Assembly (NCBI GenBank): GCA_029233925.1
Contig: JARGOX010000008.1
Coordinates: forward strand, 131,156-195,155
DNA from: Rhizobiaceae bacterium
GTDB taxonomy: Bacteria > Pseudomonadota > Alphaproteobacteria > Rhizobiales > Rhizobiaceae
DNA length: 64,000 nt
Reading direction: 5' to 3'
Each line of letters starts with the position of its first letter. The stretch's first letter is position 1. Of the stretch, positions 1-64,000 are shown piece by piece. The notes under the pieces are model-generated. The model searched no databases, was not told where the DNA came from, and worked only from the letters and a program-made list of their open reading frames with translations. The translations under genes and the position numbers were made by a program.

Positions 1-784
1 GGTCGTCCTGTGCGTAGTGGCGCGTGACGATTTCCAGTTCAGGCGAATAGACCACTTCCAGATTGCCGTAGCGGTTGTTTGGAAATTTGAAGCTGATGAG
101 CGCCGGGGCATCGAAAACAAAGCCATCCGGCGCTGTTGTCTCGCCAATCCATGCGTGCACCTCTTCAGCCTGGCCCATGAAATGCCAGGCCAGGGCAAAT
201 TTGTGATGACCGTCATCAAACACAAGCGGTCCGCCACCGGCCTGGCTCTTGTCCTGCCGCCAGGCTGCAGCCGCCGCCGGGATGGCCCAGGCGGTCTTGC
301 TCTTGCCGGGGTTGCTCTTGATGCGGATGGTCAGAGGCTCGCCTATGGCGCCCTCGTCAATCAGGCTCTTGGCCTTCATGACTGGCGGATAAAAGATGAA
401 ATTCTCGAAGACCTTGAAGGGCACTTTGGCAATTGCCGCCGCATCGATGACCTCGGTTGCGTCATCGAGATTCATGCACATCGGTTTTTGCAGCGACAGT
501 GCCTTGCCGGCGGCAATCGCTGCCAGGGCGATGGGCTTGTGCAGATGATGCGGAACCAGGATCTCTACCAGATCGACCGTATCGAGTGCCAGCAATTGGC
601 GATAGTCCTCGCACAGGGTGGCCTGCGGCACGCCCCAGGCTTTTGCGCACTCGGCGGCCAGATTCAGATCCCGGTCGCACAGGGCGACAATTTCCGCATG
701 GGGATTGTTTACATATTCAATGGCATGCAGTCCGGAAATGCGTCCGGTGCCGATGATGCCGACGCGAATTTTGTCCAGTTTCAT
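1..784 (-). CDS. Gfo/Idh/MocA family NAD(P)-dependent oxidoreductase, C-terminus cut by window edge
   Basis: I translated this from the minus strand; about 261 codons are visible and the gene continues past base 1. The N-terminus has a Rossmann dinucleotide fold (VGIIGTGRISGLHA near residues 7-20). The family EKP motif appears as QKP, which keeps the conserved Lys. A GGGPLVFDDGHH motif further on carries the Asp and His typical of the substrate domain. Family members oxidise or epimerise sugars, inositols and related polyols. The ATG at 784-782 overlaps the stop of the upstream IclR gene (ATGA), so the two are probably translationally coupled. The divergent sugar ABC importer suggests this enzyme acts on the imported sugar; that is inference, and the substrate is unknown. 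Confidence 0.9.
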   Translation of the reverse strand, partial: MKLDKIRVGIIGTGRISGLHAIEYVNNPHAEIVALCDRDLNLAAECAKAWGVPQATLCEDYRQLLALDTVDLVEILVPHHLHKPIALAAIAAGKALSLQKPMCMNLDDATEVIDAAAIAKVPFKVFENFIFYPPVMKAKSLIDEGAIGEPLTIRIKSNPGKSKTAWAIPAAAAAWRQDKSQAGGGPLVFDDGHHKFALAWHFMGQAEEVHAWIGETTAPDGFVFDAPALISFKFPNNRYGNLEVVYSPELEIVTRHYAQDD

Positions 785-1536
785 TGATTGTTCCCGTTCA
801 GTTTTTGATTTTGCGACGCGCAAAGGGCAATCACCATTTCACCGAATTCCTGCAGGCGTTCAGACTGTATGCGCGCCGATGGTCCCGAGAGTCCGACTGC
901 TGCGACCATATTGCCTCCGACCGCGTAAATCGGCACGGCAACGCAGCGAATGCCTGCCGAATATTCCTCGTCATCGATGGCATAACCCCGGCGTCTGGTT
1001 TCCTTGATCTCCGCTTCGAGCTTGTCGGGATCAATGATGGTCCTGGTTGTGAATGGCGTGAGCGCGCCTGTCTGAATGGCGGAGCCGAAGGCCAGAAAAG
1101 CCTTGCCAAGTGCTGTGCAATGGAGCGGCGCCAGCGAGCCAACCGGATGATCGACCTTGAGGGGGAGCGGCGAGGTGACCTTGTCGACATACCAGACCCG
1201 ATGTCCGACCAGCACGGCCATATGGGCGCATTCCTGGCTGGTGTCCACAAGGTGTTCCATTGTTGGATGCATGGCTTCGCGCAATGCAATCACCGCCTCC
1301 AGGTCCGGACCTTTCGGCTGGTTTTTCAAGGCGACAAGTTTTTCGCCAAGCTCGTATTTTCGTCCGTCGGCCTGCTGTGCATAGCCAGCCGCGATCAGCG
1401 TTCGCATCAGGTGAGACGCATTGGACTTGTCGACATCCAGATGGTTGGAAATATCCGTCAGGCGGACCGGTGCATTCGCCTGCCTGAGATAGTCCAGCGC
1501 GTTCAGGCCACGCATCAGCGATTGAAGTACTCTCAT
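781..1536 (-). CDS. IclR family transcriptional regulator
   Basis: This 251-residue protein has an N-terminal winged helix-turn-helix (LTDISNHLDVDKSNASHLMRT, about residues 25-45), followed by the IclR effector domain with the typical tail region IRCVAVPIY. I start it at the ATG at 1536, which has an AGGG about nine bases upstream, rather than the in-frame TTG at 1557. It is divergent from a sugar ABC importer and coupled to a Gfo/Idh/MocA dehydrogenase, so it is probably the local sensor of that sugar or of a product. Direct repeats in the 1537-1766 intergenic region are candidate binding sites. The family call is firm and the ligand unknown. Confidence 0.9.
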   Translation of the reverse strand: MRVLQSLMRGLNALDYLRQANAPVRLTDISNHLDVDKSNASHLMRTLIAAGYAQQADGRKYELGEKLVALKNQPKGPDLEAVIALREAMHPTMEHLVDTSQECAHMAVLVGHRVWYVDKVTSPLPLKVDHPVGSLAPLHCTALGKAFLAFGSAIQTGALTPFTTRTIIDPDKLEAEIKETRRRGYAIDDEEYSAGIRCVAVPIYAVGGNMVAAVGLSGPSARIQSERLQEFGEMVIALCASQNQKLNGNNQ

Positions 1537-1588
1537 TCTTTTTTCCCTTTGTCCCAAACGATCTCGAAAGAAGAAAGTTTAATATGTC

Positions 1589-1747
1589 ACAACGAAAAGT
1601 ACAACATGAGACAACAAAAATAACAGATAGGTCGATATTCCCTGCATATTGGCAAAATATACAAAATATGCAACATAATTGTTGACTATAGGCGTTATTT
1701 TCGTCCTAATACGGTTGCAGACAAATTTAAGTACAACATAAGGCAAC
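1589..1747. promoter_or_regulatory. Divergent regulatory region with 18-bp direct repeats, candidate IclR operators
   Basis: Two copies of an 18-mer differ at only two positions: AGTACAACATGAGACAAC at 1598-1615 and AGTACAACATAAGGCAAC at 1730-1747. The first lies near the IclR start and the second ends 19 bases before the solute-binding-protein ATG. Around the first copy the core ACAAC occurs three times (1589, 1601, 1611). The region is AT-rich, unlike the flanking genes. Regulator binding is inferred from position. Confidence 0.5.
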
Positions 1748-1766
1748 GATGCCTTTGGGAGGAATC

Positions 1767-3041
1767 ATGAGTATGTTGAGAATTTTAAGGTCCGCAGGTC
1801 TTGGCGCGCTGGTTGGTACGGGCCTGGCGTTTGGCGGTGGCGTGGCGCTGGCAGCCGATGAAGTTACCATCAGCCACTATTTCACCGGTGAACTCGGGCG
1901 CGAGGGCCTTGAGGAAATTTTTTCACGGTTCAGCAGTGAAACCGGTGTCACCGTCAAGGAAAGTCCCATCGGTCACGAGGATTTCAAGACCGGAATCCTG
2001 GTGCGTGCCGCCGGCGGCAACCTGCCGGATATTTTCAGCTATTGGGCAGGCGCACGCACGCAGTTTGTTGTCGATGCGGGCAATCTGCAGCCGATTGATG
2101 CCATGTGGGCAGCCAACAATCTTGATGACGTTGTTTCCAAATCCATCGCCGATGGCGCGACCAGATATAATGACAAGCGCTATCTGGTGCCGTTCGGCTA
2201 TCACTATGCCGGCATGTTCTACAATACAAAGGTGATGGCCGATGCTGGCATTACCGAAATGCCTGAGACATGGGACGAATTTCTGGCTACCCTGCAAACC
2301 CTCAAGGACAAGGGCATCACGCCCATCGCGCTCGGCTCGAAAGATCGCTGGCCTGCGCAGTTCTGGTTTGATTATCTTTTGTTGCGCACAGCCGGCCCGG
2401 ATTATCGTGCCAAATTGATGGCTGGCGAAGCCTCCTATACCGATGATCAGGTCAAGGCGGCAATGGGGCTTTGGAAAAGCCTGACGGATGCCGGATATTT
2501 TGCAGAAAATGCCAATGCGAGTGGCTGGACGGATGCTTCTGACAAGGTCGCCAGCGGTGAAGCCGCGATGACCCTGATGGGGACATGGATCACTGGATAC
2601 TGGAACGGCAATGGTCTCAAACCGGGCGTGGATTATGATTTCTTCGAATTTCCGACCGTTGATGCCAGTATACCAAACGCGGTTGTCGGTCCGGTTGACG
2701 GTCTGGTAATGTCGGCCAAGGCCGCCAATCAGGCCAATGCCGAAAAGCTTCTGGCCTTCCTGGTGTCCGACCAAAAGGCACAGGCCAAATGGTCGCAGGT
2801 GCAAGGTGCCTTGTCGCCGAATGTAAAGGTTGATGAAAGCATTTACACACCGGTGATGAAAAGGGCGCTGGAAACCGTTGCCAATGCGGAAGCCTTTGCC
2901 TTCAATTACGATCTTGCGACGACGCCACCCATGGCTGAAATCGGTCTTTCCATGTTTGCCCGTTTCATGGATGATCCATCCGGCTATGAAGCCTATCTTC
3001 AGGAAGTTGAAGAAGGCGCACAGGACGTATTCGAAAAATAG
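1767..3041 (+). CDS. Carbohydrate ABC transporter solute-binding protein (CUT1, family 1)
   Basis: This periplasmic binding protein of 424 residues delivers a sugar to the importer encoded just downstream. It has a Sec signal peptide (basic MSMLRILRSAG, hydrophobic core, cleavage near ALAAD) and the typical family 1 layout, with PETWDEFLATLQTLKDKG and an MTLMGTWITGYWNG segment. I chose the ATG at 1767 because GGGAGGA precedes it by about six bases; the upstream in-frame ATG at 1749 has no such site. It is first in a binding protein-permease-permease-ATPase operon under divergent IclR control. A terminator-like hairpin follows it. The sugar cannot be told from sequence. Confidence 0.93.
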   Translation: MSMLRILRSAGLGALVGTGLAFGGGVALAADEVTISHYFTGELGREGLEEIFSRFSSETGVTVKESPIGHEDFKTGILVRAAGGNLPDIFSYWAGARTQFVVDAGNLQPIDAMWAANNLDDVVSKSIADGATRYNDKRYLVPFGYHYAGMFYNTKVMADAGITEMPETWDEFLATLQTLKDKGITPIALGSKDRWPAQFWFDYLLLRTAGPDYRAKLMAGEASYTDDQVKAAMGLWKSLTDAGYFAENANASGWTDASDKVASGEAAMTLMGTWITGYWNGNGLKPGVDYDFFEFPTVDASIPNAVVGPVDGLVMSAKAANQANAEKLLAFLVSDQKAQAKWSQVQGALSPNVKVDESIYTPVMKRALETVANAEAFAFNYDLATTPPMAEIGLSMFARFMDDPSGYEAYLQEVEEGAQDVFEK

Positions 3042-3062
3042 GCAGCAAACCACGCTGGAACC

Positions 3063-3092
3063 GGAGCGGGCTTTATGTCCGCTCCTCTTTTT
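3063..3092 (+). terminator. Stem-loop with T-tract between binding protein and permease genes (attenuator)
   Basis: The arms GGAGCGG (3063-3069) and CCGCTCC (3079-3085) pair perfectly around a nine-base loop and are followed by TCTTTTT. This is an intrinsic-terminator-like structure 21 bases after the binding-protein stop. Partial termination here would give more binding protein than permease. It also covers an upstream in-frame ATG of the next gene (3075), which argues against that start. Confidence 0.75.
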
Positions 3093-3131
3093 CGCGCAGT
3101 CACAATGGCACGGCGGTTGGATACGGGCATC

Positions 3132-4013
3132 ATGGAAAGACAGAACACGATTTGGCGCATCCTTTTGCTGGCGATCCCCCTGGCCGTGTTCAGCATCTTC
3201 ATTGTCTGGCCGCTGCTCAATTCCTTCTACTACAGTTTTACCAACTGGAATGGCTTCAACGCCGAATATGATTTTGTCGGGTTGAAAAATTTTTCCAAGG
3301 TTCTGACCACGCGTCTTTTCACCAACGCTGCCATCAATACATTGATATGGATGGTTGCAGCCATAGTGCTTCCTTCGCTTGCCGGCCTCGGACTGGCTTT
3401 GTTGCTGGATTCGAAAATTCGCGGCGCCAATGTCTTCAAATCGATATTCTACCTGCCGATCTGCCTGTCAGCCATCGTTGTCGGTCAGATCTGGGTGTGG
3501 ATTTTTCAGCCGGACTGGGGGTTGCTCAATATGGCCATATCGGCCATTTCCGGCGAGCCGTTCACCTATGCCTGGCTGGCCAAGCCCGGTTCGGCAATCT
3601 ATGCGGTGATCGTTGCCTGGTCCTGGCAACAGACCGGGCTGTCCATGGTCATTTTTCTGGCCGGTCTGACCGGCATCCCTCAGGACCTCACGGAAGTTGC
3701 CGAAATCGAAGGGGCGACCCGCTGGCAGCGCACGTGGCACGTGGTGCTGCCACTGCTGCGCCCCGCCACGGTGGTTGTCATTGCCCTTTCGGTAATCAAT
3801 TCGCTCAAGGGGTTCGATATTCTCTACATCATGACCGGCGGCGGGCCGTTCAATTCGTCCGATACGCTGGCCATGTACATGTACAATGAATCCTTCAAGA
3901 AATACCGGATGGGCTATGGAAGCGCGATCTCCGTCATCCTGTTCCTGATCACACTGACCATCATCTTCATCTATTTTCGACAGCTCAAGAAAGTCGATGA
4001 AATCTATGACTAG
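3132..4013 (+). CDS. Carbohydrate ABC transporter permease (MalF-like, CUT1)
   Basis: This inner-membrane subunit has about 293 residues and six predicted hydrophobic helices, beginning with the segment from LLLAIPLAVFSIF. The EAA loop that contacts the ATPase is visible (EVAEIEGATRWQRTWHVVLP), as is the LKGFDILYIMTGGGP motif typical of MalF-type sugar permeases. I start at the ATG at 3132 (MERQNTIW), because the longer reading from 3075 would begin inside the terminator-like hairpin. The 3' end overlaps the next permease by 17 bases, so the two are tightly coupled. Confidence 0.9.
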   Translation: MERQNTIWRILLLAIPLAVFSIFIVWPLLNSFYYSFTNWNGFNAEYDFVGLKNFSKVLTTRLFTNAAINTLIWMVAAIVLPSLAGLGLALLLDSKIRGANVFKSIFYLPICLSAIVVGQIWVWIFQPDWGLLNMAISAISGEPFTYAWLAKPGSAIYAVIVAWSWQQTGLSMVIFLAGLTGIPQDLTEVAEIEGATRWQRTWHVVLPLLRPATVVVIALSVINSLKGFDILYIMTGGGPFNSSDTLAMYMYNESFKKYRMGYGSAISVILFLITLTIIFIYFRQLKKVDEIYD

Positions 4014-4860
4014 TCCCGCCATGAAAAAAAGCCGCGCTTTCAGCCCATGGCCGGCCGCCGTTTTCATCTGCCTTGTGGTTTTGGCCCTGCTGTTTCTTGC
4101 GCCGACCTTCGGCGTGTTGCTGGCGGCCATGAAAAGCACGGGCGACATTGCGGCCGGCCAGCTCTGGTCGATCCCGACAACCTTGTTCCTCGACAATTTT
4201 CGTGAAGTCCTGGCCAATCCGTCGGTCAAGATCTATTTCCTGAACACTTTCCTGGTGGCTGTTCCCGGCACATTCGGCTCCATCCTGATGGGGATTCTGG
4301 CTGGCTATGTCTTCGCCAAACTGCCCTTTCGCGGCAGCAACCTGTTGTTCCTGGCCATTGTGTCCGGCATGTTCTTTCCACCTCAGATCATCCTCATCCC
4401 GCTGTTCAGGATTTTCAACGCGCTGGGCATTCTCGACACGCTGTGGCCGCTGATCATTGTCCATATCGCCATGGGCATTCCCATCTGCACTTTGCTGATG
4501 CGCAATTTTTTCGCCACCGTGCCCAACGCGCTGCGCGAAGCGGCCATCCTTGAAGGGGCCAATGAGTGGCAGGTGCTGACGCGTATTGCCATCCCGGTCA
4601 GCCTGCCGGCGCTGGCCGTGCTGGCGACCCTGCAGTTCACCTGGATCTGGAACGACTTTCTGTGGCCGTTGATTTTTACCCAGTCAGACGAAAAGCGCAC
4701 CATCATGCTGGGACTGGTAAACCTCAACGGGCAATACAGCGTCGCCTGGGGCGTCCAGGGGGCGCTGGCCCTGATGGCCAGCCTGCCGACACTCATCATC
4801 TTTCTGTTTTTCCAACGCTTCTTCATTCGGGGCATGACCATGGGAGCGGTCAAAGGCTGA
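3997..4860 (+). CDS. Carbohydrate ABC transporter permease (MalG-like, CUT1)
   Basis: This is the second membrane subunit of the importer, 287 residues. The family EAA loop reads EAAILEGANEWQVLTRIAIP, and WIWNDFLWPLIF is typical of MalG-type permeases. Six hydrophobic segments are visible. The start at 3997 lies inside the end of the preceding gene; ATG codons at 4006 and 4021 are alternatives and only change the cytoplasmic tail. The ATPase gene follows after 21 bases. Confidence 0.9.
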   Translation: MKSMTSPAMKKSRAFSPWPAAVFICLVVLALLFLAPTFGVLLAAMKSTGDIAAGQLWSIPTTLFLDNFREVLANPSVKIYFLNTFLVAVPGTFGSILMGILAGYVFAKLPFRGSNLLFLAIVSGMFFPPQIILIPLFRIFNALGILDTLWPLIIVHIAMGIPICTLLMRNFFATVPNALREAAILEGANEWQVLTRIAIPVSLPALAVLATLQFTWIWNDFLWPLIFTQSDEKRTIMLGLVNLNGQYSVAWGVQGALALMASLPTLIIFLFFQRFFIRGMTMGAVKG

Positions 4861-4881
4861 TTGCGGCCGGATCGTGAAATT

Positions 4882-5973
4882 ATGAGCGAAGTAACCCTCA
4901 AAGACATCCGCAAATCCTTCGATGGTCTCGAAATCATCAAGGGCGTCAATCTGGAGATCGAGACGGGCGAGTTCGTGGTGTTTGTCGGCCCCTCCGGCTG
5001 CGGCAAGTCCACTCTTCTGCGCCTGATTTCCGGGCTGGAGGATATTGGTTCCGGTTCCATCACCATAGCTGGCCGCGACGTGACACGTGTGCCTCCATCG
5101 CAACGCGGCGTGTCGATGGTATTTCAGTCCTACGCGCTGTTTCCCCATATGAGCGTCGCGCAGAACATGTCCTTTGGCCTGCGTCTGGCCAAGGTGCCAA
5201 AGAAGGAAATCGAACGAAAGGTCGCCGAGGCCGCCGAGGTCCTGCAGATCACCCATCTGCTGGATCGCAAGCCCAAACAACTTTCCGGCGGGCAGCGTCA
5301 GCGCGTCGCCATCGGCCGCTCGATCATCCGCAATCCGAACGTTTTCCTGTTCGATGAGCCCCTGTCAAATCTTGATGCAGCCCTTCGGGTGCAGATGCGC
5401 GTCGAAATTTCAAGGCTGCATCAGGAAATCAAGACAACAATGATCTATGTGACGCATGACCAGGTTGAAGCCATGACCTTGGCTGACAAGATTGTGGTCC
5501 TCAACGAAGGCAGAATCGAGCAGGTCGGCACGCCGATGGAACTTTATCGCAGGCCGGCCAACCGCTTTGTTGCCGAGTTCATCGGCACGCCAAAGATGAA
5601 TCTTTTTGATACGGAACTGGTCGTTCCGCAAGGTGGATCGGCCCTGGTCTCCTTCGGCAGCGCGCTGATACCGGTCGATGACCGCGTCGCGCATTTGCAG
5701 CCGGGAGCGTCGCTGTCGCTTGGCCTGAGACCTGAAAACCTGGAACTTGGATCAGCCGCAGACCCGACAACAGCTGAGGCCAGAATTGAACTTGTGGAGA
5801 AACTGGGAGGCGAATCCATGCTGCATGCCCATTTTCCCGGATCCAAAGATCTTTTTGTTGTCAATGTTGCCGGCGAAGCCGCCGTTCGCCCAGGTGAGAC
5901 GGTGCATATCAAGCCCGATCCCGATGCCTGCTACCTGTTTGACGGCAATGGCCGCGCCATCGGCCAGTCATAA
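4882..5973 (+). CDS. Sugar ABC transporter ATP-binding protein (MalK/UgpC-like)
   Basis: This 363-residue cytoplasmic ATPase powers the upstream importer. It shows Walker A GPSGCGKST, the Q-loop in MVFQSYALFPHM, the signature LSGGQRQRVAIGR, Walker B FLFDEPLSNLDAAL and the switch His in VTHDQVEAMTLAD. A C-terminal TOBE/OB region of about 120 residues follows, with SLGLRPENLEL, as in MalK-type subunits. I chose the ATG at 4882 (MSEVTLKDI) over the in-frame TTG at 4861 because MalK homologues begin this way. It completes the transporter operon. Confidence 0.93.
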   Translation: MSEVTLKDIRKSFDGLEIIKGVNLEIETGEFVVFVGPSGCGKSTLLRLISGLEDIGSGSITIAGRDVTRVPPSQRGVSMVFQSYALFPHMSVAQNMSFGLRLAKVPKKEIERKVAEAAEVLQITHLLDRKPKQLSGGQRQRVAIGRSIIRNPNVFLFDEPLSNLDAALRVQMRVEISRLHQEIKTTMIYVTHDQVEAMTLADKIVVLNEGRIEQVGTPMELYRRPANRFVAEFIGTPKMNLFDTELVVPQGGSALVSFGSALIPVDDRVAHLQPGASLSLGLRPENLELGSAADPTTAEARIELVEKLGGESMLHAHFPGSKDLFVVNVAGEAAVRPGETVHIKPDPDACYLFDGNGRAIGQS

Positions 5974-6039
5974 ACGGGAAACTAGTGCGACCAGAGATCA
6001 CGGAAGCGGTTAAGTCGGGCAGCCGGGAACCATATCAAC

Positions 6040-6636
6040 CTATTGAACGACAACCAGTGCAACCGAGCCGATCAGCAGCAGGGCAAAAATCACATTGGCG
6101 ATGCGCCCTTTCCTCGGGTCGCTCAAAACCGATGACAATGCCGATCCGAAAACCATCCAGGCCGAATTGACCGCGATGATAACCAGCATCAGGATGGTCA
6201 GTTTGGCGACGGCATCAATCAGCAGATTGTCGGGGAAGAGGATGCTGCCCGAATAGACAGCTCCAATGGCAGCGAAGGCTTTCGGATTGGCAACGGCCAG
6301 CACGTATCCACCGAAAAATGATGGTGTCTTTGCATCGTCTGCTTTCACTGATACCACCGGTGCTGTCGCTATGCGGTAGGCCAGATACAATATGTAGGCG
6401 ATGGCAAGGACCGAGATGACCCGGACAAGGCCCGGTTGCGACAGTATGAGGCCTGTCACACCCGTGGCAATCAGGCACAGAACGGTCACGGTTCCGGCGA
6501 TAATTCCGGCCAGGTAACGCAATCCCCTTGTTGCACCATAGGCCGAGCCGATTGCCGCAACGCTCAGCGTGGCGGGTCCGGGGCTTCCCATCAGCGGGAA
6601 TGCTGCAAACAGCAGTATCAAAACACCACTTTCCAT
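6040..6636 (-). CDS. LysE/RhtB family amino-acid exporter
   Basis: This 198-residue inner-membrane protein has about six hydrophobic segments. The N-terminus carries the family hallmark GSPGPATL (usually TPGPN or similar), followed by GATRGLRYLAGIIAG and a central NPKAFAAIGAVY motif. Members export amino acids or small metabolites. It lies convergent with the sugar transporter and downstream of the methionine-synthase-like gene on the same strand, 87 bases apart, so they could be co-transcribed. The substrate is unknown. Confidence 0.88.
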   Translation of the reverse strand: MESGVLILLFAAFPLMGSPGPATLSVAAIGSAYGATRGLRYLAGIIAGTVTVLCLIATGVTGLILSQPGLVRVISVLAIAYILYLAYRIATAPVVSVKADDAKTPSFFGGYVLAVANPKAFAAIGAVYSGSILFPDNLLIDAVAKLTILMLVIIAVNSAWMVFGSALSSVLSDPRKGRIANVIFALLLIGSVALVVVQ

Positions 6637-6723
6637 GGCTGTGAATTATGCTGCGGTTCGCCGCCATTGTCACCAGCCTTTATCTGCCGCAACAAAGCGC
6701 CATACCGTTACGTCGGCTCTGGT

Positions 6724-7743
6724 TTACTGCAGTTCATTGCGCAGCAGCGCAGCGCCGGCTGCCAGCGCCTTGAGCTTGCCTTCGGCCACATGCCGCGACA
6801 GGGGCGCCATGCCGCAATTGGTGCAGGCAATGATGCGTTCGGGATCAACAAATTCCATTGCCGCACGGAGGGTGAATGCCACCTTTTCCGGTGTCTCGAT
6901 GGTATCGGTGGCGACATTGATGGCGCCGACCAGTATCTCCTTGTCCTTGAGCAATCCGAGGACGGAAAGCGGTACGCGCGAATCAGCGCATTCCAGAGAG
7001 ACCTGATCGATGCGGCTCTCGTTGAGCGCCGGGAAAAACTGCTCGTATTGAAGCCATTCCTTGCCAAGGCTTTCCTTCCAGTCGATGTTCTGCTGGATCC
7101 CGTAGCCGTAGCAGATATGCACGGCTGTTTTGCATTTCAGCCCTTCAATGGCCCGGTGCAGGGCTTCAACACCCCAGACGGGAACCTGATCCATGAAGGC
7201 GTTGAATGCCGGTTCGTCAAACTGGATGACATCAACACCCAGGGCTTCAAGTTCCAGCGCTTCCTGGTTGAGCAATGCGGCGAAAGCCATGGCCATTTCA
7301 GGACGGCTGCCATAATGGGCATCAGCGATGGTGTCGCAGATGGTCATTGGGCCGGGCAGGGTGAACTTGAACTGTTTGCTGGTGTTTTCGCGGCAGAATT
7401 TGACGCCGTCAGCATGCACGGATTTTTTGCGCCGGACTGCGGATGTCACCGTCGGCACCTGTGCATCATAACGATTGTCGCGAATGCCCATGGTGGTCAT
7501 GCGGTGCCAGTCGATGCCTTCGACCTCTTCCAGAAATCCGTGAACGAAATGCTTGCGGAATTGTTCGCCGTCACTGACAATATCGATACCGGCATCTTCC
7601 TGCAGCTTGATCCAGACCATGGCGGCATCGCGCTGCCCCTCCACAAGACCGGCTCCTTCCAGGCGCCAGGGAGCCCACAGCTTTTCCGGTTCAGCCAACC
7701 AGGATGGTTTCGGCAAACTGCCCGCGACCGTTGTTTTTATCAT
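6724..7743 (-). CDS. Short B12-independent methionine synthase-like protein (core MetE C-terminal domain)
   Basis: This 339-residue protein matches only the catalytic C-terminal barrel of MetE and lacks the large N-terminal domain of the roughly 750-residue enzyme. It starts TTVAGSLPKPSWL, and the zinc ligands are recognisable: His and Cys in AVHICYGYG, Glu in VSLECADS, Cys in IACTNCGM. IQFDEPAF is the substrate-site motif. The short family uses methyl donors other than methyltetrahydrofolate or partners with other proteins, so the donor here is unknown. It lies behind the LysR gene on the same strand, beside the oxygenase operon. I see no S-box or cobalamin riboswitch before it. Confidence 0.85.
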   Translation of the reverse strand: MIKTTVAGSLPKPSWLAEPEKLWAPWRLEGAGLVEGQRDAAMVWIKLQEDAGIDIVSDGEQFRKHFVHGFLEEVEGIDWHRMTTMGIRDNRYDAQVPTVTSAVRRKKSVHADGVKFCRENTSKQFKFTLPGPMTICDTIADAHYGSRPEMAMAFAALLNQEALELEALGVDVIQFDEPAFNAFMDQVPVWGVEALHRAIEGLKCKTAVHICYGYGIQQNIDWKESLGKEWLQYEQFFPALNESRIDQVSLECADSRVPLSVLGLLKDKEILVGAINVATDTIETPEKVAFTLRAAMEFVDPERIIACTNCGMAPLSRHVAEGKLKALAAGAALLRNELQ

Positions 7744-7875
7744 GAGACTCTCCCGATTGGTGCACCCGATCTGGTAGATATGTTAAAGACTTTCAGCAAC
7801 GGTTGGAACCTTGTCTGCTGACACATTTTTCAGGAGTTCTGATTCGGATTGTCGCGCCTGTTAAAGATGTCTTGA

Positions 7876-8844
7876 TCACATCTCGTTGTGTTCAATCTGA
7901 TTCTCTTTCTTTTCCCTGCGCTTGGCCGTGTAGAGATAGGAATAAACCTCTTCGAAATTATCCGACAGCGTATCGATCAGGGACCGGATGTTGGGATTTG
8001 CAAATCTGTGGCTCCAGAAAAGCGCATAGACGGGAATATATTGTGAGGACCATTTCGGCAGGATGCATTCAAGCAGACCGGCTCTTTCTTCCAGTTTTGC
8101 GAAGAATGCGGGGACAAAACAAATGCCATGATCATGAATGGCGCTGAGTTTGACGACCCAGTAATCATTGCTCAGGAGTTTGGTATCCGGCTGAACGCTG
8201 AATTTCTCCTTTCCTGACGTCAGATGCCAGGTCGTGACAGACCGGCCGTCGTGAAAACCCAGCAGATTATGCGAAAGAAGCTTGTTGGGATGGTCAGGTG
8301 TACCGTGGCTTTTCAAATATTCACCGGATGCATAAAGGCCGTAGGAAAAACGGCCCAAGAGGCGCGCGCTCATACTGGCAAATTGCGGCAGCGGCGGGTC
8401 GCCAAGATACAGGATGCAGTCATATTGCTCGCGCACTTCAGCCAGCGTATCGCGCTGAAAAACCATCACGTCGACATCAAGATTGGAATGGGTCTGCATG
8501 AAATGCATCAGGATTGGTGCCATCAGATTTGAGGCGAACTCACTTGATGTGGCGATATTGATCTTGCCGCCGACAAGGCTCTGGCTGTTTTTGGTGGCGT
8601 CAAGCGCCTGTTCGCAGGCGCGCCGGATCGAATGTGCGTGTTCGAGAAAATCCCGACCTGCATCGTTGAGCGTCATCTGATTGGCGGTGCGCAGGAACAA
8701 TGGGGTGCCAAGTTCATTTTCAAGGCGTTTCAACTGATGACTGACAGATGCTTTCGGCCGGCGCATGGCACGCGCAGCGCGCGACAGGGAGCCGTTTGAA
8801 ACGACTTGCAGAAAGACACTGATATCTTCGAGAATCATCGGCAT
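7876..8844 (-). CDS. LysR family transcriptional regulator of the split Rieske operon
   Basis: This 322-residue protein has an N-terminal winged helix (FLQVVSNGSLSRAARAMRRP and VSHQLKRLENELGTPLFLR) and an effector domain starting near residue 90 (GGKINIATSSEFASNLMAP). I start at the ATG at 8844 (MPMILEDI), preceded by AGGAAA; upstream in-frame codons have no LysR homology and would overlap the divergent gene. It is transcribed away from the Rieske-oxygenase and importer operon, the usual arrangement for a LysR activator. The inducer is presumably the imported heterocycle or a breakdown product, which is inference. Confidence 0.92.
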   Translation of the reverse strand: MPMILEDISVFLQVVSNGSLSRAARAMRRPKASVSHQLKRLENELGTPLFLRTANQMTLNDAGRDFLEHAHSIRRACEQALDATKNSQSLVGGKINIATSSEFASNLMAPILMHFMQTHSNLDVDVMVFQRDTLAEVREQYDCILYLGDPPLPQFASMSARLLGRFSYGLYASGEYLKSHGTPDHPNKLLSHNLLGFHDGRSVTTWHLTSGKEKFSVQPDTKLLSNDYWVVKLSAIHDHGICFVPAFFAKLEERAGLLECILPKWSSQYIPVYALFWSHRFANPNIRSLIDTLSDNFEEVYSYLYTAKRREKKENQIEHNEM

Positions 8845-8863
8845 TTTCCTGCGTTCAATATTA

Positions 8864-8879
8864 TGAGACGTAAGTCTCA
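8864..8879. promoter_or_regulatory. Inverted repeat TGAGAC-N4-GTCTCA, candidate LysR operator
   Basis: The sequence TGAGACGTAAGTCTCA is a perfect 6-4-6 inverted repeat. It lies 19 bases upstream of the LysR ATG and 94 bases before the Rieske protein ATG. This is the expected place for autoregulation and activation by a divergent LysR protein. Binding is inferred from position and symmetry only. Confidence 0.5.
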
Positions 8880-8973
8880 AGATATCCATCTCCCCCCGAT
8901 AGTCAAATGCTCCTATGGTTTTTTCCGGGGGAACGTGGGTTGGGCTTTTTGGCCTCAAATCTGGAGATTTTAT

Positions 8974-9648
8974 ATGCAGAACAGCCATCCTGATCGCTGG
9001 GTCCCGGTCGGACTGGAGGCGCAATTCATGCCCGCATCCAGTCATCCGGTGGTCGTGGATGGATTTGGTCTGGCCGTCTGGCGCGGCGAAAATGGCGCGA
9101 TCCAGGTCTGGGAGGACCGCTGTCCCCACCGTGGCATGCGTTTGAGTTTCGGTTTTGTTGAAGGCAACAGTCTGACCTGTCTCTATCATGGCTGGAACTA
9201 CAGGCAGAATGGCCAGTGCAGTTCAATACCGGCGCATCCCGATCTCGATCCACCCGGTACGATCTGTACCAAATCCTTTGTGACCCGCTGCCATCGGGGC
9301 ACGGTCTTTGCAAATCTCGCCCCTGAGCCGGTTTCCGGATTTCCTTCCGTTGACGAAGCCGGCTGGATGCCCGTTCGCAGTGTCTATTTGAATGTGCCGG
9401 AAAAAAGAGTTCGCGAATACATCCTTGCGGGGCAGGGAACGTTGGGTCCCGGGTTTACGCAAACCGAGTTCGACAACTATGAATCCGGCCCTGATGCAGG
9501 GGACAGGACCGCCATTGCTATTCAACCGATTGATGACAACCATTGCGCCATTCACGTCACACGCAGCGGCCGGGATACAGATATTTATGCAAGCCTGAAG
9601 CTGGCACGGCGGCTTGTACGTGCGCGCCGCGAAATCGAAGCATTTTGA
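8974..9648 (+). CDS. Rieske [2Fe-2S] protein lacking a catalytic iron site (electron-transfer half of a split Rieske system)
   Basis: This 224-residue protein has an intact Rieske motif: C50-P-H52, sixteen residues, then C69-L-Y-H72. After residue 120 only about 100 residues remain, and no NxxDxxHxxxxH iron site is present, so it cannot hold the mononuclear catalytic iron. I start at the ATG at 8974, with GGAGA six bases upstream. The next gene has the complementary defect. In methylxanthine-degrading Pseudomonas, NdmD carries an extra N-terminal Rieske domain that serves Rieske-less NdmC. This protein looks like that domain as a separate gene, and would pass electrons from the reductase at 11180 to the oxygenase at 9663. 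Confidence 0.88.
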   Translation: MQNSHPDRWVPVGLEAQFMPASSHPVVVDGFGLAVWRGENGAIQVWEDRCPHRGMRLSFGFVEGNSLTCLYHGWNYRQNGQCSSIPAHPDLDPPGTICTKSFVTRCHRGTVFANLAPEPVSGFPSVDEAGWMPVRSVYLNVPEKRVREYILAGQGTLGPGFTQTEFDNYESGPDAGDRTAIAIQPIDDNHCAIHVTRSGRDTDIYASLKLARRLVRARREIEAF

Positions 9649-9662
9649 AGAAGGAACCCATC

Positions 9663-10547
9663 ATGTCCGTTACCGACGATCCGGTTGCCCTGAATCAATG
9701 GATTGCCTGCGCCTATGTGGGGCAGGTGACACCCGGAAAAAGCTACGATACCGCAATGCTCGGGCAGGCCATCCGTATTTCCTGCGCACTGGACGGGACC
9801 TGTACGTGCCATGAGATCGGTGACGATGGCGGTCCAGGCCGCCAATTACCCCTGTCGCAACGTTTCGAAATCCTTTTTACGACATTGGGTGATACGCCAC
9901 GTCAATTGCCGGACATTCCGGAATTTGCAGAGGCGGATAGAAGGGTTGCAAATTGTGCGAGTGTGGGCCTTCATGCCAGCCCCTTTCGTATTGTTGAAAA
10001 TTTCCTCGATATGGCGCATTTCTGCTTTGTCCATAAGGACATTCTGGGATCCATGGAAAAAACCGAGGTTTTTACCTACAAGACCGAGCACCGCAAGGAT
10101 GTGGATGAGATCTGGGCGACAGATTGTGCCTTCTTTCAACCGGCCGCTTCGACATCGGCTGCCGAAAAGGGCGGCGGCCAGGTCACCTATTACAAATACC
10201 GCGTGATGTCGCCCTTCAGTGTCATGCTCTACAAGACAGTCTATGGAAATGCTGAACGTGACGATGCAATTTGCCTCTTCATCCAGCCGAAATCCGAAAC
10301 CGAATGTATCGCCTATATGCCGATGGCAATTCTTGATGATCAGTCCACCATGACGCAGATTATCGACTTTCAGCAGACCATTTTCCTGCAGGACCGGATC
10401 ATTCTGGAAAACCAGCGTCCGGTGCTGCTGCCGCTCACACCTTCGGCCGAAATCCCCACCAAGGCCGATGTCAGTTCCATTGCCTTTCGGCGCTGGCTGA
10501 AAGGTATGGGAATGCGGTTTGGTATTCTCCAGGAACAGGCGGCCTGA
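9663..10547 (+). CDS. Rieske-less non-heme iron oxygenase subunit (NdmC-like catalytic half)
   Basis: The 294-residue product resembles the alpha subunit of a Rieske mono-oxygenase, but its N-terminal Rieske-like fold (about residues 10-75) has lost the CxH and CxxH ligands. The mononuclear iron motif is intact: N113, D116, H119, H124 in ENFLDMAHFCFVH. D244 in FLQDRIILENQ is a good candidate for the third ligand. The start at 9663 has GAAGGAA upstream, 14 bases after the Rieske gene. It should be the substrate-oxidising subunit, probably removing an N- or O-methyl group as formaldehyde. NdmC, the 7-methylxanthine demethylase, is the closest described precedent for this architecture. The substrate is inferred. 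Confidence 0.88.
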   Translation: MSVTDDPVALNQWIACAYVGQVTPGKSYDTAMLGQAIRISCALDGTCTCHEIGDDGGPGRQLPLSQRFEILFTTLGDTPRQLPDIPEFAEADRRVANCASVGLHASPFRIVENFLDMAHFCFVHKDILGSMEKTEVFTYKTEHRKDVDEIWATDCAFFQPAASTSAAEKGGGQVTYYKYRVMSPFSVMLYKTVYGNAERDDAICLFIQPKSETECIAYMPMAILDDQSTMTQIIDFQQTIFLQDRIILENQRPVLLPLTPSAEIPTKADVSSIAFRRWLKGMGMRFGILQEQAA

Positions 10548-10550
10548 TCG

Positions 10551-11180
10551 ATGGCACTCAAACTTTATAATTATACCCTTTCGGGTAGTTGCTACAAAGT
10601 GCGGCTGTTGCTGGATTTTCTGGACCTCGATTACGAACGGATTCCCGTCGACTTCTTTCCCGGCAAAGAACACAAAACGCTCGATTTTCTGGATATTAAT
10701 CCTCTGGGTCAGATTCCCGTGCTGGAAGATGGTCCAATGCGCCTTCGCGATGCACAGGCAATCCTTGCGCATCTGGCCAACAGTTACGATGAAACCGGCC
10801 ATTGGTTGCCGCGGGCACCTGCTCTCTTTGGTCCTGTCATGATGTGGCTGATGTTTGCGGGCAATGAAATCATGGCTGCCTCCGCTGCCCGGCTGCATGA
10901 TGTATTGGGCTATGAGCTCGATATTGAGGCCGCACGTGCCAATGCGCATGCTGCTTTTCGTGTGCTCGATGATCACCTGACCGAACGCGCCCTGATCGGA
11001 AAGACCTGGATTGTCAGTGACCATCCAACCATCGCGGATATTGCCTGCTTCCCTTATACTGCGTTGTCGGGCGATGGTGGGATCGGACATGAAGAATACC
11101 CGGCCATGCGCAATTGGATGCGTGCGTTCAGGCGCCTGCCGGGGTTCAACGCGGTCTCCGGTATTCCGGAGTTTGCCTGA
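10551..11180 (+). CDS. Glutathione S-transferase-like protein (NdmE-like)
   Basis: This 209-residue protein has an N-terminal thioredoxin-fold GST domain (LYNYTLSGSCYKVRLLLDFL, with cis-proline motif NPLGQIPVLED near residue 55 and LRDAQAIL) and an all-helical C-terminal domain. It follows the oxygenase gene within a few bases, and its stop shares a base with the next start (TGATG at 11178-11182). In the NdmCDE complex the GST-like NdmE has been described as a structural partner needed for assembly, and gene order here is the same. A glutathione-dependent role, such as formaldehyde handling, is the alternative. Confidence 0.85.
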   Translation: MALKLYNYTLSGSCYKVRLLLDFLDLDYERIPVDFFPGKEHKTLDFLDINPLGQIPVLEDGPMRLRDAQAILAHLANSYDETGHWLPRAPALFGPVMMWLMFAGNEIMAASAARLHDVLGYELDIEAARANAHAAFRVLDDHLTERALIGKTWIVSDHPTIADIACFPYTALSGDGGIGHEEYPAMRNWMRAFRRLPGFNAVSGIPEFA

Positions 11181-12154
11181 TGGCAGGTCCGCAGGAACAG
11201 ATCGAAGTCATCGTTCGCCACATTGCCGTGGAGACACAGGACATACGCAGCTTCGTTCTGGAACGCGCGGACCGCAATCTTTTGCCTGCATTCAGACCCG
11301 GTGCCCATATCGATGTGGAACCCGTACCTGGCCTAATCCGCCAATATTCGCTTGTCGGAAGTCCTGCGGACCGGACACAATATATGATCGGCGTCAAGAA
11401 GGAACCGCGCAGTCGCGGTGGTTCCAGCGCAATGCATGGCGCACTTCAGGAAGGCAGTCTCCTGAAGATCAGTCCGCCAAAAAACAATTTTGCGCTGGAC
11501 GATACCTGTGGCAGGTGCCTGCTTCTTGCGGGCGGCATCGGTGTTACGCCGCTTTTGAGCATGGCTCAATCCCTGGCTTTGCGGGGTGAGAAATTCGAAC
11601 TGCATTACTTCGTGCGAACCAGCGCCGACCTTGCCTTTTCAATGCTTTTGTCTGCCCCGCAAATGAAGCCGCATGTGTTTTTCCACTTCGGCCTGGTGCC
11701 ACCGGCACTGAATGATTTCCTGCAGATATTGCTGCGGGAGGCTGCCTGCGACGATCAGATATATATGTGTGGGCCAACCGCTTTCATGGAATCCATTCGC
11801 GTTGCGGCTGCGGACGAGGATTGGTCACAGGATCGTATTTTTCACGAACATTTTTCGGCAGCACCTTCGCCACTGCCACTTGAAGGAGACTCCTTCGTCC
11901 TGCGCCTGCTGGCCAGTGATCTCGAGCTGGTCGTTCCACCAGACAGATCGATTGTCGAAGTGATGCGTGATGCCGGCATCGAAATTGCCACAAATTGCGA
12001 ACAGGGCATTTGCGGCACCTGCGTCGCGCGAATGGTTGAAGGCGATCCTGATCACCGCGACATGTATCTGACCGACGAAGAGCACGATAACGAGCAATTA
12101 TTCGCCCCTTGTGTCTCGCGGGCGAAATCCAGGCTGCTGGTGCTTGATCTGTGA
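11180..12154 (+). CDS. Flavin and plant-type [2Fe-2S] oxidoreductase (phthalate-dioxygenase-reductase/NdmD class)
   Basis: This 325-residue reductase takes electrons from NAD(P)H to the Rieske protein. The order is a flavin domain (RQYSLVGSP near residue 55), a nucleotide domain (LLLAGGIGVTPLLSMA, then YMCGP) and a C-terminal plant-type ferredoxin with ligands C-x4-C-x2-C-x29-C starting at NCEQGICGTC. I take the ATG at 11180, which overlaps the GST stop by one base. NdmD carries all of this plus an N-terminal Rieske domain. Here that domain is the separate gene at 8974, so the 224- and 325-residue products together approach NdmD's size. VanB-type reductases share the same three domains. Confidence 0.92.
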   Translation: MAGPQEQIEVIVRHIAVETQDIRSFVLERADRNLLPAFRPGAHIDVEPVPGLIRQYSLVGSPADRTQYMIGVKKEPRSRGGSSAMHGALQEGSLLKISPPKNNFALDDTCGRCLLLAGGIGVTPLLSMAQSLALRGEKFELHYFVRTSADLAFSMLLSAPQMKPHVFFHFGLVPPALNDFLQILLREAACDDQIYMCGPTAFMESIRVAAADEDWSQDRIFHEHFSAAPSPLPLEGDSFVLRLLASDLELVVPPDRSIVEVMRDAGIEIATNCEQGICGTCVARMVEGDPDHRDMYLTDEEHDNEQLFAPCVSRAKSRLLVLDL

Positions 12155-12188
12155 ACGGGGCTGGGTAACGGATGTGGAAGGAGCCCTC

Positions 12189-13748
12189 ATGAAACAGGCC
12201 ACTGAAAGCCGCAGAGGTGATCCACTCCTTGTCATTTCGGATCTGACCAAACGTTTTGGAGAATTCACTGCCAATGACGGCATCTCCCTGGAGCTCGAAC
12301 CGGGTGAAATTCATGCGATCCTTGGCGAAAATGGCGCCGGCAAGAGCACGTTGATGAAAATGATCTACGGCGTCTTGAAGCCCGATTCCGGAACGCTGAA
12401 GTGGCGAGGAAAACCTGTAATCCTGCACAATCCCGCCCATGCGCGCGCGCTAGGCATAGGTATGGTTTTTCAACATTTTTCGCTGTTTGAATCTTTGACC
12501 GTTGCGGAAAACATCTCATTGGCTATCCCTGAAACGGTCAAATTGCTGCGCAGCCGTATTGCAGAGGTCAGCACCCGTTATGGATTGCCGGTCGATCCGG
12601 ACGCATTGGTTCACAAACTTGCGATGGGCCAGAGACAGCGGGTCGAGATTACCCGTTGCCTGTTGCAGGAGCCGCAGTTGATCATCATGGATGAACCCAC
12701 CTCGGTTCTGCCACCGAGTGCAGTGCCGATTCTGTTTGAGACAATCCGTAAACTGGCGGCGTCGGGATGCGCGGTCCTGTTTATCAGCCACAAGCTGGAA
12801 GAAATCCGCAGCCTTTGTCACAAGGCAACGGTGATGCGAGCCGGGCGGATAGTCGCGACAGTCGATCCGGCGGTTGAAAGCAGCGCATCGCTGGCAAAGC
12901 TCATGATCGGGCGTGACATCCCGCATCCATCAAGGTCTGCAGCGAAACCCTCGGATGTTCCGGCGCTTTCACTACACAATCTGACCCTTGCTCCGGACGA
13001 TCCCTTTGGAACAAGACTGGATGATATAAGTCTGCAGGTGCGTCCTGGAGAAATCGTCGGGATAGCCGGCGTATCCGGCAATGGTCAACGCGAACTTGCG
13101 GCGGTTTTGTCAGGTGAACAGCCACTGCCTGCAAAACAGAATGGCAGCGTTCGGCTGTTTGGCGGGGATTGCGGGCATTCCGACTGTGGCCACCGCCGTG
13201 CTCAAGGAATGGCTTTCGTGCCTGAAGACCGAAACGGACGCGGTTCGGTCGCCGAAATGACCTTGGAGCAGAACGCCCTTCTGACCGGCTATGCTCGGAA
13301 TCTCGTGGCCTATGGTTTTGTTCGCAACGCGGCTGTGTCAAAGTTTGCTCAGGACTGCATCCACGAGATGGATGTGCGTTGCAGCGGTGGCGATGCCGAG
13401 GCGCGGAGCCTGTCGGGCGGCAATTTGCAAAAATTCATTGTCGGGCGTGAATTGGCCCTGAAACCCAAAATTCTGGTTGCTTCTCAGCCGACATGGGGTG
13501 TTGACATTGGCGCTGCTTCGGCCATCCGGCAAAGACTTGTCGATCTTCGGGATGAAGGCGTGGCGATCCTGATTATCAGCGATGAGCTGGAGGAACTTGT
13601 CGAAATTGCCGACCGGGTTCATGCACTGTTTCGTGGCAGCCTTTCGCCTTCGATCGAGCGCGGCGACGTGACGGACGAACTGATCGGGTCCTATATGGCA
13701 GGCAATTTTTCCCCCGAAAAACTGTCCGTCGAGGTGAGCGGGCCATGA
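12189..13748 (+). CDS. BMP-type (nucleoside/purine class) ABC transporter ATPase with two nucleotide-binding domains
   Basis: This fused double ATPase has about 519 residues. Domain 1 is complete: Walker A GENGAGKST, signature region LAMGQRQRVEITRC, Walker B LIIMDEPTSVL. Domain 2 is degenerate at the active site: GVSGNGQRE replaces Walker A, and the Walker B area reads VASQPTWGVD in place of DEP, although its signature LSGGNLQK is good. This asymmetry is usual in importers that work with BMP-family binding proteins. The ATG at 12189 follows AAGGAG and lies 34 bases after the reductase gene, so it is very likely in the same operon. It overlaps the first permease by four bases. Confidence 0.92.
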   Translation: MKQATESRRGDPLLVISDLTKRFGEFTANDGISLELEPGEIHAILGENGAGKSTLMKMIYGVLKPDSGTLKWRGKPVILHNPAHARALGIGMVFQHFSLFESLTVAENISLAIPETVKLLRSRIAEVSTRYGLPVDPDALVHKLAMGQRQRVEITRCLLQEPQLIIMDEPTSVLPPSAVPILFETIRKLAASGCAVLFISHKLEEIRSLCHKATVMRAGRIVATVDPAVESSASLAKLMIGRDIPHPSRSAAKPSDVPALSLHNLTLAPDDPFGTRLDDISLQVRPGEIVGIAGVSGNGQRELAAVLSGEQPLPAKQNGSVRLFGGDCGHSDCGHRRAQGMAFVPEDRNGRGSVAEMTLEQNALLTGYARNLVAYGFVRNAAVSKFAQDCIHEMDVRCSGGDAEARSLSGGNLQKFIVGRELALKPKILVASQPTWGVDIGAASAIRQRLVDLRDEGVAILIISDELEELVEIADRVHALFRGSLSPSIERGDVTDELIGSYMAGNFSPEKLSVEVSGP

Positions 13749-14839
13749 GTGTGTTTCCGTTTTCCATCGAAACCCGCACGCGGCGAACGCGCTTCAGCGC
13801 GATCATTCCGCCACTCATCGCGGTATGCACCACGATCGTGGCCAGCATTATTATCCTGACCAGCCTTGATGTATCGCCATCGCGGGCGCTTTACTACCTC
13901 TACATCGCGCCGATGGCGACGAGGTTCAATTTTGCCGAAGTAATCCTGAAGATGGCGCCGCTTTTGCTCATCGCCCAGGGGCTTGCGATTGGTTTTCGTG
14001 CCAGGATCTGGAATATCGGGGCCGAAGGGCAACTGATCATGGGTGCCATCGGTGGCAGCCTGCTGCCTATCTGGTTCAATGATAGCGGCAATATCCTGAT
14101 GCTGCCAGCGATGGTTGTGGTTGGCGCAATCTTTGGTATGGCTTGGGCGGCAATCGCTGCGGTGCTGCGTGTTCGCATGAATGCCAACGAGATTCTCGTC
14201 ACGCTGATGCTGAACAGTATTGCGCTGCAAGTGTTGTATTATCTGATTTCCGGCCCGCTGCGCGATCCCTTCGGGTTCAACTTCCCCCAATCGGCGCTGT
14301 TTCCCGATGTGGCAATGCTGCCAATTCTGCTGGCCAATACACGTGCCAATATTTCGATCTTCTTTGCGGTTCTGGTAACGCTTCTGGCATGGTTTTTCAT
14401 GCAGAGGTCGTTCCCCGGCTACAGGTTGCAGGTCGGAGGCAGCGCTCCCGATGCCGCCCGCTATGCAGGTTTTGGCGAAAAGCAGGCGATTTGGGTCAGC
14501 CTGCTTGTCGGAGGTACGTGTGCCGGCATCGCCGGTGTCTTCGAGGTTGCCGGACCCCTGGGGCAGTTGCAGCGGGTCGTGACTCCTGGATACGGTTTTG
14601 CCGCGATTATCGTGGCCTTTCTGGGTGGGCTGAACGCGCTTGGCATTCTGGCAGCGGCATTCTTCATGGCATTGATCTATGTCGGCGGTGACATCGCGCA
14701 GACCTCAGCCAAGGTTCCTTATTCGGTCAATACTATTCTGCAGGGCGTTTTGCTGGTCTCCTATATCGCATCGCGTGTCTTCAGCGATTACCGTGTCCGG
14801 CTCAGGAAGCCGGCGTATAACCGACAGGAGCGCGTTTGA
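13745..14839 (+). CDS. ABC transporter permease, nucleoside/purine importer class (first subunit)
   Basis: This inner-membrane subunit has 364 residues and eight to ten hydrophobic segments. The family signatures GLAIGFRARIWNIGAEGQLIMG and the MNANEILVTLMLNSIALQ stretch are those of the larger permease of BMP-dependent importers. The start overlaps the ATPase stop (ATGA at 13745-13748) and the end overlaps the second permease (TGATG). Known relatives carry purine nucleosides or free purines, which supports a purine-like substrate for the adjoining split oxygenase. The exact ligand is inference. Confidence 0.9.
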   Translation: MSVFPFSIETRTRRTRFSAIIPPLIAVCTTIVASIIILTSLDVSPSRALYYLYIAPMATRFNFAEVILKMAPLLLIAQGLAIGFRARIWNIGAEGQLIMGAIGGSLLPIWFNDSGNILMLPAMVVVGAIFGMAWAAIAAVLRVRMNANEILVTLMLNSIALQVLYYLISGPLRDPFGFNFPQSALFPDVAMLPILLANTRANISIFFAVLVTLLAWFFMQRSFPGYRLQVGGSAPDAARYAGFGEKQAIWVSLLVGGTCAGIAGVFEVAGPLGQLQRVVTPGYGFAAIIVAFLGGLNALGILAAAFFMALIYVGGDIAQTSAKVPYSVNTILQGVLLVSYIASRVFSDYRVRLRKPAYNRQERV

Positions 14840-15759
14840 TGGATACATTGACATTTCTTCTGTCCGGTACGCTTCTGGCGGCCACACCGCTGCTGATCGC
14901 CGCGCTGGGTGAGCTTGTTACCGAAAAATCCGGCGTCCTGAATCTGAGCATCGAGGGAATGATGGCATTGGGCGCCGTCACCGGCTTCATTGTTGCGACA
15001 GCGTCCGGGTCCTACTGGCTTGCCCTGCTGGCGGGCGGGGTCGCGGCTGCCGCGCTGGCGGCGGTTTTCGGTTTCGTCGTTCTTGTGACCCTGGGTAACC
15101 AGGTGGCCTCCGGCATTGCCGTCGGAATCCTGGGTATCGGTCTGTCAGGCCTGATCGGGCGGCCCTATGAGAGTTCGACCATCGCACCGATGCACGAATT
15201 GCCGATCCCGTTTCTCTCGAATGTACCGGTGATCGGTCCGGGCCTGTTCGACCATGTGGCGCTGGTCTATTGCGCGCCATTGCTGGCCGTCGCCACCTGG
15301 TGGCTTTTGCGTTCGACCAAAGTCGGGCTGGTTATTCGCGCCGTCGGTGAAGCACCCGAGGCTGCCCATGCCATTGGCTACAATGTGGTTCTGGTGCGCT
15401 TTTGTGCGGTTCTTTATGGCGGCTTTTGCGCAGGGATCGCGGGAGCGTTCATCTCCATCGCTTCCGCTACGCTCTGGTCGGACGGAATCATAGCCGGACG
15501 CGGCTGGATTGTTGTGGCGCTGGTCGTATTCGGCACCTGGCGGTCCGGGCGCGTCGCCATCGGCGCCTATCTCTTCGGTATGACCACTTTGGCGGGCTTG
15601 CTTGTTCAGAGCACCGGTATCGCCATTCCCTCTCAGGTTCTGACCAGCGTTCCCTATATCGTGACAATCATCGCCATCGCGATGTTGTCAATGGATCCGC
15701 AGCGTATCCGGCTGAATGCACCAGTCTCGCTGGGGCAAATCTATCATGAAGCAAAATAA
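14839..15759 (+). CDS. ABC transporter permease, nucleoside/purine importer class (second subunit)
   Basis: This 306-residue partner permease has about eight hydrophobic segments. The hallmark LGELVTEKSGVLNLSIEGMM near residue 25 is diagnostic of the smaller permease in BMP-type importers, and NQVASGIAVGILG lies in the middle. The ATG at 14839 shares a base with the previous stop; the preceding in-frame TTG at 14836 is less likely. The binding-protein gene follows after 23 bases. Confidence 0.9.
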   Translation: MDTLTFLLSGTLLAATPLLIAALGELVTEKSGVLNLSIEGMMALGAVTGFIVATASGSYWLALLAGGVAAAALAAVFGFVVLVTLGNQVASGIAVGILGIGLSGLIGRPYESSTIAPMHELPIPFLSNVPVIGPGLFDHVALVYCAPLLAVATWWLLRSTKVGLVIRAVGEAPEAAHAIGYNVVLVRFCAVLYGGFCAGIAGAFISIASATLWSDGIIAGRGWIVVALVVFGTWRSGRVAIGAYLFGMTTLAGLLVQSTGIAIPSQVLTSVPYIVTIIAIAMLSMDPQRIRLNAPVSLGQIYHEAK

Positions 15760-15782
15760 CCAACCAAAAGAAAGGGTACACA

Positions 15783-16847
15783 ATGAAACGTATACTGACA
15801 GCAATTCTTCTCGCTGCGGGACTGGCAACGACCGGCCACGCTGCGGATCTGAAAATGGGATTTATCCTCCCGTCTCCGGCAGCGGATGTCGGCTGGGCCA
15901 AACAGCTTGATCTCGGTCGTGAAGCGGTTGAGGCGGCTTTTGGTGACAGGGTCGAGACGACGATGGTTGAAAGCGTTCCCGAAGGTCCCGATGCAGCACG
16001 GGTTATGAACCAGATGATCAGCGACGGTGCCACCATGTTGATGCTGGGTTCATTCGGTTACATGAATGATGGTCTGAAACTGGCGCGTTCTCATCCTGAA
16101 GTTGCCATGATTCATGCCAGTGGTTACAAACAGGCGGATAATTTCGCCACCTTCACTGCGCGCAATTACGAGGGCTTCTATCTCGGCGGCATGGCCGCCG
16201 GCATGGTCACCAAAAGCAACATTATCGGGATGGTCGCTGCCTTCGCTATCCCCGAGGTCGTGGCCGAAGTCAACGCGATCACCCTTGCCGCCCAGAAGGT
16301 CAATCCCGAAGCACAGGTCAAGGTGATTTGGCTGAATTCCTGGTTTGATCCGCCAAAGGCGCAGGAAGCTGCCCGGGCGCTGATCTCCCAGGGTGCGGAC
16401 GTCCTGTTCTCCCTGCATCAGGATACCCCGTCAGTTGTTAATGTCGCGGAGGCTGAAGGCATCTATGTGGTCAATACCAGCTCTGACATGAGCGCCTATG
16501 GTCCCAACAGCGTGCTTGCTTCGGTCACCAATGACTGGTCGGACTATTTCGTGTCTTTGGTGCAGGACAAGTTGGACGGCAAGTTCAAGGGCGCTGATTT
16601 TCGCGGTGGGCTGAGCGAAGGTGCGGTCAAGATGGCTGCCTGGAGCAAAGATCTGAGTGATGAGCAGATGGCTGAACTGAAAAAGACAGAGGAGAGTTTT
16701 GCCGCAGGCCAGAGTCATGCATTTGACGGACCCATCATTGATCAGGACGGCACCGAGCGGGTGGCAGCAGGCGCCACTCTGCCTGATGGCGAAATTTTCG
16801 GTATGAACTGGCTGGTCAAGGGTGTGGATGGCAGCGTGCCGAACTGA
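15783..16847 (+). CDS. BMP family ABC transporter substrate-binding protein
   Basis: This periplasmic protein of 354 residues has a Sec signal peptide (MKRILTAILLAAGLATTGHA, then ADLKMGFILP). There is no lipobox cysteine, unlike the lipoprotein forms in Gram-positives and spirochaetes. The fold signatures DVGWAKQLDLGREAVE, ARNYEGFYLGGMAAGMVT and NDWSDYFV fit the BMP/Med family, which binds nucleosides and purines. It is the last gene of the importer block and has GAAAGG upstream. Because the operon begins with a demethylase-like oxygenase, the bound molecule is probably the oxygenase substrate, possibly a methylated purine. Confidence 0.9.
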   Translation: MKRILTAILLAAGLATTGHAADLKMGFILPSPAADVGWAKQLDLGREAVEAAFGDRVETTMVESVPEGPDAARVMNQMISDGATMLMLGSFGYMNDGLKLARSHPEVAMIHASGYKQADNFATFTARNYEGFYLGGMAAGMVTKSNIIGMVAAFAIPEVVAEVNAITLAAQKVNPEAQVKVIWLNSWFDPPKAQEAARALISQGADVLFSLHQDTPSVVNVAEAEGIYVVNTSSDMSAYGPNSVLASVTNDWSDYFVSLVQDKLDGKFKGADFRGGLSEGAVKMAAWSKDLSDEQMAELKKTEESFAAGQSHAFDGPIIDQDGTERVAAGATLPDGEIFGMNWLVKGVDGSVPN

Positions 16848-16859
16848 CAGTACAAAGTG

Positions 16860-16903
16860 GGGCCGGATGTGATGAACAATCGCAATTGTCAGGATTCCGG
16901 CCC
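16860..16903 (+). terminator. Long-loop stem after the BMP binding-protein gene
   Basis: GGGCCGGA (16860-16867) pairs with TCCGGCCC (16896-16903), followed by TTTC. The loop is 28 bases with a small internal stem (GACAATTG-like bases). It lies 12 bases after the binding-protein stop and could end or attenuate the oxygenase-importer operon. The T-tract is poor. It overlaps the presumed start of the next small gene. Confidence 0.4.
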
Positions 16904-17210
16904 TTTCGGGCGGGGTGGTGAGCACCCCGTCGCGGTCATGATGGCGTTTTACGGCATGCTGGGACCGGCCTTCGTGGAATTTGCCATCGCCCGCGCCAAC
17001 CGACTCAGCTTGACCGGCTGGATACGCGAGGAGGGCAATCGGGTGCTCACCCACATAGAAGGACCAGAGGCGCTGATTGGTGCCTTTGAAATGGCCTGCT
17101 GCCTCGGCCCGCTGGAAGTCGATGTCCAGGATTGGGACAGCACGGAAGTTGTTGCCGACCCAAACCTTAGCGGATTTGATATCCGGCACAGCGTTTCCGG
17201 AAAAGTGTGA
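16872..17210 (+). CDS. Small BLUF-like protein without the photoactive glutamine
   Basis: The predicted 112-residue protein contains ANRLSLTGWI followed by NRVLTHIEGPEALIGAF, which lines up with the BLUF pattern Nxx.iTG.L and FlQvLEGpe. The Gln that contacts flavin in BLUF photoreceptors is Thr here, and the usual N-terminal Tyr-containing strand is not clear. Photochemistry is therefore unlikely. The start is uncertain: GTG 16857, ATG 16872 or ATG 16938. Its last codons and stop lie in a 33-bp intergenic repeat, so the natural C-terminus may have been replaced. The family call is tentative and the function unknown. Confidence 0.45.
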   Translation: MNNRNCQDSGPFGRGGEHPVAVMMAFYGMLGPAFVEFAIARANRLSLTGWIREEGNRVLTHIEGPEALIGAFEMACCLGPLEVDVQDWDSTEVVADPNLSGFDIRHSVSGKV

Positions 17211-17279
17211 AACGGTTTTCCGATCAGATAACGCGCATGTTTGATTGTTTCCGGAAAAGTGTGAAACGGTTTTCCGATC
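17193..17279. repeat. Two direct copies of a 33-bp Rhizobiales-type intergenic repeat
   Basis: Copies at 17193-17225 and 17247-17279 are identical over 33 bases with a 54-base period. Each contains TTCCGGAAAAGTGTGAAAC followed by GGTTTTCCGATC. The outer ends (TTTCCGGAAAA and GGTTTTCCGA) give partial dyad symmetry. A diverged third copy is at 29949-29979. I recall similar motifs scattered between genes in Rhizobiales. Confidence 0.8.
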
Positions 17280-17466
17280 GGGTGCTGCGGCATCATCGCA
17301 ATCGACCATTGATGCATGCCATTGCCTTGGCAACAGGGCGTTTCACTGCAGACAATAGCGCGTCTGCCACAATTTCAAGTCTCAACAAGGCCGACAAATT
17401 TAAGCGCTCCATTTGCCACAAGCGGGCAATCGTGGCAAAGTCTGCTGGTGGGTAAGGACACGTATT

Positions 17467-18294
17467 TTGTCTGAAATCGAATTTCCTTTGTTCGGCGGCA
17501 ATGCCAATGCCGAGATCGCGCGTGTTGGCGATACGGTTCGGCGCGCCCAAACACCTGCCAGTGCGACAATCCACCATTTGCTGCAGCACTTGGAAAACAG
17601 ACAGTTTTCCGGGTGTCCGAGATTTCTCGGGACTGATGTGAAGGACCGGGAAATCCTGAGCTGGGTAGACGGAGATACAGGACTGACACCGCACATTTGG
17701 GCAGATGATGGCCCAATGGTCGCCGCTGCCCAATTACTGCGCGCCTACCATGATGCAACGGAAGATTTTCAGCCTGACGAAGGCGCAGTCTGGGCTTGCG
17801 CCTATCCCGATGCAACGCGTCATGAAGTGATTTGCCATAATGATTTTGCACCCTATAATTTCGTCTATTCAAATGGCATTCCCCATGCGGTGCTGGATTT
17901 TGATCTGGCTGGTCCCGGACCCCGCATAAGGGATGTTGCCTATGCAGCCTATTGGATGGTGCCCCTTGCTTTTCACGCATCAGATATGAAAGCCTTTGCC
18001 GAGACGGATATGCAAAATGGCAGCCGCAGGCTCATGAAATTCTGCAAAACCTACGGAATTGCAGCAGATGGTGCTTTGCTGGAGATGGTGTCGGAGGTGC
18101 TTGCACAGATGGGTGATGAGGAAATGATACAAAATACGATAGGCCCCAAGGCCGCTGCAAGATTGAAGCGTGAGGGCCATCTGGATCATTGGCAACGCGA
18201 GGCTGAAGCCTTCATGTGCCATATGCTGCGACCAAAATCGGTCTTGGGGCATCTCGAAACTGATTTTTCCGCCAAGAGCGTCAAGCCACAATGA
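17467..18294 (+). CDS. Phosphotransferase (APH) family protein
   Basis: This kinase-like protein has about 275 residues. The catalytic loop is visible as HNDFAPYNFVY and the metal-binding motif as AVLDFDLAGPGPRIRDVA, the pair that defines the aminoglycoside/choline phosphotransferase family. It lacks an obvious glycine-rich start, so the N-lobe is short. No ATG fits. TTG at 17467 with GTAAGGA upstream is my choice, TTG at 17413 the alternative. Its end overlaps the EamA transporter start (ATGA at 18291). Such proteins often phosphorylate small metabolites, and nothing here shows an antibiotic substrate. Confidence 0.8.
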   Translation: MSEIEFPLFGGNANAEIARVGDTVRRAQTPASATIHHLLQHLENRQFSGCPRFLGTDVKDREILSWVDGDTGLTPHIWADDGPMVAAAQLLRAYHDATEDFQPDEGAVWACAYPDATRHEVICHNDFAPYNFVYSNGIPHAVLDFDLAGPGPRIRDVAYAAYWMVPLAFHASDMKAFAETDMQNGSRRLMKFCKTYGIAADGALLEMVSEVLAQMGDEEMIQNTIGPKAAARLKREGHLDHWQREAEAFMCHMLRPKSVLGHLETDFSAKSVKPQ

Positions 18295-19199
18295 CTCTTG
18301 ACCGGCCGGTCCTCGGCATAGCTCTGATGCTCGGATTTTGTGCGCTTGCACCGCTGGGCGATTCCATTGCCAAACTGCTGGGCGGCACCATCCCGCTCGG
18401 ACAATTGTTGCTCATCCGCTTTGGCGCGCAATTCATTCTGCTTTTGCCCATCATCTGGCTGACCAAAGGCACCTTGCGCATGTCGGGGCGCGTGCTGAGG
18501 CTGACCATCATTCGAACAGTGCTCCATATCCTCGGTATCGGGACCATGTTCTATGCATTGCGCTTTCTGCCATTGGCAGACGCAATCGCCATTGCATTTG
18601 TCATGCCATTTATCATGCTTCTATTGGGCAAACTGGTTTTGAAGGAGCAGGTTGGCCCCCGCCGTCTGGCCGCCTGCGCGGTTGGCTTTGTCGGCACATT
18701 GCTGGTCATCCAGCCTAGTTTTGCCGCCGTTGGCGCACCGGCGCTTCTGCCGCTGATCGTCGCCCTGGTCTTTGCGCTGTTCATGCTGGTGACCCGTCAG
18801 GTGGCAAAAGACTGTGATCCAATCAGCCTGCAAGCCGTCAGTGGATTTGTGGCAACCTTGATTTTGGGTACCTATTTTCTTCTGGGTTCCGGCAGCGACC
18901 ATCCAGCATTCGAACTGATCATCCCCAACCAGCGTGACGCCATTCTGCTTGTTGCAATCGGTGTTCTTGGAACCTTCGCCCATCTTCTCATGACATGGTC
19001 GCTGCGTTTTGCGCCGTCAGCGACACTGGCGCCCATGCAATATCTGGAAATCCCTTTCGCTACATTCGTCGGCTGGCTGATCTTCAATGATCTGCCCAAT
19101 GGGCTTGCCGCAATCGGTATTCTCATTACGGTCTGTTCCGGCCTCTATATTGTCGCAAGAGAGCATGCCGCAGAACGCGTGGTCGTCTCGGAGATTTAG
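18291..19199 (+). CDS. EamA/DMT family transporter
   Basis: This 302-residue inner-membrane protein has ten hydrophobic segments in two EamA repeats. The first begins near LMLGFCALAPLGDSIAKLLGG and the second near LLPLIVALVFALFMLVTRQVA. Motifs such as ALRFLPLADAIAIAFVMPF and APMQYLEIPFATFVGWLIFND are typical of the drug/metabolite family. It is translationally coupled to the APH-like gene upstream, so the two may act on one compound. The substrate is unknown. Confidence 0.9.
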   Translation: MTLDRPVLGIALMLGFCALAPLGDSIAKLLGGTIPLGQLLLIRFGAQFILLLPIIWLTKGTLRMSGRVLRLTIIRTVLHILGIGTMFYALRFLPLADAIAIAFVMPFIMLLLGKLVLKEQVGPRRLAACAVGFVGTLLVIQPSFAAVGAPALLPLIVALVFALFMLVTRQVAKDCDPISLQAVSGFVATLILGTYFLLGSGSDHPAFELIIPNQRDAILLVAIGVLGTFAHLLMTWSLRFAPSATLAPMQYLEIPFATFVGWLIFNDLPNGLAAIGILITVCSGLYIVAREHAAERVVVSEI

Positions 19200-19254
19200 A
19201 GCATTTTGTTATCTGGTACATCCAAATGCTTATGAACCGCTCAAGCCAAGCAGA

Positions 19255-20091
19255 CTATTCCGGGTCTGGCAAGGGCGGCAGCACCCGCAGGTAGGCAATG
19301 ATTGCGGCCATGTCATCGTCCGTCATCTGCGCCAGATAACCATAGGGCATCGGCGGCAACATCATGGTCCCGTCGGGCCTTTTGCCCTGGGTGATCATCA
19401 TGGCCAATTCGCTGTCGGTGAATTCTGCCAGGCCATCTTCATGAGGGGTGATGTTCGGCGCGATCGACACGCCCCATGGCCCGTGAAATTCGAATCCGCC
19501 CTGGCCAGCTTTCTCAAGCATCGGCCCATTTGGTCCCATTGGTGTGTGACATTCCATGCAATGGGCGACAGGCCCTGCGAGATAGGCACCATATTGAGCC
19601 GTGATCCCACGCGGAATGTCAGCCACGCTGCCCACGGGTGGCCCGTAAGCAGGCGGAAGTTCGATATTATATTCAGATTCGCCCACGTCACTCTCGACAG
19701 ATGGCAGCGTGCGAAGAAAAGCCACAACGGCTTTCAAGTCGTTGTCGGAGAGGCCCCTGTACATGGCAAAAGGCATGGGAGGTCCGATTGTCGAACCATC
19801 GGGACGTTTGCCCTCACGGATTGCGACTGCAAGCTGGGCGTCACTCCATTCGGCAATGCGGCCAGCCGGTGTGATATTGGGTGCAATCGCCGTGAATGCT
19901 TCATTTTTATCCACCAGCCTTCCGGTCAACTCCTGGCCGGCAACAGGACCATCCGGGCCAAGAGGCGTATGACAATTCCCGCAGCCCATGGGCCCGCGAA
20001 CAAGGTATTCACCCCGTTCCAGCAATGTCTCCGCCAAAGCCTGTGACGTTGAAAGGACAAGTGCAAAGGCAAATAATATTTTGATCTTCAT
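19255..20091 (-). CDS. Diheme cytochrome c, two homologous halves
   Basis: This periplasmic electron carrier of about 278 residues has a Sec signal (MKIKILFAFALVLSTSQALAE) and two c-type heme sites, CGNCH and CMECH. Each is followed by TPxGPxGP, then IAPNITP, GKRPDG and PPMP blocks, so the protein is a duplicated monoheme unit. A Met of each PPMP block may be the distal ligand. I chose the ATG at 20091, which has a run of G upstream, over 20109. It stands alone, convergent with the EamA gene. Relatives often serve alcohol or sugar dehydrogenases in the periplasm, and no such partner is adjacent. Confidence 0.9.
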   Translation of the reverse strand: MKIKILFAFALVLSTSQALAETLLERGEYLVRGPMGCGNCHTPLGPDGPVAGQELTGRLVDKNEAFTAIAPNITPAGRIAEWSDAQLAVAIREGKRPDGSTIGPPMPFAMYRGLSDNDLKAVVAFLRTLPSVESDVGESEYNIELPPAYGPPVGSVADIPRGITAQYGAYLAGPVAHCMECHTPMGPNGPMLEKAGQGGFEFHGPWGVSIAPNITPHEDGLAEFTDSELAMMITQGKRPDGTMMLPPMPYGYLAQMTDDDMAAIIAYLRVLPPLPDPE

Positions 20092-20200
20092 CCGAGTATC
20101 CCCCCTCATTTTGCCGGATTAGGAGCCAGTTTTTCAAAAAAATCAAGTGATCTGTTTTTGGAATGCAGTTCAGTGATTTTGGCGGGGGGTGCCCGAAGTA

Positions 20201-20600
20201 AGGCACCGGGCGCTGCAAGCACTCCCTTGCTGACAGGCACCGTTTCCGCCGAAGGCGGCAAGCGCGCCAGTTAACGGTCAATGGCGCGTCGGGGCCAATG
20301 CCCCGCCCCGTCTGGAGCCAGCGCCGCAGGCGCGTACGGCGTGAAGACAAAACCCAAAGCCATCCGAATCCCGGATGGCAACACAGTTGTGCCTATCGGC
20401 GAGGCACCGGGTGCAGCAGGCACAGCCTCACTGACAGGCACCTATCCGCCAAAGGCGGCAAGCGCGTCAATTCCTGGTCAATGGGCCGTCGGGGCTCGTG
20501 CCCCGCCCCGTCTGGAGCCAGCGCCGAAGGCGCGTACGGCGTGAAAACACAAAGCAGCCGTCAAGACACAACCAAAGCCATCCGTATCCCGTGATTGAGC
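20201..20600. repeat. Two tandem copies of a ~200-bp GC-rich intergenic repeat
   Basis: The 544 bases between the cytochrome gene (20091) and the next gene (20654) consist mostly of two direct copies, roughly 20201-20400 and 20402-20600. Matching landmarks are 200-201 bases apart: AGGCACCGGG at 20201 and 20402, and the long block from CCCCGCCCCGTCTGGAGCC through GCGCGTACGGCGTGAA in each copy. Copy 2 has an insertion of about 18 bases before AAAGCCATCCG. Small hairpins (CCGCCGAAGGCGG, CGCCGCAGGCG) recur. No CRISPR-like spacing and no convincing gene is present. Confidence 0.8.
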
Positions 20601-20653
20601 CCTTGATATTTTTTCTCCTTGCCTTCAGTCTTGCCCCAAATGAGGAATGTTTC

Positions 20654-21145
20654 ATGCGACAGGAAAATAAAGCCCGCGCCATTTGTCCGTTCCTGGCAGC
20701 GTTTTTTGCCCTTTGCATGGTGTTGCCAACGGCCAATCATGCCATGGGGCAGCAAAAATCACGCATCCCACCCATGACGACCTACCAGGCGATGCTCGAC
20801 GGCAATCTGGAGGGTGGCTGGGTGAGTTTTCGCAATTTCGATGGTCGCCAGCTGGTTTACTTCTCGGCTTTGCAAACCCTGCATTGCCGGTTGAAGGAAA
20901 TCCGCTACTCGGTCAATTCGACCGAACTCGACCGGCAATTTCCACTGGTTGTCTGCAATCCACAAAATCCCTTTGCGCTGCCACCGGATTCGGGTGTGAA
21001 CGACATCCTCGTTCCCCTGGATGCGGGGGCTGCCAGCACCGTTGCAGTGCAAGTGGTTTGGGAGGACGGCAGCAAAAGCCGGATGGCGGTCTACGAGCCC
21101 TGCGAGGATGTGGGTGACCAGACCTGTGCATGGCTTTTGGAATAG
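20654..21145 (+). CDS. Hypothetical secreted protein
   Basis: This 163-residue product is not recognised. It begins with a Sec-type signal (MRQENKARAICPFLAAFFALCM, cleavage near NHAMG) preceded by GAGGA at the right distance from the ATG at 20654; the longer upstream reading runs through the repeat and is not credible. The mature part has QLVYFSALQTLHCRLKEIRY and three further Cys (VVCNP, EPCED, QTCAW), which could form disulfides. It probably resides in the periplasm. The gene stands between the repeats and the methyltransferase gene, with no functional context. Confidence 0.75.
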   Translation: MRQENKARAICPFLAAFFALCMVLPTANHAMGQQKSRIPPMTTYQAMLDGNLEGGWVSFRNFDGRQLVYFSALQTLHCRLKEIRYSVNSTELDRQFPLVVCNPQNPFALPPDSGVNDILVPLDAGAASTVAVQVVWEDGSKSRMAVYEPCEDVGDQTCAWLLE

Positions 21146-21254
21146 GTTGGGTATTTGGTTGCGTTCCGCGTGAATCTTTGACACCTGTGCGAACGCTTGC
21201 TGTCATGCGCACAATACACCACGCAAGATTGCTCAACGTGTCAAAGGATGACGG

Positions 21255-21866
21255 ATGTCGAGAAACCTGCTGAAATATGTCACAAAGCTTGCCGTGCCCG
21301 GAGAGGCGCCTTCGGTTCTGCAGGCCATAGACGATTATGCAGAGACCATGGGTGGGTTGATTCATCTCGGGCAGGAAAAGGGCGCTCTTTTCGACGAAGT
21401 GCTGCGAAACAGTGCGGCAAAGCGCATTTTGGAACTTGGAACGAATTTTGGCTATTCGGCCATTCGCATGGCGCACAACCTCGACCCATCGGCGAAAATT
21501 GTGACTCTGGAAATTGATCCGGATACCGCAGCCATTGCGCGCCGGATCATCGCGTTCGCCGGCCTGGAGCAAAAAATTCGGGTAATATGCGGCAAGGCCA
21601 GGCAGATCATTGAACGGGAATTCAGCGAGCCTTTTGATCTGATATTCATAGATCACTACGCTGAAAATTATCTGGGTGATCTGCTGCTGCTGGAAAAACA
21701 GGGGCTCATTCGCACCGGCACGATTGTGGTCAGCGACAATGCCGTGATGTTTGCATCTCAGCTTGGCCCCTATCTGCATCATCTGCGCGACAGCGGCCTG
21801 TATGAAAGCACCCTGCATCAGCCTCCGCGGCATTCTGATGGTTTCGAAGTTTCAAGACGGCTCTAA
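21255..21866 (+). CDS. SAM-dependent O-methyltransferase (class I, family 3)
   Basis: This 203-residue methyltransferase contains motif I ILELGTNFGYSAIRMA (about residues 58-73), the acidic motif II VTLEIDPDTAAIAR and FDLIFIDHYAENY, where the family's catalytic DH/DK region lies. GTIVVSDNAVM follows. Relatives methylate catechols or other hydroxyls with Mg2+ help. It is somewhat short for the family. It is convergent with the Lrp gene and has no obvious partners. The substrate is unknown. Confidence 0.88.
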   Translation: MSRNLLKYVTKLAVPGEAPSVLQAIDDYAETMGGLIHLGQEKGALFDEVLRNSAAKRILELGTNFGYSAIRMAHNLDPSAKIVTLEIDPDTAAIARRIIAFAGLEQKIRVICGKARQIIEREFSEPFDLIFIDHYAENYLGDLLLLEKQGLIRTGTIVVSDNAVMFASQLGPYLHHLRDSGLYESTLHQPPRHSDGFEVSRRL

Positions 21867-21909
21867 ATGACATTTGGACCGCAGTGCCGCACAAGACTGT
21901 GTATTCCGG

Positions 21910-22362
21910 TCATCCACGTTCGTCTTTGGGCGATTCCAGAACCACGTAGGATGTGATCGAACTGACTTGCGGCAGCGTGCCCAGCACATCGGTATGAAAG
22001 GTCTTGTAGGCAGCAATATCAGCGACTTCGACACGCAGCATATATTCGATTGCGCCGGTGATATTGTGACACTCACGCACTTCCCGGGCGCTGGCGATGG
22101 ATCGCTCAAAAGCCTCCTGAGAGGCTTTGGAATGATCGGAAAGGCCCACGCCGATATAGGCGGTCAAACCTCTGCCCAGGGCTGCCTGATCAAGCACGGC
22201 GCGATACCCCTTGATCACGCCGCTGCGTTCAAGCTCCTGTACCCGGCGCAGGCAGGCAGAAGGGGACAGTCCCACCTTGTCAGCCAGCTCCAGATTGGTG
22301 ATACGGCCGTTATTGGCAAGGATGCGCAATATCTCGTCGGTTCTGGTGTCATCATTGGTCAT
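21910..22362 (-). CDS. Lrp/AsnC family transcriptional regulator, paired with LysE-type exporter
   Basis: This 150-residue regulator has an N-terminal helix-turn-helix (NLELADKVGLSPSACLRRVQ, residues about 22-41) and a C-terminal RAM ligand domain (AYIGVGLSDHS, then GAIEYMLRVEVADIAAY). I start at the ATG at 22362 (MTNDDTRTDE), because the upstream extension covers the exporter gene's antisense. It diverges from a LysE/RhtB exporter with 72 bases between them, the classic arrangement in which an Lrp-type regulator senses an amino acid and switches on its export. Confidence 0.92.
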   Translation of the reverse strand: MTNDDTRTDEILRILANNGRITNLELADKVGLSPSACLRRVQELERSGVIKGYRAVLDQAALGRGLTAYIGVGLSDHSKASQEAFERSIASAREVRECHNITGAIEYMLRVEVADIAAYKTFHTDVLGTLPQVSSITSYVVLESPKDERG

Positions 22363-22434
22363 ATATTGCAATATTTCGGGATAATTGATGTAGATAGCAA
22401 CCTTTAATCTCTCATCTGCACATATTCTTGTCGC

Positions 22435-23025
22435 ATGACCCAAGAAATATTCACTGCACTGGCAGCCTTTGCCTTCGTCACATCGATTACTCCGGGACCC
22501 AACAATCTGATGCTCATGGCATCGGGGGCCAATTTTGGATTCCGCCGAACCTTGCCCCACATGCTGGGCGTGGGTTTCGGATTTATCTTGATGATCATCC
22601 TCGTGGGGATGGGCCTGGTGCAGATATTTGAAACCTATCCGCTCAGCCATACGGTTCTCAAGACGCTAAGCGTTGGTTATCTTGCCTATCTGGCCTGGAA
22701 AATTGCGACCGCGGCCCCCTTAAAGGGCGCCGAGGAGAAAGGCAAGCCAATCACATTCATTCAGGCCGCGCTGTTTCAATGGGTAAATCCGAAAGCCTGG
22801 GCAATGGCGCTGACGTCCGTCACCGTCTATGCCCCTGGGCAAAGCCTGAATGCCATTGGTCTCGTGGCCATGGTCTTCGGTGCCATCAACCTGCCCGCCG
22901 TGGGCTCATGGACTGTATTGGGTCAGCAGATGCAAAAAATACTCACCAGCCAAAGGCGCTTGAGGTTTTTCAACATCACCATGGCGATCCTGCTGATGGC
23001 CTCGCTTTATCCGGTTTTCATGTGA
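22435..23025 (+). CDS. LysE/RhtB family amino-acid exporter
   Basis: This 196-residue membrane protein has six hydrophobic segments and the clear family motif SITPGPNNLMLMASGANFG near residues 18-36. NPKAWAMALTSVTVY is the second conserved block. It is transcribed divergently from an Lrp/AsnC regulator and probably under its control. It is distinct from the LysE-type protein at 6040, whose motif reads GSPGPATL. The amino acid exported is unknown. Confidence 0.92.
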   Translation: MTQEIFTALAAFAFVTSITPGPNNLMLMASGANFGFRRTLPHMLGVGFGFILMIILVGMGLVQIFETYPLSHTVLKTLSVGYLAYLAWKIATAAPLKGAEEKGKPITFIQAALFQWVNPKAWAMALTSVTVYAPGQSLNAIGLVAMVFGAINLPAVGSWTVLGQQMQKILTSQRRLRFFNITMAILLMASLYPVFM

Positions 23026-23073
23026 AGCCAGGTCTACCGGCAATGGAAAGCATGACGTCAGCCTTGGTGCAGT

Positions 23074-24246
23074 TCATGGTATTTGCCACGTGGCGGGCAG
23101 GTTCAACAGGCCGCGGAACGCCCAGCCGCCGAGCCTGACATCCTGCGCGTGGTCCAGAGCCAGATTGTTCAACCGGTCAAAAAGCAAAGGCAGAGCGACC
23201 TCTGCTATCAGAGTGCGCGAAGCGGCAGCACCGGCGCAGAAATGCGGGCCGGCCCCAAACGGCATGCTCTTTTGATTGTTGCGTGTGATGTCAAAACGAC
23301 CGGCCTGGTCAAAATGTGCCTCATCGCGGTTGGCCGATCCGAACATGAAGAAAACCCGTTCATCCGGTTCGAAGGCGACGCCGCCAAAACTGTGGGGTTG
23401 CGCGACACGCCGCGGCGACATGCCGATGGGCGATATCCAGCGACAATATTCTTCAAAGACCTGCTGCCAACTGACCGTCCCATCCCGCACCAGCGCCCAT
23501 TGGTCCGGGTGTGTCAGCAGGGCCCAGATACATCCGGCAATGGCATCGCGCGGCTCGTTCTGACCGCCGGAAATGGTGAGCTTGATATTGGCGCGAATAT
23601 TGTCGATCGGCATGCCCGCCTCCAGCATGACCGACAGCAGACTGTGGTTCGGATGTTTGCGCACCATGGGTAACATGTCATCAATGGCGGCATCGATTCC
23701 GGCTGTGGCGACGTGACAGCGTCTTTCTATCTCCGGGTCACCATGATAATTGGCGATGCCGTCAATCATGCCCTGGCTCCAGGCATCCATGTCCTCAAAA
23801 CGCATATTGGTCAGGCCGGTCAATGACTTCAAGGATTCAGCCGATAGCGGCAGGGCGTAGGCTTTGATGAGTTCGGCCGATTTCGCCGGTTCGAGGGCAT
23901 CGAGTATGCGGTTGGCATGGGCCACGAATTGCGCTTTCCAGACCTCGCGCACGACGCGGCCCGAAACTGCCGGATAATATTGCCTGCGTTCGGCCATATG
24001 GGCTTCGCCGTCCTTGCGCATCATGTTGTGTCCCATCAGGACATTCATCAGGCCACCCGGCTGGTTTGAGGCAAAAACCTCGATGTTTTTCTCGCAGGTG
24101 AAGATGTCGTCGCGCTTGGTCAGCAAGGTCGCACCCAGTTGCGGCACATAGGCAATGGGCGCCTGCGCCCGCATGCGCTCGAGGTCCGGGTAGGGATCAT
24201 CCCAGAACGATTTGGGATCTATTTCATAGGTTGGAGCATTTGACAT
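23074..24246 (-). CDS. Cytochrome P450 with an unusual I-helix
   Basis: This soluble bacterial P450 of 390 residues has the heme loop FGAGPHFCAG with C337 as axial thiolate and the K-helix pair E266-x-x-R269. The I-helix motif, normally A/G-G-x-D/E-T, reads GGQNEP at 227-232, so the acid-alcohol pair is replaced by Glu-Pro after Asn. This affects proton delivery and may change the reaction type. The start at 24246 follows GGAGG. No ferredoxin or reductase gene is adjacent, so electrons must come from elsewhere. The phosphoribosyltransferase gene upstream on the same strand may be co-transcribed. The substrate is unknown. Confidence 0.92.
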   Translation of the reverse strand: MSNAPTYEIDPKSFWDDPYPDLERMRAQAPIAYVPQLGATLLTKRDDIFTCEKNIEVFASNQPGGLMNVLMGHNMMRKDGEAHMAERRQYYPAVSGRVVREVWKAQFVAHANRILDALEPAKSAELIKAYALPLSAESLKSLTGLTNMRFEDMDAWSQGMIDGIANYHGDPEIERRCHVATAGIDAAIDDMLPMVRKHPNHSLLSVMLEAGMPIDNIRANIKLTISGGQNEPRDAIAGCIWALLTHPDQWALVRDGTVSWQQVFEEYCRWISPIGMSPRRVAQPHSFGGVAFEPDERVFFMFGSANRDEAHFDQAGRFDITRNNQKSMPFGAGPHFCAGAAASRTLIAEVALPLLFDRLNNLALDHAQDVRLGGWAFRGLLNLPATWQIP

Positions 24247-24280
24247 TATCGGCCTCCAAAATGTGTTTCGTCGCTACAAC

Positions 24281-24318
24281 TGTCATGCCGGACCTGTCAT
24301 ACCGGACCTGTCATGCGG
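24281..24318. repeat. 14-bp tandem repeat at the 3' end of the phosphoribosyltransferase gene
   Basis: TGTCATGCCGGACC and TGTCATACCGGACC lie in tandem, followed by a partial third unit TGTCATGCGG. The array includes the stop codon of the gene on the minus strand. It could expand or contract without harming the core protein. Confidence 0.7.
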
Positions 24319-25017
24319 TCGCCATCCGCCATCATCGCCGCGTGTCAGGCGGGGTGTTGAAAAGACGCCCAGAACCCGGTCCACAAGATTTGGATCATGC
24401 GATGAGATCGCCGCGCGCCAGCGTTGCGTTTGCAGCATGGCGCAGCCGATCAGGGCCGGTTCAATGCCGCATTTTTCCAGCAATTGGCAGGCTGCCAATA
24501 TGGAAGTGCCCGTGCTCAGCACGTCGTCGATGAGGAAAACCGAACGGTCCTGCAACAAAGGCAGCATGCGCGGGTCCATATAGAGCCGCTTTTCCTGGCC
24601 GGGGCTGGTGATGGAACGCAGTGGAACGGACAGGTCTTCATCGTACCAGAATTTCCGTGACGTGCTGAGTGCCACATAACGTTTGTGGCCCAGCATGCGT
24701 GCTGCCTCCTGCGCCAGCGGCAGGCCCAACGTCGGCAACCCGACAATGATGTCGGGCGCCAGTGCCCGTGCCATGTCCGCAAGTTCGCGGGCCAACGTAT
24801 CGAGAACCTCCAGGCTGGCCTGATTGAGGATCAGCGAGGCCAGGGCCTCCCTGCCGCCGTCGCGTTCACGAATGGGCAAGGCAAACTGCCGGCCATCGGC
24901 AAGTTTTGCCGGAAAGAATGTGTGGTGCCCGCCTGCGGGTGTTTCCTCATAGGTGCCTGCCGCGACAATTTCCTGCCAGAAGGCATGGGGTGAAGATTCA
25001 AACAGGGCTGCAGTCAT
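24283..25017 (-). CDS. Phosphoribosyltransferase family protein
   Basis: The 244-residue protein carries the PRPP-binding loop VFLIDDVLSTGTS and an upstream DIIVGLPTLGLPLA block, as in type I phosphoribosyltransferases that convert bases to nucleotides. It is longer than typical adenine or xanthine enzymes owing to an N-terminal part (HHTFFPAKLADGRQFALPI). A 14-bp tandem repeat (24281-24318) covers its stop and gives a repetitive end, MTGPA. It lies 36 bases before the P450 gene on the same strand. A purine base is a plausible substrate, but a regulatory or other role is possible. Confidence 0.8.
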   Translation of the reverse strand: MTAALFESSPHAFWQEIVAAGTYEETPAGGHHTFFPAKLADGRQFALPIRERDGGREALASLILNQASLEVLDTLARELADMARALAPDIIVGLPTLGLPLAQEAARMLGHKRYVALSTSRKFWYDEDLSVPLRSITSPGQEKRLYMDPRMLPLLQDRSVFLIDDVLSTGTSILAACQLLEKCGIEPALIGCAMLQTQRWRAAISSHDPNLVDRVLGVFSTPRLTRGDDGGWRPHDRSGMTGPA

Positions 25018-25195
25018 GGGTTTTTGATCTCAGGTTTCAAAGCCGCCCTGATGACAGGCGGGATGATATGCAAACGGATTTCCAACAAACAAATGGAGCC
25101 CTTTGCCGATTGCGTGTAGAACCGGAATCCCACGGCCCGCTTGTGATTTGCAAGGATAGGCCGGTATCTTGTCCAGGGTAAAGGTTCCATTTTCA

Positions 25196-26389
25196 ATGTT
25201 CAGCAAATTGCATTTACCAAACGAACTGGCACCAGACGAACTGGAATTCTTGACAAATCTGCGTCGGGATTTCCACGCTCACCCGGAATTGGGTTTTGAA
25301 GAACACAGAACCAGCGATATTGTCGCCGGTCTCTTGAGTGAAGCCGGTCTGTCTGTCCATCGGGGCCTGGGTAAAACCGGTGTGGTCGGTACGCTTTCCT
25401 GTGGCAACGGGGCGGCGGCAATCGGTCTTCGGGCGGATATGGATGCATTGGCCATGCCGGAAACCTCAAACCGGCCATATATGTCCCGGGTTGAGGGAAA
25501 AATGCATGCCTGCGGCCATGATGGGCACACCACCTTGCTGATCGGCGCGGCGCGACAACTGGCAAAAACACGCAATTTTTCCGGAACGGTGCATTTCATT
25601 TTCCAGCCGGCAGAAGAAGGGCGCGGCGGTGCAAAACGCATGATCGACGACGGACTATTCACAAAATTTCCCTGTGATGCCGTTTACGGTCTGCACAATA
25701 TGCCCGGTCTCCAGACCGATGAAATGGCTGTTGTGGCCGGCCCGCAATTGGCCTGTTCCGACTCCTGGAAAATCACCATGACCGGTGTTGGCACCCATGG
25801 CGCAAAACCGCATCTGGGCCGTGATGCAATCACCGCCTGCGGACATTTTCTGGCCGCGCTGCAAACGATTGTCGGCCGCATTGTCGATCCTCTGCAACCA
25901 GTTGTCGTGAGTGCCTGTTCGGTTCACGCAGGTGATCCCAATGCGCTCAATGTCATACCCGATTTTGTCGAGATCGGTGGCACGGCCCGCGCCTATGCGC
26001 CGCATGTGCGCGATCAGCTGGAACTTGAAATCAACCGTTTGGCCAGCGGCATTGCATCGATGTTCGGCATCGAAGTCGCCTACGACTATATTCGCCGCAT
26101 TCCGCCGGTGGTCAACAATCCTGCAGCTGCCGCTCAGGCACTGGATGCCGCCCGAGACGTCTGTCAGGCAGGCGTGAGAACCGATTTTCCACCTTCCACC
26201 GCTGGCGATGATTTTGCCTTTTTCTCGCAGGATATTCCGGGCGCCTATGTCTGGCTTGGCAATGGCCCTGCCGTCAATGGTGCATTGCATCACAACACAG
26301 CCTATGATTTCAACGACGCGTCCATCCCGACGGGGGTCAATTTCTGGGTGCGGCTTGTTGAACGCCATCTGGAGCCCAAAGCGGCCTGA
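25196..26389 (+). CDS. M20 family metallo-amidohydrolase (hippurate hydrolase-like)
   Basis: This 397-residue enzyme hydrolyses N-acyl or N-carbamoyl amino acids or similar amides. Metal-site motifs are MHACGHDGHTTLLIG, FQPAEEGRGGAKRMI and the final HHNTAYDFND. GVGTHGAKPHLGRDAI marks the lid/dimerisation domain. The ATG at 25196 has only a distant AAAGG; the in-frame TTG at 25169 (MSRVKV) has a better-spaced AAGGATAGG and is a real alternative. It stands alone, divergent from the phosphoribosyltransferase gene. The intergenic 25018-25168 shows nothing I recognise. Confidence 0.9.
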   Translation: MFSKLHLPNELAPDELEFLTNLRRDFHAHPELGFEEHRTSDIVAGLLSEAGLSVHRGLGKTGVVGTLSCGNGAAAIGLRADMDALAMPETSNRPYMSRVEGKMHACGHDGHTTLLIGAARQLAKTRNFSGTVHFIFQPAEEGRGGAKRMIDDGLFTKFPCDAVYGLHNMPGLQTDEMAVVAGPQLACSDSWKITMTGVGTHGAKPHLGRDAITACGHFLAALQTIVGRIVDPLQPVVVSACSVHAGDPNALNVIPDFVEIGGTARAYAPHVRDQLELEINRLASGIASMFGIEVAYDYIRRIPPVVNNPAAAAQALDAARDVCQAGVRTDFPPSTAGDDFAFFSQDIPGAYVWLGNGPAVNGALHHNTAYDFNDASIPTGVNFWVRLVERHLEPKAA

Positions 26390-26587
26390 AAAATCACCGT
26401 CTTTGCGAATCAGATGTTAACGATCGATTAACAGATTTGTTGCAATATGAATTTATTGGCAAGCAAATCTGATCGAGAACAGAGAATAGTTCGGGTCATG
26501 CCCGTTTGGACACAATCCCCCCATATCGTTCTCCTATTGTGCCCCTATCGTGAAAGTCATCGAAGCAAAGTAACAGGTGTATTGAGT

Positions 26588-27202
26588 ATGAAAAAGCTTC
26601 TTAGTTGTTCCCTTATAGCACTGTCAGTGCTCGCGTCTGCAGGCGTCTCCCAGGCTGCAGACCTTATCTCACCCGATCCCTACATTCCCCTTCAGGCGCC
26701 CAATTTCAGCTGGACCGGTTTTTATGCTGGTGCGCAGGGTGGCTATTATCACGCCAATGTCGAAGGCATCGCGGGCAGTCAATCGAGTGGCAGTCTCGGC
26801 GGCTATGCCGGTTACAATTATCAGTTCGCCAACCAGTTCGTTCTCGGTGCCGAAGCCGATTACAACGCAGCATTTGGAACCTATGGTGGTTTTGGCTATG
26901 AGTTGAGCAGTTTCGGCAGCGTGCGCGCCCGCCTGGGTTATGCCATGGATCGCACCTTGATCTACGCGACCGGTGGTCTCGGCATCATGGATTTCAAGAA
27001 CAATGGCGGTGGCGGCAACCCGGGTGTTGAATATGGATACGCCATTGGCGCTGGAGCGGAATATATGTTCACTGACAATATCAGTGCCAAAGCCGAATAT
27101 CTCTATATGAATTTCCAGGATACATTCCAGGATGTTGGTGCCCCGGCTGGAGTTTCAACCGATATCCACAGCCTGCGTGTAGGTGCTGCCTACCACTTCT
27201 AA
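26588..27202 (+). CDS. Outer-membrane beta-barrel protein (Omp25/Omp31-like porin family)
   Basis: This 204-residue protein begins with a Sec signal (MKKLLSCSLIALSVLASAGVSQAADLI) followed by the family's SWTGFYAGAQGGY. Alternating aromatic strands continue to the last residues, RVGAAYHF, which end in Phe as required for barrel insertion. VRARLGYAMDRTLIYATGGLG is typical of the small eight-stranded barrel in Rhizobiales (Omp25, Omp31, RopB). I chose the ATG at 26588 because the signal peptide begins there. It is monocistronic with a strong terminator. A structural envelope role is likely. Confidence 0.92.
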   Translation: MKKLLSCSLIALSVLASAGVSQAADLISPDPYIPLQAPNFSWTGFYAGAQGGYYHANVEGIAGSQSSGSLGGYAGYNYQFANQFVLGAEADYNAAFGTYGGFGYELSSFGSVRARLGYAMDRTLIYATGGLGIMDFKNNGGGGNPGVEYGYAIGAGAEYMFTDNISAKAEYLYMNFQDTFQDVGAPAGVSTDIHSLRVGAAYHF

Positions 27203-27221
27203 GAGCTGAAAAATCTCTGAC

Positions 27222-27255
27222 AAAGGGCGTCATTCTGCCGGATGGCGCCCTTTTT
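27222..27255 (+). terminator. Intrinsic terminator after the porin gene
   Basis: AAAGGGCGTCAT (27222 onward) pairs with ATGGCGCCCTTT with one G-T pair around a short loop, and a run of T follows. It ends the porin transcript and has A residues on the other side, so it may also serve the convergent nucleoside hydrolase gene. Confidence 0.85.
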
Positions 27256-27328
27256 CATTTTGCGGGATAGCGAGCTCCTGTACCTGAAAACGGGCACAGT
27301 TCCAAAACTCCTCCGCCCCGCAGATGGA

Positions 27329-28255
27329 CTATCCTGCGGCAGCTTCCAGGAGGGTGGAAAGCGCCATTTCACGGATGCGCGTGGCGTTGGCCCTGGTGCC
27401 CAATTGTGTGGCTCCGGTACCTTTTGCCGAAGCGTCAATGACCGTGCGGCCACGGGTGAGATTGCCCGCGCATTCGACTGCGATGGACATGGTCTGAAAA
27501 GCCAGGGTGGTTTTATCAATCAGCGGTGCTGCTGCGACGGGATCATAGAGCGCCATTGATTCCCGGCCCTTTGAAATGCCGATATTGATATAACCACCAA
27601 ACAGATCGTGCAGCAGCGCCGCTTTCGGGGTATCGATTTTCTGCAGGCCGATCAGATCAGCTGGCGAGACCGTGACCTGACGGCAGGCATCCAGATCAAC
27701 CATTTTGAACGGCACGCCACTTGCACAGACAATGGCTGCGGCTTCCGGATCGGCAAAGGCATTGAACTCGGCAGACGCCGTGTGGTTGCCGGAGGTCGCG
27801 CCGCCACCCATCCAGGTAATGCACTGCAGTTGTGGCAAGAGGTCGGGGCGCGCCAGACACAGGATGGCAATATTGGTCAGCGGCCCAAGTGCCAGCAATT
27901 CGGCCTTACCATCGGCATTTTCCAGCCATTGGACAAGCGCTGCAAGAGCCGCTGCCCGCTGCGGCAACGGGTCTGCATCAGGCAAGGCCCGGCCCAGCGT
28001 GGGCAAACCGGTGGGACCCAGCACATGTCCCGCCGTCACCAGATCTCCAACCAGCGGTTTTGCAGCGCCGATATGGATTGGGAAGGTCCAATTGAATGTT
28101 GCCGCCATACTGGCTGCATTTTTGCAAACCTGTGGAAGCGGTGCGTTGCCAAATACCAGCGAGCAACCGGCGATCATCCGTTTTGAGTGGTTCACCATCA
28201 TGATGGCGAGCATGTCGTCAAAGCCCATATCGGCATCGATCCACAATGAATTCAT
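27329..28255 (-). CDS. Inosine-uridine-preferring nucleoside hydrolase family protein
   Basis: This 308-residue enzyme splits the N-glycosidic bond of nucleosides. The calcium-binding DADMGFDDMLAI motif is at residues 6-17 (family DxDxGxDD). EFNAFADPEAAAIV and LLALGPLTNIAI are the other conserved blocks, with the final calcium Asp within LYDPVAAAPLID. The start at 28255 (MNSLWIDADMG) puts the motif at the usual place. It is convergent with the porin. Together with the phosphoribosyltransferase at 24283 and the BMP-type importer it adds to a purine-related theme, though the genes are not in one operon. Confidence 0.92.
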   Translation of the reverse strand: MNSLWIDADMGFDDMLAIMMVNHSKRMIAGCSLVFGNAPLPQVCKNAASMAATFNWTFPIHIGAAKPLVGDLVTAGHVLGPTGLPTLGRALPDADPLPQRAAALAALVQWLENADGKAELLALGPLTNIAILCLARPDLLPQLQCITWMGGGATSGNHTASAEFNAFADPEAAAIVCASGVPFKMVDLDACRQVTVSPADLIGLQKIDTPKAALLHDLFGGYINIGISKGRESMALYDPVAAAPLIDKTTLAFQTMSIAVECAGNLTRGRTVIDASAKGTGATQLGTRANATRIREMALSTLLEAAAG

Positions 28256-28601
28256 GACAGGGCATATCCGTTGAAACAAGGCAGGGCTGACGCGCAACTA
28301 TTCTGCACATCGCATTTTCCCGCAGCGGTTAGGAGACCAATAAAGGATGGCATGTATTGACCTGCCCTAATGGGGAAAAATGCAGCTCCGGCCGCGTCCT
28401 TTTGATCTGTCATGAATCAGCGTCTTTGTCGAAAATTGACTGTTGCTCTATCGTTATGTGTTGTTCAGCCATTGTGTAAACAGCAAAAGGCGAAATTGCC
28501 TGTGGCGGCCATTGTTTTGATCCGTCACAGGCACGTCTTTACCGACGGACCCTTTCCGCCTGCAGGATCGGATGCCTGGGCACACGATCACAGGCTCAGG
28601 T
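28256..28601. other. 346-base intergenic stretch without a convincing gene
   Basis: This stretch lies between the nucleoside hydrolase start and the end of the small secreted protein gene, both on the minus strand. The open frames on the plus strand have no ribosome-binding site or recognisable sequence. It should hold the nucleoside hydrolase promoter near 28260-28380, but I could not assign boxes with confidence. Confidence 0.5.
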
Positions 28602-29039
28602 TCATTTTTTTAAACCGCCATTGCCACCCAGACCGATTTTGCAACTTGCCTTGAGCGCAACCCAATTGCTCAGCTGCTTGTGCTTGGGTGCCGATGCGCG
28701 GTAGCGAGCATCGATAGGCTGGTATATTTTCAGGGTCTTTGAGTAGACCCCGATGAAGTCACCATTGCCGGTTGGCTTGGTGTTCACCATGAAGGGGCCG
28801 GCCACGCCGCCGCCATCGCGGGCAATGAAGATGGGCACGGCACCGGCCTTGTTGGTGAAAACCCAGATCTTCTGTTTCGCTTGCGCTGGACATGCATTGG
28901 TGGCTGGAGACTGGATACCCATCTGCATTTTGGTGACCTTCAGCGCTGGCTGACCATCGACCTTGAGATCCAGAGCCTGCGATGCGGTGGTCATGCAAAC
29001 CAGTGCGGCGATTGCGGTTGCTGTAAATTTCCTGTTCAT
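28602..29039 (-). CDS. Small secreted protein of unknown function
   Basis: This 145-residue product is preceded by GGAGGA and starts with a Sec signal (MNRKFTATAIAALVCMTTASQAL). The mature part has two Cys (NACPAQ and ASCKIG), probably one disulfide, and ends in a Gly/Lys tail (GLGGNGGLKK). The block QKIWVFTNKAGAVPIFIA suggests a small beta protein in the periplasm. I do not recognise the family. Neighbours give no functional clue. Confidence 0.75.
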   Translation of the reverse strand: MNRKFTATAIAALVCMTTASQALDLKVDGQPALKVTKMQMGIQSPATNACPAQAKQKIWVFTNKAGAVPIFIARDGGGVAGPFMVNTKPTGNGDFIGVYSKTLKIYQPIDARYRASAPKHKQLSNWVALKASCKIGLGGNGGLKK

Positions 29040-29185
29040 GATCGTCCTCCATGTTCAACTGAAATGTTCAAGAGTGCTTCAACTGTGATTGGACTATGGC
29101 CTTGCCGCACTGAATGCTTTGTGAACCTGCCATTTAGCTGCTGTTCATATTGACGTTGGCTATTCATGGCTATTTCAGGGCCATT

Positions 29186-29225
29186 GCAAGGGGCAAGGGG
29201 CAAGGGCCAAAAGCCAAGGGCAGGG
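29186..29225. repeat. Low-complexity GCAAGGG repeat
   Basis: The intergenic stretch repeats GCAAGGG/GCAAGGGG three to four times with degenerate copies (CCAAAAG, CCAAGGG). It lies between two minus-strand genes and has no coding potential that I can support. It is likely slippage-prone. Confidence 0.6.
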
Positions 29226-29264
29226 ATGCATTCAGGTGCGCCACTGGCAAACGGGAACAGTTCA

Positions 29265-29906
29265 TCAATTCAGGAAAAAGACAAGGAGTGGAATCGGGGC
29301 GATCGCCATGGCAACGGTCGCAAGGAAAGCCGGAAAGGAAAATAATCCACTGACCCCGGCTGTAAAGGCTATGCCGCCACCGCCTCCAATAATCGAATTC
29401 CCAGGCAGATTGAGCAGCACCATGATGGCCAGATAGCGAAACCGCAGCAACGCTGGTACAAATTTTTGCGGCGCGTTTGTGGTCAGCAATGCAAGCCGCT
29501 CTTTGTCGCTCAGAGGGATCAACTGCGCAACAAGACGATGGGTTCGTATAAGTCCCAGATGACGTGCACCGGCCGAGATGATGGCCAGCGGCACATAGCG
29601 GCCGATCAGAAAAGCAATGAGCAATGCGGCAAGCATGCAGAAATAGACCAGCAGCGCGATCCGACCACCAAACATCATCATCAGGCCGAGCCCGATCTCG
29701 GCTCCGGGGACAAATGGCAGGGCCGAGGCCAGAATGAAAATCATTGCCGTGACCATGATCATGACATTGAGCATGGGTTCATCAGCGGAACCGGCCTCAA
29801 AATTGATGAAATCCAGAACCCAGTGCCCGGCAAACCAGCCACCCGATAGCAGCAATATATAGATCGCTACAACAAGCAGCATCGGGCGTTTGCCGGTTGC
29901 TTTCAT
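29265..29906 (-). CDS. VTT/DedA-like integral membrane protein
   Basis: This 213-residue inner-membrane protein has five or six hydrophobic segments. The Gly-rich block LPGNSIIGGGGGIAFTAG after the ARHLGLIRTHRLVAQLIPL loop resembles the conserved second half of TVP38/DedA-type proteins, which move lipids or small ions. I start at the ATG at 29906 (MKATGKRP), since the longer reading runs into an intergenic repeat. The 29907-30111 region upstream contains that repeat (29949-29979). The family call is moderate. Confidence 0.7.
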   Translation of the reverse strand: MKATGKRPMLLVVAIYILLLSGGWFAGHWVLDFINFEAGSADEPMLNVMIMVTAMIFILASALPFVPGAEIGLGLMMMFGGRIALLVYFCMLAALLIAFLIGRYVPLAIISAGARHLGLIRTHRLVAQLIPLSDKERLALLTTNAPQKFVPALLRFRYLAIMVLLNLPGNSIIGGGGGIAFTAGVSGLFSFPAFLATVAMAIAPIPLLVFFLN

Positions 29907-29948
29907 CTGGTGGGCCGTTCTGTCGTAAATTGAGGGGCTGCAAAGTGC

Positions 29949-29979
29949 TTCCGAACAGGTGTGAAACACTTATCCGAAC
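29949..29979. repeat. Diverged copy of the Rhizobiales-type intergenic repeat
   Basis: This stretch shares TTCCG, GTGTGAAAC and CCGA at the same spacing as the two perfect copies at 17193-17279, with several substitutions. It lies in the intergenic region before the VTT-like gene. Confidence 0.5.
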
Positions 29980-30111
29980 GAACGTCAGCGTCAGATGCGA
30001 TGATACCCGCAGAAGAAAGGCCGTGCAAACCCAATCCACTGCAAGCCTTATTCAAGAGGGCGCCTTGCGCAAAATGTACTGATGGCAAAAAGCAGAATGC
30101 TTTGCTGCGGT

Positions 30112-33100
30112 TTATTGCGACCCCATGCGGGATGACAGATATTCTGATTTCTTGGTACCAAAGGATTTTGCAGGGCGACGATTTTCGGTGCTGAGTGTTC
30201 CCTCGTGCCGGTGTGTAAATGCAATGGCCTCATCAGCGCAAACCGCTTGCGAATGGACGAAACCCTGCACGATATTACAGCCGATTTCCTTGAGCAGGCT
30301 CAGTTCCGCCTGGTTTTCAGCGCCTTCTCCCACGACTTCCATGTTCAAGCCACGCCCCAGCGCAACCATACCTTTGAGCAATTCCTTCGAGCGAACCGAG
30401 GTTGCCGCACCACTGACGAAAATACGATCGATCTTGAGCCTGTGAAATGGCAATTGCGCAAGATATCCAAGTGAAGAATAGTCGGTTCCGAAATCATCCA
30501 AAGCCAGGCTAACGCCCAGGCTGCAGAGATCCTTGAGAACATTGCGCACGCGCCCTTCACCATTATCTGCAAGCAGGCTCTCGGTGAGTTCAAGACACAA
30601 CAGGGCTGGTGGAAGACCTGTTTCATCCAGAATTGCGGTCACGTCGAAGACAAGATCGGAATGCCATATCTGAGCGGCGGAAACATTGACGGAGATTTTC
30701 CTGCGGGGTTCTCCGGCATCAAGCCAGGCTTTCGCCTGCTGGGCAGCCTCCCGCAGGATCCACACACCGAGGTCACAGATCAGATGCGATGTTTCTGCAA
30801 TCGGTATGAATTCCGATGGCGAAACCATGCCCAGTTCAGGATGGTTCCAGCGCATCAGGGCTTCAAAACCACATACCCGTCCTGTCGCCAGATCGATTTG
30901 CGGCTGATAGTGAACTGACAGCCCTTTGTTCTTGGTGATTGCAATTCGCAGGTCGTGGGCAAGTGCTATCTTGTGCTGCGCCGAGGCCTTCAATCCCTGA
31001 TGAAAGAATTCGAAGCAACCACGACCATTTTCTTTGGCTTCATAAAGCGCCAGATCGGCATTGCGCAAAAGATCGGTATAGTTGAACCCGTCACCCGGTA
31101 TCATCGCGATACCGATGCTGGTACCAACAATGACATCGCCTCTTTCCAGTTTGAAAGAACCCGACAGGGCCGAATTGACACGATGCGCCAGTTCCACAAT
31201 AGCCTTCCGGCCGTCGGATTGCGGAACCACAATGGCGAACTCGTCGCCGCCTAGTCGGGCAAGGAAATGGTTGTCTTCAACGATACGCGCAAGCAGGCGG
31301 CTGACTTTACCCAGCAATTCGTCGCCCGTTGCATGGCCAAGTGAATCGTTGACCTCCTTGAAACGATCAAGATCCAGCAGCAGGAGGGCGCCATTTGACG
31401 GTGTCGCTTTATTGGCGGCGAGAACCTTGTCCAGTTCCCGGTGAAACAGGACCCTGTTCGCCAGACCTGTAAGCGGATCATAATAGGCGAGCTTTTTCAG
31501 TTGTTGCTCTGCCTGTTTTCTCTCGCTGATGTCCTGAATGGTGCCGAAAAAGCCGATTGTATCACCGTTTTCATCCGTCAGTGTTTTGCTGGTTACTACG
31601 AAATCACCCAACGAACCGTCGGCGCGTTGAGCGCTGACATCAACACTGCGGATACCCCCGGTTCGCAATATTTCTGCCTGCGATTCGAGCACGAGCGCTG
31701 CGTCGTCATTGCAGTACAAAGCCATGACTGCCGCGTAATGCGGTTGAAAGGTTTCCGGGTCGTGACCCAACAGAGTGTAGATTTCAGGCGCCCACCAGAC
31801 CATATCATCGCCCAGCTTGTAACTCCAGTCGCCCACTTTACCAATTTTCTGCGCTTCAACCAGTTGTTCAGAACGAATCTTGAGTAACTTCTCAGCTTGG
31901 GCGAGTTGTTTCTTACGCGTTTCTTCCTCAGTCACATTGGACCCGGTGCCTCGAAAGCCGATGAACTTTTCGTTTCTGTCATACCTTGGTGTCCCGCTGG
32001 TGGTGAAGTAGAAAACTTCGCCATCGGGTTGGGGCATGCGTATCAGAAAATCCTTGAACGGCTTACGCTTCTCTCCATGAGGCGGCTCGAAAAAACCTTT
32101 CCATGCGGGCATGTCGTCTTCATGGGTGGGAATGTCGAACATGACCTGCCCCATAAAGCCATTTGTACTGATCCCGGTACTGACTTCGAAGCTGTCAGTC
32201 ACATAGGTGAGACGGTGATCCTTGTCTGATTCCCAGCACCAATCGGATGCGCTGTTGGTAAAATCACGAAAGCGTTGTTCGCTTTCTGCAAGCCTTTTTT
32301 TGGCCCTGTGCTGCTCCGTGATGTCTTTGTGAACCGAGACCCAGCCGCCATTTTCAAGCAGAGATATCGTGAAATTGATAATCCGGCCGTCCGCCAGGCG
32401 CCATATCAGGTCCTGGTTTTTGCTGATGGGTATCGACTCGAGGATCTTGTGGGCCGTGGGCAGGATTTCCGGGTTTTTGAAAATACCCTTTTCAATTGCA
32501 AAATTGACAATCTCGAGAAGGTGAACGCCCTGCTTCACACTGTCTGGAGGCAGGCCATACATGTCGGCGTAAAGCTGGTTTACGACAACCAGCCGATTGT
32601 CACTGTCGAACATGGCGAGGCCATGCGGCATGTTTTCAATGGCACCTTCAAATCGTGCGCTTTGTTCCCTGACTTCCTGTTCGCGTTCCCAGTCCTCGGT
32701 GATATCACGGTCAGCCCCAAGGAATTTTGGATCGCCGTTGCTATCGACGTGATAATTGCATGTTGTCTTGATGCGTCGCACAGTGCCGTCCGGCTTTACA
32801 ATCCGGAACGTATTTTCAAGCCGTGTCCTGGACTCCATGGCCATGAAGGCCTTCAATTGAACATCCTCCGCATCGTCGGGATGCAGTGCTTTTTTCCACA
32901 TATCCAGCGGCACTTCCTTGTCCCCGTGGATCGGAAAACCATACATTTCAGCCAGCGCCTGGTCGCACTTGAAGCCGCCGGTTGTCAGGTTTATTTCCCA
33001 AACCCCGACGCCACTGGTCTGAAGCGCTAGTTCATGGCGGCGCGTCAGAACCTCAACGGTCTTTTCTACCTCCTTGAATTTGGTAATATCGGTATCCGTA

Positions 33101-33816
33101 CCGCTGTATTGAACGGCCTCGTTATTCTTTCCCTTGAACACAGCTCTGCCGCGGCTGGAGATCCAGATCCAGCGCCCGTCCAGACGCTGCTCACGATATT
33201 CGAATGCGAGCAGATCCGGGTTGCCCGATGCGTGTTCTTTGATGTAGCTGCGAACCTTTGCGCGGTCGTCGGGATGCACACGGGCCAGCCAATCTTCGTC
33301 CGTCTCGTTGACGGCTTCATTCGCAGGGAAACCGCGCATGCGCTTCCAGCCCTCCGAGTAGAAATGCTTTTCCTCGGCGGTGTCAAAAATCCAGATGCCA
33401 TGCTCTGCGGCTTCAACCGCCTTGCTCCAGATGTCATTGGAGTGTGCAAAGGCGTCGCGCTCCTTGACGAGTGCGTCGACTTCAAATATCTGAACTACCC
33501 AATTTGTATCGATCTGGGTTGTCGATTTCATGCCCCAGAATATTGATCCATCGGATCGCTCAAATTGCTGTGGTGATTTCAGCTGCGGCCATGTCGTTGC
33601 ATCAAAACCCGTATGGTCCTTGGTTTTCGCCAGTATGTTTTCAATGGACCTGCCAAGCATGTTCTGCGGGTCAAAGCCCCATGCTTCAACCGCAGCGGCA
33701 TTGATGGAAAGGATGTTGAAATCATTGTCACAAACGATCGTCGGGGTAGCAAGTGCATTGAGGCTGACACCAGTGCTGCAATCGTCATCAATCCCTTTGT
33801 CTCCGGCATTATTCAT
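30112..33816 (-). CDS. Multi-PAS GGDEF-EAL cyclic-di-GMP signalling protein
   Basis: This cytoplasmic protein of 1234 residues has no membrane segment. It holds about six PAS domains (roughly 20-120, 135-255, 270-385, 395-510, 530-645, 675-785), several with PAC ends such as FVTSKTLTDENGDTIGFFGT, followed by GGDEF and EAL. GGDEF is intact at 856-860 (ARLGGDEFAIVV) but has no RxxD inhibitory site five residues before it. EAL is intact at 985-987 (FEALMRW), with ELTES and KIDR; loop 6 reads DDFGTDYSSL where Gly is usual before YSS. Both cyclase and phosphodiesterase activity are possible. It follows a GAF-containing operon on the same strand after 129 bases. Confidence 0.95.
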   Translation of the reverse strand: MNNAGDKGIDDDCSTGVSLNALATPTIVCDNDFNILSINAAAVEAWGFDPQNMLGRSIENILAKTKDHTGFDATTWPQLKSPQQFERSDGSIFWGMKSTTQIDTNWVVQIFEVDALVKERDAFAHSNDIWSKAVEAAEHGIWIFDTAEEKHFYSEGWKRMRGFPANEAVNETDEDWLARVHPDDRAKVRSYIKEHASGNPDLLAFEYREQRLDGRWIWISSRGRAVFKGKNNEAVQYSGTDTDITKFKEVEKTVEVLTRRHELALQTSGVGVWEINLTTGGFKCDQALAEMYGFPIHGDKEVPLDMWKKALHPDDAEDVQLKAFMAMESRTRLENTFRIVKPDGTVRRIKTTCNYHVDSNGDPKFLGADRDITEDWEREQEVREQSARFEGAIENMPHGLAMFDSDNRLVVVNQLYADMYGLPPDSVKQGVHLLEIVNFAIEKGIFKNPEILPTAHKILESIPISKNQDLIWRLADGRIINFTISLLENGGWVSVHKDITEQHRAKKRLAESEQRFRDFTNSASDWCWESDKDHRLTYVTDSFEVSTGISTNGFMGQVMFDIPTHEDDMPAWKGFFEPPHGEKRKPFKDFLIRMPQPDGEVFYFTTSGTPRYDRNEKFIGFRGTGSNVTEEETRKKQLAQAEKLLKIRSEQLVEAQKIGKVGDWSYKLGDDMVWWAPEIYTLLGHDPETFQPHYAAVMALYCNDDAALVLESQAEILRTGGIRSVDVSAQRADGSLGDFVVTSKTLTDENGDTIGFFGTIQDISERKQAEQQLKKLAYYDPLTGLANRVLFHRELDKVLAANKATPSNGALLLLDLDRFKEVNDSLGHATGDELLGKVSRLLARIVEDNHFLARLGGDEFAIVVPQSDGRKAIVELAHRVNSALSGSFKLERGDVIVGTSIGIAMIPGDGFNYTDLLRNADLALYEAKENGRGCFEFFHQGLKASAQHKIALAHDLRIAITKNKGLSVHYQPQIDLATGRVCGFEALMRWNHPELGMVSPSEFIPIAETSHLICDLGVWILREAAQQAKAWLDAGEPRRKISVNVSAAQIWHSDLVFDVTAILDETGLPPALLCLELTESLLADNGEGRVRNVLKDLCSLGVSLALDDFGTDYSSLGYLAQLPFHRLKIDRIFVSGAATSVRSKELLKGMVALGRGLNMEVVGEGAENQAELSLLKEIGCNIVQGFVHSQAVCADEAIAFTHRHEGTLSTENRRPAKSFGTKKSEYLSSRMGSQ

Positions 33817-33945
33817 AGCAGATATTCACTAACTCGCCTCATGAAAATACTTTTGGACACGTGTCCCGCGAGTAGAATATTAGCCATTCAATCGTTAATA
33901 CTTATACAATAGGTAAACTTGCAGTCGATCCATTGTCGCTTCTGC

Positions 33946-34413
33946 TTAACGCAGGCTGCAAAAAGCAACGATGGCTGCAATCTCGAGCTGCTGAAAACGT
34001 TCAACACGTTCTGGCGCGTAATAATTCGCCCTGTTGAGGATGTTGACCGTACCCAAAAATGAACCAGAGAGTTTGATCGGCATATTGACGGCTGAGCCGC
34101 ATCCCAATGATCTGATCAATTGGTGGTCGGGGAATACTTTGGCAATTTCGTCCGGTGAGTTGGCTATGAATATCTTGCCCTCACCAAGGACAAGACGGGT
34201 CCAGTCGTTTGCCGTCACATCCTTCAATCCGGAAACAGGATAGGCATCGGGTTGATTGGAATAGATGCGTTTTGCTTTCCCGGTGGCCGCATCAAAAGTC
34301 GAGCAGGAGCAGATGATAGCCCCGACCTCCTGCTGAACAAGCGTGTTCAATGCTGCAAATATCTGCTGTGAATTGCCATTTGCGGCAACGGATGCAAACG
34401 CCCTGAGATCCAT
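33946..34413 (-). CDS. Stand-alone GAF domain protein
   Basis: The 155-residue product is a single GAF sensory domain: QIFAALNTLVQQEVGAIICSC at the start, then SLGCGSAVNMPIKLSGSFLGTVNILN in the middle and a final helix ending in AAIVAFC. It has several Cys (ICSCS, GCG), so a redox or cofactor role is conceivable. The ATG at 34413 follows GGAGGA and lies only four bases after the M24 peptidase stop, giving an operon GntR-M24-GAF. It may sense the substrate of the divergent HyuAB-importer operon, which is inference. Confidence 0.82.
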   Translation of the reverse strand: MDLRAFASVAANGNSQQIFAALNTLVQQEVGAIICSCSTFDAATGKAKRIYSNQPDAYPVSGLKDVTANDWTRLVLGEGKIFIANSPDEIAKVFPDHQLIRSLGCGSAVNMPIKLSGSFLGTVNILNRANYYAPERVERFQQLEIAAIVAFCSLR

Positions 34414-34417
34414 CAGC

Positions 34418-35521
34418 CTATCCTCCTATAAGCCGCAGACCGCGGTCAAAACTGGTCAGGGACCTTGAGCTTTTTTCGCCGATCAGGACATCATCTTCGA
34501 TGCGCACGCCAATATCATTGGCGCGATAAAGGCCCGGTTCGATTGTCAGCAAAGTCCCTGGAACAAGCCGCGCGTGATTGCCGATCATCACCTGTGGCGC
34601 TTCGTGGACATCCAGACCAAGGCCATGGCCCGTCTTGTGGAGGATCATGTCTCTATAGGCCGACTTGGCCAAAACATCCGTGACGGCAAGGTCCAGGTCG
34701 TGGGCTGACAGGGATGGGCCGGCGATTTCACGCCCCTTTGTATTGGCGGCAAGCACGGTGTCATAGATTGCCGCATGTTCGTCGCTGGCATGCTCACAAA
34801 AGAAGGTTCGCGTGATGTCGGCATTATATCCTTCGAAGGAAGCGCCGAAATCGATCAACAGCGGATCGCCCGCCAGCAGGGGCGTTTCATCAGGAGACCC
34901 ATGCGGATTGGCAGCTTTTTCGCCTGCCAACACGATGGGATCAAAGGCAAACCCGTCTGCGCCGTTGGCCAGCATACGCATCTTCAGCATATTGCAAATG
35001 GCGCGCTCGCTCATCCCGGTTCGCACCTCCTCCAGTGTCTCGGAGAGAGCCGTTTCGCTGATCTTGATGGCGCGTTCCGTGGATTTTATCTCTGCACTGT
35101 CCTTGGACACACGCAATGCGTCCAATACAGCCCCACCCCTGGCGATGGCATCCTGGCCGAAATGCTGTCGCAAGGCATCAGCCTCGAAGAAACGCATTCT
35201 TTGTTCTTCAACGCCGATCCTGGCTGAACCCAATGCCACGGCAGCATCCGAGAACGCCGTTTCGTATCCATCGCTGTCCTGCCAGTAGAACGTCGTGGCA
35301 TCGGGAAAGGTCTCTGACCATTTGGTGCGCTCAAGCTCGGGCACAATGCCCAAGACGTTACCATTGGCAGCCACGAACAGGAGCGTTGGTCGCTCCATCA
35401 GGTGAAAGTGAAGGCCGGACAGATAGACAAAATTGGCGCCAGGCACGACTGCAATGGCATCCAGATGCTGTGCTGTCATGAGTTGTACAAGTTTTTGGCG
35501 CCGTTTCGCAAAATGGTTCAT
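34418..35521 (-). CDS. M24 family metallopeptidase (Xaa-Pro peptidase/creatinase fold)
   Basis: This 367-residue enzyme has an N-terminal creatinase-like domain (FVYLSGLHFHLMERPT) and a C-terminal pita-bread domain. The dinuclear metal ligands are all present: Asp in LIDFGASF, Asp in ADITRTFF, His in HGLGLDVHE, Glu in TIEPGLY and Glu in RIEDDV. True peptidases carry this full set, whereas creatinases usually lose it. I start at the ATG at 35521, two bases after the GntR stop and behind GGGAG. It forms an operon with GntR and GAF genes facing the HyuAB transporter operon, so it may process the same nitrogen compound or a peptide form of it. Confidence 0.9.
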   Translation of the reverse strand: MNHFAKRRQKLVQLMTAQHLDAIAVVPGANFVYLSGLHFHLMERPTLLFVAANGNVLGIVPELERTKWSETFPDATTFYWQDSDGYETAFSDAAVALGSARIGVEEQRMRFFEADALRQHFGQDAIARGGAVLDALRVSKDSAEIKSTERAIKISETALSETLEEVRTGMSERAICNMLKMRMLANGADGFAFDPIVLAGEKAANPHGSPDETPLLAGDPLLIDFGASFEGYNADITRTFFCEHASDEHAAIYDTVLAANTKGREIAGPSLSAHDLDLAVTDVLAKSAYRDMILHKTGHGLGLDVHEAPQVMIGNHARLVPGTLLTIEPGLYRANDIGVRIEDDVLIGEKSSRSLTSFDRGLRLIGG

Positions 35522-35523
35522 TT

Positions 35524-36267
35524 TCACACTCCCGATGAAAAATTTGGTGTTGTGATATTCATGTCCTGTCCATATTTGGGCCTGAGCGCCCGCACGATGA
35601 TCTCGCCTTCGGCCATGATCATCGATGTCATGATCGCATCCGCATCATCAACCCTGCCATTGCGGATACTGGCCACCAGAGCGTTCCAGTCATCCGATAC
35701 CTTTTGCAGATCATCCTGGTTCGCATTCGGGTAGTAATGCAGAATTCTGGTTCGGATACCGGCGTCCAGTATATTGTTGAAGAATTTCTGTTGAAATTCG
35801 TTGCCGGACAAGGCGCCCAGGCATCTGCGTAACTCCAGATCAGCACGCAATGCCGGCTTGGCGTTTGATGCTTTGATCGTCGATTGGACCAGCGCGAGCC
35901 GCCTTTGCAGATCAGCCTCCTCGCAACAATGGCTGTTCAGGGCCGCTGAGCGCACCACTGCACGTGAAAGGATCAGATAGGTATCAAGATAGGCCCCTGT
36001 GTTGTCCAGAAGAAGCGGCGCAACAATGGTCGTGCGATTGGGAAGAAATTTCACAAGATCATCGCCGGAAAGCAGCAGCAATGCTTCGCGAATGGGTGTG
36101 CGCGATATCTTGAATCGCTCTGCCAGCGCCACTTCATCAATCGCCGATCCAGGGTCGATCCGCAGCCACAGAATATCCTCGCGCATTGATTCGTAAACCT
36201 GAAGAGAACCGCGTCTGTGCTTGCGGCTTTTTTCTGCAATGTCGGTGCTTTCGGAGATTGTATTCAC
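35524..36267 (-). CDS. GntR family (FadR subfamily) transcriptional regulator
   Basis: This 247-residue regulator has an N-terminal winged helix (IDEVALAERFKISRTPIREALLLLSGDDLVKFLPNR, residues about 42-78) and a helical FCD effector domain. The usual Asp/His metal ligands of FCD domains are not obvious. It is the first gene of the GntR-M24-GAF operon and is divergent from the ribose-type binding-protein gene with 118 bases between, making it the likely regulator of both sides. An inverted repeat at 36321-36365 is a candidate site. Confidence 0.9.
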   Translation of the reverse strand: MNTISESTDIAEKSRKHRRGSLQVYESMREDILWLRIDPGSAIDEVALAERFKISRTPIREALLLLSGDDLVKFLPNRTTIVAPLLLDNTGAYLDTYLILSRAVVRSAALNSHCCEEADLQRRLALVQSTIKASNAKPALRADLELRRCLGALSGNEFQQKFFNNILDAGIRTRILHYYPNANQDDLQKVSDDWNALVASIRNGRVDDADAIMTSMIMAEGEIIVRALRPKYGQDMNITTPNFSSGV

Positions 36268-36320
36268 GTTTCGCTGTCCAATAATTTCATAAAAACTCTT
36301 GTATTAAGTTTGCATTATAG

Positions 36321-36365
36321 TAGGCTCATGTCCATGGAAATGTGAGATACGCCTATTTGAGCCTA
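36321..36365. promoter_or_regulatory. Inverted repeat in the GntR/binding-protein divergent promoter
   Basis: TAGGCTCA (36321-36328) and TGAGCCTA (36358-36365) form a perfect 8-bp inverted repeat with 29 bases between. Inside is a near-palindrome CATGTCCATGGAAATG. The right arm is 20 bases before the binding-protein ATG at 36386, which has AGGGAG upstream. Regulator binding is inferred. Confidence 0.4.
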
Positions 36366-36385
36366 ACCATCAGGGAGTTGTAGAA

Positions 36386-37378
36386 ATGCATAAAACATTA
36401 AAATTACTCGGTATAGGGGTGGGAATTGCTTTTGCACTTTCCTCCGGTGCGGTCGCGCAAACAAAGAAAATCGCCTATTTTGCCGCTGCTTCGCAAAACG
36501 GTTTCAACCAGGCCACCTATGAGGGCGTGGAAGCAAAGGCCAAGGAACTTGGCTATGAAACCGCCATTTTTGATGGTCAGTTCAAGGCCGATGTCCAATA
36601 CAGTCAGATCGAGGATGTCCTGGCCAGCGGCAATTACGCCGGTTTCATCGTGGCGCCCAATGATTCCGTTGGTGTCGCCGGTGCATTCGAACAGGTCATC
36701 GCCGCCGGAGTGCCGATTGCAACAGTTCTGTTCCCCGTCGGTCCCGATCTGACGACCTTGGAGCCGCAGGTCAAAGGCATCACCTCAACGGTTGCTTCGC
36801 CGCCCGTGGCAGGTGCAACGCAACAGGCCGAGGCCGTCGTTTCCGAGTGCGAAAGCAAGGATCCCTGCAATGTCGTTATCATCATTGGCGCCAAGGTTTT
36901 TCCGTTTGACAATCTGCGCCTTGAAACCTTTGAAAAGGTGCTTGGTGCGCATGACAACATCAAGATCAGGGCCGTTGGCGAGGGCTGGTATTCGCCGGAA
37001 CCTTCACTCAAGGCAATGACGGATATTCTGCAGGCCAATTCGGACATTCACGTCGTTCTTTCCAATGCGGACCAGCATCTGGTCGGGGTGGAAATTGCAC
37101 TGGAAGCTGCCGGTTACAATGTTCCTGATCTTTACCTGTCGGGAGGCGGTGCCGCAGCGATTGCCATTGACGCCATACGCGAAGGGCGTTGGGATGCAAC
37201 CCTTGCCTATTTCCCGGTCACCATGGGTGCACTGGCCATGGAACAGATTGCCAATGCCATTGAAGGCAAGCCGGTGACGGTTGCGATCGATATGGATACG
37301 GCTGGGCCGCTGGAAGCCATGATCGACAGGGCGGTGCTCGACGCCAACCCTGATTTCGCCGGTGAATGGGCGCAATAA
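36386..37378 (+). CDS. Ribose-type (CUT2) ABC transporter substrate-binding protein
   Basis: This periplasmic protein of 330 residues has a Sec signal (MHKTLKLLGIGVGIAFALSSGAVAQ) and the type I periplasmic fold: KKIAYFAAASQNGFNQATYEGV at the mature start and SGNYAGFIVAPNDSVGVAG for the ligand cleft. ECESKDPCN contributes two Cys. It is first in an operon that continues with hydantoinase subunits, an RbsA-type ATPase and a permease. The ligand is likely a small cyclic amide or other HyuAB substrate in place of a sugar, judging from the neighbours. Confidence 0.92.
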   Translation: MHKTLKLLGIGVGIAFALSSGAVAQTKKIAYFAAASQNGFNQATYEGVEAKAKELGYETAIFDGQFKADVQYSQIEDVLASGNYAGFIVAPNDSVGVAGAFEQVIAAGVPIATVLFPVGPDLTTLEPQVKGITSTVASPPVAGATQQAEAVVSECESKDPCNVVIIIGAKVFPFDNLRLETFEKVLGAHDNIKIRAVGEGWYSPEPSLKAMTDILQANSDIHVVLSNADQHLVGVEIALEAAGYNVPDLYLSGGGAAAIAIDAIREGRWDATLAYFPVTMGALAMEQIANAIEGKPVTVAIDMDTAGPLEAMIDRAVLDANPDFAGEWAQ

Positions 37379-37384
37379 TATTTC

Positions 37385-37407
37385 GGCCGGGGCCTTTGGT
37401 CCCGGCC
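37385..37407 (+). terminator. Stem-loop after the CUT2 binding-protein gene
   Basis: GGCCGGG (37385-37391) pairs with CCCGGCC (37401-37407) around a nine-base loop. There is no T-tract. It lies seven bases after the binding-protein stop and 114 bases before hyuA, and could stabilise the upstream message or reduce read-through. Confidence 0.5.
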
Positions 37408-37521
37408 TGTCATCCAATCTGAAGAGACATGCGGAATTGACGTGGTTGCGCCAATATGCAGCTCCCGTGACAGGAACGTCAAATCCGGCAGACTTCAATA
37501 TAAGAACATGAGGGACTGGCC

Positions 37522-39552
37522 ATGGGTAACAACTATCGCGTCTCTGCGGATATCGGCGGCACTTTTACAGACATTGTCTTTCAAGATAGCGAGAGCGGTG
37601 CCTGTGGCGCCACCAAAGTGCTCTCCACACCTGAAAACCCGGCACTTGCAGTTATAAACGGAATTGATGCGGCTATTCCCGCAGATGCGCAGATCGATTT
37701 CTTCGTGCACGGAACCACGGTAGGGCTGAACGCTCTGCTCACCCGTCGCGGGGCCAAGGTCGCGCTGCTGACAACCGAGAATTTTCGCGACATCTACACA
37801 ATTCAGGGCAATGATCGCGGTAAAATATTTTCCATCCGCTGGGACAAGCCCGAACCGCTGGCAACCCTTGAACACACCTACACGGTGAAAGAGCGGATCG
37901 CGGCAACCGGAGAGGTGGTCGAACCTCTGAGTACCGATGATCTTGATGCTTTCATCGAAGCGGTAAAGCGCGAGGGCTATGAAGCCATTGCCATATGTTT
38001 CCTGTTTTCATTCAAGAATGCTTCCCATGAACTGGCGGCCGCCGACTACATCAGCGCGCGGCTGCCCGGTATCGCCATTGCCCAGTCCCATCAGGTCTCG
38101 CCGGAGTGGCGGGAATTCGAGCGCACCTCAACGACGGTGATGGACAGCTATCTTGCACCGGTTGTGCGCAAATACCTTGAAACGCTTGTCGGCAATCTCA
38201 AGAACAGGTTGCCAGAAGGGCAGGGCCTGCATGTGATGGAATCAAACGGTGGCGTCATGAGTGCCGCGTCGGCCAGCCAGACCCCTTTGCAGACCTTGCT
38301 ATCGGGTCCAGTGGGCGGCGCCATCGGCGGCAAGGCGCTGTCCGCGGCCACCGGCCGACCCAATCTGATTTGTGTGGATATGGGCGGCACATCCTTTGAT
38401 GCCAGCCTGATCATCGACGGTCTGCCATCGACCTCCAATGAGACCAAGCTGGAGGGGCTTCCGGTGCAGATGTCTGTTGTCGATATCCATGTCATTGGTG
38501 CCGGCGGAGGCTCCATTGCCTGGAAAGAAGCCGGCGCCATGCGTGTCGGACCGCAATCGGCCGGCTCCAATCCCGGACCCGTGTGTTACGGGCTAGGCGG
38601 CACCGCGCCGACCGTATCGGACGCCAATCTGGTGCTCGGACGACTGGATGGTGCAAATTTTTCCGGTGGACAAGTGGTGCTGGATCGTAGCGCTTCCCAG
38701 GCTGCACTGGGCAAAATGGGTGCCGATTTCAATCTTGATGCCGAGGCCATGGCCCAGGGCATCGTCGACATTGTGAATGCGAAGATGGCCGATGCCATTC
38801 GCACCATTACGGTGCAGCGCGGTATTGATCCACGTGACTTTTCTCTGGTCGCCTTTGGTGGAGCCGGTCCCGCGCAGGCCGCAGCACTGGCGGAGGAACT
38901 GCAGATCCGCGAAGTAATCATACCCGTGCACCCCGGCGCTTTTTCGGCCTGGGGCATGCTGCAAACGGATGTGCGCCATGATTTCAAGGAAACGCTTTAC
39001 GGGTTTTGGGATACGACCGAAGTTGCAACGCTCAATGATGCCTTCGATGCGCTCGTGGAAAAAGGCACAGCCTATCTGCTTGCAGAATGTCTGGCGCCCG
39101 ATGCGATCAGTTTCGAGCGCGCCGTGGACTTTCGCTATCACGGTCAGGAATATGTCCTGACCATACCGATCCCTGACGGACCGATAGACATGGACGCCGT
39201 TCGCAAATCCTTTGATCATGCCTATGAGCGCCAGTACGGCCATTCCAGTCCCGATGGACGGGTGGAAATGGCCAATATCCGGCTTGCCGCGCTTGGCAGC
39301 TTGCCGCGCCCGGCAAATGCACCGCCGGCAAAAGCAGAGGCCGGCGCCCGCCGCGAGCGTGACGTCTATTTTGATGGCAAGCCTAGAAAAACCACCATTC
39401 TTGATCGCAATGAAATGCAGCTGGGCGATAGGGTCGATGGCCCGGCCATCATTGAAGAGGGCACCGCGACAACGCTGTTGCCGCCCGGCTGGCGCGCCAG
39501 TGCCATTGAAGGCGGTCACCTGTCCCTCGTTCAAACGGGAGTTTCGTCATGA
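37522..39552 (+). CDS. hyuA: Hydantoinase/oxoprolinase subunit A (ATP-dependent cyclic amide hydrolase)
   Basis: The 676-residue protein starts with the phosphate-binding fold of the family, SADIGGTFTDIVFQD, followed by FVHGTTVGLNALLTRRGAKVALL. The central CVDMGGTSFDASLI is the second ATP motif, and AFGGAGPAQAAALAEEL is typical of the A subunit. With HyuB it uses ATP to open cyclic amides such as 5-oxoproline, hydantoins or N-methylhydantoin; related pairs carboxylate acetone or hydrolyse caprolactam. It overlaps hyuB by four bases (ATGA). Being inside an ABC importer operon suggests the imported compound is its substrate. Confidence 0.93.
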   Translation: MGNNYRVSADIGGTFTDIVFQDSESGACGATKVLSTPENPALAVINGIDAAIPADAQIDFFVHGTTVGLNALLTRRGAKVALLTTENFRDIYTIQGNDRGKIFSIRWDKPEPLATLEHTYTVKERIAATGEVVEPLSTDDLDAFIEAVKREGYEAIAICFLFSFKNASHELAAADYISARLPGIAIAQSHQVSPEWREFERTSTTVMDSYLAPVVRKYLETLVGNLKNRLPEGQGLHVMESNGGVMSAASASQTPLQTLLSGPVGGAIGGKALSAATGRPNLICVDMGGTSFDASLIIDGLPSTSNETKLEGLPVQMSVVDIHVIGAGGGSIAWKEAGAMRVGPQSAGSNPGPVCYGLGGTAPTVSDANLVLGRLDGANFSGGQVVLDRSASQAALGKMGADFNLDAEAMAQGIVDIVNAKMADAIRTITVQRGIDPRDFSLVAFGGAGPAQAAALAEELQIREVIIPVHPGAFSAWGMLQTDVRHDFKETLYGFWDTTEVATLNDAFDALVEKGTAYLLAECLAPDAISFERAVDFRYHGQEYVLTIPIPDGPIDMDAVRKSFDHAYERQYGHSSPDGRVEMANIRLAALGSLPRPANAPPAKAEAGARRERDVYFDGKPRKTTILDRNEMQLGDRVDGPAIIEEGTATTLLPPGWRASAIEGGHLSLVQTGVSS

Positions 39553-41255
39553 GCACAACAGCAGATCCCATCACCACGGAAGTCGTGCGCAATTTTGTCC
39601 TTTCCTGCGCCGAAGACATGAATGCCTCCCTTTGGCGCTCCGCCCATTCAGCCGTCATCTATGAAGGCAAGGACAGCGCCGTCGCGCTGATGGACGAGCA
39701 TGGCAATATGCTGGGTCAGTCCACAGGCGTGCCGCTGTTCATCGGCGCCATCGATGTGTGCGTGCACCATGTGAAGGATTATTATGGTGATGATATCGCA
39801 GAAGGCGACATCTTCATCATGAATGACAGCTACATGCAGGGAACCCATCTGCATGATGTGACGGCCATAGGTCCGATATTCCATCAAGGAGAACTGGTGG
39901 GCTTTGGTGCCGCCCGCGCCCATTGGGGTGATATTGGCGCAATTGATCCCGGTTCCACCATGGGCTCGACCAATATTTATCAGGAGGGGCTTCGTCTCGG
40001 GCCAACCCGCATCATCCGCCAGGGAAAGCAGGTGCGCGAATGGTACGATCATTTGCGGCTGAACACACGACTGCCTGATGCGACCATTGGAGATCTGGGG
40101 TCGCAGGTCGCGGCCATCCGCACAGGTGAGCGGCGACTGGCGCAATTGCTCGATCGCATCGGCAGCCAGACCTATCGGGCGGCCTGTCAGAATATCTTCG
40201 AGCAGGCGCGACGCATGGACCGCGAAGCCATAGCTGCGATAGCCGATGGCACCTGGTCGCGCGAGGGCTATCTGGACAATGATGGTGTCGGCGACGAACC
40301 CATCAAGGTGGCGCTCAGCCTGACCGTCAGCGGCGAAAACCTGGTGGTTGACCTGACCGGTTCTTCCGGACCGGTGCCGGGTTCAGTCAATTGCGGCGCC
40401 AAGCAGACAGAATCCCTGTTGCGACTGGCCTACAAGACGATGATCAATCCCGACCGGGCGATCACGGGTGGGTCCTTCGAGACGATGTCCGTGAAGATCC
40501 CGGATTTCTGCATGTTCAATGCCCAGGAGCCAGCCGCCTGTGAATGGTATTTCACCGGCCTGGGTTTGTTGGCCGATCTGTTTATCTCCTGCATGTCGGA
40601 GGCCATGCCACAACGTTCCACCGCCGCGCATTACGGCGACTCCATGGTGGCGGGTTTCTTCTCGGTCGATCCAAAACGCGGACAATGGTTTGCACTGGAG
40701 CCCACAGCGGGGGGCTGGGGCGGACGCGCCGACAGCGACGGGACCAGCGCCCTGATCAATCTGGTCAATGGCGGTTTTCGCAACATACCCGCCGAAGTCT
40801 ATGAGACAAAATTCCCTGTCCGGCTCGAGGAATTCTCGATCCGCGCAGACAGCGGCGGCGCAGGCCGCCACCGCGGCGGCTGCGGCGTTGTGCGGCGCTA
40901 CAAGATGCTGGAGGGTTGTTATTCAGCCCTTTGGTTCGAACGTAGCAAAACGCCGGCCTGGGGGCTCAATGGCGGCGGCGACGGCGCTGGACCCTATATC
41001 GAGATTACCCTGCCCGACGGCTCTACCGAACACCCCTTGAAAATGCGGGCGCGGGCATTCGAGGCCGGAACTGTCTTTCAGACAATGACCGGTGGCGGGG
41101 GAGGCAATGGCAACGCCAAATCCCGTCCCTTCGACGAGGTCCTGTCCGACGTCCGACAGGGCTATGTTTCCAGGCAGGGCGCATGGGACGTCTATGGCGT
41201 CAGGATTGATGATGATATGCACGTTGATACGGGCGCTTCCGAGCCTCGGGTCTGA
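39549..41255 (+). CDS. hyuB: Hydantoinase/oxoprolinase subunit B
   Basis: This 568-residue partner of HyuA shows the family start ITTEVVRNFVLSCAEDMNASL, the block IFIMNDSYMQGTHLHDVT with probable metal-binding residues (Asp and the two His), and GGAGRHRGGCGVVRRY near the end. Length is normal for the B subunit. It is translationally coupled to hyuA and followed after 12 bases by the transporter ATPase gene. The exact ring substrate cannot be read from sequence. Confidence 0.93.
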   Translation: MSTTADPITTEVVRNFVLSCAEDMNASLWRSAHSAVIYEGKDSAVALMDEHGNMLGQSTGVPLFIGAIDVCVHHVKDYYGDDIAEGDIFIMNDSYMQGTHLHDVTAIGPIFHQGELVGFGAARAHWGDIGAIDPGSTMGSTNIYQEGLRLGPTRIIRQGKQVREWYDHLRLNTRLPDATIGDLGSQVAAIRTGERRLAQLLDRIGSQTYRAACQNIFEQARRMDREAIAAIADGTWSREGYLDNDGVGDEPIKVALSLTVSGENLVVDLTGSSGPVPGSVNCGAKQTESLLRLAYKTMINPDRAITGGSFETMSVKIPDFCMFNAQEPAACEWYFTGLGLLADLFISCMSEAMPQRSTAAHYGDSMVAGFFSVDPKRGQWFALEPTAGGWGGRADSDGTSALINLVNGGFRNIPAEVYETKFPVRLEEFSIRADSGGAGRHRGGCGVVRRYKMLEGCYSALWFERSKTPAWGLNGGGDGAGPYIEITLPDGSTEHPLKMRARAFEAGTVFQTMTGGGGGNGNAKSRPFDEVLSDVRQGYVSRQGAWDVYGVRIDDDMHVDTGASEPRV

Positions 41256-41267
41256 CAGGGCGGACAA

Positions 41268-42800
41268 ATGAACCTCAATGCAACGACAATGCCAGCAATC
41301 AGAGCCAGAGGCATTGGTGTTGCGTTCGGTGGCATTTCCGTGCTGCGTGATGTGACGCTTGATATTCTGCCCGGCGAAATCCACGGTTTGATTGGTGAAA
41401 ACGGAGCCGGGAAATCGACACTCGGCAAGGTACTGGGGGGTTATTATACCGCTTCAGCGGGCGAACTTGAGGTTTTTGGAACCCGGGCGCATCCCTGGAA
41501 CCCGCCTGCCGCCCTGGCGCGCGGGGTCGCCATCATGCATCAGGAACTGCAACTGGTCCCGGATCTGACCGTTGCCCAGAATGTGTTTTTGGGCATAGAG
41601 GAACACAGCTTCGGCGTTTTGAAAACCACCGAGGCAGCGCGCCTCGATGAACTGATGGCATCCAGCGGCTTCACGCTGCAGCCCAATGCGGTTGTATCCA
41701 CTTTGCCAATTGCCGATCAGCAGAAAATCGAAATTCTGCGCGCCCTGGCCCGCCATGCCAAGGTCATCGTGATGGATGAGCCCACATCATCTCTTTCAAA
41801 GGGTGAGATCACACAATTGCACGAGGCCATGAAGGCGTTGCGCGATGAAGGCCGCACGGTGATCTATGTGTCGCATTTCCTCGATGACATCATGGAAATC
41901 ACCGACCGTGTGACCGTTTTGCGCGACGGCGCGCTGGTGGCGACAAAGATAACAGCGCAGGAAACAAAATCCAGTCTTGTTTCCGCCATGCTGGGCGACG
42001 GAAAGACTGAAACGCCTTTTCCCCAAAAGAAGATTCCGGCCAAAAGGGTCGCCGCGCTGCAAGTCACCGGTATTGCCAGTGGCAAGGGAGCCAACGGTGC
42101 GACATTGCACGTCAACAAGGGTGAGATCGTCGGACTGATCGGTCTTGTCGGCAGCGGACGCAGTGAAATTGCCCGGGCAATCATTGGCGCTGACCCGGCG
42201 ACGTCCGGTGAGGTTGTGCTGGAGGGCACAGCCTACGGCAAGGCATCCGTTGCAAAATCCAATGATCTGGGCATGGTCATGGTGCCGGAAGACCGGCGTA
42301 AACAGGGGCTGGTGATGACCATTCCCGTGTGTGCAAACATGACCTTGCCCCATCTGTCGCAATTCTCGCTGGCAGGGATCATCCGATCCGGTCTGGAGCG
42401 TCTGCATGCAGGGAGGCTGATTGATCATTTTAGCGTTCGCCCTGCGGATCTGGACGGCAATATTTTGAACTATTCGGGCGGCAATCAGCAAAAGGTCCTG
42501 ATCAGCAAATGGCTGATGGAAGATCCGCGGGTCATCCTGCTTGATGAGCCAAGCCGCGGCGTTGATGTGGGCGCGCGCGAAACAATCCACAATGCCATCG
42601 CGGAACTGGCTGAAAAGGGCGCTGCCGTCCTGCTGATTTCGAGCGAAATAGAAGAGGTTCTGGGGCTTGCGCACCGTGCCTATCTTGTTGACCGTGGCAG
42701 GATCGTTGAGGAAATCGATCCTGCGACAAGCGACGTGGCGGAGGTCCTGGCTGCGTTGTTCAGGCACCAGGGCACCGGCAAAATGGAAGAAGCTTCATGA
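41268..42800 (+). CDS. Ribose-type (CUT2) ABC transporter ATPase with two nucleotide-binding domains
   Basis: This 510-residue double ATPase of the RbsA class has domain 1 with Walker A GENGAGKST and Walker B VIVMDEPTSSL. Domain 2 has a degenerate Walker A (GLVGSGRSE), a good signature YSGGNQQKV, and DEPSRGVDVGA. It works with the permease whose gene overlaps its stop by four bases (ATGA at 42797) and with the binding protein at 36386. The two hydantoinase genes separate it from the binding protein, an arrangement that ties transport to ring opening. Confidence 0.93.
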   Translation: MNLNATTMPAIRARGIGVAFGGISVLRDVTLDILPGEIHGLIGENGAGKSTLGKVLGGYYTASAGELEVFGTRAHPWNPPAALARGVAIMHQELQLVPDLTVAQNVFLGIEEHSFGVLKTTEAARLDELMASSGFTLQPNAVVSTLPIADQQKIEILRALARHAKVIVMDEPTSSLSKGEITQLHEAMKALRDEGRTVIYVSHFLDDIMEITDRVTVLRDGALVATKITAQETKSSLVSAMLGDGKTETPFPQKKIPAKRVAALQVTGIASGKGANGATLHVNKGEIVGLIGLVGSGRSEIARAIIGADPATSGEVVLEGTAYGKASVAKSNDLGMVMVPEDRRKQGLVMTIPVCANMTLPHLSQFSLAGIIRSGLERLHAGRLIDHFSVRPADLDGNILNYSGGNQQKVLISKWLMEDPRVILLDEPSRGVDVGARETIHNAIAELAEKGAAVLLISSEIEEVLGLAHRAYLVDRGRIVEEIDPATSDVAEVLAALFRHQGTGKMEEAS

Positions 42801-43732
42801 CATTCGTTTCACTCACCCGGTTTTTTCAGAACTATGCCGTATTGATCATGATCATTGTCCTGATGATCGTGCTGAGCCTGATGTCGGACAGTTTCCTTAC
42901 CTTTCGCAATCTCCTGAATATCCTCAATCAGAACGCGCCATTGGCGATCATGGCCTCTGCCATGACATTCGTCATCATTGCCGGTGGCTTTGACCTCTCG
43001 GTCGGGGCAATTTTCGCCATGGGTTCGGTATGCTCGGCCTGGCTGGCGTTGAATGTCGATCCCTATTTCGGGCTGATGATGGCCCCCATCGTCGGCCTTT
43101 GTCTGGGAATGCTCAATGGTTTGGCAATCACATTGCTGCACGTGCATTCCTTCCTCGCCACCATTGCGACCAGCCTTATTTTCAAAGGCGTTGCGGTGGT
43201 GATTTCCGACGGTCGGCTGATACCCGTGCGCATGGCGGAATTTACCTGGCTCGGGCGTGGCAGTTTCGGCGGCGTTTTCATTGCGGTCTGGGTGATGATC
43301 GCCTTTGCGTTGATTCTGACGTTCGTCCTGACGCGCACGACCTATGGCCGCAAGGTGCTCTCCGTTGGCGGCAATGAAGAGGCATCGATCCTGTCGGGCA
43401 TCCGCACCAACCGCATCAAGATATCGACCTTTGCTCTGGCCGGTCTTGCGGCAGGCCTTGCCTCGTCCATTTCAGTGTCACGCATCTCGATGGGGCAGGC
43501 GTCAGCCGGCGCCGGCATGGAACTGCAGGCCATTGCCGCCGTCATCCTGGGAGGCACCAGCATCTACGGCGGCTCGGGGGCGATCTGGAGAAGCGTCGCC
43601 GGCGTTCTGTTGCTGGCGCTGATCAACAATGGCTTCAACATCCTCAACGCCGATCCCTTCTACCGGGACCTGACAACCGGGCTGATCATCCTTGCGGCCA
43701 TCGGCATCAGCGCTGCCGGAAAGCGGCGGTAG
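42797..43732 (+). CDS. Ribose-type (CUT2) ABC transporter permease
   Basis: This inner-membrane subunit of 311 residues has eight to ten hydrophobic segments. The diagnostic GGFDLSVGAIFAMGSV near residue 57 and AVILGGTSIYGGSGAIWRSVAG near 255 identify the RbsC class. It is the only permease in the operon, which is normal because CUT2 permeases form homodimers. It ends 27 bases before the convergent S41-like gene. Confidence 0.93.
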   Translation: MTFVSLTRFFQNYAVLIMIIVLMIVLSLMSDSFLTFRNLLNILNQNAPLAIMASAMTFVIIAGGFDLSVGAIFAMGSVCSAWLALNVDPYFGLMMAPIVGLCLGMLNGLAITLLHVHSFLATIATSLIFKGVAVVISDGRLIPVRMAEFTWLGRGSFGGVFIAVWVMIAFALILTFVLTRTTYGRKVLSVGGNEEASILSGIRTNRIKISTFALAGLAAGLASSISVSRISMGQASAGAGMELQAIAAVILGGTSIYGGSGAIWRSVAGVLLLALINNGFNILNADPFYRDLTTGLIILAAIGISAAGKRR

Positions 43733-43759
43733 GGCAAGCCAGGATGAACGCACCAGGCA

Positions 43760-45319
43760 CTAATCAGCCGAGGCGGTATCATGGGCAATTTCGCGTGACT
43801 GATCATAGTGATCAAGCGCCACTTGAAGAATTTTTGTTTCCACACGAGTGGTTGGCTGATTGAGGATATCAACCGGGATATCCAGCTTAAGCGCGCTCTG
43901 TCCGTCGACAGCATTTTCCGGGCTGCGATAGCAAAGTTCCGGGATATACAGCAGGAAACCGCTGTGTTCGAGCCGGACAGAGCCATAGGCCTGCGCACAG
44001 GTTTTTTTGACGTTGGATGCGGTCACATTGCCAACAATGGTGGCATTGCGCAATCTCTTCAGATTGGATGCAACCTTGATCGCATTCGAGTGACTTCGTG
44101 GTCCAACCAGCACATAAATTTTGCCCTTGTAGTCCGGTTTGCCGAAGGAATTCATAGACATTGGCGCACGGCGTATTCCGTTCCTGGACCGGATTTTTCT
44201 AAAAAAGCGTACATTTTCCTTTCTGGCATTCATTGCCTGATCATCATTGAACTCGAAATGGGACGGAGGTTTTCGGGAGATATTCTTGAAAATCACCTCA
44301 CTGCTCAGTCGATGCGCACGCGGCAACAGGAAAGCCAGCATGAATTGCACTGTTCCTGAATTTCCGCCAGGACTGCCTGTAACGTCGAGGACGAGTGCAT
44401 CGGGGTTTTTTGTAACGATGTCGCGCATGACAAGTTCGATGCCCTCCCTGGACTCGGAAATAGGCTTGAAGTTTCCAACACGCAAATATGCAAGGTTTCT
44501 GGGAATAGAGAAATAGTAATCCAGGTTGGCGTTCCCCATGGATGGATCAAGCAGGCGATGAAAGAATTTGTGGGTCGAGTATCCCAGATTTATATTCTGC
44601 CAGCGTGTTCTGTAGAACCATTTCGAAATGGTGGTGTTAACATATAGTTTAAGGGACTCTATATCCAATTCCTTGGGTGCCGAATCTTGCGAATCCCGAT
44701 ATTTCATCCGATAGATTTTGGGATTTCCAACGACGGCATTGAATATATGGCCAGCAGCCGTCAGCGAGTCGAACACAAAAAATGTGCCGTTCTGGTAGCA
44801 ACCATCAAAGGGCATTCGCCTGACAATTTCCGAGGCGATGAATGATCCTTCAATACCATTGATTTCCAATACTTCGACCTTGCCATCCTTGCTGTTCAAT
44901 TCGGCATAAAGCGTGCCGTCATGGATAACCAGCGGCTTGGTGAACCAGGGCCATCCGCCTGGCACACGCTCAAAGTCGCGTTTACTCTTGACGATGTAAG
45001 TGTGCTCATCACAGACGGCGCCAATCAATTCGGTCAATTTCAGATAGGCATCATCCAGACTGTTGGTGTCGGCTGATGATGTGATCAGCCTATCGCGCAG
45101 CGCCTTCAGTTCTTTGGCACTTTTGTGCGCGGTGAAATTGGGATGAATCTTTTTCAGCAATTCATAGGCATTGCTCAGATCTGCGTTCAGCTGTTTCCGG
45201 TTAAGCTGTGGCTCTGTCTCTGACCGTGCGGGATTGGCATGCAGACCAAGACTGAAAACCATGCAGAAGACAAGCAGCCATTGTGGCATGCGCCACCCGT
45301 CTGGAGAGAAAATGGTCAT
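43760..45319 (-). CDS. S41-like (tail-specific/tricorn-type) peptidase, secreted
   Basis: This exported protein of about 519 residues has a signal peptide (MPQWLLVFCMVFSLGLHANPARSE after a short lead). The late blocks PDALVLDVTGSPGGNSGTVQFM, KIYVLVGPRSHSNAIKVA and IVGNVTAS match the S41 catalytic domain. The nucleophile should be the second Ser of SHSNA. No PDZ domain is evident. The upstream SNAYELLKKIHPNFTAHKSAKEL region resembles the N-terminal domain of S41-like proteins that precedes the catalytic core. The start is the ATG at 45319, with a later ATG at 45289. It stands alone, and its substrate is unknown. Confidence 0.8.
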   Translation of the reverse strand: MTIFSPDGWRMPQWLLVFCMVFSLGLHANPARSETEPQLNRKQLNADLSNAYELLKKIHPNFTAHKSAKELKALRDRLITSSADTNSLDDAYLKLTELIGAVCDEHTYIVKSKRDFERVPGGWPWFTKPLVIHDGTLYAELNSKDGKVEVLEINGIEGSFIASEIVRRMPFDGCYQNGTFFVFDSLTAAGHIFNAVVGNPKIYRMKYRDSQDSAPKELDIESLKLYVNTTISKWFYRTRWQNINLGYSTHKFFHRLLDPSMGNANLDYYFSIPRNLAYLRVGNFKPISESREGIELVMRDIVTKNPDALVLDVTGSPGGNSGTVQFMLAFLLPRAHRLSSEVIFKNISRKPPSHFEFNDDQAMNARKENVRFFRKIRSRNGIRRAPMSMNSFGKPDYKGKIYVLVGPRSHSNAIKVASNLKRLRNATIVGNVTASNVKKTCAQAYGSVRLEHSGFLLYIPELCYRSPENAVDGQSALKLDIPVDILNQPTTRVETKILQVALDHYDQSREIAHDTASAD

Positions 45320-45526
45320 CACGGTGAGGGCCCTTTTTGCAGTCCGACGTTGCGGTGAACAAATGGATTGATCTCAAAAGCTGTATCACAGCTTCTTCCG
45401 GTGATGAAGACGCGCGGAGCGTTTGGCAAGCCGCAACGCCTCTGGCCTTAACTGGTTTGATGTCGGGGCCTTTGTCGCTTCTGCAAGTTCCTGGCCTAGG
45501 TTTCACCAAGCAGTTGATAGGTCACT

Positions 45527-46870
45527 TCACCCGTCTTTGGCATCTTCGAGTAACTTCGTCGATGAACCCGATTTGGAAATTGTCACGCGGTTTCGGCCCT
45601 GTTCTTTCGCCTGGTAAAGCGCTTGATCGGCGGTGGACAGAATATCATCTAGGCCACTTTTGCACTCTGCGCTGGCGCAACCAATCGACACCGTTATTGG
45701 GCCATATATATCCGTCCAACCTTCGATGGCGGTAGCCTCGATATTCTGCCGGATTTTCTCTGCAACCCGTTGCGCTCCTACAAGTGAGGTGTCCGCAAGC
45801 AGAACCGCGAATTCCTCGCCGCCAAGTCTGCCGGGCAGATCGACAGCCCGCAGGGAGTCGACCAGCACTCTGGCGATTGTCTTGAGGATCTCATCGCCCC
45901 TGGCGTGGCCTGCCGTATCGTTCACTTTCTTGAAGTGATCAATGTCGATCATCAGCACACATAAATCTGCCCCGGTTCGCTTGCGCCGCAGCATTTCGCG
46001 TTCGCCAACGTCAAAGAATTTTCGCCGGTTGGGCAGGCGGGTCAGCGGGTCATTCATGGCGACGAAGAGCAATTTCTTCTCTGCCGCCCTGCGTTTGCTG
46101 TCGACCTTTTCCTGGACCACCGCGCTGGCGCAGACCAGGATGATGATGAACCAGCTGATCGCCACGGTATAGATGCCCAGAAAATCGCCTTCGCCCGAAT
46201 TCATAAGCGTCTTGATGATCAGAAAGCCGACGGCGAAAGGCACAATGAGGCCCAGAAACACCTGTACCCGTGCAATGCTGCCGCCGATGTAAGGGCTGAG
46301 GACAGCCTTCAACGCTCCATTGTGTGCTGTCATGGAAAGAGTGGATACGGACAGCGCGACGCCCGCGGTCGCCGTTACCATTGACATCTGCCCGTAGAAA
46401 TTTTCGATTCCATAGGCGTAGCCCGCCAGAGAAATCATCGGTATGCCAGTCGCCAGGAATGCCGATGCCAGCGCGATGTTGATCTTGCGGACACTATTGA
46501 AGGTCAGGGCAAATGATGACAACAACAGAAAAATGGCCGAATTGACGCCCATATTCTTGCTTTTACCCTGCGCCAGGTCCTGCATGACCTGGTCTTGAAA
46601 AAGCATGAATGTTTTGGAAATATCAGTGCCAATTTTGGCATCGAGCAGGACGGAAGCCGTCAATACCAGCCCGGCAAACCCCAAAATACGTTGCAGCCAT
46701 AGGCCATAATGGCCGCGCCCAAGGGCAATCCCGCTCCCCAGCAGAAGGAAGGTCATTGCCGTCAACGGGTTCGTAGCCGGACCGCCGACGATCGGGCGAT
46801 AGAGGGTCTCGATGCTTCCAAAGTAGCCGGCCAGGGCCGACAAGGCGAAAATTGCGGAAACAGCGCCCAA
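45527..46870 (-). CDS. Membrane-anchored diguanylate cyclase (GGDEF), 5' end frameshifted
   Basis: This open frame has about 447 residues. Its N-terminal half has some seven hydrophobic segments (AIFALSALAGYF onward) and a C-terminal cyclase domain. The active site is GGEEF in PGRLGGEEFAVLL, and the RxxD inhibitory site (RAVD) lies five residues before it, so product feedback is expected. The only start in this frame is a TTG at 46870. Upstream sequence in another frame supplies a natural beginning (ATG at 47018), so the gene appears to carry a one-base frameshift at 46871-46875. The cyclase domain itself is intact. Confidence 0.88.
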   Translation of the reverse strand: MGAVSAIFALSALAGYFGSIETLYRPIVGGPATNPLTAMTFLLLGSGIALGRGHYGLWLQRILGFAGLVLTASVLLDAKIGTDISKTFMLFQDQVMQDLAQGKSKNMGVNSAIFLLLSSFALTFNSVRKINIALASAFLATGIPMISLAGYAYGIENFYGQMSMVTATAGVALSVSTLSMTAHNGALKAVLSPYIGGSIARVQVFLGLIVPFAVGFLIIKTLMNSGEGDFLGIYTVAISWFIIILVCASAVVQEKVDSKRRAAEKKLLFVAMNDPLTRLPNRRKFFDVGEREMLRRKRTGADLCVLMIDIDHFKKVNDTAGHARGDEILKTIARVLVDSLRAVDLPGRLGGEEFAVLLADTSLVGAQRVAEKIRQNIEATAIEGWTDIYGPITVSIGCASAECKSGLDDILSTADQALYQAKEQGRNRVTISKSGSSTKLLEDAKDG

Positions 46871-47018
46871 GGGGGCGGCTGATCGTGAGTGCTGCGCGAA
46901 TAAGACTCCAACGCTTGTCCACGTCGGTTTCCTCGCGCCCGAGATCCTCGGGTTCCACAGCGCGTGATTTGAATATCTCGGGGTTCAACAAGCAGTTTTC
47001 CTTTGATCCAACAAGCAT
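46871..47018 (-). pseudogene. Frameshifted 5' portion of the diguanylate cyclase gene
   Basis: From the ATG at 47018 the minus strand reads about 49 residues (MLVGSKENCLLNPEIF to LIRAALTISRP), then leaves the cyclase frame at a run of five G on the plus strand (46871-46875). Removing one base joins it smoothly to GAVSAIFALSALAGYF of the main frame. The whole span 45527-47018 is 1492 bases, one more than a multiple of three. This may be true disruption, slippage or an assembly error. Confidence 0.75.
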
Positions 47019-47040
47019 GCACCAGAAGATATTCTGATAG

Positions 47041-47052
47041 GTAAGTACTTAC
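47041..47052. promoter_or_regulatory. Perfect 12-bp palindrome GTAAGTACTTAC
   Basis: The palindrome lies 22 bases upstream of the ATG at 47018 that begins the diguanylate cyclase gene. It is a plausible operator. The rest of 47019-47204 shows nothing else I can assign. Confidence 0.35.
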
Positions 47053-47204
47053 ATGGTTATTCGTCTGCAACCTGTTTACAGGGCAACAGTTAATCAATTC
47101 ACTTGATCTTGTGGTCCGCGATGGGGTTGCGGTCAGGGAGGGGATATCCGTGGGTCGACGCTGTTGCGCCCACGCTCTCAATCAGGACATTGCCTGACCT
47201 GCAT

Positions 47205-47846
47205 TCACAGGTTGAGAGCTTCGGTCTCGCCAAACAGATGGTAGCGCACGTCACGCTTTTTTTTGGCTTCTTCCGGTGAGAAGGGAACAAAGGACGATTG
47301 TCCACCGGTCAGGTCACTCGGTAATACCATGACACGGATAAAGGTGTTTTCATCCTGGTTGATATTGGTGCCGATGATCCAGTGTTGTTGGGATTCGTAC
47401 CATGCCTGACCTGCCGATACCTGCACGATTGTTTCATCCATTTGCGCCAGGAGACGGCCCTTCAGCAAACGCCTGATGCCTGGTCCGCGGTGACCATGGC
47501 AGGGCGTTTGAGCCCCAGGTGGAGAGGTCACCGCGTCTGCACGAACGAAAAATGGCCCATCGAAATTGAAATCCAGCGGTGTGGCAAGCTGGATTTGGCA
47601 GGAGGGGGCCGGAAGATACGGCATTTCCTTGCGCGCCAGTTCGAATATCCAGCCGGATCCGGATATCCGGTCACCTGCTGCCAGAAATCGGCCGTCCTGC
47701 GATGGCAGGCTTGACGCCGTGCCATCGGTGGTAATTGTTGCTGCATCTTCGGCAGCAAATAGGAAATATTGGCCGTTGTCGGGAATGACAAATCCATCTG
47801 CGGCGACAAGGTCATAAACGGCGAGCCGAAGCGCTGGTGTCTTCAT
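47205..47846 (-). CDS. Cupin-fold protein of unknown function
   Basis: This 213-residue product has an N-terminal beta-rich part with residues such as GFVIPDNGQYFLFAAED. In the second half a cupin signature appears: PCHGHRGPGIRRLLKGRLLA, with His residues as possible metal ligands, and VSAGQAWYESQQHWIIGTN. Its start overlaps the stop of the upstream alpha/beta-hydrolase gene (ATGA at 47846-47843), so the two are probably co-translated. It may be an enzyme or a sensor for the compound handled by the hydrolase and the divergent operon. No specific function is claimed. Confidence 0.75.
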   Translation of the reverse strand: MKTPALRLAVYDLVAADGFVIPDNGQYFLFAAEDAATITTDGTASSLPSQDGRFLAAGDRISGSGWIFELARKEMPYLPAPSCQIQLATPLDFNFDGPFFVRADAVTSPPGAQTPCHGHRGPGIRRLLKGRLLAQMDETIVQVSAGQAWYESQQHWIIGTNINQDENTFIRVMVLPSDLTGGQSSFVPFSPEEAKKKRDVRYHLFGETEALNL

Positions 47847-48715
47847 GGTGCAAAGCTCTTTTTTGTAATTGCCTGGATGATTGCGCTTTGCGGGTCCAGA
47901 AAGGGCATCAGAATGTCGAAATGCCCGAAGGGCGGCAGCACATGCACTTCAGCGATAATGTCATGGCGGTGGAGATGGTGGGCATAGCGGTAGGTCTGAT
48001 CAATCCACTGCCAGGGCTCACGTCCACCTGCAAACAATGTGACATCGCAGGCGACCAGAGGAGGGCGCACCTCGACATTGCGACGGGCAATGATCTGCGG
48101 CGTCAGTTGAAGCTCTTCGTTTACGCTGGTCATCATGGCAGGGGTGGGATCGTAGATTCCACTGACAGCAACGGCGCCCCGCAAAAAGGCAGGGTCAATG
48201 TTTCTTGCCGACCAATCGGTGGCCAGGGCCTCGGCCACGAGATGGGCGCCCGCAGAATGTCCGGAAATGGTCAGATTGTTGGGGTCGCCCCCATAATCGG
48301 CAATGTTGTGATGAATCCATTCCAGCGCGGCAAGAGCGGAGTCTGCGACGCCATCCAGTGTTGATTCGGGACAGAGTTCGTAGTTCGCAATGATTGTCGT
48401 AATACCAAGCTCGACGAGCACCCCGGCGATAAAGGCGAAGCCGGTCTTGTCTTGCGCACGCCAGTAGCCGCCATGGTAGAAAACGTGCACGGGGGCCGGA
48501 TTGGTTGAATTGGCCGGATAAATGTCCACGGTCCGCAGCGGATGGTCACCATAGGAAACATCGCGATGTCCGCCGAGTTCCTCAAGTGCCTTTTTGTTGG
48601 CCGGTTCACGCGGCACACGAGACTGTGCAAAATCCGGGAAAGCCTTTTGTGGATTGTATTGGAACTCATGCTCTTCGGGCGTAAGGTTGGTCCACAGCGA
48701 GGGGTGATCTTGCAT
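47843..48715 (-). CDS. Alpha/beta-hydrolase, kynurenine formamidase-like
   Basis: This 290-residue enzyme has an oxyanion-hole motif FYHGGYW (the HGGxW of formamidase- and carboxylesterase-like hydrolases), nucleophile elbow ISGHSAGAHL, and candidate Asp and His near PPFGHFDIL. I begin at the ATG at 48715 (MQDHPSLWTNL), preceded by GAGAGTGCC rather than a strong site, so the start is moderately sure. It is divergent from the racemase-transporter operon with 173 bases between and coupled to the cupin gene. Deformylation or hydrolysis of an amide or ester substrate is likely, but no other tryptophan-pathway gene is present. Confidence 0.85.
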   Translation of the reverse strand: MQDHPSLWTNLTPEEHEFQYNPQKAFPDFAQSRVPREPANKKALEELGGHRDVSYGDHPLRTVDIYPANSTNPAPVHVFYHGGYWRAQDKTGFAFIAGVLVELGITTIIANYELCPESTLDGVADSALAALEWIHHNIADYGGDPNNLTISGHSAGAHLVAEALATDWSARNIDPAFLRGAVAVSGIYDPTPAMMTSVNEELQLTPQIIARRNVEVRPPLVACDVTLFAGGREPWQWIDQTYRYAHHLHRHDIIAEVHVLPPFGHFDILMPFLDPQSAIIQAITKKSFAP

Positions 48716-48888
48716 TGGTTGGCACTCTCCGACGGTTGATAGTGTTGTTAGGATAACCCTTTTTTCTGACAAATTGATAGTAGTCACTTGCTCTTTGGGT
48801 GTAAATGGTTCACATATAGTTCATGTTTGGTCTGGATATGGATGGCATCATCTGACGGGTCGATGAACACGGTTTGGGGGCTGGGATC

Positions 48889-50022
48889 TTGAAAATCCGC
48901 ACAATCGAATTCATTGCTTTGAGTGTGCCTTTGGGGACGGGCAAGGCCTATGGCATGTCCAAGTCACTGGCGACCGGGCGGCAATCCACACTGGTGCGTC
49001 TGACGCTGGACGATGGCACTGTGGGTCATGGCGAGGCCTGGGGGCTTCCGGCAGTCAACAAGGCTTTTCTGCCTTTTCTGAGTGCCTATCTCGAAGGCGC
49101 AGATGTCTTCGATGTTGAGCATGTCTATGGCCGCATCCTCGCGCGGCACTATCATTTTGGCCTTCAGAACAGCATGATGCATGCCATTGGCGGCATCGAT
49201 ATGGCGGCAAAGGATGCGCAGGGCAAACTTGTCGGCCTGCCTGTTGCCAAGCTTCTTGGTGGTCAGCGTCTTGATCGCGTGCCGATCTACGCTTCGGGCG
49301 GCTACCTCACCGAGACGCCAACCGAGGATTTTCGTCCTCAAATTCAGATTATGGCCGAGGCGCAATATCCGGCCGTCAAGATCAAGATCGGACTGAGTCC
49401 CGAGAGCGATGAAGAGCGGGTGGCAATTGCCCGTGATATGCTTGGACCCGACGTCGAGATCATCGCCGATATCAATGCCAATTATACCTGCGATACCGCG
49501 TTCGAGACCATGGAGCGGCTCAGGCCCTACCGTTTGGGTTGGCTTGAAGAGCCCTTGAGCCCGCAGGATTTCGACGGGTATCGGCGTTTGCGCAAAAGAG
49601 CGCCCATGCCCATCGCGACCGGCGAAGCGCTCTATACGGTACACGATTTCAAAAGGCTGGTGGATGTCGGGGGTGCTGATCTGCTGCAGCCGGATCTGTC
49701 GCTTTGCGGTGGCTTCTGGCAGGGGCGCAAGATCGCCGAATTGGCTCATGCCAATCATCTGCGGTTGTCACCCCATGTCTGGGGTGGCGCCATCGGGCTT
49801 TCCGCGGCGCTTCACTACATCGCGTCACTGCCGGTTTTCCCCCATTCGGACAATATACCCAAGCCGGTTTTGCTCGAATTTGACCTGGGAGAAAATCCCT
49901 TGCGCTCGGAACTGCTCAAAACGCCCATAAAGGTCGTAGACGGTTTCATCGCAGTACCGGAAGGGCCGGGTCTGGGGATTGAAATCGATCCGGAGGCGGT
50001 TGCACGCTATGCCGTTGATTGA
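48889..50022 (+). CDS. Mandelate racemase/muconate lactonizing enzyme family protein
   Basis: This enolase-superfamily enzyme of 377 residues has the capping domain at the start and a TIM barrel with a mandelate-racemase-type active site: K164-x-K166 (VKIKIG), D194 and E220/E221 as metal ligands (DINANYT, LEEP), Asp 269 in LQPDLS and H296 in LSPHVWGG. The Lys plus His-Asp dyad means proton abstraction from either face, as in racemases, epimerases and acid-sugar dehydratases. No ATG fits; I use TTG at 48889 (MKIRTIEF) after a G-rich stretch. It is first in an operon with a dipeptide-type importer and overlaps its ATPase gene. Confidence 0.9.
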   Translation: MKIRTIEFIALSVPLGTGKAYGMSKSLATGRQSTLVRLTLDDGTVGHGEAWGLPAVNKAFLPFLSAYLEGADVFDVEHVYGRILARHYHFGLQNSMMHAIGGIDMAAKDAQGKLVGLPVAKLLGGQRLDRVPIYASGGYLTETPTEDFRPQIQIMAEAQYPAVKIKIGLSPESDEERVAIARDMLGPDVEIIADINANYTCDTAFETMERLRPYRLGWLEEPLSPQDFDGYRRLRKRAPMPIATGEALYTVHDFKRLVDVGGADLLQPDLSLCGGFWQGRKIAELAHANHLRLSPHVWGGAIGLSAALHYIASLPVFPHSDNIPKPVLLEFDLGENPLRSELLKTPIKVVDGFIAVPEGPGLGIEIDPEAVARYAVD

Positions 50023-51046
50023 GCAGGCTGTGGAAACCGCTGCGCGTCGTCCCGTTCTGTCGGTGCAAAATCTCAAGACGCATTTTCTGACCGATGCCGG
50101 TGTCATCAAGGCGGTCAACGGCGTCAGTCTGAGTGTGGGTGAGGGCGAGACGCTTGCCGTTGTCGGCGAATCCGGCTCTGGCAAGTCGGTCACCGGGCTG
50201 ACCGTCATGCGTCTTCTGGGGCGCACCACAGCACGTGTTGTGGGAGGCTCCATCGAATTTATCGATCGCGACGGCAAGGCCATTGATCTGCTCAACCTGT
50301 CCGATATGGGGATGGAAAAGGTGCGCGGACACGACATCGCGATGATTTTTCAAGATCCCATGTCGAGCCTCAATCCGGTCTTTACGATCGGCAACCAGAT
50401 TGCCGAGCCCATTCGCATCCATCAGGGATACGGCAAGAAGGAGGCGCGCGCCAAGGCGCTCGATCTTTTGCGGCAGGTGGGAATTTCCGATCCGGAAAGC
50501 CGCATCGATTCCTATCCGCATCAACTTTCAGGCGGCATGCGGCAAAGGGTGATGATTGCCATCGCGCTGGCATGTGATCCAAGGCTACTGATCGCCGATG
50601 AACCGACCACCGCGCTTGATGTGACAATCCAGGCTCAGATCATGGCGCTACTCAAACAGCTACAGGCAGAGCGAAACATGGCGATGATCTTTGTCACCCA
50701 TGATCTCAAACTGGTGGATGAGATCGCTGATCGGGTCGCCGTCATGTATGCCAGTCAGGTCGTAGAGGAAGGCCCGGTGGATCAGGTCCTCGGTCATCCA
50801 CGTCACCCCTATACAAAGGCTCTGCTGGAGTGCATTCCAAGCCGCCGCGACGCGCAGGGCGAACGTCGCCAGTTGCATCCCATTCCCGGCACATTGCCCA
50901 ATCCTTTGTCGCCCCCGTCCGGATGCCGGTTTCATCCGCGTTGCGCATTTGCTGCCGATATCTGCATTGCCTCTGATCCGGAGCTTGAAGCCGTGGCGCG
51001 TGATCACGTCACCCGCTGCCTGCGCTGGCAGGAGGTGGCCCTGTGA
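50009..51046 (+). CDS. Dipeptide/oligopeptide-type ABC transporter ATPase (DppD-like)
   Basis: This 345-residue ATPase has Walker [10 protein letters not shown], signature [15 protein letters not shown], Walker [13 protein letters not shown] and the C-terminal Cys-containing cluster region ([15 protein letters not shown]) of the peptide-transport class. It begins at the ATG at 50009, inside the last 14 bases of the racemase gene, and ends overlapping the partner ATPase. It works with the DppF-like, DppB-like, DppC-like and binding proteins of the same operon. Confidence 0.93.
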
Positions 51047-52053
51047 GCGAACAGGCTGACATCGAACGGTCCGCTGCTGAAATCAGGGTGCAACCATTGC
51101 TCAGTGCAAGAGGCATCACCAGGCATTTTGGCAATGACGGCGGAATGTTCAGCAAGGCCTCAGCGCCGATACGTGCAGTCGAAGGCGTCGATCTCGACAT
51201 TGCATCCGGTGAAGTGCTGGGTGTTGTAGGCGAATCCGGGTCCGGAAAATCGACGCTTGGCCGATTGGTGCTGCGGCTGATAGAGCCGACAAGCGGTACG
51301 GTATCCTTCGACGGGAAAGATCTTTGCAGTTTGCAGACAGGCGAGATGCGACGCTTTCGCCGTCATATGCAGATGATTTTCCAGGATCCGTTTTCCAGCC
51401 TGAACGCCCGGATGACGATTGGTGATGCGCTCGTCGAACCGATTGCCCTGCATCTCGGTCTGCGTGGTCAGGCGGCACGCGATGCAGCCGTTGGCGTGCT
51501 CGAGCGCGTTGGACTCCACGCCGATCACATGAAGCGTTACCCGCGCATGTTTTCCGGCGGGCAGCGCCAGCGTATCGCGATTGCTCGCGCGCTGGCTTCC
51601 TCGCCGCGTTTCATTGTGGCCGACGAACCGGTTTCAGCACTGGATGTTTCTGTTCAGGCTGAAGTCATCAACCTGTTGCAGCAGCTTCAGAAGGAACTGG
51701 GGCTAACGCTGATGTTCATCAGCCATGATCTCTCCGTTGTCGAGGTCATTACCGACCGGGTGATGGTGCTCTATCTGGGGCGCGTGATGGAACTGGCGCC
51801 AACCGAGAGCCTCTACGGCAATCCCGCCCATCCCTATACAGCCGCTCTGCTGCAAGCTGCGCCGGGGATGACCTCCGTAAAAAAACATATCCTGAAAGGC
51901 GAAATCCCCAGCCCTGCCAATCCGCCATCAGGTTGCGTTTTCAGAACGCGCTGCCCCTTTGCAATCGACGCCTGTGCACACACCGTCCCGACTCTGCGAC
52001 CCGTCGGTCCCGATCACCTCAAGGCCTGTATCCGCGATGACATCGAACTCTGA
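51043..52053 (+). CDS. Dipeptide/oligopeptide-type ABC transporter ATPase (DppF-like)
   Basis: This second ATPase of the importer has 336 residues: Walker [10 protein letters not shown], signature [19 protein letters not shown], Walker [13 protein letters not shown] and the C-terminal [15 protein letters not shown] cluster. The GTG at 51043 lies within the stop of the DppD-like gene (GTGA). Its own end overlaps the epimerase gene by 17 bases, so translation is coupled along the whole block. Confidence 0.93.
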
Positions 52054-53005
52054 TTTTTTTGACAAAAGCAAGCCTGTCCTGGTCATCGGCGGCCGTGGTT
52101 TTGTCGGTTCGCATATCGTGCGTGCGCTGATTGAGGCCGGCATCAAGGTCCATGTTTTTGGTCTGCCCATGGAGGTCGATCTGCTGGCCGATCTGGCCGG
52201 CCGTTTTGACGAAACATTCGGTTCGGTTCTCGATGAAGCTGCGATCGGCAAAGCCATCGACGCCAGCGGCGCCGGAGCCATCGTCACCAATGCCGCCTTT
52301 GCCGATGGCAACAAGGGGATGATGCGCAGCGGTGACGGGGACGCGAAACGGGCGATGGAAATCAATGTTGAAGGTTTTCGTCTGACGCTCGAGGCCGCTC
52401 GCGCCAGGAATATCAAACGGGTCATCTGGTCGGATTCCACGGTCGTCTATGGGCCTGCCGCGCTTTACGCAAAGGATTGCGTCGATGAATCCGATGCACG
52501 CCATCCGGTAACGACCTACGGGCTGACCAAGGTTCTGGGCGAGGATATCGCGCAATATTATCGCGATCGCTACGATATGGACGTCGTGGGATTGCGCATG
52601 TCGCTGCTTCTCGGCGCTGACCTTTGGTATCAGGGTGCAGCGCACGCCATCACCCAGACCATCGCTTCAGCGCGGGCCGGCCAAAGGCACAAGGTCAGCT
52701 TCCACAATGAGCGCATTGATCTCATGCATGTCAGTGACATCGCCCGCGCAACGCTTCTGGCGCTCAAATCCAACCGACCACTGGCACCCTGTTATAACGT
52801 CAATGGTTTTACCGCCTGCCTGAGCGACATTATCGACGCTGTCGAAACGGCCGTTCCCGGCTATCGGGTCGACCATGATGTCATCGAAAGCCCACTCATC
52901 TTTCCCCTGATTTCGGACGCGGCGTTCCGCAGTGATACTGGCTACGTGCCGCACTATGGTTTGGCCGATATTGTCAGGGAATTTACCCAGGGAAGCCAGT
53001 CATGA
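52037..53005 (+). CDS. NAD-dependent epimerase/dehydratase (extended SDR)
   Basis: This 322-residue protein has an N-terminal Rossmann fold with GGRGFVGSHIV near residue 16. The catalytic triad Ser/Thr-Tyr-Lys is represented by SDSTVVYG and YGLTK (YxxxK). It belongs to the extended SDR group with a substrate loop at the C-terminal side. It sits between transporter genes, overlapping the DppF-like gene and, by ATGA, the RidA gene. A role in oxidising or epimerising the imported acid or sugar derivative fits the presence of a racemase-family enzyme in the same operon. Confidence 0.9.
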   Translation: MTSNSDFFDKSKPVLVIGGRGFVGSHIVRALIEAGIKVHVFGLPMEVDLLADLAGRFDETFGSVLDEAAIGKAIDASGAGAIVTNAAFADGNKGMMRSGDGDAKRAMEINVEGFRLTLEAARARNIKRVIWSDSTVVYGPAALYAKDCVDESDARHPVTTYGLTKVLGEDIAQYYRDRYDMDVVGLRMSLLLGADLWYQGAAHAITQTIASARAGQRHKVSFHNERIDLMHVSDIARATLLALKSNRPLAPCYNVNGFTACLSDIIDAVETAVPGYRVDHDVIESPLIFPLISDAAFRSDTGYVPHYGLADIVREFTQGSQS

Positions 53006-53460
53006 TCGAAGAACGTCTTAAAGAATTGAAAATTCAATTGCCCGAGGCCGCCAAGCCCTCCTTCAACTATCTGCCCGTCACATTGCACAATGGTGTGGCC
53101 TATGTCAGTGGCCAATTGCCGAAGATTGATGGCGAGGTGCGTGTTTTTGGCAAAGCCGGAACCGATGTCACTTTGGATGTCGCACGCGAGCAGGCGCAGG
53201 CCTGCGCATTGCAGGGACTTGCCTGCCTGAAAGACGCCATCGGCTCGCTCGACAAGGTCGAGCGCATCTTGAAGGTCAATGGCTATGTGGCGTCCGCGCC
53301 GGGCTTCAATGCCCAGCCGCGGGTTCTCGATGCCGCATCAGAACTACTGGTGGAAATCTTTGGCGAAAAGGGGCGGCACGCACGCGCTGCCGTTGGTGTC
53401 GCCGAATTGCCGCGCAATGCCGTGGTGGAAGTCGAATTGACGGTCGCATTCCGCGACTGA
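53002..53460 (+). CDS. ridA: RidA family protein (YjgF/YER057c/UK114)
   Basis: The 152-residue protein starts IEERLKELKIQLPEAAKPSFNY and has SGQLPKIDGEV, CLKDAIGSLDKVERILKVNGYVAS and RAAVGVAELPRNAVVEVELTV. The Arg in HARAAVG corresponds to the family's substrate-binding Arg. RidA proteins hydrolyse reactive enamine/imine intermediates to ketoacids and ammonia; this longer subfamily often lies in catabolic operons. It suggests that the pathway in this operon passes through an imine or enamine. Confidence 0.92.
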   Translation: MIEERLKELKIQLPEAAKPSFNYLPVTLHNGVAYVSGQLPKIDGEVRVFGKAGTDVTLDVAREQAQACALQGLACLKDAIGSLDKVERILKVNGYVASAPGFNAQPRVLDAASELLVEIFGEKGRHARAAVGVAELPRNAVVEVELTVAFRD

Positions 53461-53537
53461 GCCGAATCGGAAAGCCTGTTGCCGGTCGGCGCTGCCTTCA
53501 AGGCAGGTCAACAACAGGCATGAAAGGGGAAATGACA

Positions 53538-55142
53538 ATGTTCTTATCGCATATGTTCAGCCGCAGGGGCTTCTTGCGTTCAAGTTTGCTGGGGGCGACC
53601 ATGCTTGGTGCTCTGGCATCCGCAGCGCCAGCGCTTGCTCAAACAAACGCGCTCTATGGGCCGGTTGCCGAAAATCCAACCATGGGCGGGCGCCTCAATA
53701 TGGGCCTTTTGGTCGAGCCTCCCGGTCTTGACCCGTTCCACCAGGCCGCCGATGCGCGTATTCGCGTCACCGTTCTGATGTACCAGGGCCTGTTTTACGA
53801 AAGCCCGACGGGCGAGGCCGCTCCATTGCTGGCAGAGAGCTACACCGTTTCCGATGACGGATTGGTCTATACGATCAAGCTGCGCGAAGGTGTCGTCTTC
53901 CACACCGGCCAGCCGATGACAGCCAAGGATGTTGCCTATAGTTACAACTATATCCGCAACGCCGAAAACGGCTCTCCAGGCGCCGGTGACTTTTCGGTCG
54001 TCAGCGATATCGTGGTCAAGGACGATTACACGGTTGAGATAAAACTCTCCGAACCCAATGCATCCATGCCGATGACGCTGGGCAACAAATACGGTGCGAT
54101 TATCCCGGCGGGATATTTCGATGATGAGAATGCCAAGAACCGCATGAATTCTCAAAGTGTCGGAACCGGGCCGTTCAAACTCGTTGAATTTGCACCCAAT
54201 TCGCATGTGATTCTCGACAAGAATGCCGATTATTGGGAAAAGGGCATGCCCTATCTTGATGGCATTGATTTCTCGATCCTGCCCAACAGTGCTTCCATGC
54301 TGATTGCGCTGAAGAACAATCGTGTGGATCTGGTTCCACTCAGCCGCCCGCAGGACGTCCAGCAAATCGAGGGTGTTGAAGGACTCACCATAGAGCGCTG
54401 GCCTTCGCTTGGTCAGACCGCCATTGACCTGGGTGCGGAAACTGCACCACTCGACAATGTGCTCGTACGTCAGGCAATTTCTCTGGCTACGGACAAGAAG
54501 GAAATGATGCAGGCTTCGATCGGTGATTTTGGTACCGTCCTTGGTACGGTTCCAGCCGGTCTCCAGGAAAAATGGGGCCTGCCACTCGATCAGGTGCCCA
54601 TGCAGGGGCCGGACGTCGAAGCGGCCAAGGCGAAACTGGCTGAAGCCGGTATGGCTGATGGGTTCACATTGACGCTGACCACCATCAACGGTTACGACTG
54701 GATGGATCCTGCAGCGGTCACCCTGCGTGAACAGCTTGCAAAAATCGACGTTACGCTCGATATCCAGCGGGTTGATCTGGGTGTCTGGATCAAGAACTTC
54801 CGGTCAAAGCAGATGGGCCTGACCTTTAACGATTGGGCGACACAGCCTGATCCGAACCTTCTGTTCTACCGGCACTTCCACATGCAGCCCAAGGGTGCGG
54901 ATTTCCGCAATTGGAACAATGCAGAAGCCAGTGCATTGCTCGATGATGCCCGTGCAAGCTCCAATGCGGAAGAACGCGCAGAGATCTATACGAAGTTCCA
55001 GAAGATCCTTGCCGAGACAGTACCCACCATCATGCTGTTCTCGCCCGATCACATCACGGTACGCCGCGAACGGGTGAACAATTATTCACAGCATCCCACC
55101 GGTTGGTACTACGGTCTCGCCCGCACCTATCTGAGCGAATGA
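53538..55142 (+). CDS. Dipeptide-type ABC transporter substrate-binding protein with Tat signal
   Basis: This family 5 periplasmic binding protein has about 534 residues. The signal peptide has the twin-arginine motif SRRGFLRSSLLGATMLGALA, so it is probably exported folded. Family blocks are LLAESYTVSDDGLVYTIKLREGVVFHTGQPMTAKDVAYSYN (interrupted here only for naming) and FKLVEFAPNSHVIL. I take the ATG at 53538 because AAAGGGG is well spaced before it; ATGs at 53520 and 53532 are alternatives. A strong stem-loop follows it. Its ligand may be an acidic sugar derivative or modified amino acid rather than a peptide, judging from its operon. Confidence 0.92.
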   Translation: MFLSHMFSRRGFLRSSLLGATMLGALASAAPALAQTNALYGPVAENPTMGGRLNMGLLVEPPGLDPFHQAADARIRVTVLMYQGLFYESPTGEAAPLLAESYTVSDDGLVYTIKLREGVVFHTGQPMTAKDVAYSYNYIRNAENGSPGAGDFSVVSDIVVKDDYTVEIKLSEPNASMPMTLGNKYGAIIPAGYFDDENAKNRMNSQSVGTGPFKLVEFAPNSHVILDKNADYWEKGMPYLDGIDFSILPNSASMLIALKNNRVDLVPLSRPQDVQQIEGVEGLTIERWPSLGQTAIDLGAETAPLDNVLVRQAISLATDKKEMMQASIGDFGTVLGTVPAGLQEKWGLPLDQVPMQGPDVEAAKAKLAEAGMADGFTLTLTTINGYDWMDPAAVTLREQLAKIDVTLDIQRVDLGVWIKNFRSKQMGLTFNDWATQPDPNLLFYRHFHMQPKGADFRNWNNAEASALLDDARASSNAEERAEIYTKFQKILAETVPTIMLFSPDHITVRRERVNNYSQHPTGWYYGLARTYLSE

Positions 55143-55196
55143 TGCAAATATTCGTTGAAGGTCGGGCACATCCGTACCTTTGACATCCGACCATTG

Positions 55197-55219
55197 CGAG
55201 GGGCGAACAGCGCCCCTCG
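55197..55219 (+). terminator. Strong stem-loop between binding protein and permease genes
   Basis: CGAGGGGCG (55197-55205) pairs perfectly with CGCCCCTCG (55211-55219) around a five-base loop AACAG. There is no T-tract after it. It lies between the family 5 binding-protein gene and its permeases and likely stabilises or attenuates the message. Confidence 0.65.
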
Positions 55220-55249
55220 TATCCTCATCCGGCATTTCAGGTATTTTTC

Positions 55250-56194
55250 ATGAGCGCATCATTGGTCAAACGACTTTTCGCCTCTCTACTGACGGCTCTG
55301 CTGGCGTCCCTGTTGGTTTTTTTGCTGATGCGCAGCGTCCCCGGTGACGTTGTCTCGCAAATGATGGGCCAGGCCGGCGGCGACACGGCAGAAAATGCGC
55401 TGCGCCAGTTCTTCGGGCTCGATCAGCCTGTCTACATGCAATATTTCAACTGGCTGCTGCAGGTGCTGCAGGGCGATCTTGGCACCAGTTGGACGCGCGG
55501 CGTTCCGGTGACCGAAATGGTCGGCAAAGCTTTTCTGGTGACGCTTGAAATCGGTGTTATCACCTTGCTGGTTGCAACGCTTGTCGGCGTGCCGCTTGGC
55601 ATCATCGCTGCCATCAATGAGGGCAAGCCACTTGATACATTGATTCAGAGTTTCAATATTCTGGGGCTTTCGGCGCCGGTTTTCTGGACCGGCCTCATGT
55701 TGCTGGTTGGTGTCTCATCCGTGCTTTCCTGGTCGCCACCCCTTCGATTTGTACCGCCATCGCAGTCGCTTTCCACCAACCTTGAAATTCTGGTCCTGCC
55801 CATTCTCAGTCTCGGGCTGTTGCAGGCCGCCGCCTACAGTCAATTTGTCCGTCAGAATGTCGTCTCCGCGATGCACCAGGAATATGTCCGCACCGCCATC
55901 GCCAAGGGTGTGCCTGTGCGGCTGGTTTTCTTCAAGCACATCTTGCGCAATGTCCTCATTCCCATCGTCACCTTCATGGGCCTGATCCTGATCCAGATTC
56001 TGGGCGGTGTGGTCATTATCGAATCTCTCTTCGCCCTGCCGGGTCTCGGACGGCTGCTGCTCAGCGCTATCGAGACACGTGATTATCCGGTGGTTCAAGG
56101 CGCGCTTTTGATCGTCGTAGCGACAGCCATGGTCGTCAATCTGGCGGTCGACCTGACCTATCGGATGATCGACCCGCGTGTACGCGAATCGTGA
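55250..56194 (+). CDS. Dipeptide-type ABC transporter permease (DppB-like)
   Basis: This 314-residue inner-membrane protein has six hydrophobic segments. It shows the DppB-type start (SLVKRLFASLLTALLASLLVFLLMRSVPGD) and the EAA-type block RTAIAKGVPVRLVFFKHILRNVLIPIV. FALPGLGRLLLSAIETRDYPVVQG near the end is family-typical. The spacing to the binding-protein stop is 107 bases with a stem-loop. The DppC-like gene follows after 19 bases. Confidence 0.93.
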   Translation: MSASLVKRLFASLLTALLASLLVFLLMRSVPGDVVSQMMGQAGGDTAENALRQFFGLDQPVYMQYFNWLLQVLQGDLGTSWTRGVPVTEMVGKAFLVTLEIGVITLLVATLVGVPLGIIAAINEGKPLDTLIQSFNILGLSAPVFWTGLMLLVGVSSVLSWSPPLRFVPPSQSLSTNLEILVLPILSLGLLQAAAYSQFVRQNVVSAMHQEYVRTAIAKGVPVRLVFFKHILRNVLIPIVTFMGLILIQILGGVVIIESLFALPGLGRLLLSAIETRDYPVVQGALLIVVATAMVVNLAVDLTYRMIDPRVRES

Positions 56195-56213
56195 TGCACA
56201 GGGGGTGCGCAAT

Positions 56214-57074
56214 ATGAACCAGTCGACCATCCGCTCTGCTCCAGGCCTCCTTGTCGATTCGGCTCGGCGCATGGTGCGTCGTGAGCCCGGCCTGGCATTG
56301 GGGCTGGCAATTCTTGCGGCCATTGTTGCCGTTGCGCTGTTTCCGCAGCTTTTCACCAGTGCCTCACCGTTTGACATAGATGTCGCAGCCTCGATGCTGC
56401 CGCCCTCGGCCGATCACTGGTTCGGGACGGACGATGTGGGCCGCGATATCTATGCACGTGTCATTTTCGGCACCCGCATCACCCTGTCCATCTGCGCTGG
56501 CTCTTTGTTTTTGTCTGCCATCGCCGGCGGCACGCTGGGGCTGATTTCAGGATTCTTTGGCGGCTGGACTGACCAGGTCCTCGGACGCTTTGTCGATGTC
56601 CTCCTGAGCTTTCCGCCGATCATTCTGGGAATCATCATCACCGGCATATTGGGGCCACAGACCATCAATCTGATCCTGGCGCTATCGATTGTCTATATGC
56701 CGGTGTTCTTCCGCATAGCGCGGGCTGGTGCCATGAGTGAAATCGGCAAGACCTATGTGGAAGCCGCCCGTTCAATGGGGATCAATGAGCCGACGATCCT
56801 GCGTCGGCATGTCACGCGCAACGTCATGCCGCTGATTCTCACCCAATACATGATCCTGTTTCCGTTGATTTTGCAGATTCAGGCAGCATTGGGCTTTCTG
56901 GGGCTCGGTGTGCAGCCGCCGACGCCCGATTGGGGCGCCATCCTGGAGCAGGGCAAGGATTTTATCCTGTTCGCACCCTGGATGTCCTTGTTTCCCGGCC
57001 TGGCAGTTCTTCTGGCGTCACTGTCACTGATGTTGGTGGGACGTGCGTTGCAAAAGCGTGTCGATAGCCGATGA
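56214..57074 (+). CDS. Dipeptide-type ABC transporter permease (DppC-like)
   Basis: This 286-residue partner permease has the DppC motif HWFGTDDVGRDIYARVIFGTRI near residue 65 and the EAA loop EAARSMGINEPTILRRHVTRNVMP. I start at the ATG at 56214 (MNQSTIRS), which has GGGGG about nine bases upstream; the longer reading would overlap the DppB-like gene. It ends the transporter block, convergent with a GntR regulator gene 48 bases away. Confidence 0.93.
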   Translation: MNQSTIRSAPGLLVDSARRMVRREPGLALGLAILAAIVAVALFPQLFTSASPFDIDVAASMLPPSADHWFGTDDVGRDIYARVIFGTRITLSICAGSLFLSAIAGGTLGLISGFFGGWTDQVLGRFVDVLLSFPPIILGIIITGILGPQTINLILALSIVYMPVFFRIARAGAMSEIGKTYVEAARSMGINEPTILRRHVTRNVMPLILTQYMILFPLILQIQAALGFLGLGVQPPTPDWGAILEQGKDFILFAPWMSLFPGLAVLLASLSLMLVGRALQKRVDSR

Positions 57075-57101
57075 TCAAGGATTATTCCCCTGATCTTGAC
57101 C

Positions 57102-57116
57102 TCAGGCGCCGCCTGA
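57102..57116. terminator. Small GC hairpin between convergent genes
   Basis: TCAGGCG and CGCCTGA flank a single C, giving a hairpin in the 47 bases between the DppC-like and GntR genes. No T-tract is present on either strand. It could help end both transcripts; the call is weak. Confidence 0.3.
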
Positions 57117-57121
57117 CAGGT

Positions 57122-57838
57122 TCAATTGCCGCTTGCATTCGAAAGCGTGCGCAGCAGATAGCGTCGGATGGCGTCGCTGGCGCCGCTGCGATCACGCCGC
57201 TTGAGCGCTTCGACGATTTCAAGACTGTCCTGGTAGGCGGTTTCGCGCACCGCGGAAACCGGTGCCGGATGGCCGCCGGGGCGTCCCCAACCGGATCTGC
57301 GACGCGAAGCCAGTATCCGCTCAAAGATATCAACGATGAAACGGTTTCGCGATCCGCGGGCGATCGCCAGATGAAGCCCGTATTTGGCTTCCTTGAAGTC
57401 ATTCCAGCTTCCGGCGCGCCGCATGGCGACAAGTGCTTTTTCCATATCGGCGATATGTTCGGCACTCGCCCGCTCGACAACCAGGTCGGGAAGACTGGGT
57501 TCAAACAGCAATCGCGCTTCCAGCAATTCTGCAAGCCCGTATTCAGGCTCGGCTTCTTGCGCCGCCTGCGCCAGCTGATCGGTGACAAAGGTTCCGCGCC
57601 CGACATGGCGCACGATCAGTCCCTCGTCGGTCAATTGGTTCATTGTCTTGCGCACCGTATTGCGCGCTGCACTGAACTGGTCAGCCAAGGTGCGTTCAGT
57701 CGGCAGGCGGCTGCCTGCTTCGAACGAACCGTTCATGATAGCGGCTTTGAGGTCGCGATAGATCGTTTGCGCATCACGTTCGGATTTCGCCCGAATCCCC
57801 GCATTTGGAACGACGGTTACAGTGGAATCTTGAAGCAT
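57122..57838 (-). CDS. GntR family (FadR/FCD) transcriptional regulator
   Basis: This 238-residue regulator has a winged helix (GSRLPTERTLADQFSAARNTVRKTMNQLTDEGL) and a helical effector domain with DLVVERASAEHIADMEKAL and FHLAIARGS-like KYGLHLAIARGS, where FCD metal ligands normally lie. I start at the ATG at 57838 (MLQDSTVTV). It is divergent from the ThDP enzyme gene (215 bases between) and convergent with the transporter operon, so it probably controls one or both. The first part of 57839-58053 may hold its operator, but I see no clear palindrome. Confidence 0.9.
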   Translation of the reverse strand: MLQDSTVTVVPNAGIRAKSERDAQTIYRDLKAAIMNGSFEAGSRLPTERTLADQFSAARNTVRKTMNQLTDEGLIVRHVGRGTFVTDQLAQAAQEAEPEYGLAELLEARLLFEPSLPDLVVERASAEHIADMEKALVAMRRAGSWNDFKEAKYGLHLAIARGSRNRFIVDIFERILASRRRSGWGRPGGHPAPVSAVRETAYQDSLEIVEALKRRDRSGASDAIRRYLLRTLSNASGN

Positions 57839-58053
57839 GTGATGAAACTTTTGGCCTGGGTTGAGACAGCGTCTGATGGAAGATCTTCTACACCATTTAT
57901 GGGCCAGCGACAAATGCGCAGACCGCATATAATCGAGCGCGACCGCAATTTTGGTTGGAAACGGTTGGTTTTGGTATCGAATTGCTCAGTATCGGGCGCA
58001 ATGGGTCCGGTTCCGGCGGGCTCTGGTGCGCGGCAACAATGAAAGAGACAATC

Positions 58054-59739
58054 ATGACACAGAAAAACACGCAGCGCAGGCTTCACGGTGGCAATATTCT
58101 GGTATCGAGTCTACTCGCCCAGCGTGTAGACCGGGTTTTTTGTGTTCCCGGCGAAAGCTACCTGCCGGTGCTCGATGCCTTGCATGATGTGGGCGACAAG
58201 ATCGATCTCGTCGTTTGCCGTCAGGAAGGCGGTGCTGCCAATATGGCAGATGCCTATGGCAAGCTGACGGGCAGACCCGGAGTCTGTTTCGTGACGCGTG
58301 GTCCCGGTGCCACCAATGCTTCGACCGGAGTTCATACGGCGTTCCAGGATTCCACGCCGATGGTGCTCTTTGTTGGTCAGGTGGGCAGTCAGATCAAGGA
58401 TCGGGAAGCTTTCCAGGAAGTCGATTTCAAAGCGATGTTCTCGCCGCTTGCCAAATGGGCGGCAGAAATCAGTGATGTGAGCCGCATCCCGGAATATGTG
58501 CACCGCGCATTCCAGACCGCGATGGCCGGTCGTCCGGGGCCCGTCGTCCTTGCATTGCCCGAAGATGTGCTCAGCGACGAGGTCTTCGAGATGATTGAAG
58601 CCTGTCGGCCAGCGGAGCCAACCTGTGCCGCACCGGCACCGCAGCAACTGGTGCGCCTGCAGGAAATGGTGGAAATGGCCGAACGCCCGCTGATGATCGT
58701 TGGTGGCGGTGGCTGGAGTGGCCAGACGGGCCGCGCCGTGGAGGCCTTCGCCGAGAGATTTGGTGTCGCCATAGCCAGTTCATTGCGTTGTCAGGACTAT
58801 GTGTGCAACGCGCATCCCAACTATATTGGTCATCTGGGCATCGGTGCCGATCCGGCGCTTGCAGAACAGGTCAGAAAATCGGATTTGCTGATTGTCCTCG
58901 GCGCACGGCTGGGTGAAATGACAACGGCCGGCTACACGCTGATCAAGCCGCCCTACTCAAAAAACAAGCTGGTGCATATCTATCCCGACCCGGAAGAACT
59001 GGGCCACGTCTACCAGTCGGACCTGCCGATCAATGCGGCATCTGCCGAAATGGCAAAGGCGCTGGCATTGCTGGAGCCGAAAGGCCGGGGCGACACTGCC
59101 TGGATTGCCGCAGCGCATGGGGACTACAAGGCGAGCCTGACCATTCCGCAATCAGATCGTGATCTTGACATGGCCGAAGTTGTCGCCCGGCTGCGCGACA
59201 CCCTGCCGGATGATACGATTGTCACCAGCGGTGCCGGCAATTATACCGGCTGGGTGCATGCCTATTGGCCCTTTGACACCTTCCGCAGTCAGCTTGCGCC
59301 GACCTCGGGGGCCATGGGGTATGGTGTTCCGGCGGCCGTGGCGGCCAAGCTGACCTGTCCCGAGCGCACAGTGGTGGCCTTCGCCGGGGATGGCTGCTTC
59401 CTGATGAACAGCCAGGAACTGGCAACCGCGGCACAATATGACCTGAAGATTTTGTTTATCGTGGTCAACAACGCCATGTATGGCACCATTCGCATGCACC
59501 AGGAGCGCAATTACCCCGGCCGGACGGTCGGCACGGATCTGCGCAACCCCGATTTCGCGGTTCTTGCACAGGCCTATGGCCTGCATGGAGAGCGTGTCGC
59601 CCACATCGACCAATTCGACGCGGCACTGCAGCGCGCACTGGCCGCGCCCGGTTCGGCGTTGATCGAGCTTGTGGTCGACTCCGACGCCATCTCGTTTCGC
59701 ACGACAATTGCGGCGATGCAGAAGAAGGCGAAGGCGTGA
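58054..59739 (+). CDS. Thiamine diphosphate-dependent enzyme, acetolactate synthase-like
   Basis: This 561-residue enzyme has three domains: the pyrimidine-binding domain with catalytic E58 in VCRQEGGAANMADA, a middle domain (MIVGGGGWSGQTGRAVEAF) and a PP-binding domain with GDG at 445-447 ending at VVNN (FIVVNNAMYGT). This is the acetolactate synthase/benzoylformate decarboxylase/oxalyl-CoA decarboxylase superfamily. ATGs at 58054 and 58039 are both possible. It would decarboxylate or condense a 2-oxoacid, a sensible end step for the RidA- and racemase-containing operon. The substrate is inferred only. Confidence 0.92.
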   Translation: MTQKNTQRRLHGGNILVSSLLAQRVDRVFCVPGESYLPVLDALHDVGDKIDLVVCRQEGGAANMADAYGKLTGRPGVCFVTRGPGATNASTGVHTAFQDSTPMVLFVGQVGSQIKDREAFQEVDFKAMFSPLAKWAAEISDVSRIPEYVHRAFQTAMAGRPGPVVLALPEDVLSDEVFEMIEACRPAEPTCAAPAPQQLVRLQEMVEMAERPLMIVGGGGWSGQTGRAVEAFAERFGVAIASSLRCQDYVCNAHPNYIGHLGIGADPALAEQVRKSDLLIVLGARLGEMTTAGYTLIKPPYSKNKLVHIYPDPEELGHVYQSDLPINAASAEMAKALALLEPKGRGDTAWIAAAHGDYKASLTIPQSDRDLDMAEVVARLRDTLPDDTIVTSGAGNYTGWVHAYWPFDTFRSQLAPTSGAMGYGVPAAVAAKLTCPERTVVAFAGDGCFLMNSQELATAAQYDLKILFIVVNNAMYGTIRMHQERNYPGRTVGTDLRNPDFAVLAQAYGLHGERVAHIDQFDAALQRALAAPGSALIELVVDSDAISFRTTIAAMQKKAKA

Positions 59740-59820
59740 GAGGGCCATTGAACCGGCCAGCCGGCGGCCATGGATTGATGACGTCATGGCGCGCCGGTTT
59801 TGAAGTCTACCAGATATGCT

Positions 59821-60285
59821 CTATGTCAGAGGGACGCAAAGGCCGACCTTGGTCCGGTTCATGACGACGGAGGTGCGAAAGCGCTTCACATTTGCATCGT
59901 CAAAAAACAGCCGGTGGGTGAGGTTCTCGAAATCCCGCATATCCCTGGCAAGGGCGATCAGGGCAAAATCCGCTTCGCCGGTGATGTAATAGCATTGCTG
60001 GATATGGGGTTCCGCCCTGACCTTGCGGCGAAAGGCATCAATCTGATCAATACGTTCGCGCTCCAGTTCGACCAGGATCAGGAAGGTCATCTGAAAGCCC
60101 ACCGCTTCAGGCGCGACAACGGCATTTTCGCCGAGGATCACGCCAGTCGATTTCAGCTGCTTGATCCGCCGCTGTATGGTGGCGACGGAAAGCCCGGTTT
60201 CCAGCGCGATCGACTCCAGCTTCTCGCGCGCATTTTCCTGCAGCAGGCGCAGGATAATGAGGTCGTTGGGCGTTAGCGTGTTCAT
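59821..60285 (-). CDS. Lrp/AsnC family transcriptional regulator
   Basis: This 154-residue protein has an N-terminal helix-turn-helix (LESIALETGLSVATIQRRIKQLKSTGVI) and a RAM domain (MTFLILVELERERIDQIDAF, CYYITGEADFALIALARDM). The ATG at 60285 is chosen from the usual family start MNTLTPNDLIILRLLQ. It is divergent from a PLP-dependent ammonia-lyase-like gene (262 bases between), so it probably senses the amino acid that enzyme degrades. Confidence 0.92.
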   Translation of the reverse strand: MNTLTPNDLIILRLLQENAREKLESIALETGLSVATIQRRIKQLKSTGVILGENAVVAPEAVGFQMTFLILVELERERIDQIDAFRRKVRAEPHIQQCYYITGEADFALIALARDMRDFENLTHRLFFDDANVKRFRTSVVMNRTKVGLCVPLT

Positions 60286-60547
60286 ATCTGTCTCAGTTTC
60301 TTTTCCTGTCTTGCGCGTGTTTGACGGCTTGCCCCTGCCGCAGGCCGTACCGCCTTGAAGTTGCCCAGGGGCGCGCAAATATCCAAACAGAACCGTCTGC
60401 GATGATGCCAAAGGCGCATTGCCCGTTCCCACTAAAAACATGCAATTTGACCAGATCACATCATTATTTTTGTGTTTTTGATATTTTATCTCAAATCTTG
60501 CCGAAGATTGATGTGTTTGAATAGAGTAAATTTTCTAACTTGCATGG

Positions 60548-61603
60548 ATGAAAAATTCAGAAAAAATCTCAGATGTCTCTGCTGACCACCGATATTTCCG
60601 GGCGTCGGCAGATCGTCCCCTGGCATTGCTGGAGCAGTGCCCGGTCTATTGTCCGACACTGTTGGTCGACCATCCGGGGATTGCCGATGAATTGGGCGTC
60701 TCCAGGCTTTTCGTCAAGGATGAGTCACGCCGCATGCGTCTGGGCAGCTTCAAGGCGCTGGGTGGCGCTTTCGCTGTTGCTCAAATGATCTGCGATGCAG
60801 CCGGCACAAAAGATCTGACCAGCCAGGCTGCGAAAACGGCTGCCGACAGCATGACATTCATCACGGCGAGCGCCGGCAACCACGGTCTTTCCGTTGCTGC
60901 AGGTGCGCGAATATTCGGCGCCCATGCCATTATCTATCTGTCCTCCATGGTGCCCGAGGGATTTGCCGCGCGGATTGAAGCATTGGGTGCGCGGGTCGTC
61001 CGCACAGAAGGCGTCTATGAGGATTCCGTTGCGGCCGCCAAAGCGGCGGCGGAACAAAACGGTTGGCTGCTGCTGGCTGATGGCTCCTGGGATGGCTACA
61101 TCGAGCGTCCTGCGCTGGTAATGGAAGGCTATACAGTTATTGCCGAGGAATGCCGTGCGGCATTTGAAAAGACCGGCATCTGGCCCACCCATGTGCTGAT
61201 ACAGGCCGGTGTCGGCGGCGTTGCGGCGGCAATTGCAGCACACATCAGAAGCTTCTGGAGCGAGCAACCGATTATTTCCGTAGTCGAGCCGGATGCCGCG
61301 CCCTGCCTGCTGGAGAGTATTCAAAATCACCGCATGACACAGGTCTCTGGCCCCGTTTCGAACATGGGACGGCTGGACTGCAAGGACGCCTCCCTGATTG
61401 CGGTCAAATCGCTAGAAGTCGATGCCGACGAATTTCTGACGGTCAGTGACGCTGAAGCCGATAGAGCCGTGTCATTGCTTGCAAAATACGGTTTCGAGAC
61501 GACGCCCAGCGGTGCGGCGACAGTCGCCGCCCTGGCCAAAACCCGCCAGGACCCGACAAGCCGTTGTTTGGTGATTGTCACAGAGGGCCCGGAAGGTGGA
61601 TGA
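60548..61603 (+). CDS. PLP-dependent diaminopropionate ammonia-lyase-like enzyme
   Basis: This 351-residue fold-type II enzyme has the PLP Lys at K69 in GSFKALGGA, following VKDESRRMRLGSF, the DESxRxxLxSFK arrangement typical of diaminopropionate ammonia-lyase. TASAGNHGLSVAAGARIFG and VLIQAGVGGVAAAIAAH hold the phosphate and ring contacts. It would eliminate ammonia from a small amino acid to give a 2-oxoacid. It is somewhat shorter than the E. coli enzyme (about 400 residues). A threonine-dehydratase-like activity, as with EutB in ectoine pathways, is the alternative. An M24 peptidase gene follows after 110 bases. Confidence 0.88.
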   Translation: MKNSEKISDVSADHRYFRASADRPLALLEQCPVYCPTLLVDHPGIADELGVSRLFVKDESRRMRLGSFKALGGAFAVAQMICDAAGTKDLTSQAAKTAADSMTFITASAGNHGLSVAAGARIFGAHAIIYLSSMVPEGFAARIEALGARVVRTEGVYEDSVAAAKAAAEQNGWLLLADGSWDGYIERPALVMEGYTVIAEECRAAFEKTGIWPTHVLIQAGVGGVAAAIAAHIRSFWSEQPIISVVEPDAAPCLLESIQNHRMTQVSGPVSNMGRLDCKDASLIAVKSLEVDADEFLTVSDAEADRAVSLLAKYGFETTPSGAATVAALAKTRQDPTSRCLVIVTEGPEGG

Positions 61604-61713
61604 ATTGACTGCCTTTTTAACGTCGCGTCAATATCGAATGGCTGACAGGTAAAGCACCTGACGCTACGATGCATCAGCTCTTGGCCTCCGGTTCAACAAG
61701 GAAACGGCAATTC

Positions 61714-62883
61714 ATGCTCCCCACGCCAAAACGCGGCTTTGACATTGCTGAATTCGAAATCCGGCTGCACAGGGTTCAGGCCCGGATGCGGGCGCAGAAG
61801 ATGGACGTCATCCTGCTGACGAGCGAACCGGATGTGCGTTACTTCACCGGCTTTTTCACCCAGTTCTGGGAAAGCCCGACCCGGCCCTGGTTTGTCCTGC
61901 TGCCCCTGGAAGGAAAGCCGATTGCGGTGATTCCGGAAATCGGTGCGGCTGGCATGGCCGCAACCTGGGTCGAGGATATTCACACCTGGCCCGCGCCGCG
62001 CCCCGGCGATGACGGCATCAATCTGCTGCGCGATAGAATCCTGCAATTGCCAAGGCGATTTGGCCGCATCGGTGTGTCGCTCGGGCACGAGAGCATCCTG
62101 CGCATGCCAGCGGGGGATTATCAAAGACTGCTGGATGGACTTGGCACGTTTGAAGTGGCCGATGCATCGATGCCGCTGCACCAGTTGCGCTACGTGAAAT
62201 CAGCGGCGGAAATCGAGAAGATCCACCATATCTGCGATCTTGCGTCCGACGCCTTCGAGGCGCTTCCGCACAGTCTGAAGGTCGGTGAGAGCGAGCGGCA
62301 GAATTGCCAGCGCCTGCGCATTGATCTGCTCGAGCGCGGAGCAGACAATACGCCCTACCTCATTTCCGGCTCCGGCCCGGGCGGCTATGACAGCATCATC
62401 ATGGGGCCGACAGACCGCATCATCGAGAACGGCGACGTGCTGATCATCGATACCGGCACGACCTTTGACGGCTATTTCTGCGATTTCGACAGGAACTTTG
62501 CTTTTGGCCACGCCGATGAGGATACCCGGCGGGCCTATGAAGTGGTCTACGCGGCAACCGATGCAGGCTTTGCGGCAGCGCGCCCCGGCGCCACCACCTG
62601 CGATATCTATGCGGCGATGTGGTCCGTGCTGGAGGCAGGCGGCGCGCTTGGCAACAGCGTCGGGCGGCTCGGCCATGGTCTCGGCATGCAACTGACCGAA
62701 TGGCCCTCCATCACGGCGGATGACAACACGCCGCTGGAGCCGGGCGTCGTGCTGACGCTGGAGCCGGGCATGGAATTCGCGCCCGGCAGGCAGATGGTGC
62801 ATGAAGAAGACATTGTCATCACGCAGGAGGGCGCGCGTCTTCTGAGCCGTCGTGCGCCGCCCGAACTTCCGATCATAGGGTGA
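61714..62883 (+). CDS. M24 family metallopeptidase (Xaa-Pro peptidase/ectoine hydrolase-like)
   Basis: This 389-residue enzyme has an N-terminal creatinase-type domain (DVRYFTGFFTQFWESPTRPWFVLLP) and a C-terminal metal domain. Ligands visible: Asp in IIDTGTTF, Asp in CDFDRNF, His in LGHGLGMQ, Glu in TLEPGMEF and Glu in VHEEDIVI. I chose the ATG at 61714 because AAGGAAA lies eight bases upstream. It is likely co-transcribed with the ammonia-lyase-like gene. DoeA/EutD ectoine hydrolases belong to this family and often pair with an AsnC regulator and a PLP enzyme, but the other ectoine genes are not in the window. Confidence 0.9.
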   Translation: MLPTPKRGFDIAEFEIRLHRVQARMRAQKMDVILLTSEPDVRYFTGFFTQFWESPTRPWFVLLPLEGKPIAVIPEIGAAGMAATWVEDIHTWPAPRPGDDGINLLRDRILQLPRRFGRIGVSLGHESILRMPAGDYQRLLDGLGTFEVADASMPLHQLRYVKSAAEIEKIHHICDLASDAFEALPHSLKVGESERQNCQRLRIDLLERGADNTPYLISGSGPGGYDSIIMGPTDRIIENGDVLIIDTGTTFDGYFCDFDRNFAFGHADEDTRRAYEVVYAATDAGFAAARPGATTCDIYAAMWSVLEAGGALGNSVGRLGHGLGMQLTEWPSITADDNTPLEPGVVLTLEPGMEFAPGRQMVHEEDIVITQEGARLLSRRAPPELPIIG

Positions 62884-62985
62884 GAGAAGGGAACGGGCGG
62901 CCAGGGCTCTGGAAACGTGCGTTGCCTTTCGGTTCGCCGGCTTTGAATGGTATAGGAAAACGAGACGCAGTTCGGCAGGACAGCG

Positions 62986-64000
62986 TTATTTGGCGACAGG
63001 CAATTGCTCTTCTTCCAGAATGCATTGCGCTATGTCGGAGGGCGTCTGGATAGCGCGTATCCGGCGGATGTGTGGCAAGAGTTGCGACGCGTGATTGGCC
63101 ACAATGGCGGCGGCAACATAGCGGTCGCGCCTCAGCAGCAGGGCCTGGCCCTGATAGGCCGCATAGGGCGGTTGCGAGAGCATCCGGCTGTGATCGCGCA
63201 GGATGATAAAATCCGCTTGCCTTGGATTGACGCCTTCCGGTGTGATGCCGATGATTGCCGCTCCGGCTTTCATGAGGGCGCTCAGGTCTTTTCGCGACAG
63301 CATCGTCTCGGGAGTTGTCCCAAATAGCAGCACGACCGGTTGATCGGGCAGAACATTGTCCAGCAGCATGCGGCGATCGTCCCTTGTGGCCACCACCGGC
63401 TGCGGGAACATGCGGCCAACAAGTGTCGAATTTCTGGAGCGCCCATCCGGCCAGATAAGTCCGTCGTGAAAGCGCGGCTTTGGCTTGTATTTCATCTGGG
63501 CGAAGTAATCGCGCGCAGGGCGATAGATCTTGAGCGCTTGAAAGGCGCCGCGTATCAGCGCGCCGGTGATGCGTGAGCTCGGCATCATCACCCGGCCCAT
63601 GCGCATCGCCAGCATGATCATTTGCCAGGCGTGCGGCGGACGTTCCTGCTCGTAGCTGCAAAGCAACGTGTCGGGCGTCGACGAATGCAGGGCTTCATGC
63701 AGTTTCCAGGCAAGGTTATGGGCATCACGCAGGCCGCTGTTCATGCCCTGTCCGGCAAAAGGCGGGGTCAGATGCGCGGCGTCTCCGGCCAGAAAGACAC
63801 GTCTGTCGCGCCAGCGTTCAGCCATGCGCGCGTGAAACGTATAGACCTGCCGCCGTCTCACGGGTTCATCCGCATCCGGCCCCACCGACAGCAGCAATTT
63901 GCGAACGAATTGCGGGGTTTCTGCCTGTTCCGCGGTTTCACCCGGGTTCAGCTTGAACTCATAGCGTCGAATGCCGCCAGGGCCGGGCAGGGTGATGCAC
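62986..64000 (-). CDS. FAD-dependent aromatic monooxygenase (MhpA/phenol hydroxylase class), N-terminus beyond the window
   Basis: About 337 residues are visible; the gene enters from the right edge and ends at 62986. The FAD-binding GD motif is RRVFLAGDAAHLTPPFAGQGMNSG, diagnostic of single-component flavoprotein hydroxylases. A C-terminal thioredoxin-like domain follows (LFGTTPETMLSRKDLSALMKAG), as in MhpA and phenol hydroxylases. The N-terminal GxGxxG nucleotide fold is outside the window. It is convergent with the M24 peptidase gene. Such enzymes ortho-hydroxylate phenols using NAD(P)H and O2; the actual substrate is unknown. Confidence 0.9.
   Translation of the reverse strand, partial: CITLPGPGGIRRYEFKLNPGETAEQAETPQFVRKLLLSVGPDADEPVRRRQVYTFHARMAERWRDRRVFLAGDAAHLTPPFAGQGMNSGLRDAHNLAWKLHEALHSSTPDTLLCSYEQERPPHAWQMIMLAMRMGRVMMPSSRITGALIRGAFQALKIYRPARDYFAQMKYKPKPRFHDGLIWPDGRSRNSTLVGRMFPQPVVATRDDRRMLLDNVLPDQPVVLLFGTTPETMLSRKDLSALMKAGAAIIGITPEGVNPRQADFIILRDHSRMLSQPPYAAYQGQALLLRRDRYVAAAIVANHASQLLPHIRRIRAIQTPSDIAQCILEEEQLPVAK

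What the first reader, a model, noticed from the sequence alone, without database searches (positions are those of the whole stretch)
8974..16847. Split Rieske oxygenase (NdmC/NdmD/NdmE-like) fused in one operon with a purine-class ABC importer
Seen: a Rieske-only protein (C50, H52, C69, H72; no iron site) is followed by an oxygenase subunit with the iron site (N113, D116, H119, H124, D244) but no Rieske ligands, then a GST-like protein, then a flavin/plant-ferredoxin reductase. A complete BMP-type importer follows with gaps of at most 34 bases. Known: methylxanthine-degrading Pseudomonas uses NdmC (no Rieske), NdmD (reductase with extra Rieske domain) and GST-like NdmE for N7-demethylation. 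Here NdmD is divided into two genes and the whole set is tied to an importer class known for purines and nucleosides. Inference: an alphaproteobacterial uptake and N-demethylation system for a methylated purine or related heterocycle. The fixed pairing of two half-oxygenases is rare and may mark an undescribed lineage.
Basis: partly seen in the sequence, partly recalled or inferred. Interest (0 to 1): 0.88.

Follow-up and report, generated by a model that had tools for sequence, protein, structure and literature searches.

The report
Two-piece oxygenase with purine importer
An operon encodes an oxygen-using enzyme whose two working parts sit in two separate proteins, together with an importer for purine-like molecules; relatives of the caffeine-degrading enzyme NdmC share this design, and it appears to have arisen when a duplicated enzyme lost opposite halves.

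Summary
In detail: 8974-16847 encodes a Rieske-only subunit, a catalytic-iron-only subunit, a GST-like protein, a flavin/[2Fe-2S] reductase and a BMP-type ABC importer. All four enzyme proteins match an ndmB-linked NdmC/D/E set (31-45% identity), but the pairing is not rare: of 51 loci tallied, 48 have the Rieske partner and 49 the GST. The window's catalytic subunit branches outside the NdmC group, so NdmD looks like a fused derivative, not the template that was divided. New here: the two halves keep remnants of the domains they lost, and both group (97/97, 97/96) with undivided oxygenases that lie beside the same importer type and have no GST. This points to duplication, reciprocal loss and a GST adaptor. 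The binding protein's closest solved relatives hold guanine and adenine. BMP proteins from oxygenase loci carry Asp at one guanine-contact position (37 of 38 examined; 0 of 9 unlinked). Guanine/8-oxoguanine-type deaminases adjoin 17 of 51 loci. Most likely function: oxidation of an imported purine base; N-demethylation is favoured but not shown.

The parts
7876..8838 (-). LysR-type regulator, divergent from the operon (start taken at the conserved domain; the ORF is open further upstream)
   Evidence: PF00126, PF03466; LysR in the same position in Paracoccus L041 and Marinibacterium L026
8974..9648 (+). Rieske subunit P0001, 224 aa: intact Rieske domain (ligand codons 9121-9189)
   Evidence: PF00355 3.2e-20; ligands invariant; model pLDDT 90.7
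9364..9642 (+). C-terminal part of P0001 (residues 131-223): remnant of an oxygenase catalytic domain without iron ligands
   Evidence: Foldseek aligns the model along undivided oxygenases, TMq 0.72-0.77, rmsd 4.6-6.8, 264-288 columns in the top 24 entries; no Pfam catalytic hit
9663..10547 (+). Catalytic subunit P0002, 294 aa: iron site N113/D116/H119/H124 (9999-10034) and D244 (10392-10394)
   Evidence: PF19112 1.8e-22; invariant residues; model pLDDT 85.7; Foldseek TMq up to 0.86
9687..9998 (+). Remnant Rieske domain at the N-terminus of P0002 (residues 9-112), lacking the cluster-binding loops
   Evidence: hhalign of the two families 96.7%, E 4.3e-10, with about 49 P0001 columns unaligned that include both cluster-binding loops
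10551..11180 (+). GST-like protein P0003 (NdmE-like)
   Evidence: PF02798 1.3e-13; 45% to Klebsiella NdmE; GST in 49 of 51 split loci, 0 of 10 undivided loci
11180..12154 (+). Flavin/plant-type [2Fe-2S] reductase P0004
   Evidence: Fer2 2.9e-14, NAD_binding_1; 38% to NdmD C-terminus
12189..13748 (+). ABC ATPase of the importer, two ATP-binding domains (P0005)
   Evidence: PF00005, two stretches, 2.2e-47
13745..14839 (+). ABC permease 1
   Evidence: PF02653 8.5e-39
14836..15759 (+). ABC permease 2
   Evidence: PF02653 4.2e-33
15783..16847 (+). BMP/PnrA-type binding protein P0006
   Evidence: PF02608 3.1e-43; AtzT 1.8e-80 and 3s99 4.6e-80; purine-sandwich residues kept

Best explanation
The operon imports a purine-type base and oxidises it with a two-piece Rieske non-heme iron oxygenase. 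Most likely electron path: NADH, then the flavin and plant-type [2Fe-2S] cluster of the reductase, then the Rieske cluster of the 8974 protein, then across a subunit boundary (bridging D116) to the mononuclear iron of the 9663 protein. The GST-like protein would hold the two pieces together. Each piece keeps a remnant of the domain it lost, so the pair most likely arose by duplication of an undivided oxygenase followed by loss of opposite active centres. The product would enter ordinary purine catabolism, which the genome encodes elsewhere. Shown: gene content, ligand sets, remnant Rieske domain by profile and both remnants by model, relatedness and synteny. Inferred: complex formation, electron path, purine substrate. 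Least certain: the reaction, for which oxidative N-demethylation of a methylated purine (NdmC precedent) is preferred over ring hydroxylation.
For: Complementary active centres. Remnant domains: hhalign 96.7%; both models match undivided oxygenases along most of their length. Both halves fall with the same seven importer-linked undivided oxygenases: 97/97 catalytic tree, 97/96 Rieske tree. GST in 49 of 51 split loci and none in 10 undivided ones at E<0.01. Two different fusions between these parts (Rieske-reductase in L048/L049, catalytic-reductase in L047). Distance matrices of catalytic and Rieske proteins correlate r=0.76, versus 0.36 and 0.38 with GST, 38 loci. Importer: nearest solved proteins hold guanine (AtzT) or adenine (3s99); W at 45, S97 and W194 in 31 of 31 and Asp at 220 in 30 of 31 split-linked BMP proteins examined, Asp 220 in 7 of 7 undivided-linked versus 0 of 9 other BMPs. 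Deaminases of guanine/8-oxoguanine type in 17 of 51 loci, several above curated cut-offs. Own genome has XDH (1351 bits), guanine deaminase (572 bits), 8-oxoguanine deaminase (624.8 bits), each above its cut-off.
Against: No ligand, substrate or complex was measured. The window operon itself has no deaminase, and 34 of 51 loci show none within the stretch seen. N-demethylation rests only on 40% identity to an NdmC relative in an ndmB-linked cluster; HpxD-type relatives oxidise purine rings instead. Pocket residues differ between operon types, so substrates probably differ too. The remnant catalytic domain in P0001 is seen by structure only, at rmsd 4.6-6.8; the profile comparison reached only residue 148.
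Confidence: 0.6

Rival explanations
1. Same two-piece oxygenase and purine importer, but the reaction is C-H hydroxylation of an unmethylated or already oxidised purine ring (for example C8 of guanine, followed by 8-oxoguanine deaminase to urate), as a molybdenum-independent purine oxidation like HpxDE.
For: Paracoccus L041 joins the operon to an 8-oxoguanine deaminase; HpxDE is reported to oxidise hypoxanthine and xanthine (PMC7373994 passages); 5 of the 8 undivided relatives opened match HpxD best among my reference proteins (33-35%); nearest solved oxygenases SxtT/GxtA are hydroxylases (activity recalled; hits).
Against: The own genome already encodes xanthine dehydrogenase and guanine deaminase and relatives carry such genes; NdmC, a demethylase subunit, lies inside the split clade while HpxD lies outside the branch that joins split and importer-linked undivided oxygenases in the Rieske tree.
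Confidence: 0.25
2. The substrate is a purine look-alike (s-triazine, pterin or another plant or soil heterocycle) and purine kinship is only ancestral.
For: AtzT of the same binding-protein family also binds 2-hydroxyatrazine and ammeline; the linked Rhizobium amidohydrolase of L046 is below the 8-oxoguanine deaminase cut-off (366 of 532 bits); the L078 island adds a GMC dehydrogenase and a sulfopyruvate-decarboxylase-like pair.
Against: Guanine deaminase above its curated cut-off beside the split genes in L042, L079, L091 and L095; guanine is the tightest ligand tested for AtzT (0.11 uM).
Confidence: 0.12
3. The two genes are a simple fission of one oxygenase gene, not a duplication with complementary loss.
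For: Adjacent genes in the order Rieske then catalytic, as in one undivided chain.
Against: A fission would leave each domain once; here the catalytic protein keeps a Rieske-like N-terminus and the Rieske protein keeps a catalytic-like C-terminus, and in some loci the Rieske gene lies apart on the other strand (L042, L077, L080).
Confidence: 0.08

Closest known systems
NdmC-NdmD-NdmE N7-demethylase of Pseudomonas putida CBB5 (PMC4408171, passages)
   Same: Catalytic subunit without Rieske, Rieske supplied by another protein, GST-like third protein, reductase of the same kind; sequence kinship of all four proteins to the Klebsiella homologues
   Different: In NdmD the Rieske part is fused to the reductase, here it is a free protein; the window branches apart from NdmC; an importer is part of the operon here; substrate untested
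Undivided Rieske oxygenases beside BMP/ABC importers (L133-L139; Leptolyngbya L098)
   Same: Same importer type; L133-L139 are the nearest undivided kin found for both halves
   Different: One chain carries both centres; no GST in the locus; I know of no assigned function
HpxD/HpxE purine oxidation enzyme of Klebsiella and relatives
   Same: Rieske oxygenase plus reductase in purine oxidation
   Different: HpxD is undivided (Pantoea L053) and outside the split clade
AtzT / 3s99 purine-binding BMP proteins (PMC6834077)
   Same: Fold family and purine-sandwich residues of the binding protein
   Different: N218, N220 and N169 replaced by H, D and E in the window
SxtT/SxtDIOX (GxtA) oxygenases
   Same: Closest solved structures to both halves by sequence and fold
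   Different: Single chains from a biosynthetic pathway (recalled); not used further

Membership tests
NdmCDE-type oxygenase | Catalytic subunit with iron site and no Rieske ligands | tested here: met
   P0002: VanA_C/KshA_C only, N113/D116/H119/H124/D244 invariant, no Rieske motif
NdmCDE-type oxygenase | Extra Rieske domain fused to the reductase (NdmD) | tested here: not met
   Separate genes 8974-9648 and 11180-12154
NdmCDE-type oxygenase | GST-like third subunit in the same operon | tested here: met
   P0003, 45% to Klebsiella NdmE
NdmCDE-type oxygenase | Catalytic subunit falls in the NdmC branch | tested here: not met
   NdmC with mostly fused-type rows 94/93, window in a separate 7-row clade 100/100; both inside one split clade 99/98
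NdmCDE-type oxygenase | N7-demethylation of 7-methylxanthine | not testable with these tools
   Needs enzyme assay
Rieske non-heme iron oxygenase (superfamily) | Rieske ligands and 2-His-1-carboxylate iron site | tested here: met
   Met jointly by two proteins, neither alone
HpxDE purine oxidation enzyme | Undivided oxygenase chain grouping with HpxD | tested here: not met
   Divided; HpxD outside the split clade
BMP-type purine/nucleoside ABC importer | PnrA-like binding protein, two BPD_transp_2 permeases, ATPase with two ATP-binding domains | tested here: met
BMP-type purine/nucleoside ABC importer | Binds a purine base | tested here: inconclusive
   Sandwich aromatics, S97 and E165 kept; N218/N220/N169 changed

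The most novel reading that the evidence does not exclude
A widespread, undescribed bacterial route imports modified purine bases from nucleic-acid turnover (for example 7-methylguanine) and oxidatively restores them with a hetero-oligomeric Rieske oxygenase. The enzyme arose by duplication and reciprocal loss of active centres, with a GST recruited as adaptor; caffeine-degrading NdmCDE is a later, fused offshoot of it.
Probability: 0.3. Interest if true: 0.8.

Novelty: new variant of a known kind. Interest (0 to 1): 0.6.

Why it matters
[quoted passage not shown] If the reading here holds, it is one offshoot of a broad family whose usual form is fully separated, and the route from one chain to two can be followed in living genomes, because undivided relatives sit in the same operon context. 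That makes the role of the GST subunit and of inter-subunit electron transfer directly testable. It also predicts unrecognised use of modified purine bases by rhizobia and other Proteobacteria.

Tried and rejected
Riboswitch control: Rfam at gathering thresholds on the window and 22 other loci (23 sources) gave no purine or xanthine riboswitch; the only hit was a group II intron in L049. Literature: all ten searches covered open-licence papers only. Among the listings shown (Rieske + 8-oxoguanine deaminase: 0 papers; NdmCDE: 7 papers) I saw no title or abstract start describing the unfused form with importer. I read passages only of PMC4408171, PMC7373994 and PMC6834077 (the last also its results section), so this is a weak absence. 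The clade test on 'split + undivided' was set up with a wrong member (L140, which falls with Mycetohabitans): it rejected that set in the catalytic tree (p 0.0006) and gave p 0.057 in the Rieske tree. The support values quoted are instead the tree branches uniting split + L133-L139; I did not rerun the test without L140. Those trees used 16 of 55 catalytic and 15 of 45 Rieske rows picked by me. HpxD and three other undivided oxygenases were left out of the catalytic trees, and NdmB out of the Rieske trees, because my motifs did not match them. The 'RieskeRED' count of 11 is a best-hit label and overstates fusions: L034 and L095 are unfused by length, L073 is unclear. Thirteen of the 51 rows were entered by hand from annotations, 38 came from BLAST. 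BMP rows dropped from the pocket count before counting: L028 and L038 (weak matches); those of L050-L052 were not examined. Naming the organism by DNA similarity failed: the 12 of 141 records shown match only 3-7% of the query at 70-74%.
Full report
WHAT IS THERE. The operon is as described: eight genes on the + strand, 8974-16847, with gaps of at most 34 bases and a divergent LysR gene upstream. P0001 carries only a Rieske domain. P0002 carries only the VanA_C/KshA-type catalytic domain. P0003 is GST-like, P0004 is a flavin/[2Fe-2S] reductase, and the rest is a complete BMP-type ABC importer.

HOW COMMON IT IS. Matches to the catalytic subunit were found in 306 plasmid records (a count that includes undivided oxygenases) and in 17 loci of one genome scan. 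They were also found in 17 of 61 related genomes at E 0.001 (own genome and three weak matches included), 8 of 385 class genomes at 1e-25 (own included) and 23 of 398 phylum genomes at 1e-25 (own included). Of those 23 I opened 10 besides the window: 8 held undivided oxygenases and 2 the split form. In 51 loci tallied, 48 have a Rieske partner, 49 a GST, 38 parts of a BMP/ABC importer, 17 a guanine/8-oxoguanine-type deaminase and 18 an acylphosphatase-like gene (13 rows entered from annotations, 38 from BLAST). The three without a Rieske partner are L039 (contig starts inside the gene), L044 (record starts 3 kb upstream) and L043 (none within about 10 kb). Loci are related by descent, so these are not independent trials. 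My rough expectation for a 20-kb stretch in a 6.1-Mb genome with three such deaminases is about 0.01 per locus (own arithmetic).

RELATION TO NDMCDE. The Klebsiella plasmid locus L049 has an NdmB gene (1.4e-186 to PDB 6icl), then a TIM-barrel gene, then catalytic-only, Rieske-reductase and GST genes. The review names a K. pneumoniae strain among the closest ndmCDE homologues. Window proteins match these at 40% (catalytic), 31% (Rieske), 38% (reductase) and 45% (GST). In a tree of 54 split catalytic proteins with five undivided ones, the split proteins form one side (99/98). The Klebsiella NdmC groups with the mostly Rieske-reductase-fused type (94/93). The window lies with Paracoccus and Rhodobacteraceae sequences (7 rows, 100/100). 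Two different fusions exist: Rieske-reductase (569-617 aa ORFs in L037, L048, L049, L074, L088-L091) and catalytic-reductase (L047). Separate genes are the more common state among the 51 loci. So the window is a sister form of NdmCDE, not a divided NdmD.

HOW THE PAIR AROSE. A profile comparison of the two families aligns P0001 5-148 with P0002 9-112 (96.7%, E 4.3e-10), leaving about 49 columns of P0001 unaligned that include both cluster-binding loops. The catalytic protein therefore keeps an emptied Rieske domain. Conversely the P0001 model (pLDDT 90.7) aligns with undivided oxygenases over 264-288 columns in the top 24 entries at TMq 0.72-0.77 and rmsd 4.6-6.8, with strands and helices after the Rieske domain but no iron ligands. 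P0002 (pLDDT 85.7) aligns over 333-341 columns at TMq 0.76-0.86 in its top 24. Undivided relatives with both motifs in one chain were found in L133-L140. In L133-L139 they sit directly beside a BMP gene and an ABC importer, and in five of these seven a guanine-deaminase-like gene is near; L140 has no importer. Leptolyngbya L098 shows an importer-oxygenase order too. In separate domain trees the split catalytic domains (16 picked) join L133-L139 at 97/97, and the split Rieske domains (15 picked) share with L133-L139 a branch of 97/96 against all other rows; L140 falls with Mycetohabitans in both. GST genes are absent from the ten undivided loci tested at E<0.01 (two of them only about 8.7 kb long) and were found in eleven split loci chosen as positive controls. 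Together these favour duplication, reciprocal loss and recruitment of a GST. The order of events is inferred. The review postulates that NdmE aligns the Rieske cluster of NdmD with NdmC; the presence pattern here fits that.

COUPLING OF THE PARTS. Distances among catalytic and Rieske proteins correlate at r=0.76, against 0.36 (catalytic-GST) and 0.38 (Rieske-GST), in 38 loci that have all three proteins, after dropping six near-duplicates and the second catalytic paralogue of L048; 0 of 5000 permutations reached any of the three values. Shared ancestry inflates all three values; the contrast is the informative part.

WHAT IS IMPORTED. P0006 is closest to AtzT (1.8e-80) and 3s99 (4.6e-80). AtzT was crystallised with guanine and binds it at 0.11 uM; 3s99 has adenine modelled (PMC6834077, passages and the results section). 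I mapped the published contacts, anchored at N218; the numbering agreed at four further residues. In 31 BMP proteins from split loci (score at least 130 bits; two weaker ones and those of L050-L052 not counted) position 45 is W, S97 and W194 are kept in 31 of 31, and position 220 is Asp in 30 of 31 (L073 has Ser). In the undivided loci the BMP next to the oxygenase has Asp at 220 in 7 of 7, with Thr at 97, and the other BMPs of the same loci in 0 of 9 (the broken BMP of L141 and that of L142, both with Asp, were not counted). Positions 218/169/165 vary by group: H/E-or-D/E in the window group and L072/L093; I/S-or-G/S in the L042 group (some with guanine deaminase, the Acetobacteraceae without one seen); A/S-or-T/E with the Rhizobium-type amidohydrolase; M/P/D in the L048 group. 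So the importer pocket changes with the presence and type of the oxygenase. This links the two, and it suggests that different groups take up different purine derivatives.

WHAT THE ENZYME DOES. Neighbouring guanine deaminases pass the curated cut-off (L042, L079, L091, L095), an 8-oxoguanine deaminase does so in L083, and Paracoccus L041 carries one by sequence match to solved structures. Two islands (L078, L081) carry a pucD-like xanthine dehydrogenase below its cut-off (683 and 692 of 784 bits) with a pucC-like part well below its own (196 and 181 of 306). The window operon has no deaminase, but its genome has xanthine dehydrogenase, guanine deaminase and 8-oxoguanine deaminase, each above its cut-off. 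Oxidation of an imported purine base feeding this pathway is the best reading. N-demethylation is preferred because NdmC is the only characterised member of the split clade that I know of, and because hydroxylation of plain purines would duplicate enzymes already present. It is not shown, and ring hydroxylation (HpxDE-like) remains a live rival.

NOVELTY. The NdmCDE principle is published, including 18 organisms with homologues of unknown function. In the ten literature searches listed under Tried and rejected I saw no account of the unfused form, its remnant domains, its undivided importer-linked relatives or the importer pocket signature; those searches cover open-licence papers only. I therefore rate it a new variant of a known kind.

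Noticed in passing
window 27329-28297 (-): Inosine-uridine-type nucleoside hydrolase (PF01156, 5.6e-66) about 10 kb downstream of the operon; could feed purine bases.
   Followed up: no
window 36386-43732 (+): Hydantoinase A/B pair with a Peripla_BP_4 binding protein and, by the look of the ORFs, ABC ATPase and permease genes: a possible separate uptake and ring-opening operon.
   Followed up: partly
window 6724-7743 (-): Short MetE-like methionine synthase (PRK09121, 543 bits against a cut-off of 392) directly behind the LysR gene.
   Followed up: no
L078 5033-13173, L081, L083: A second catalytic-only gene lies beside an amidohydrolase and a xanthine-dehydrogenase-like pair (pucC/pucD-like in L078 and L081; L083 not scanned). 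L078 adds a GMC dehydrogenase and a sulfopyruvate-decarboxylase-like pair: an unexplained larger purine-type pathway.
   Followed up: partly
18 of 51 loci, e.g. L046 8914-9180, L041 19240-19545: A small acylphosphatase-like gene recurs beside the split oxygenase (PF00708 above cut-off in L041, just below in L046); its role is unclear.
   Followed up: no
L043 10001-10867: Roseicitreum antarcticum plasmid has a catalytic-only subunit with no Rieske partner, GST or BMP importer within about 10 kb.
   Followed up: no
L049, L073, L083, L095, L102: 2-oxoglutarate-dependent oxygenases recur near ndm-like, split or undivided oxygenase genes.
   Followed up: no
L141 14259-15842: The binding-protein gene of a close relative's operon appears broken into two frames.
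   Followed up: no
L098 3701-4675: Cyanobacterial undivided Rieske oxygenase directly behind a BMP-type importer on a Leptolyngbya plasmid.
   Followed up: partly
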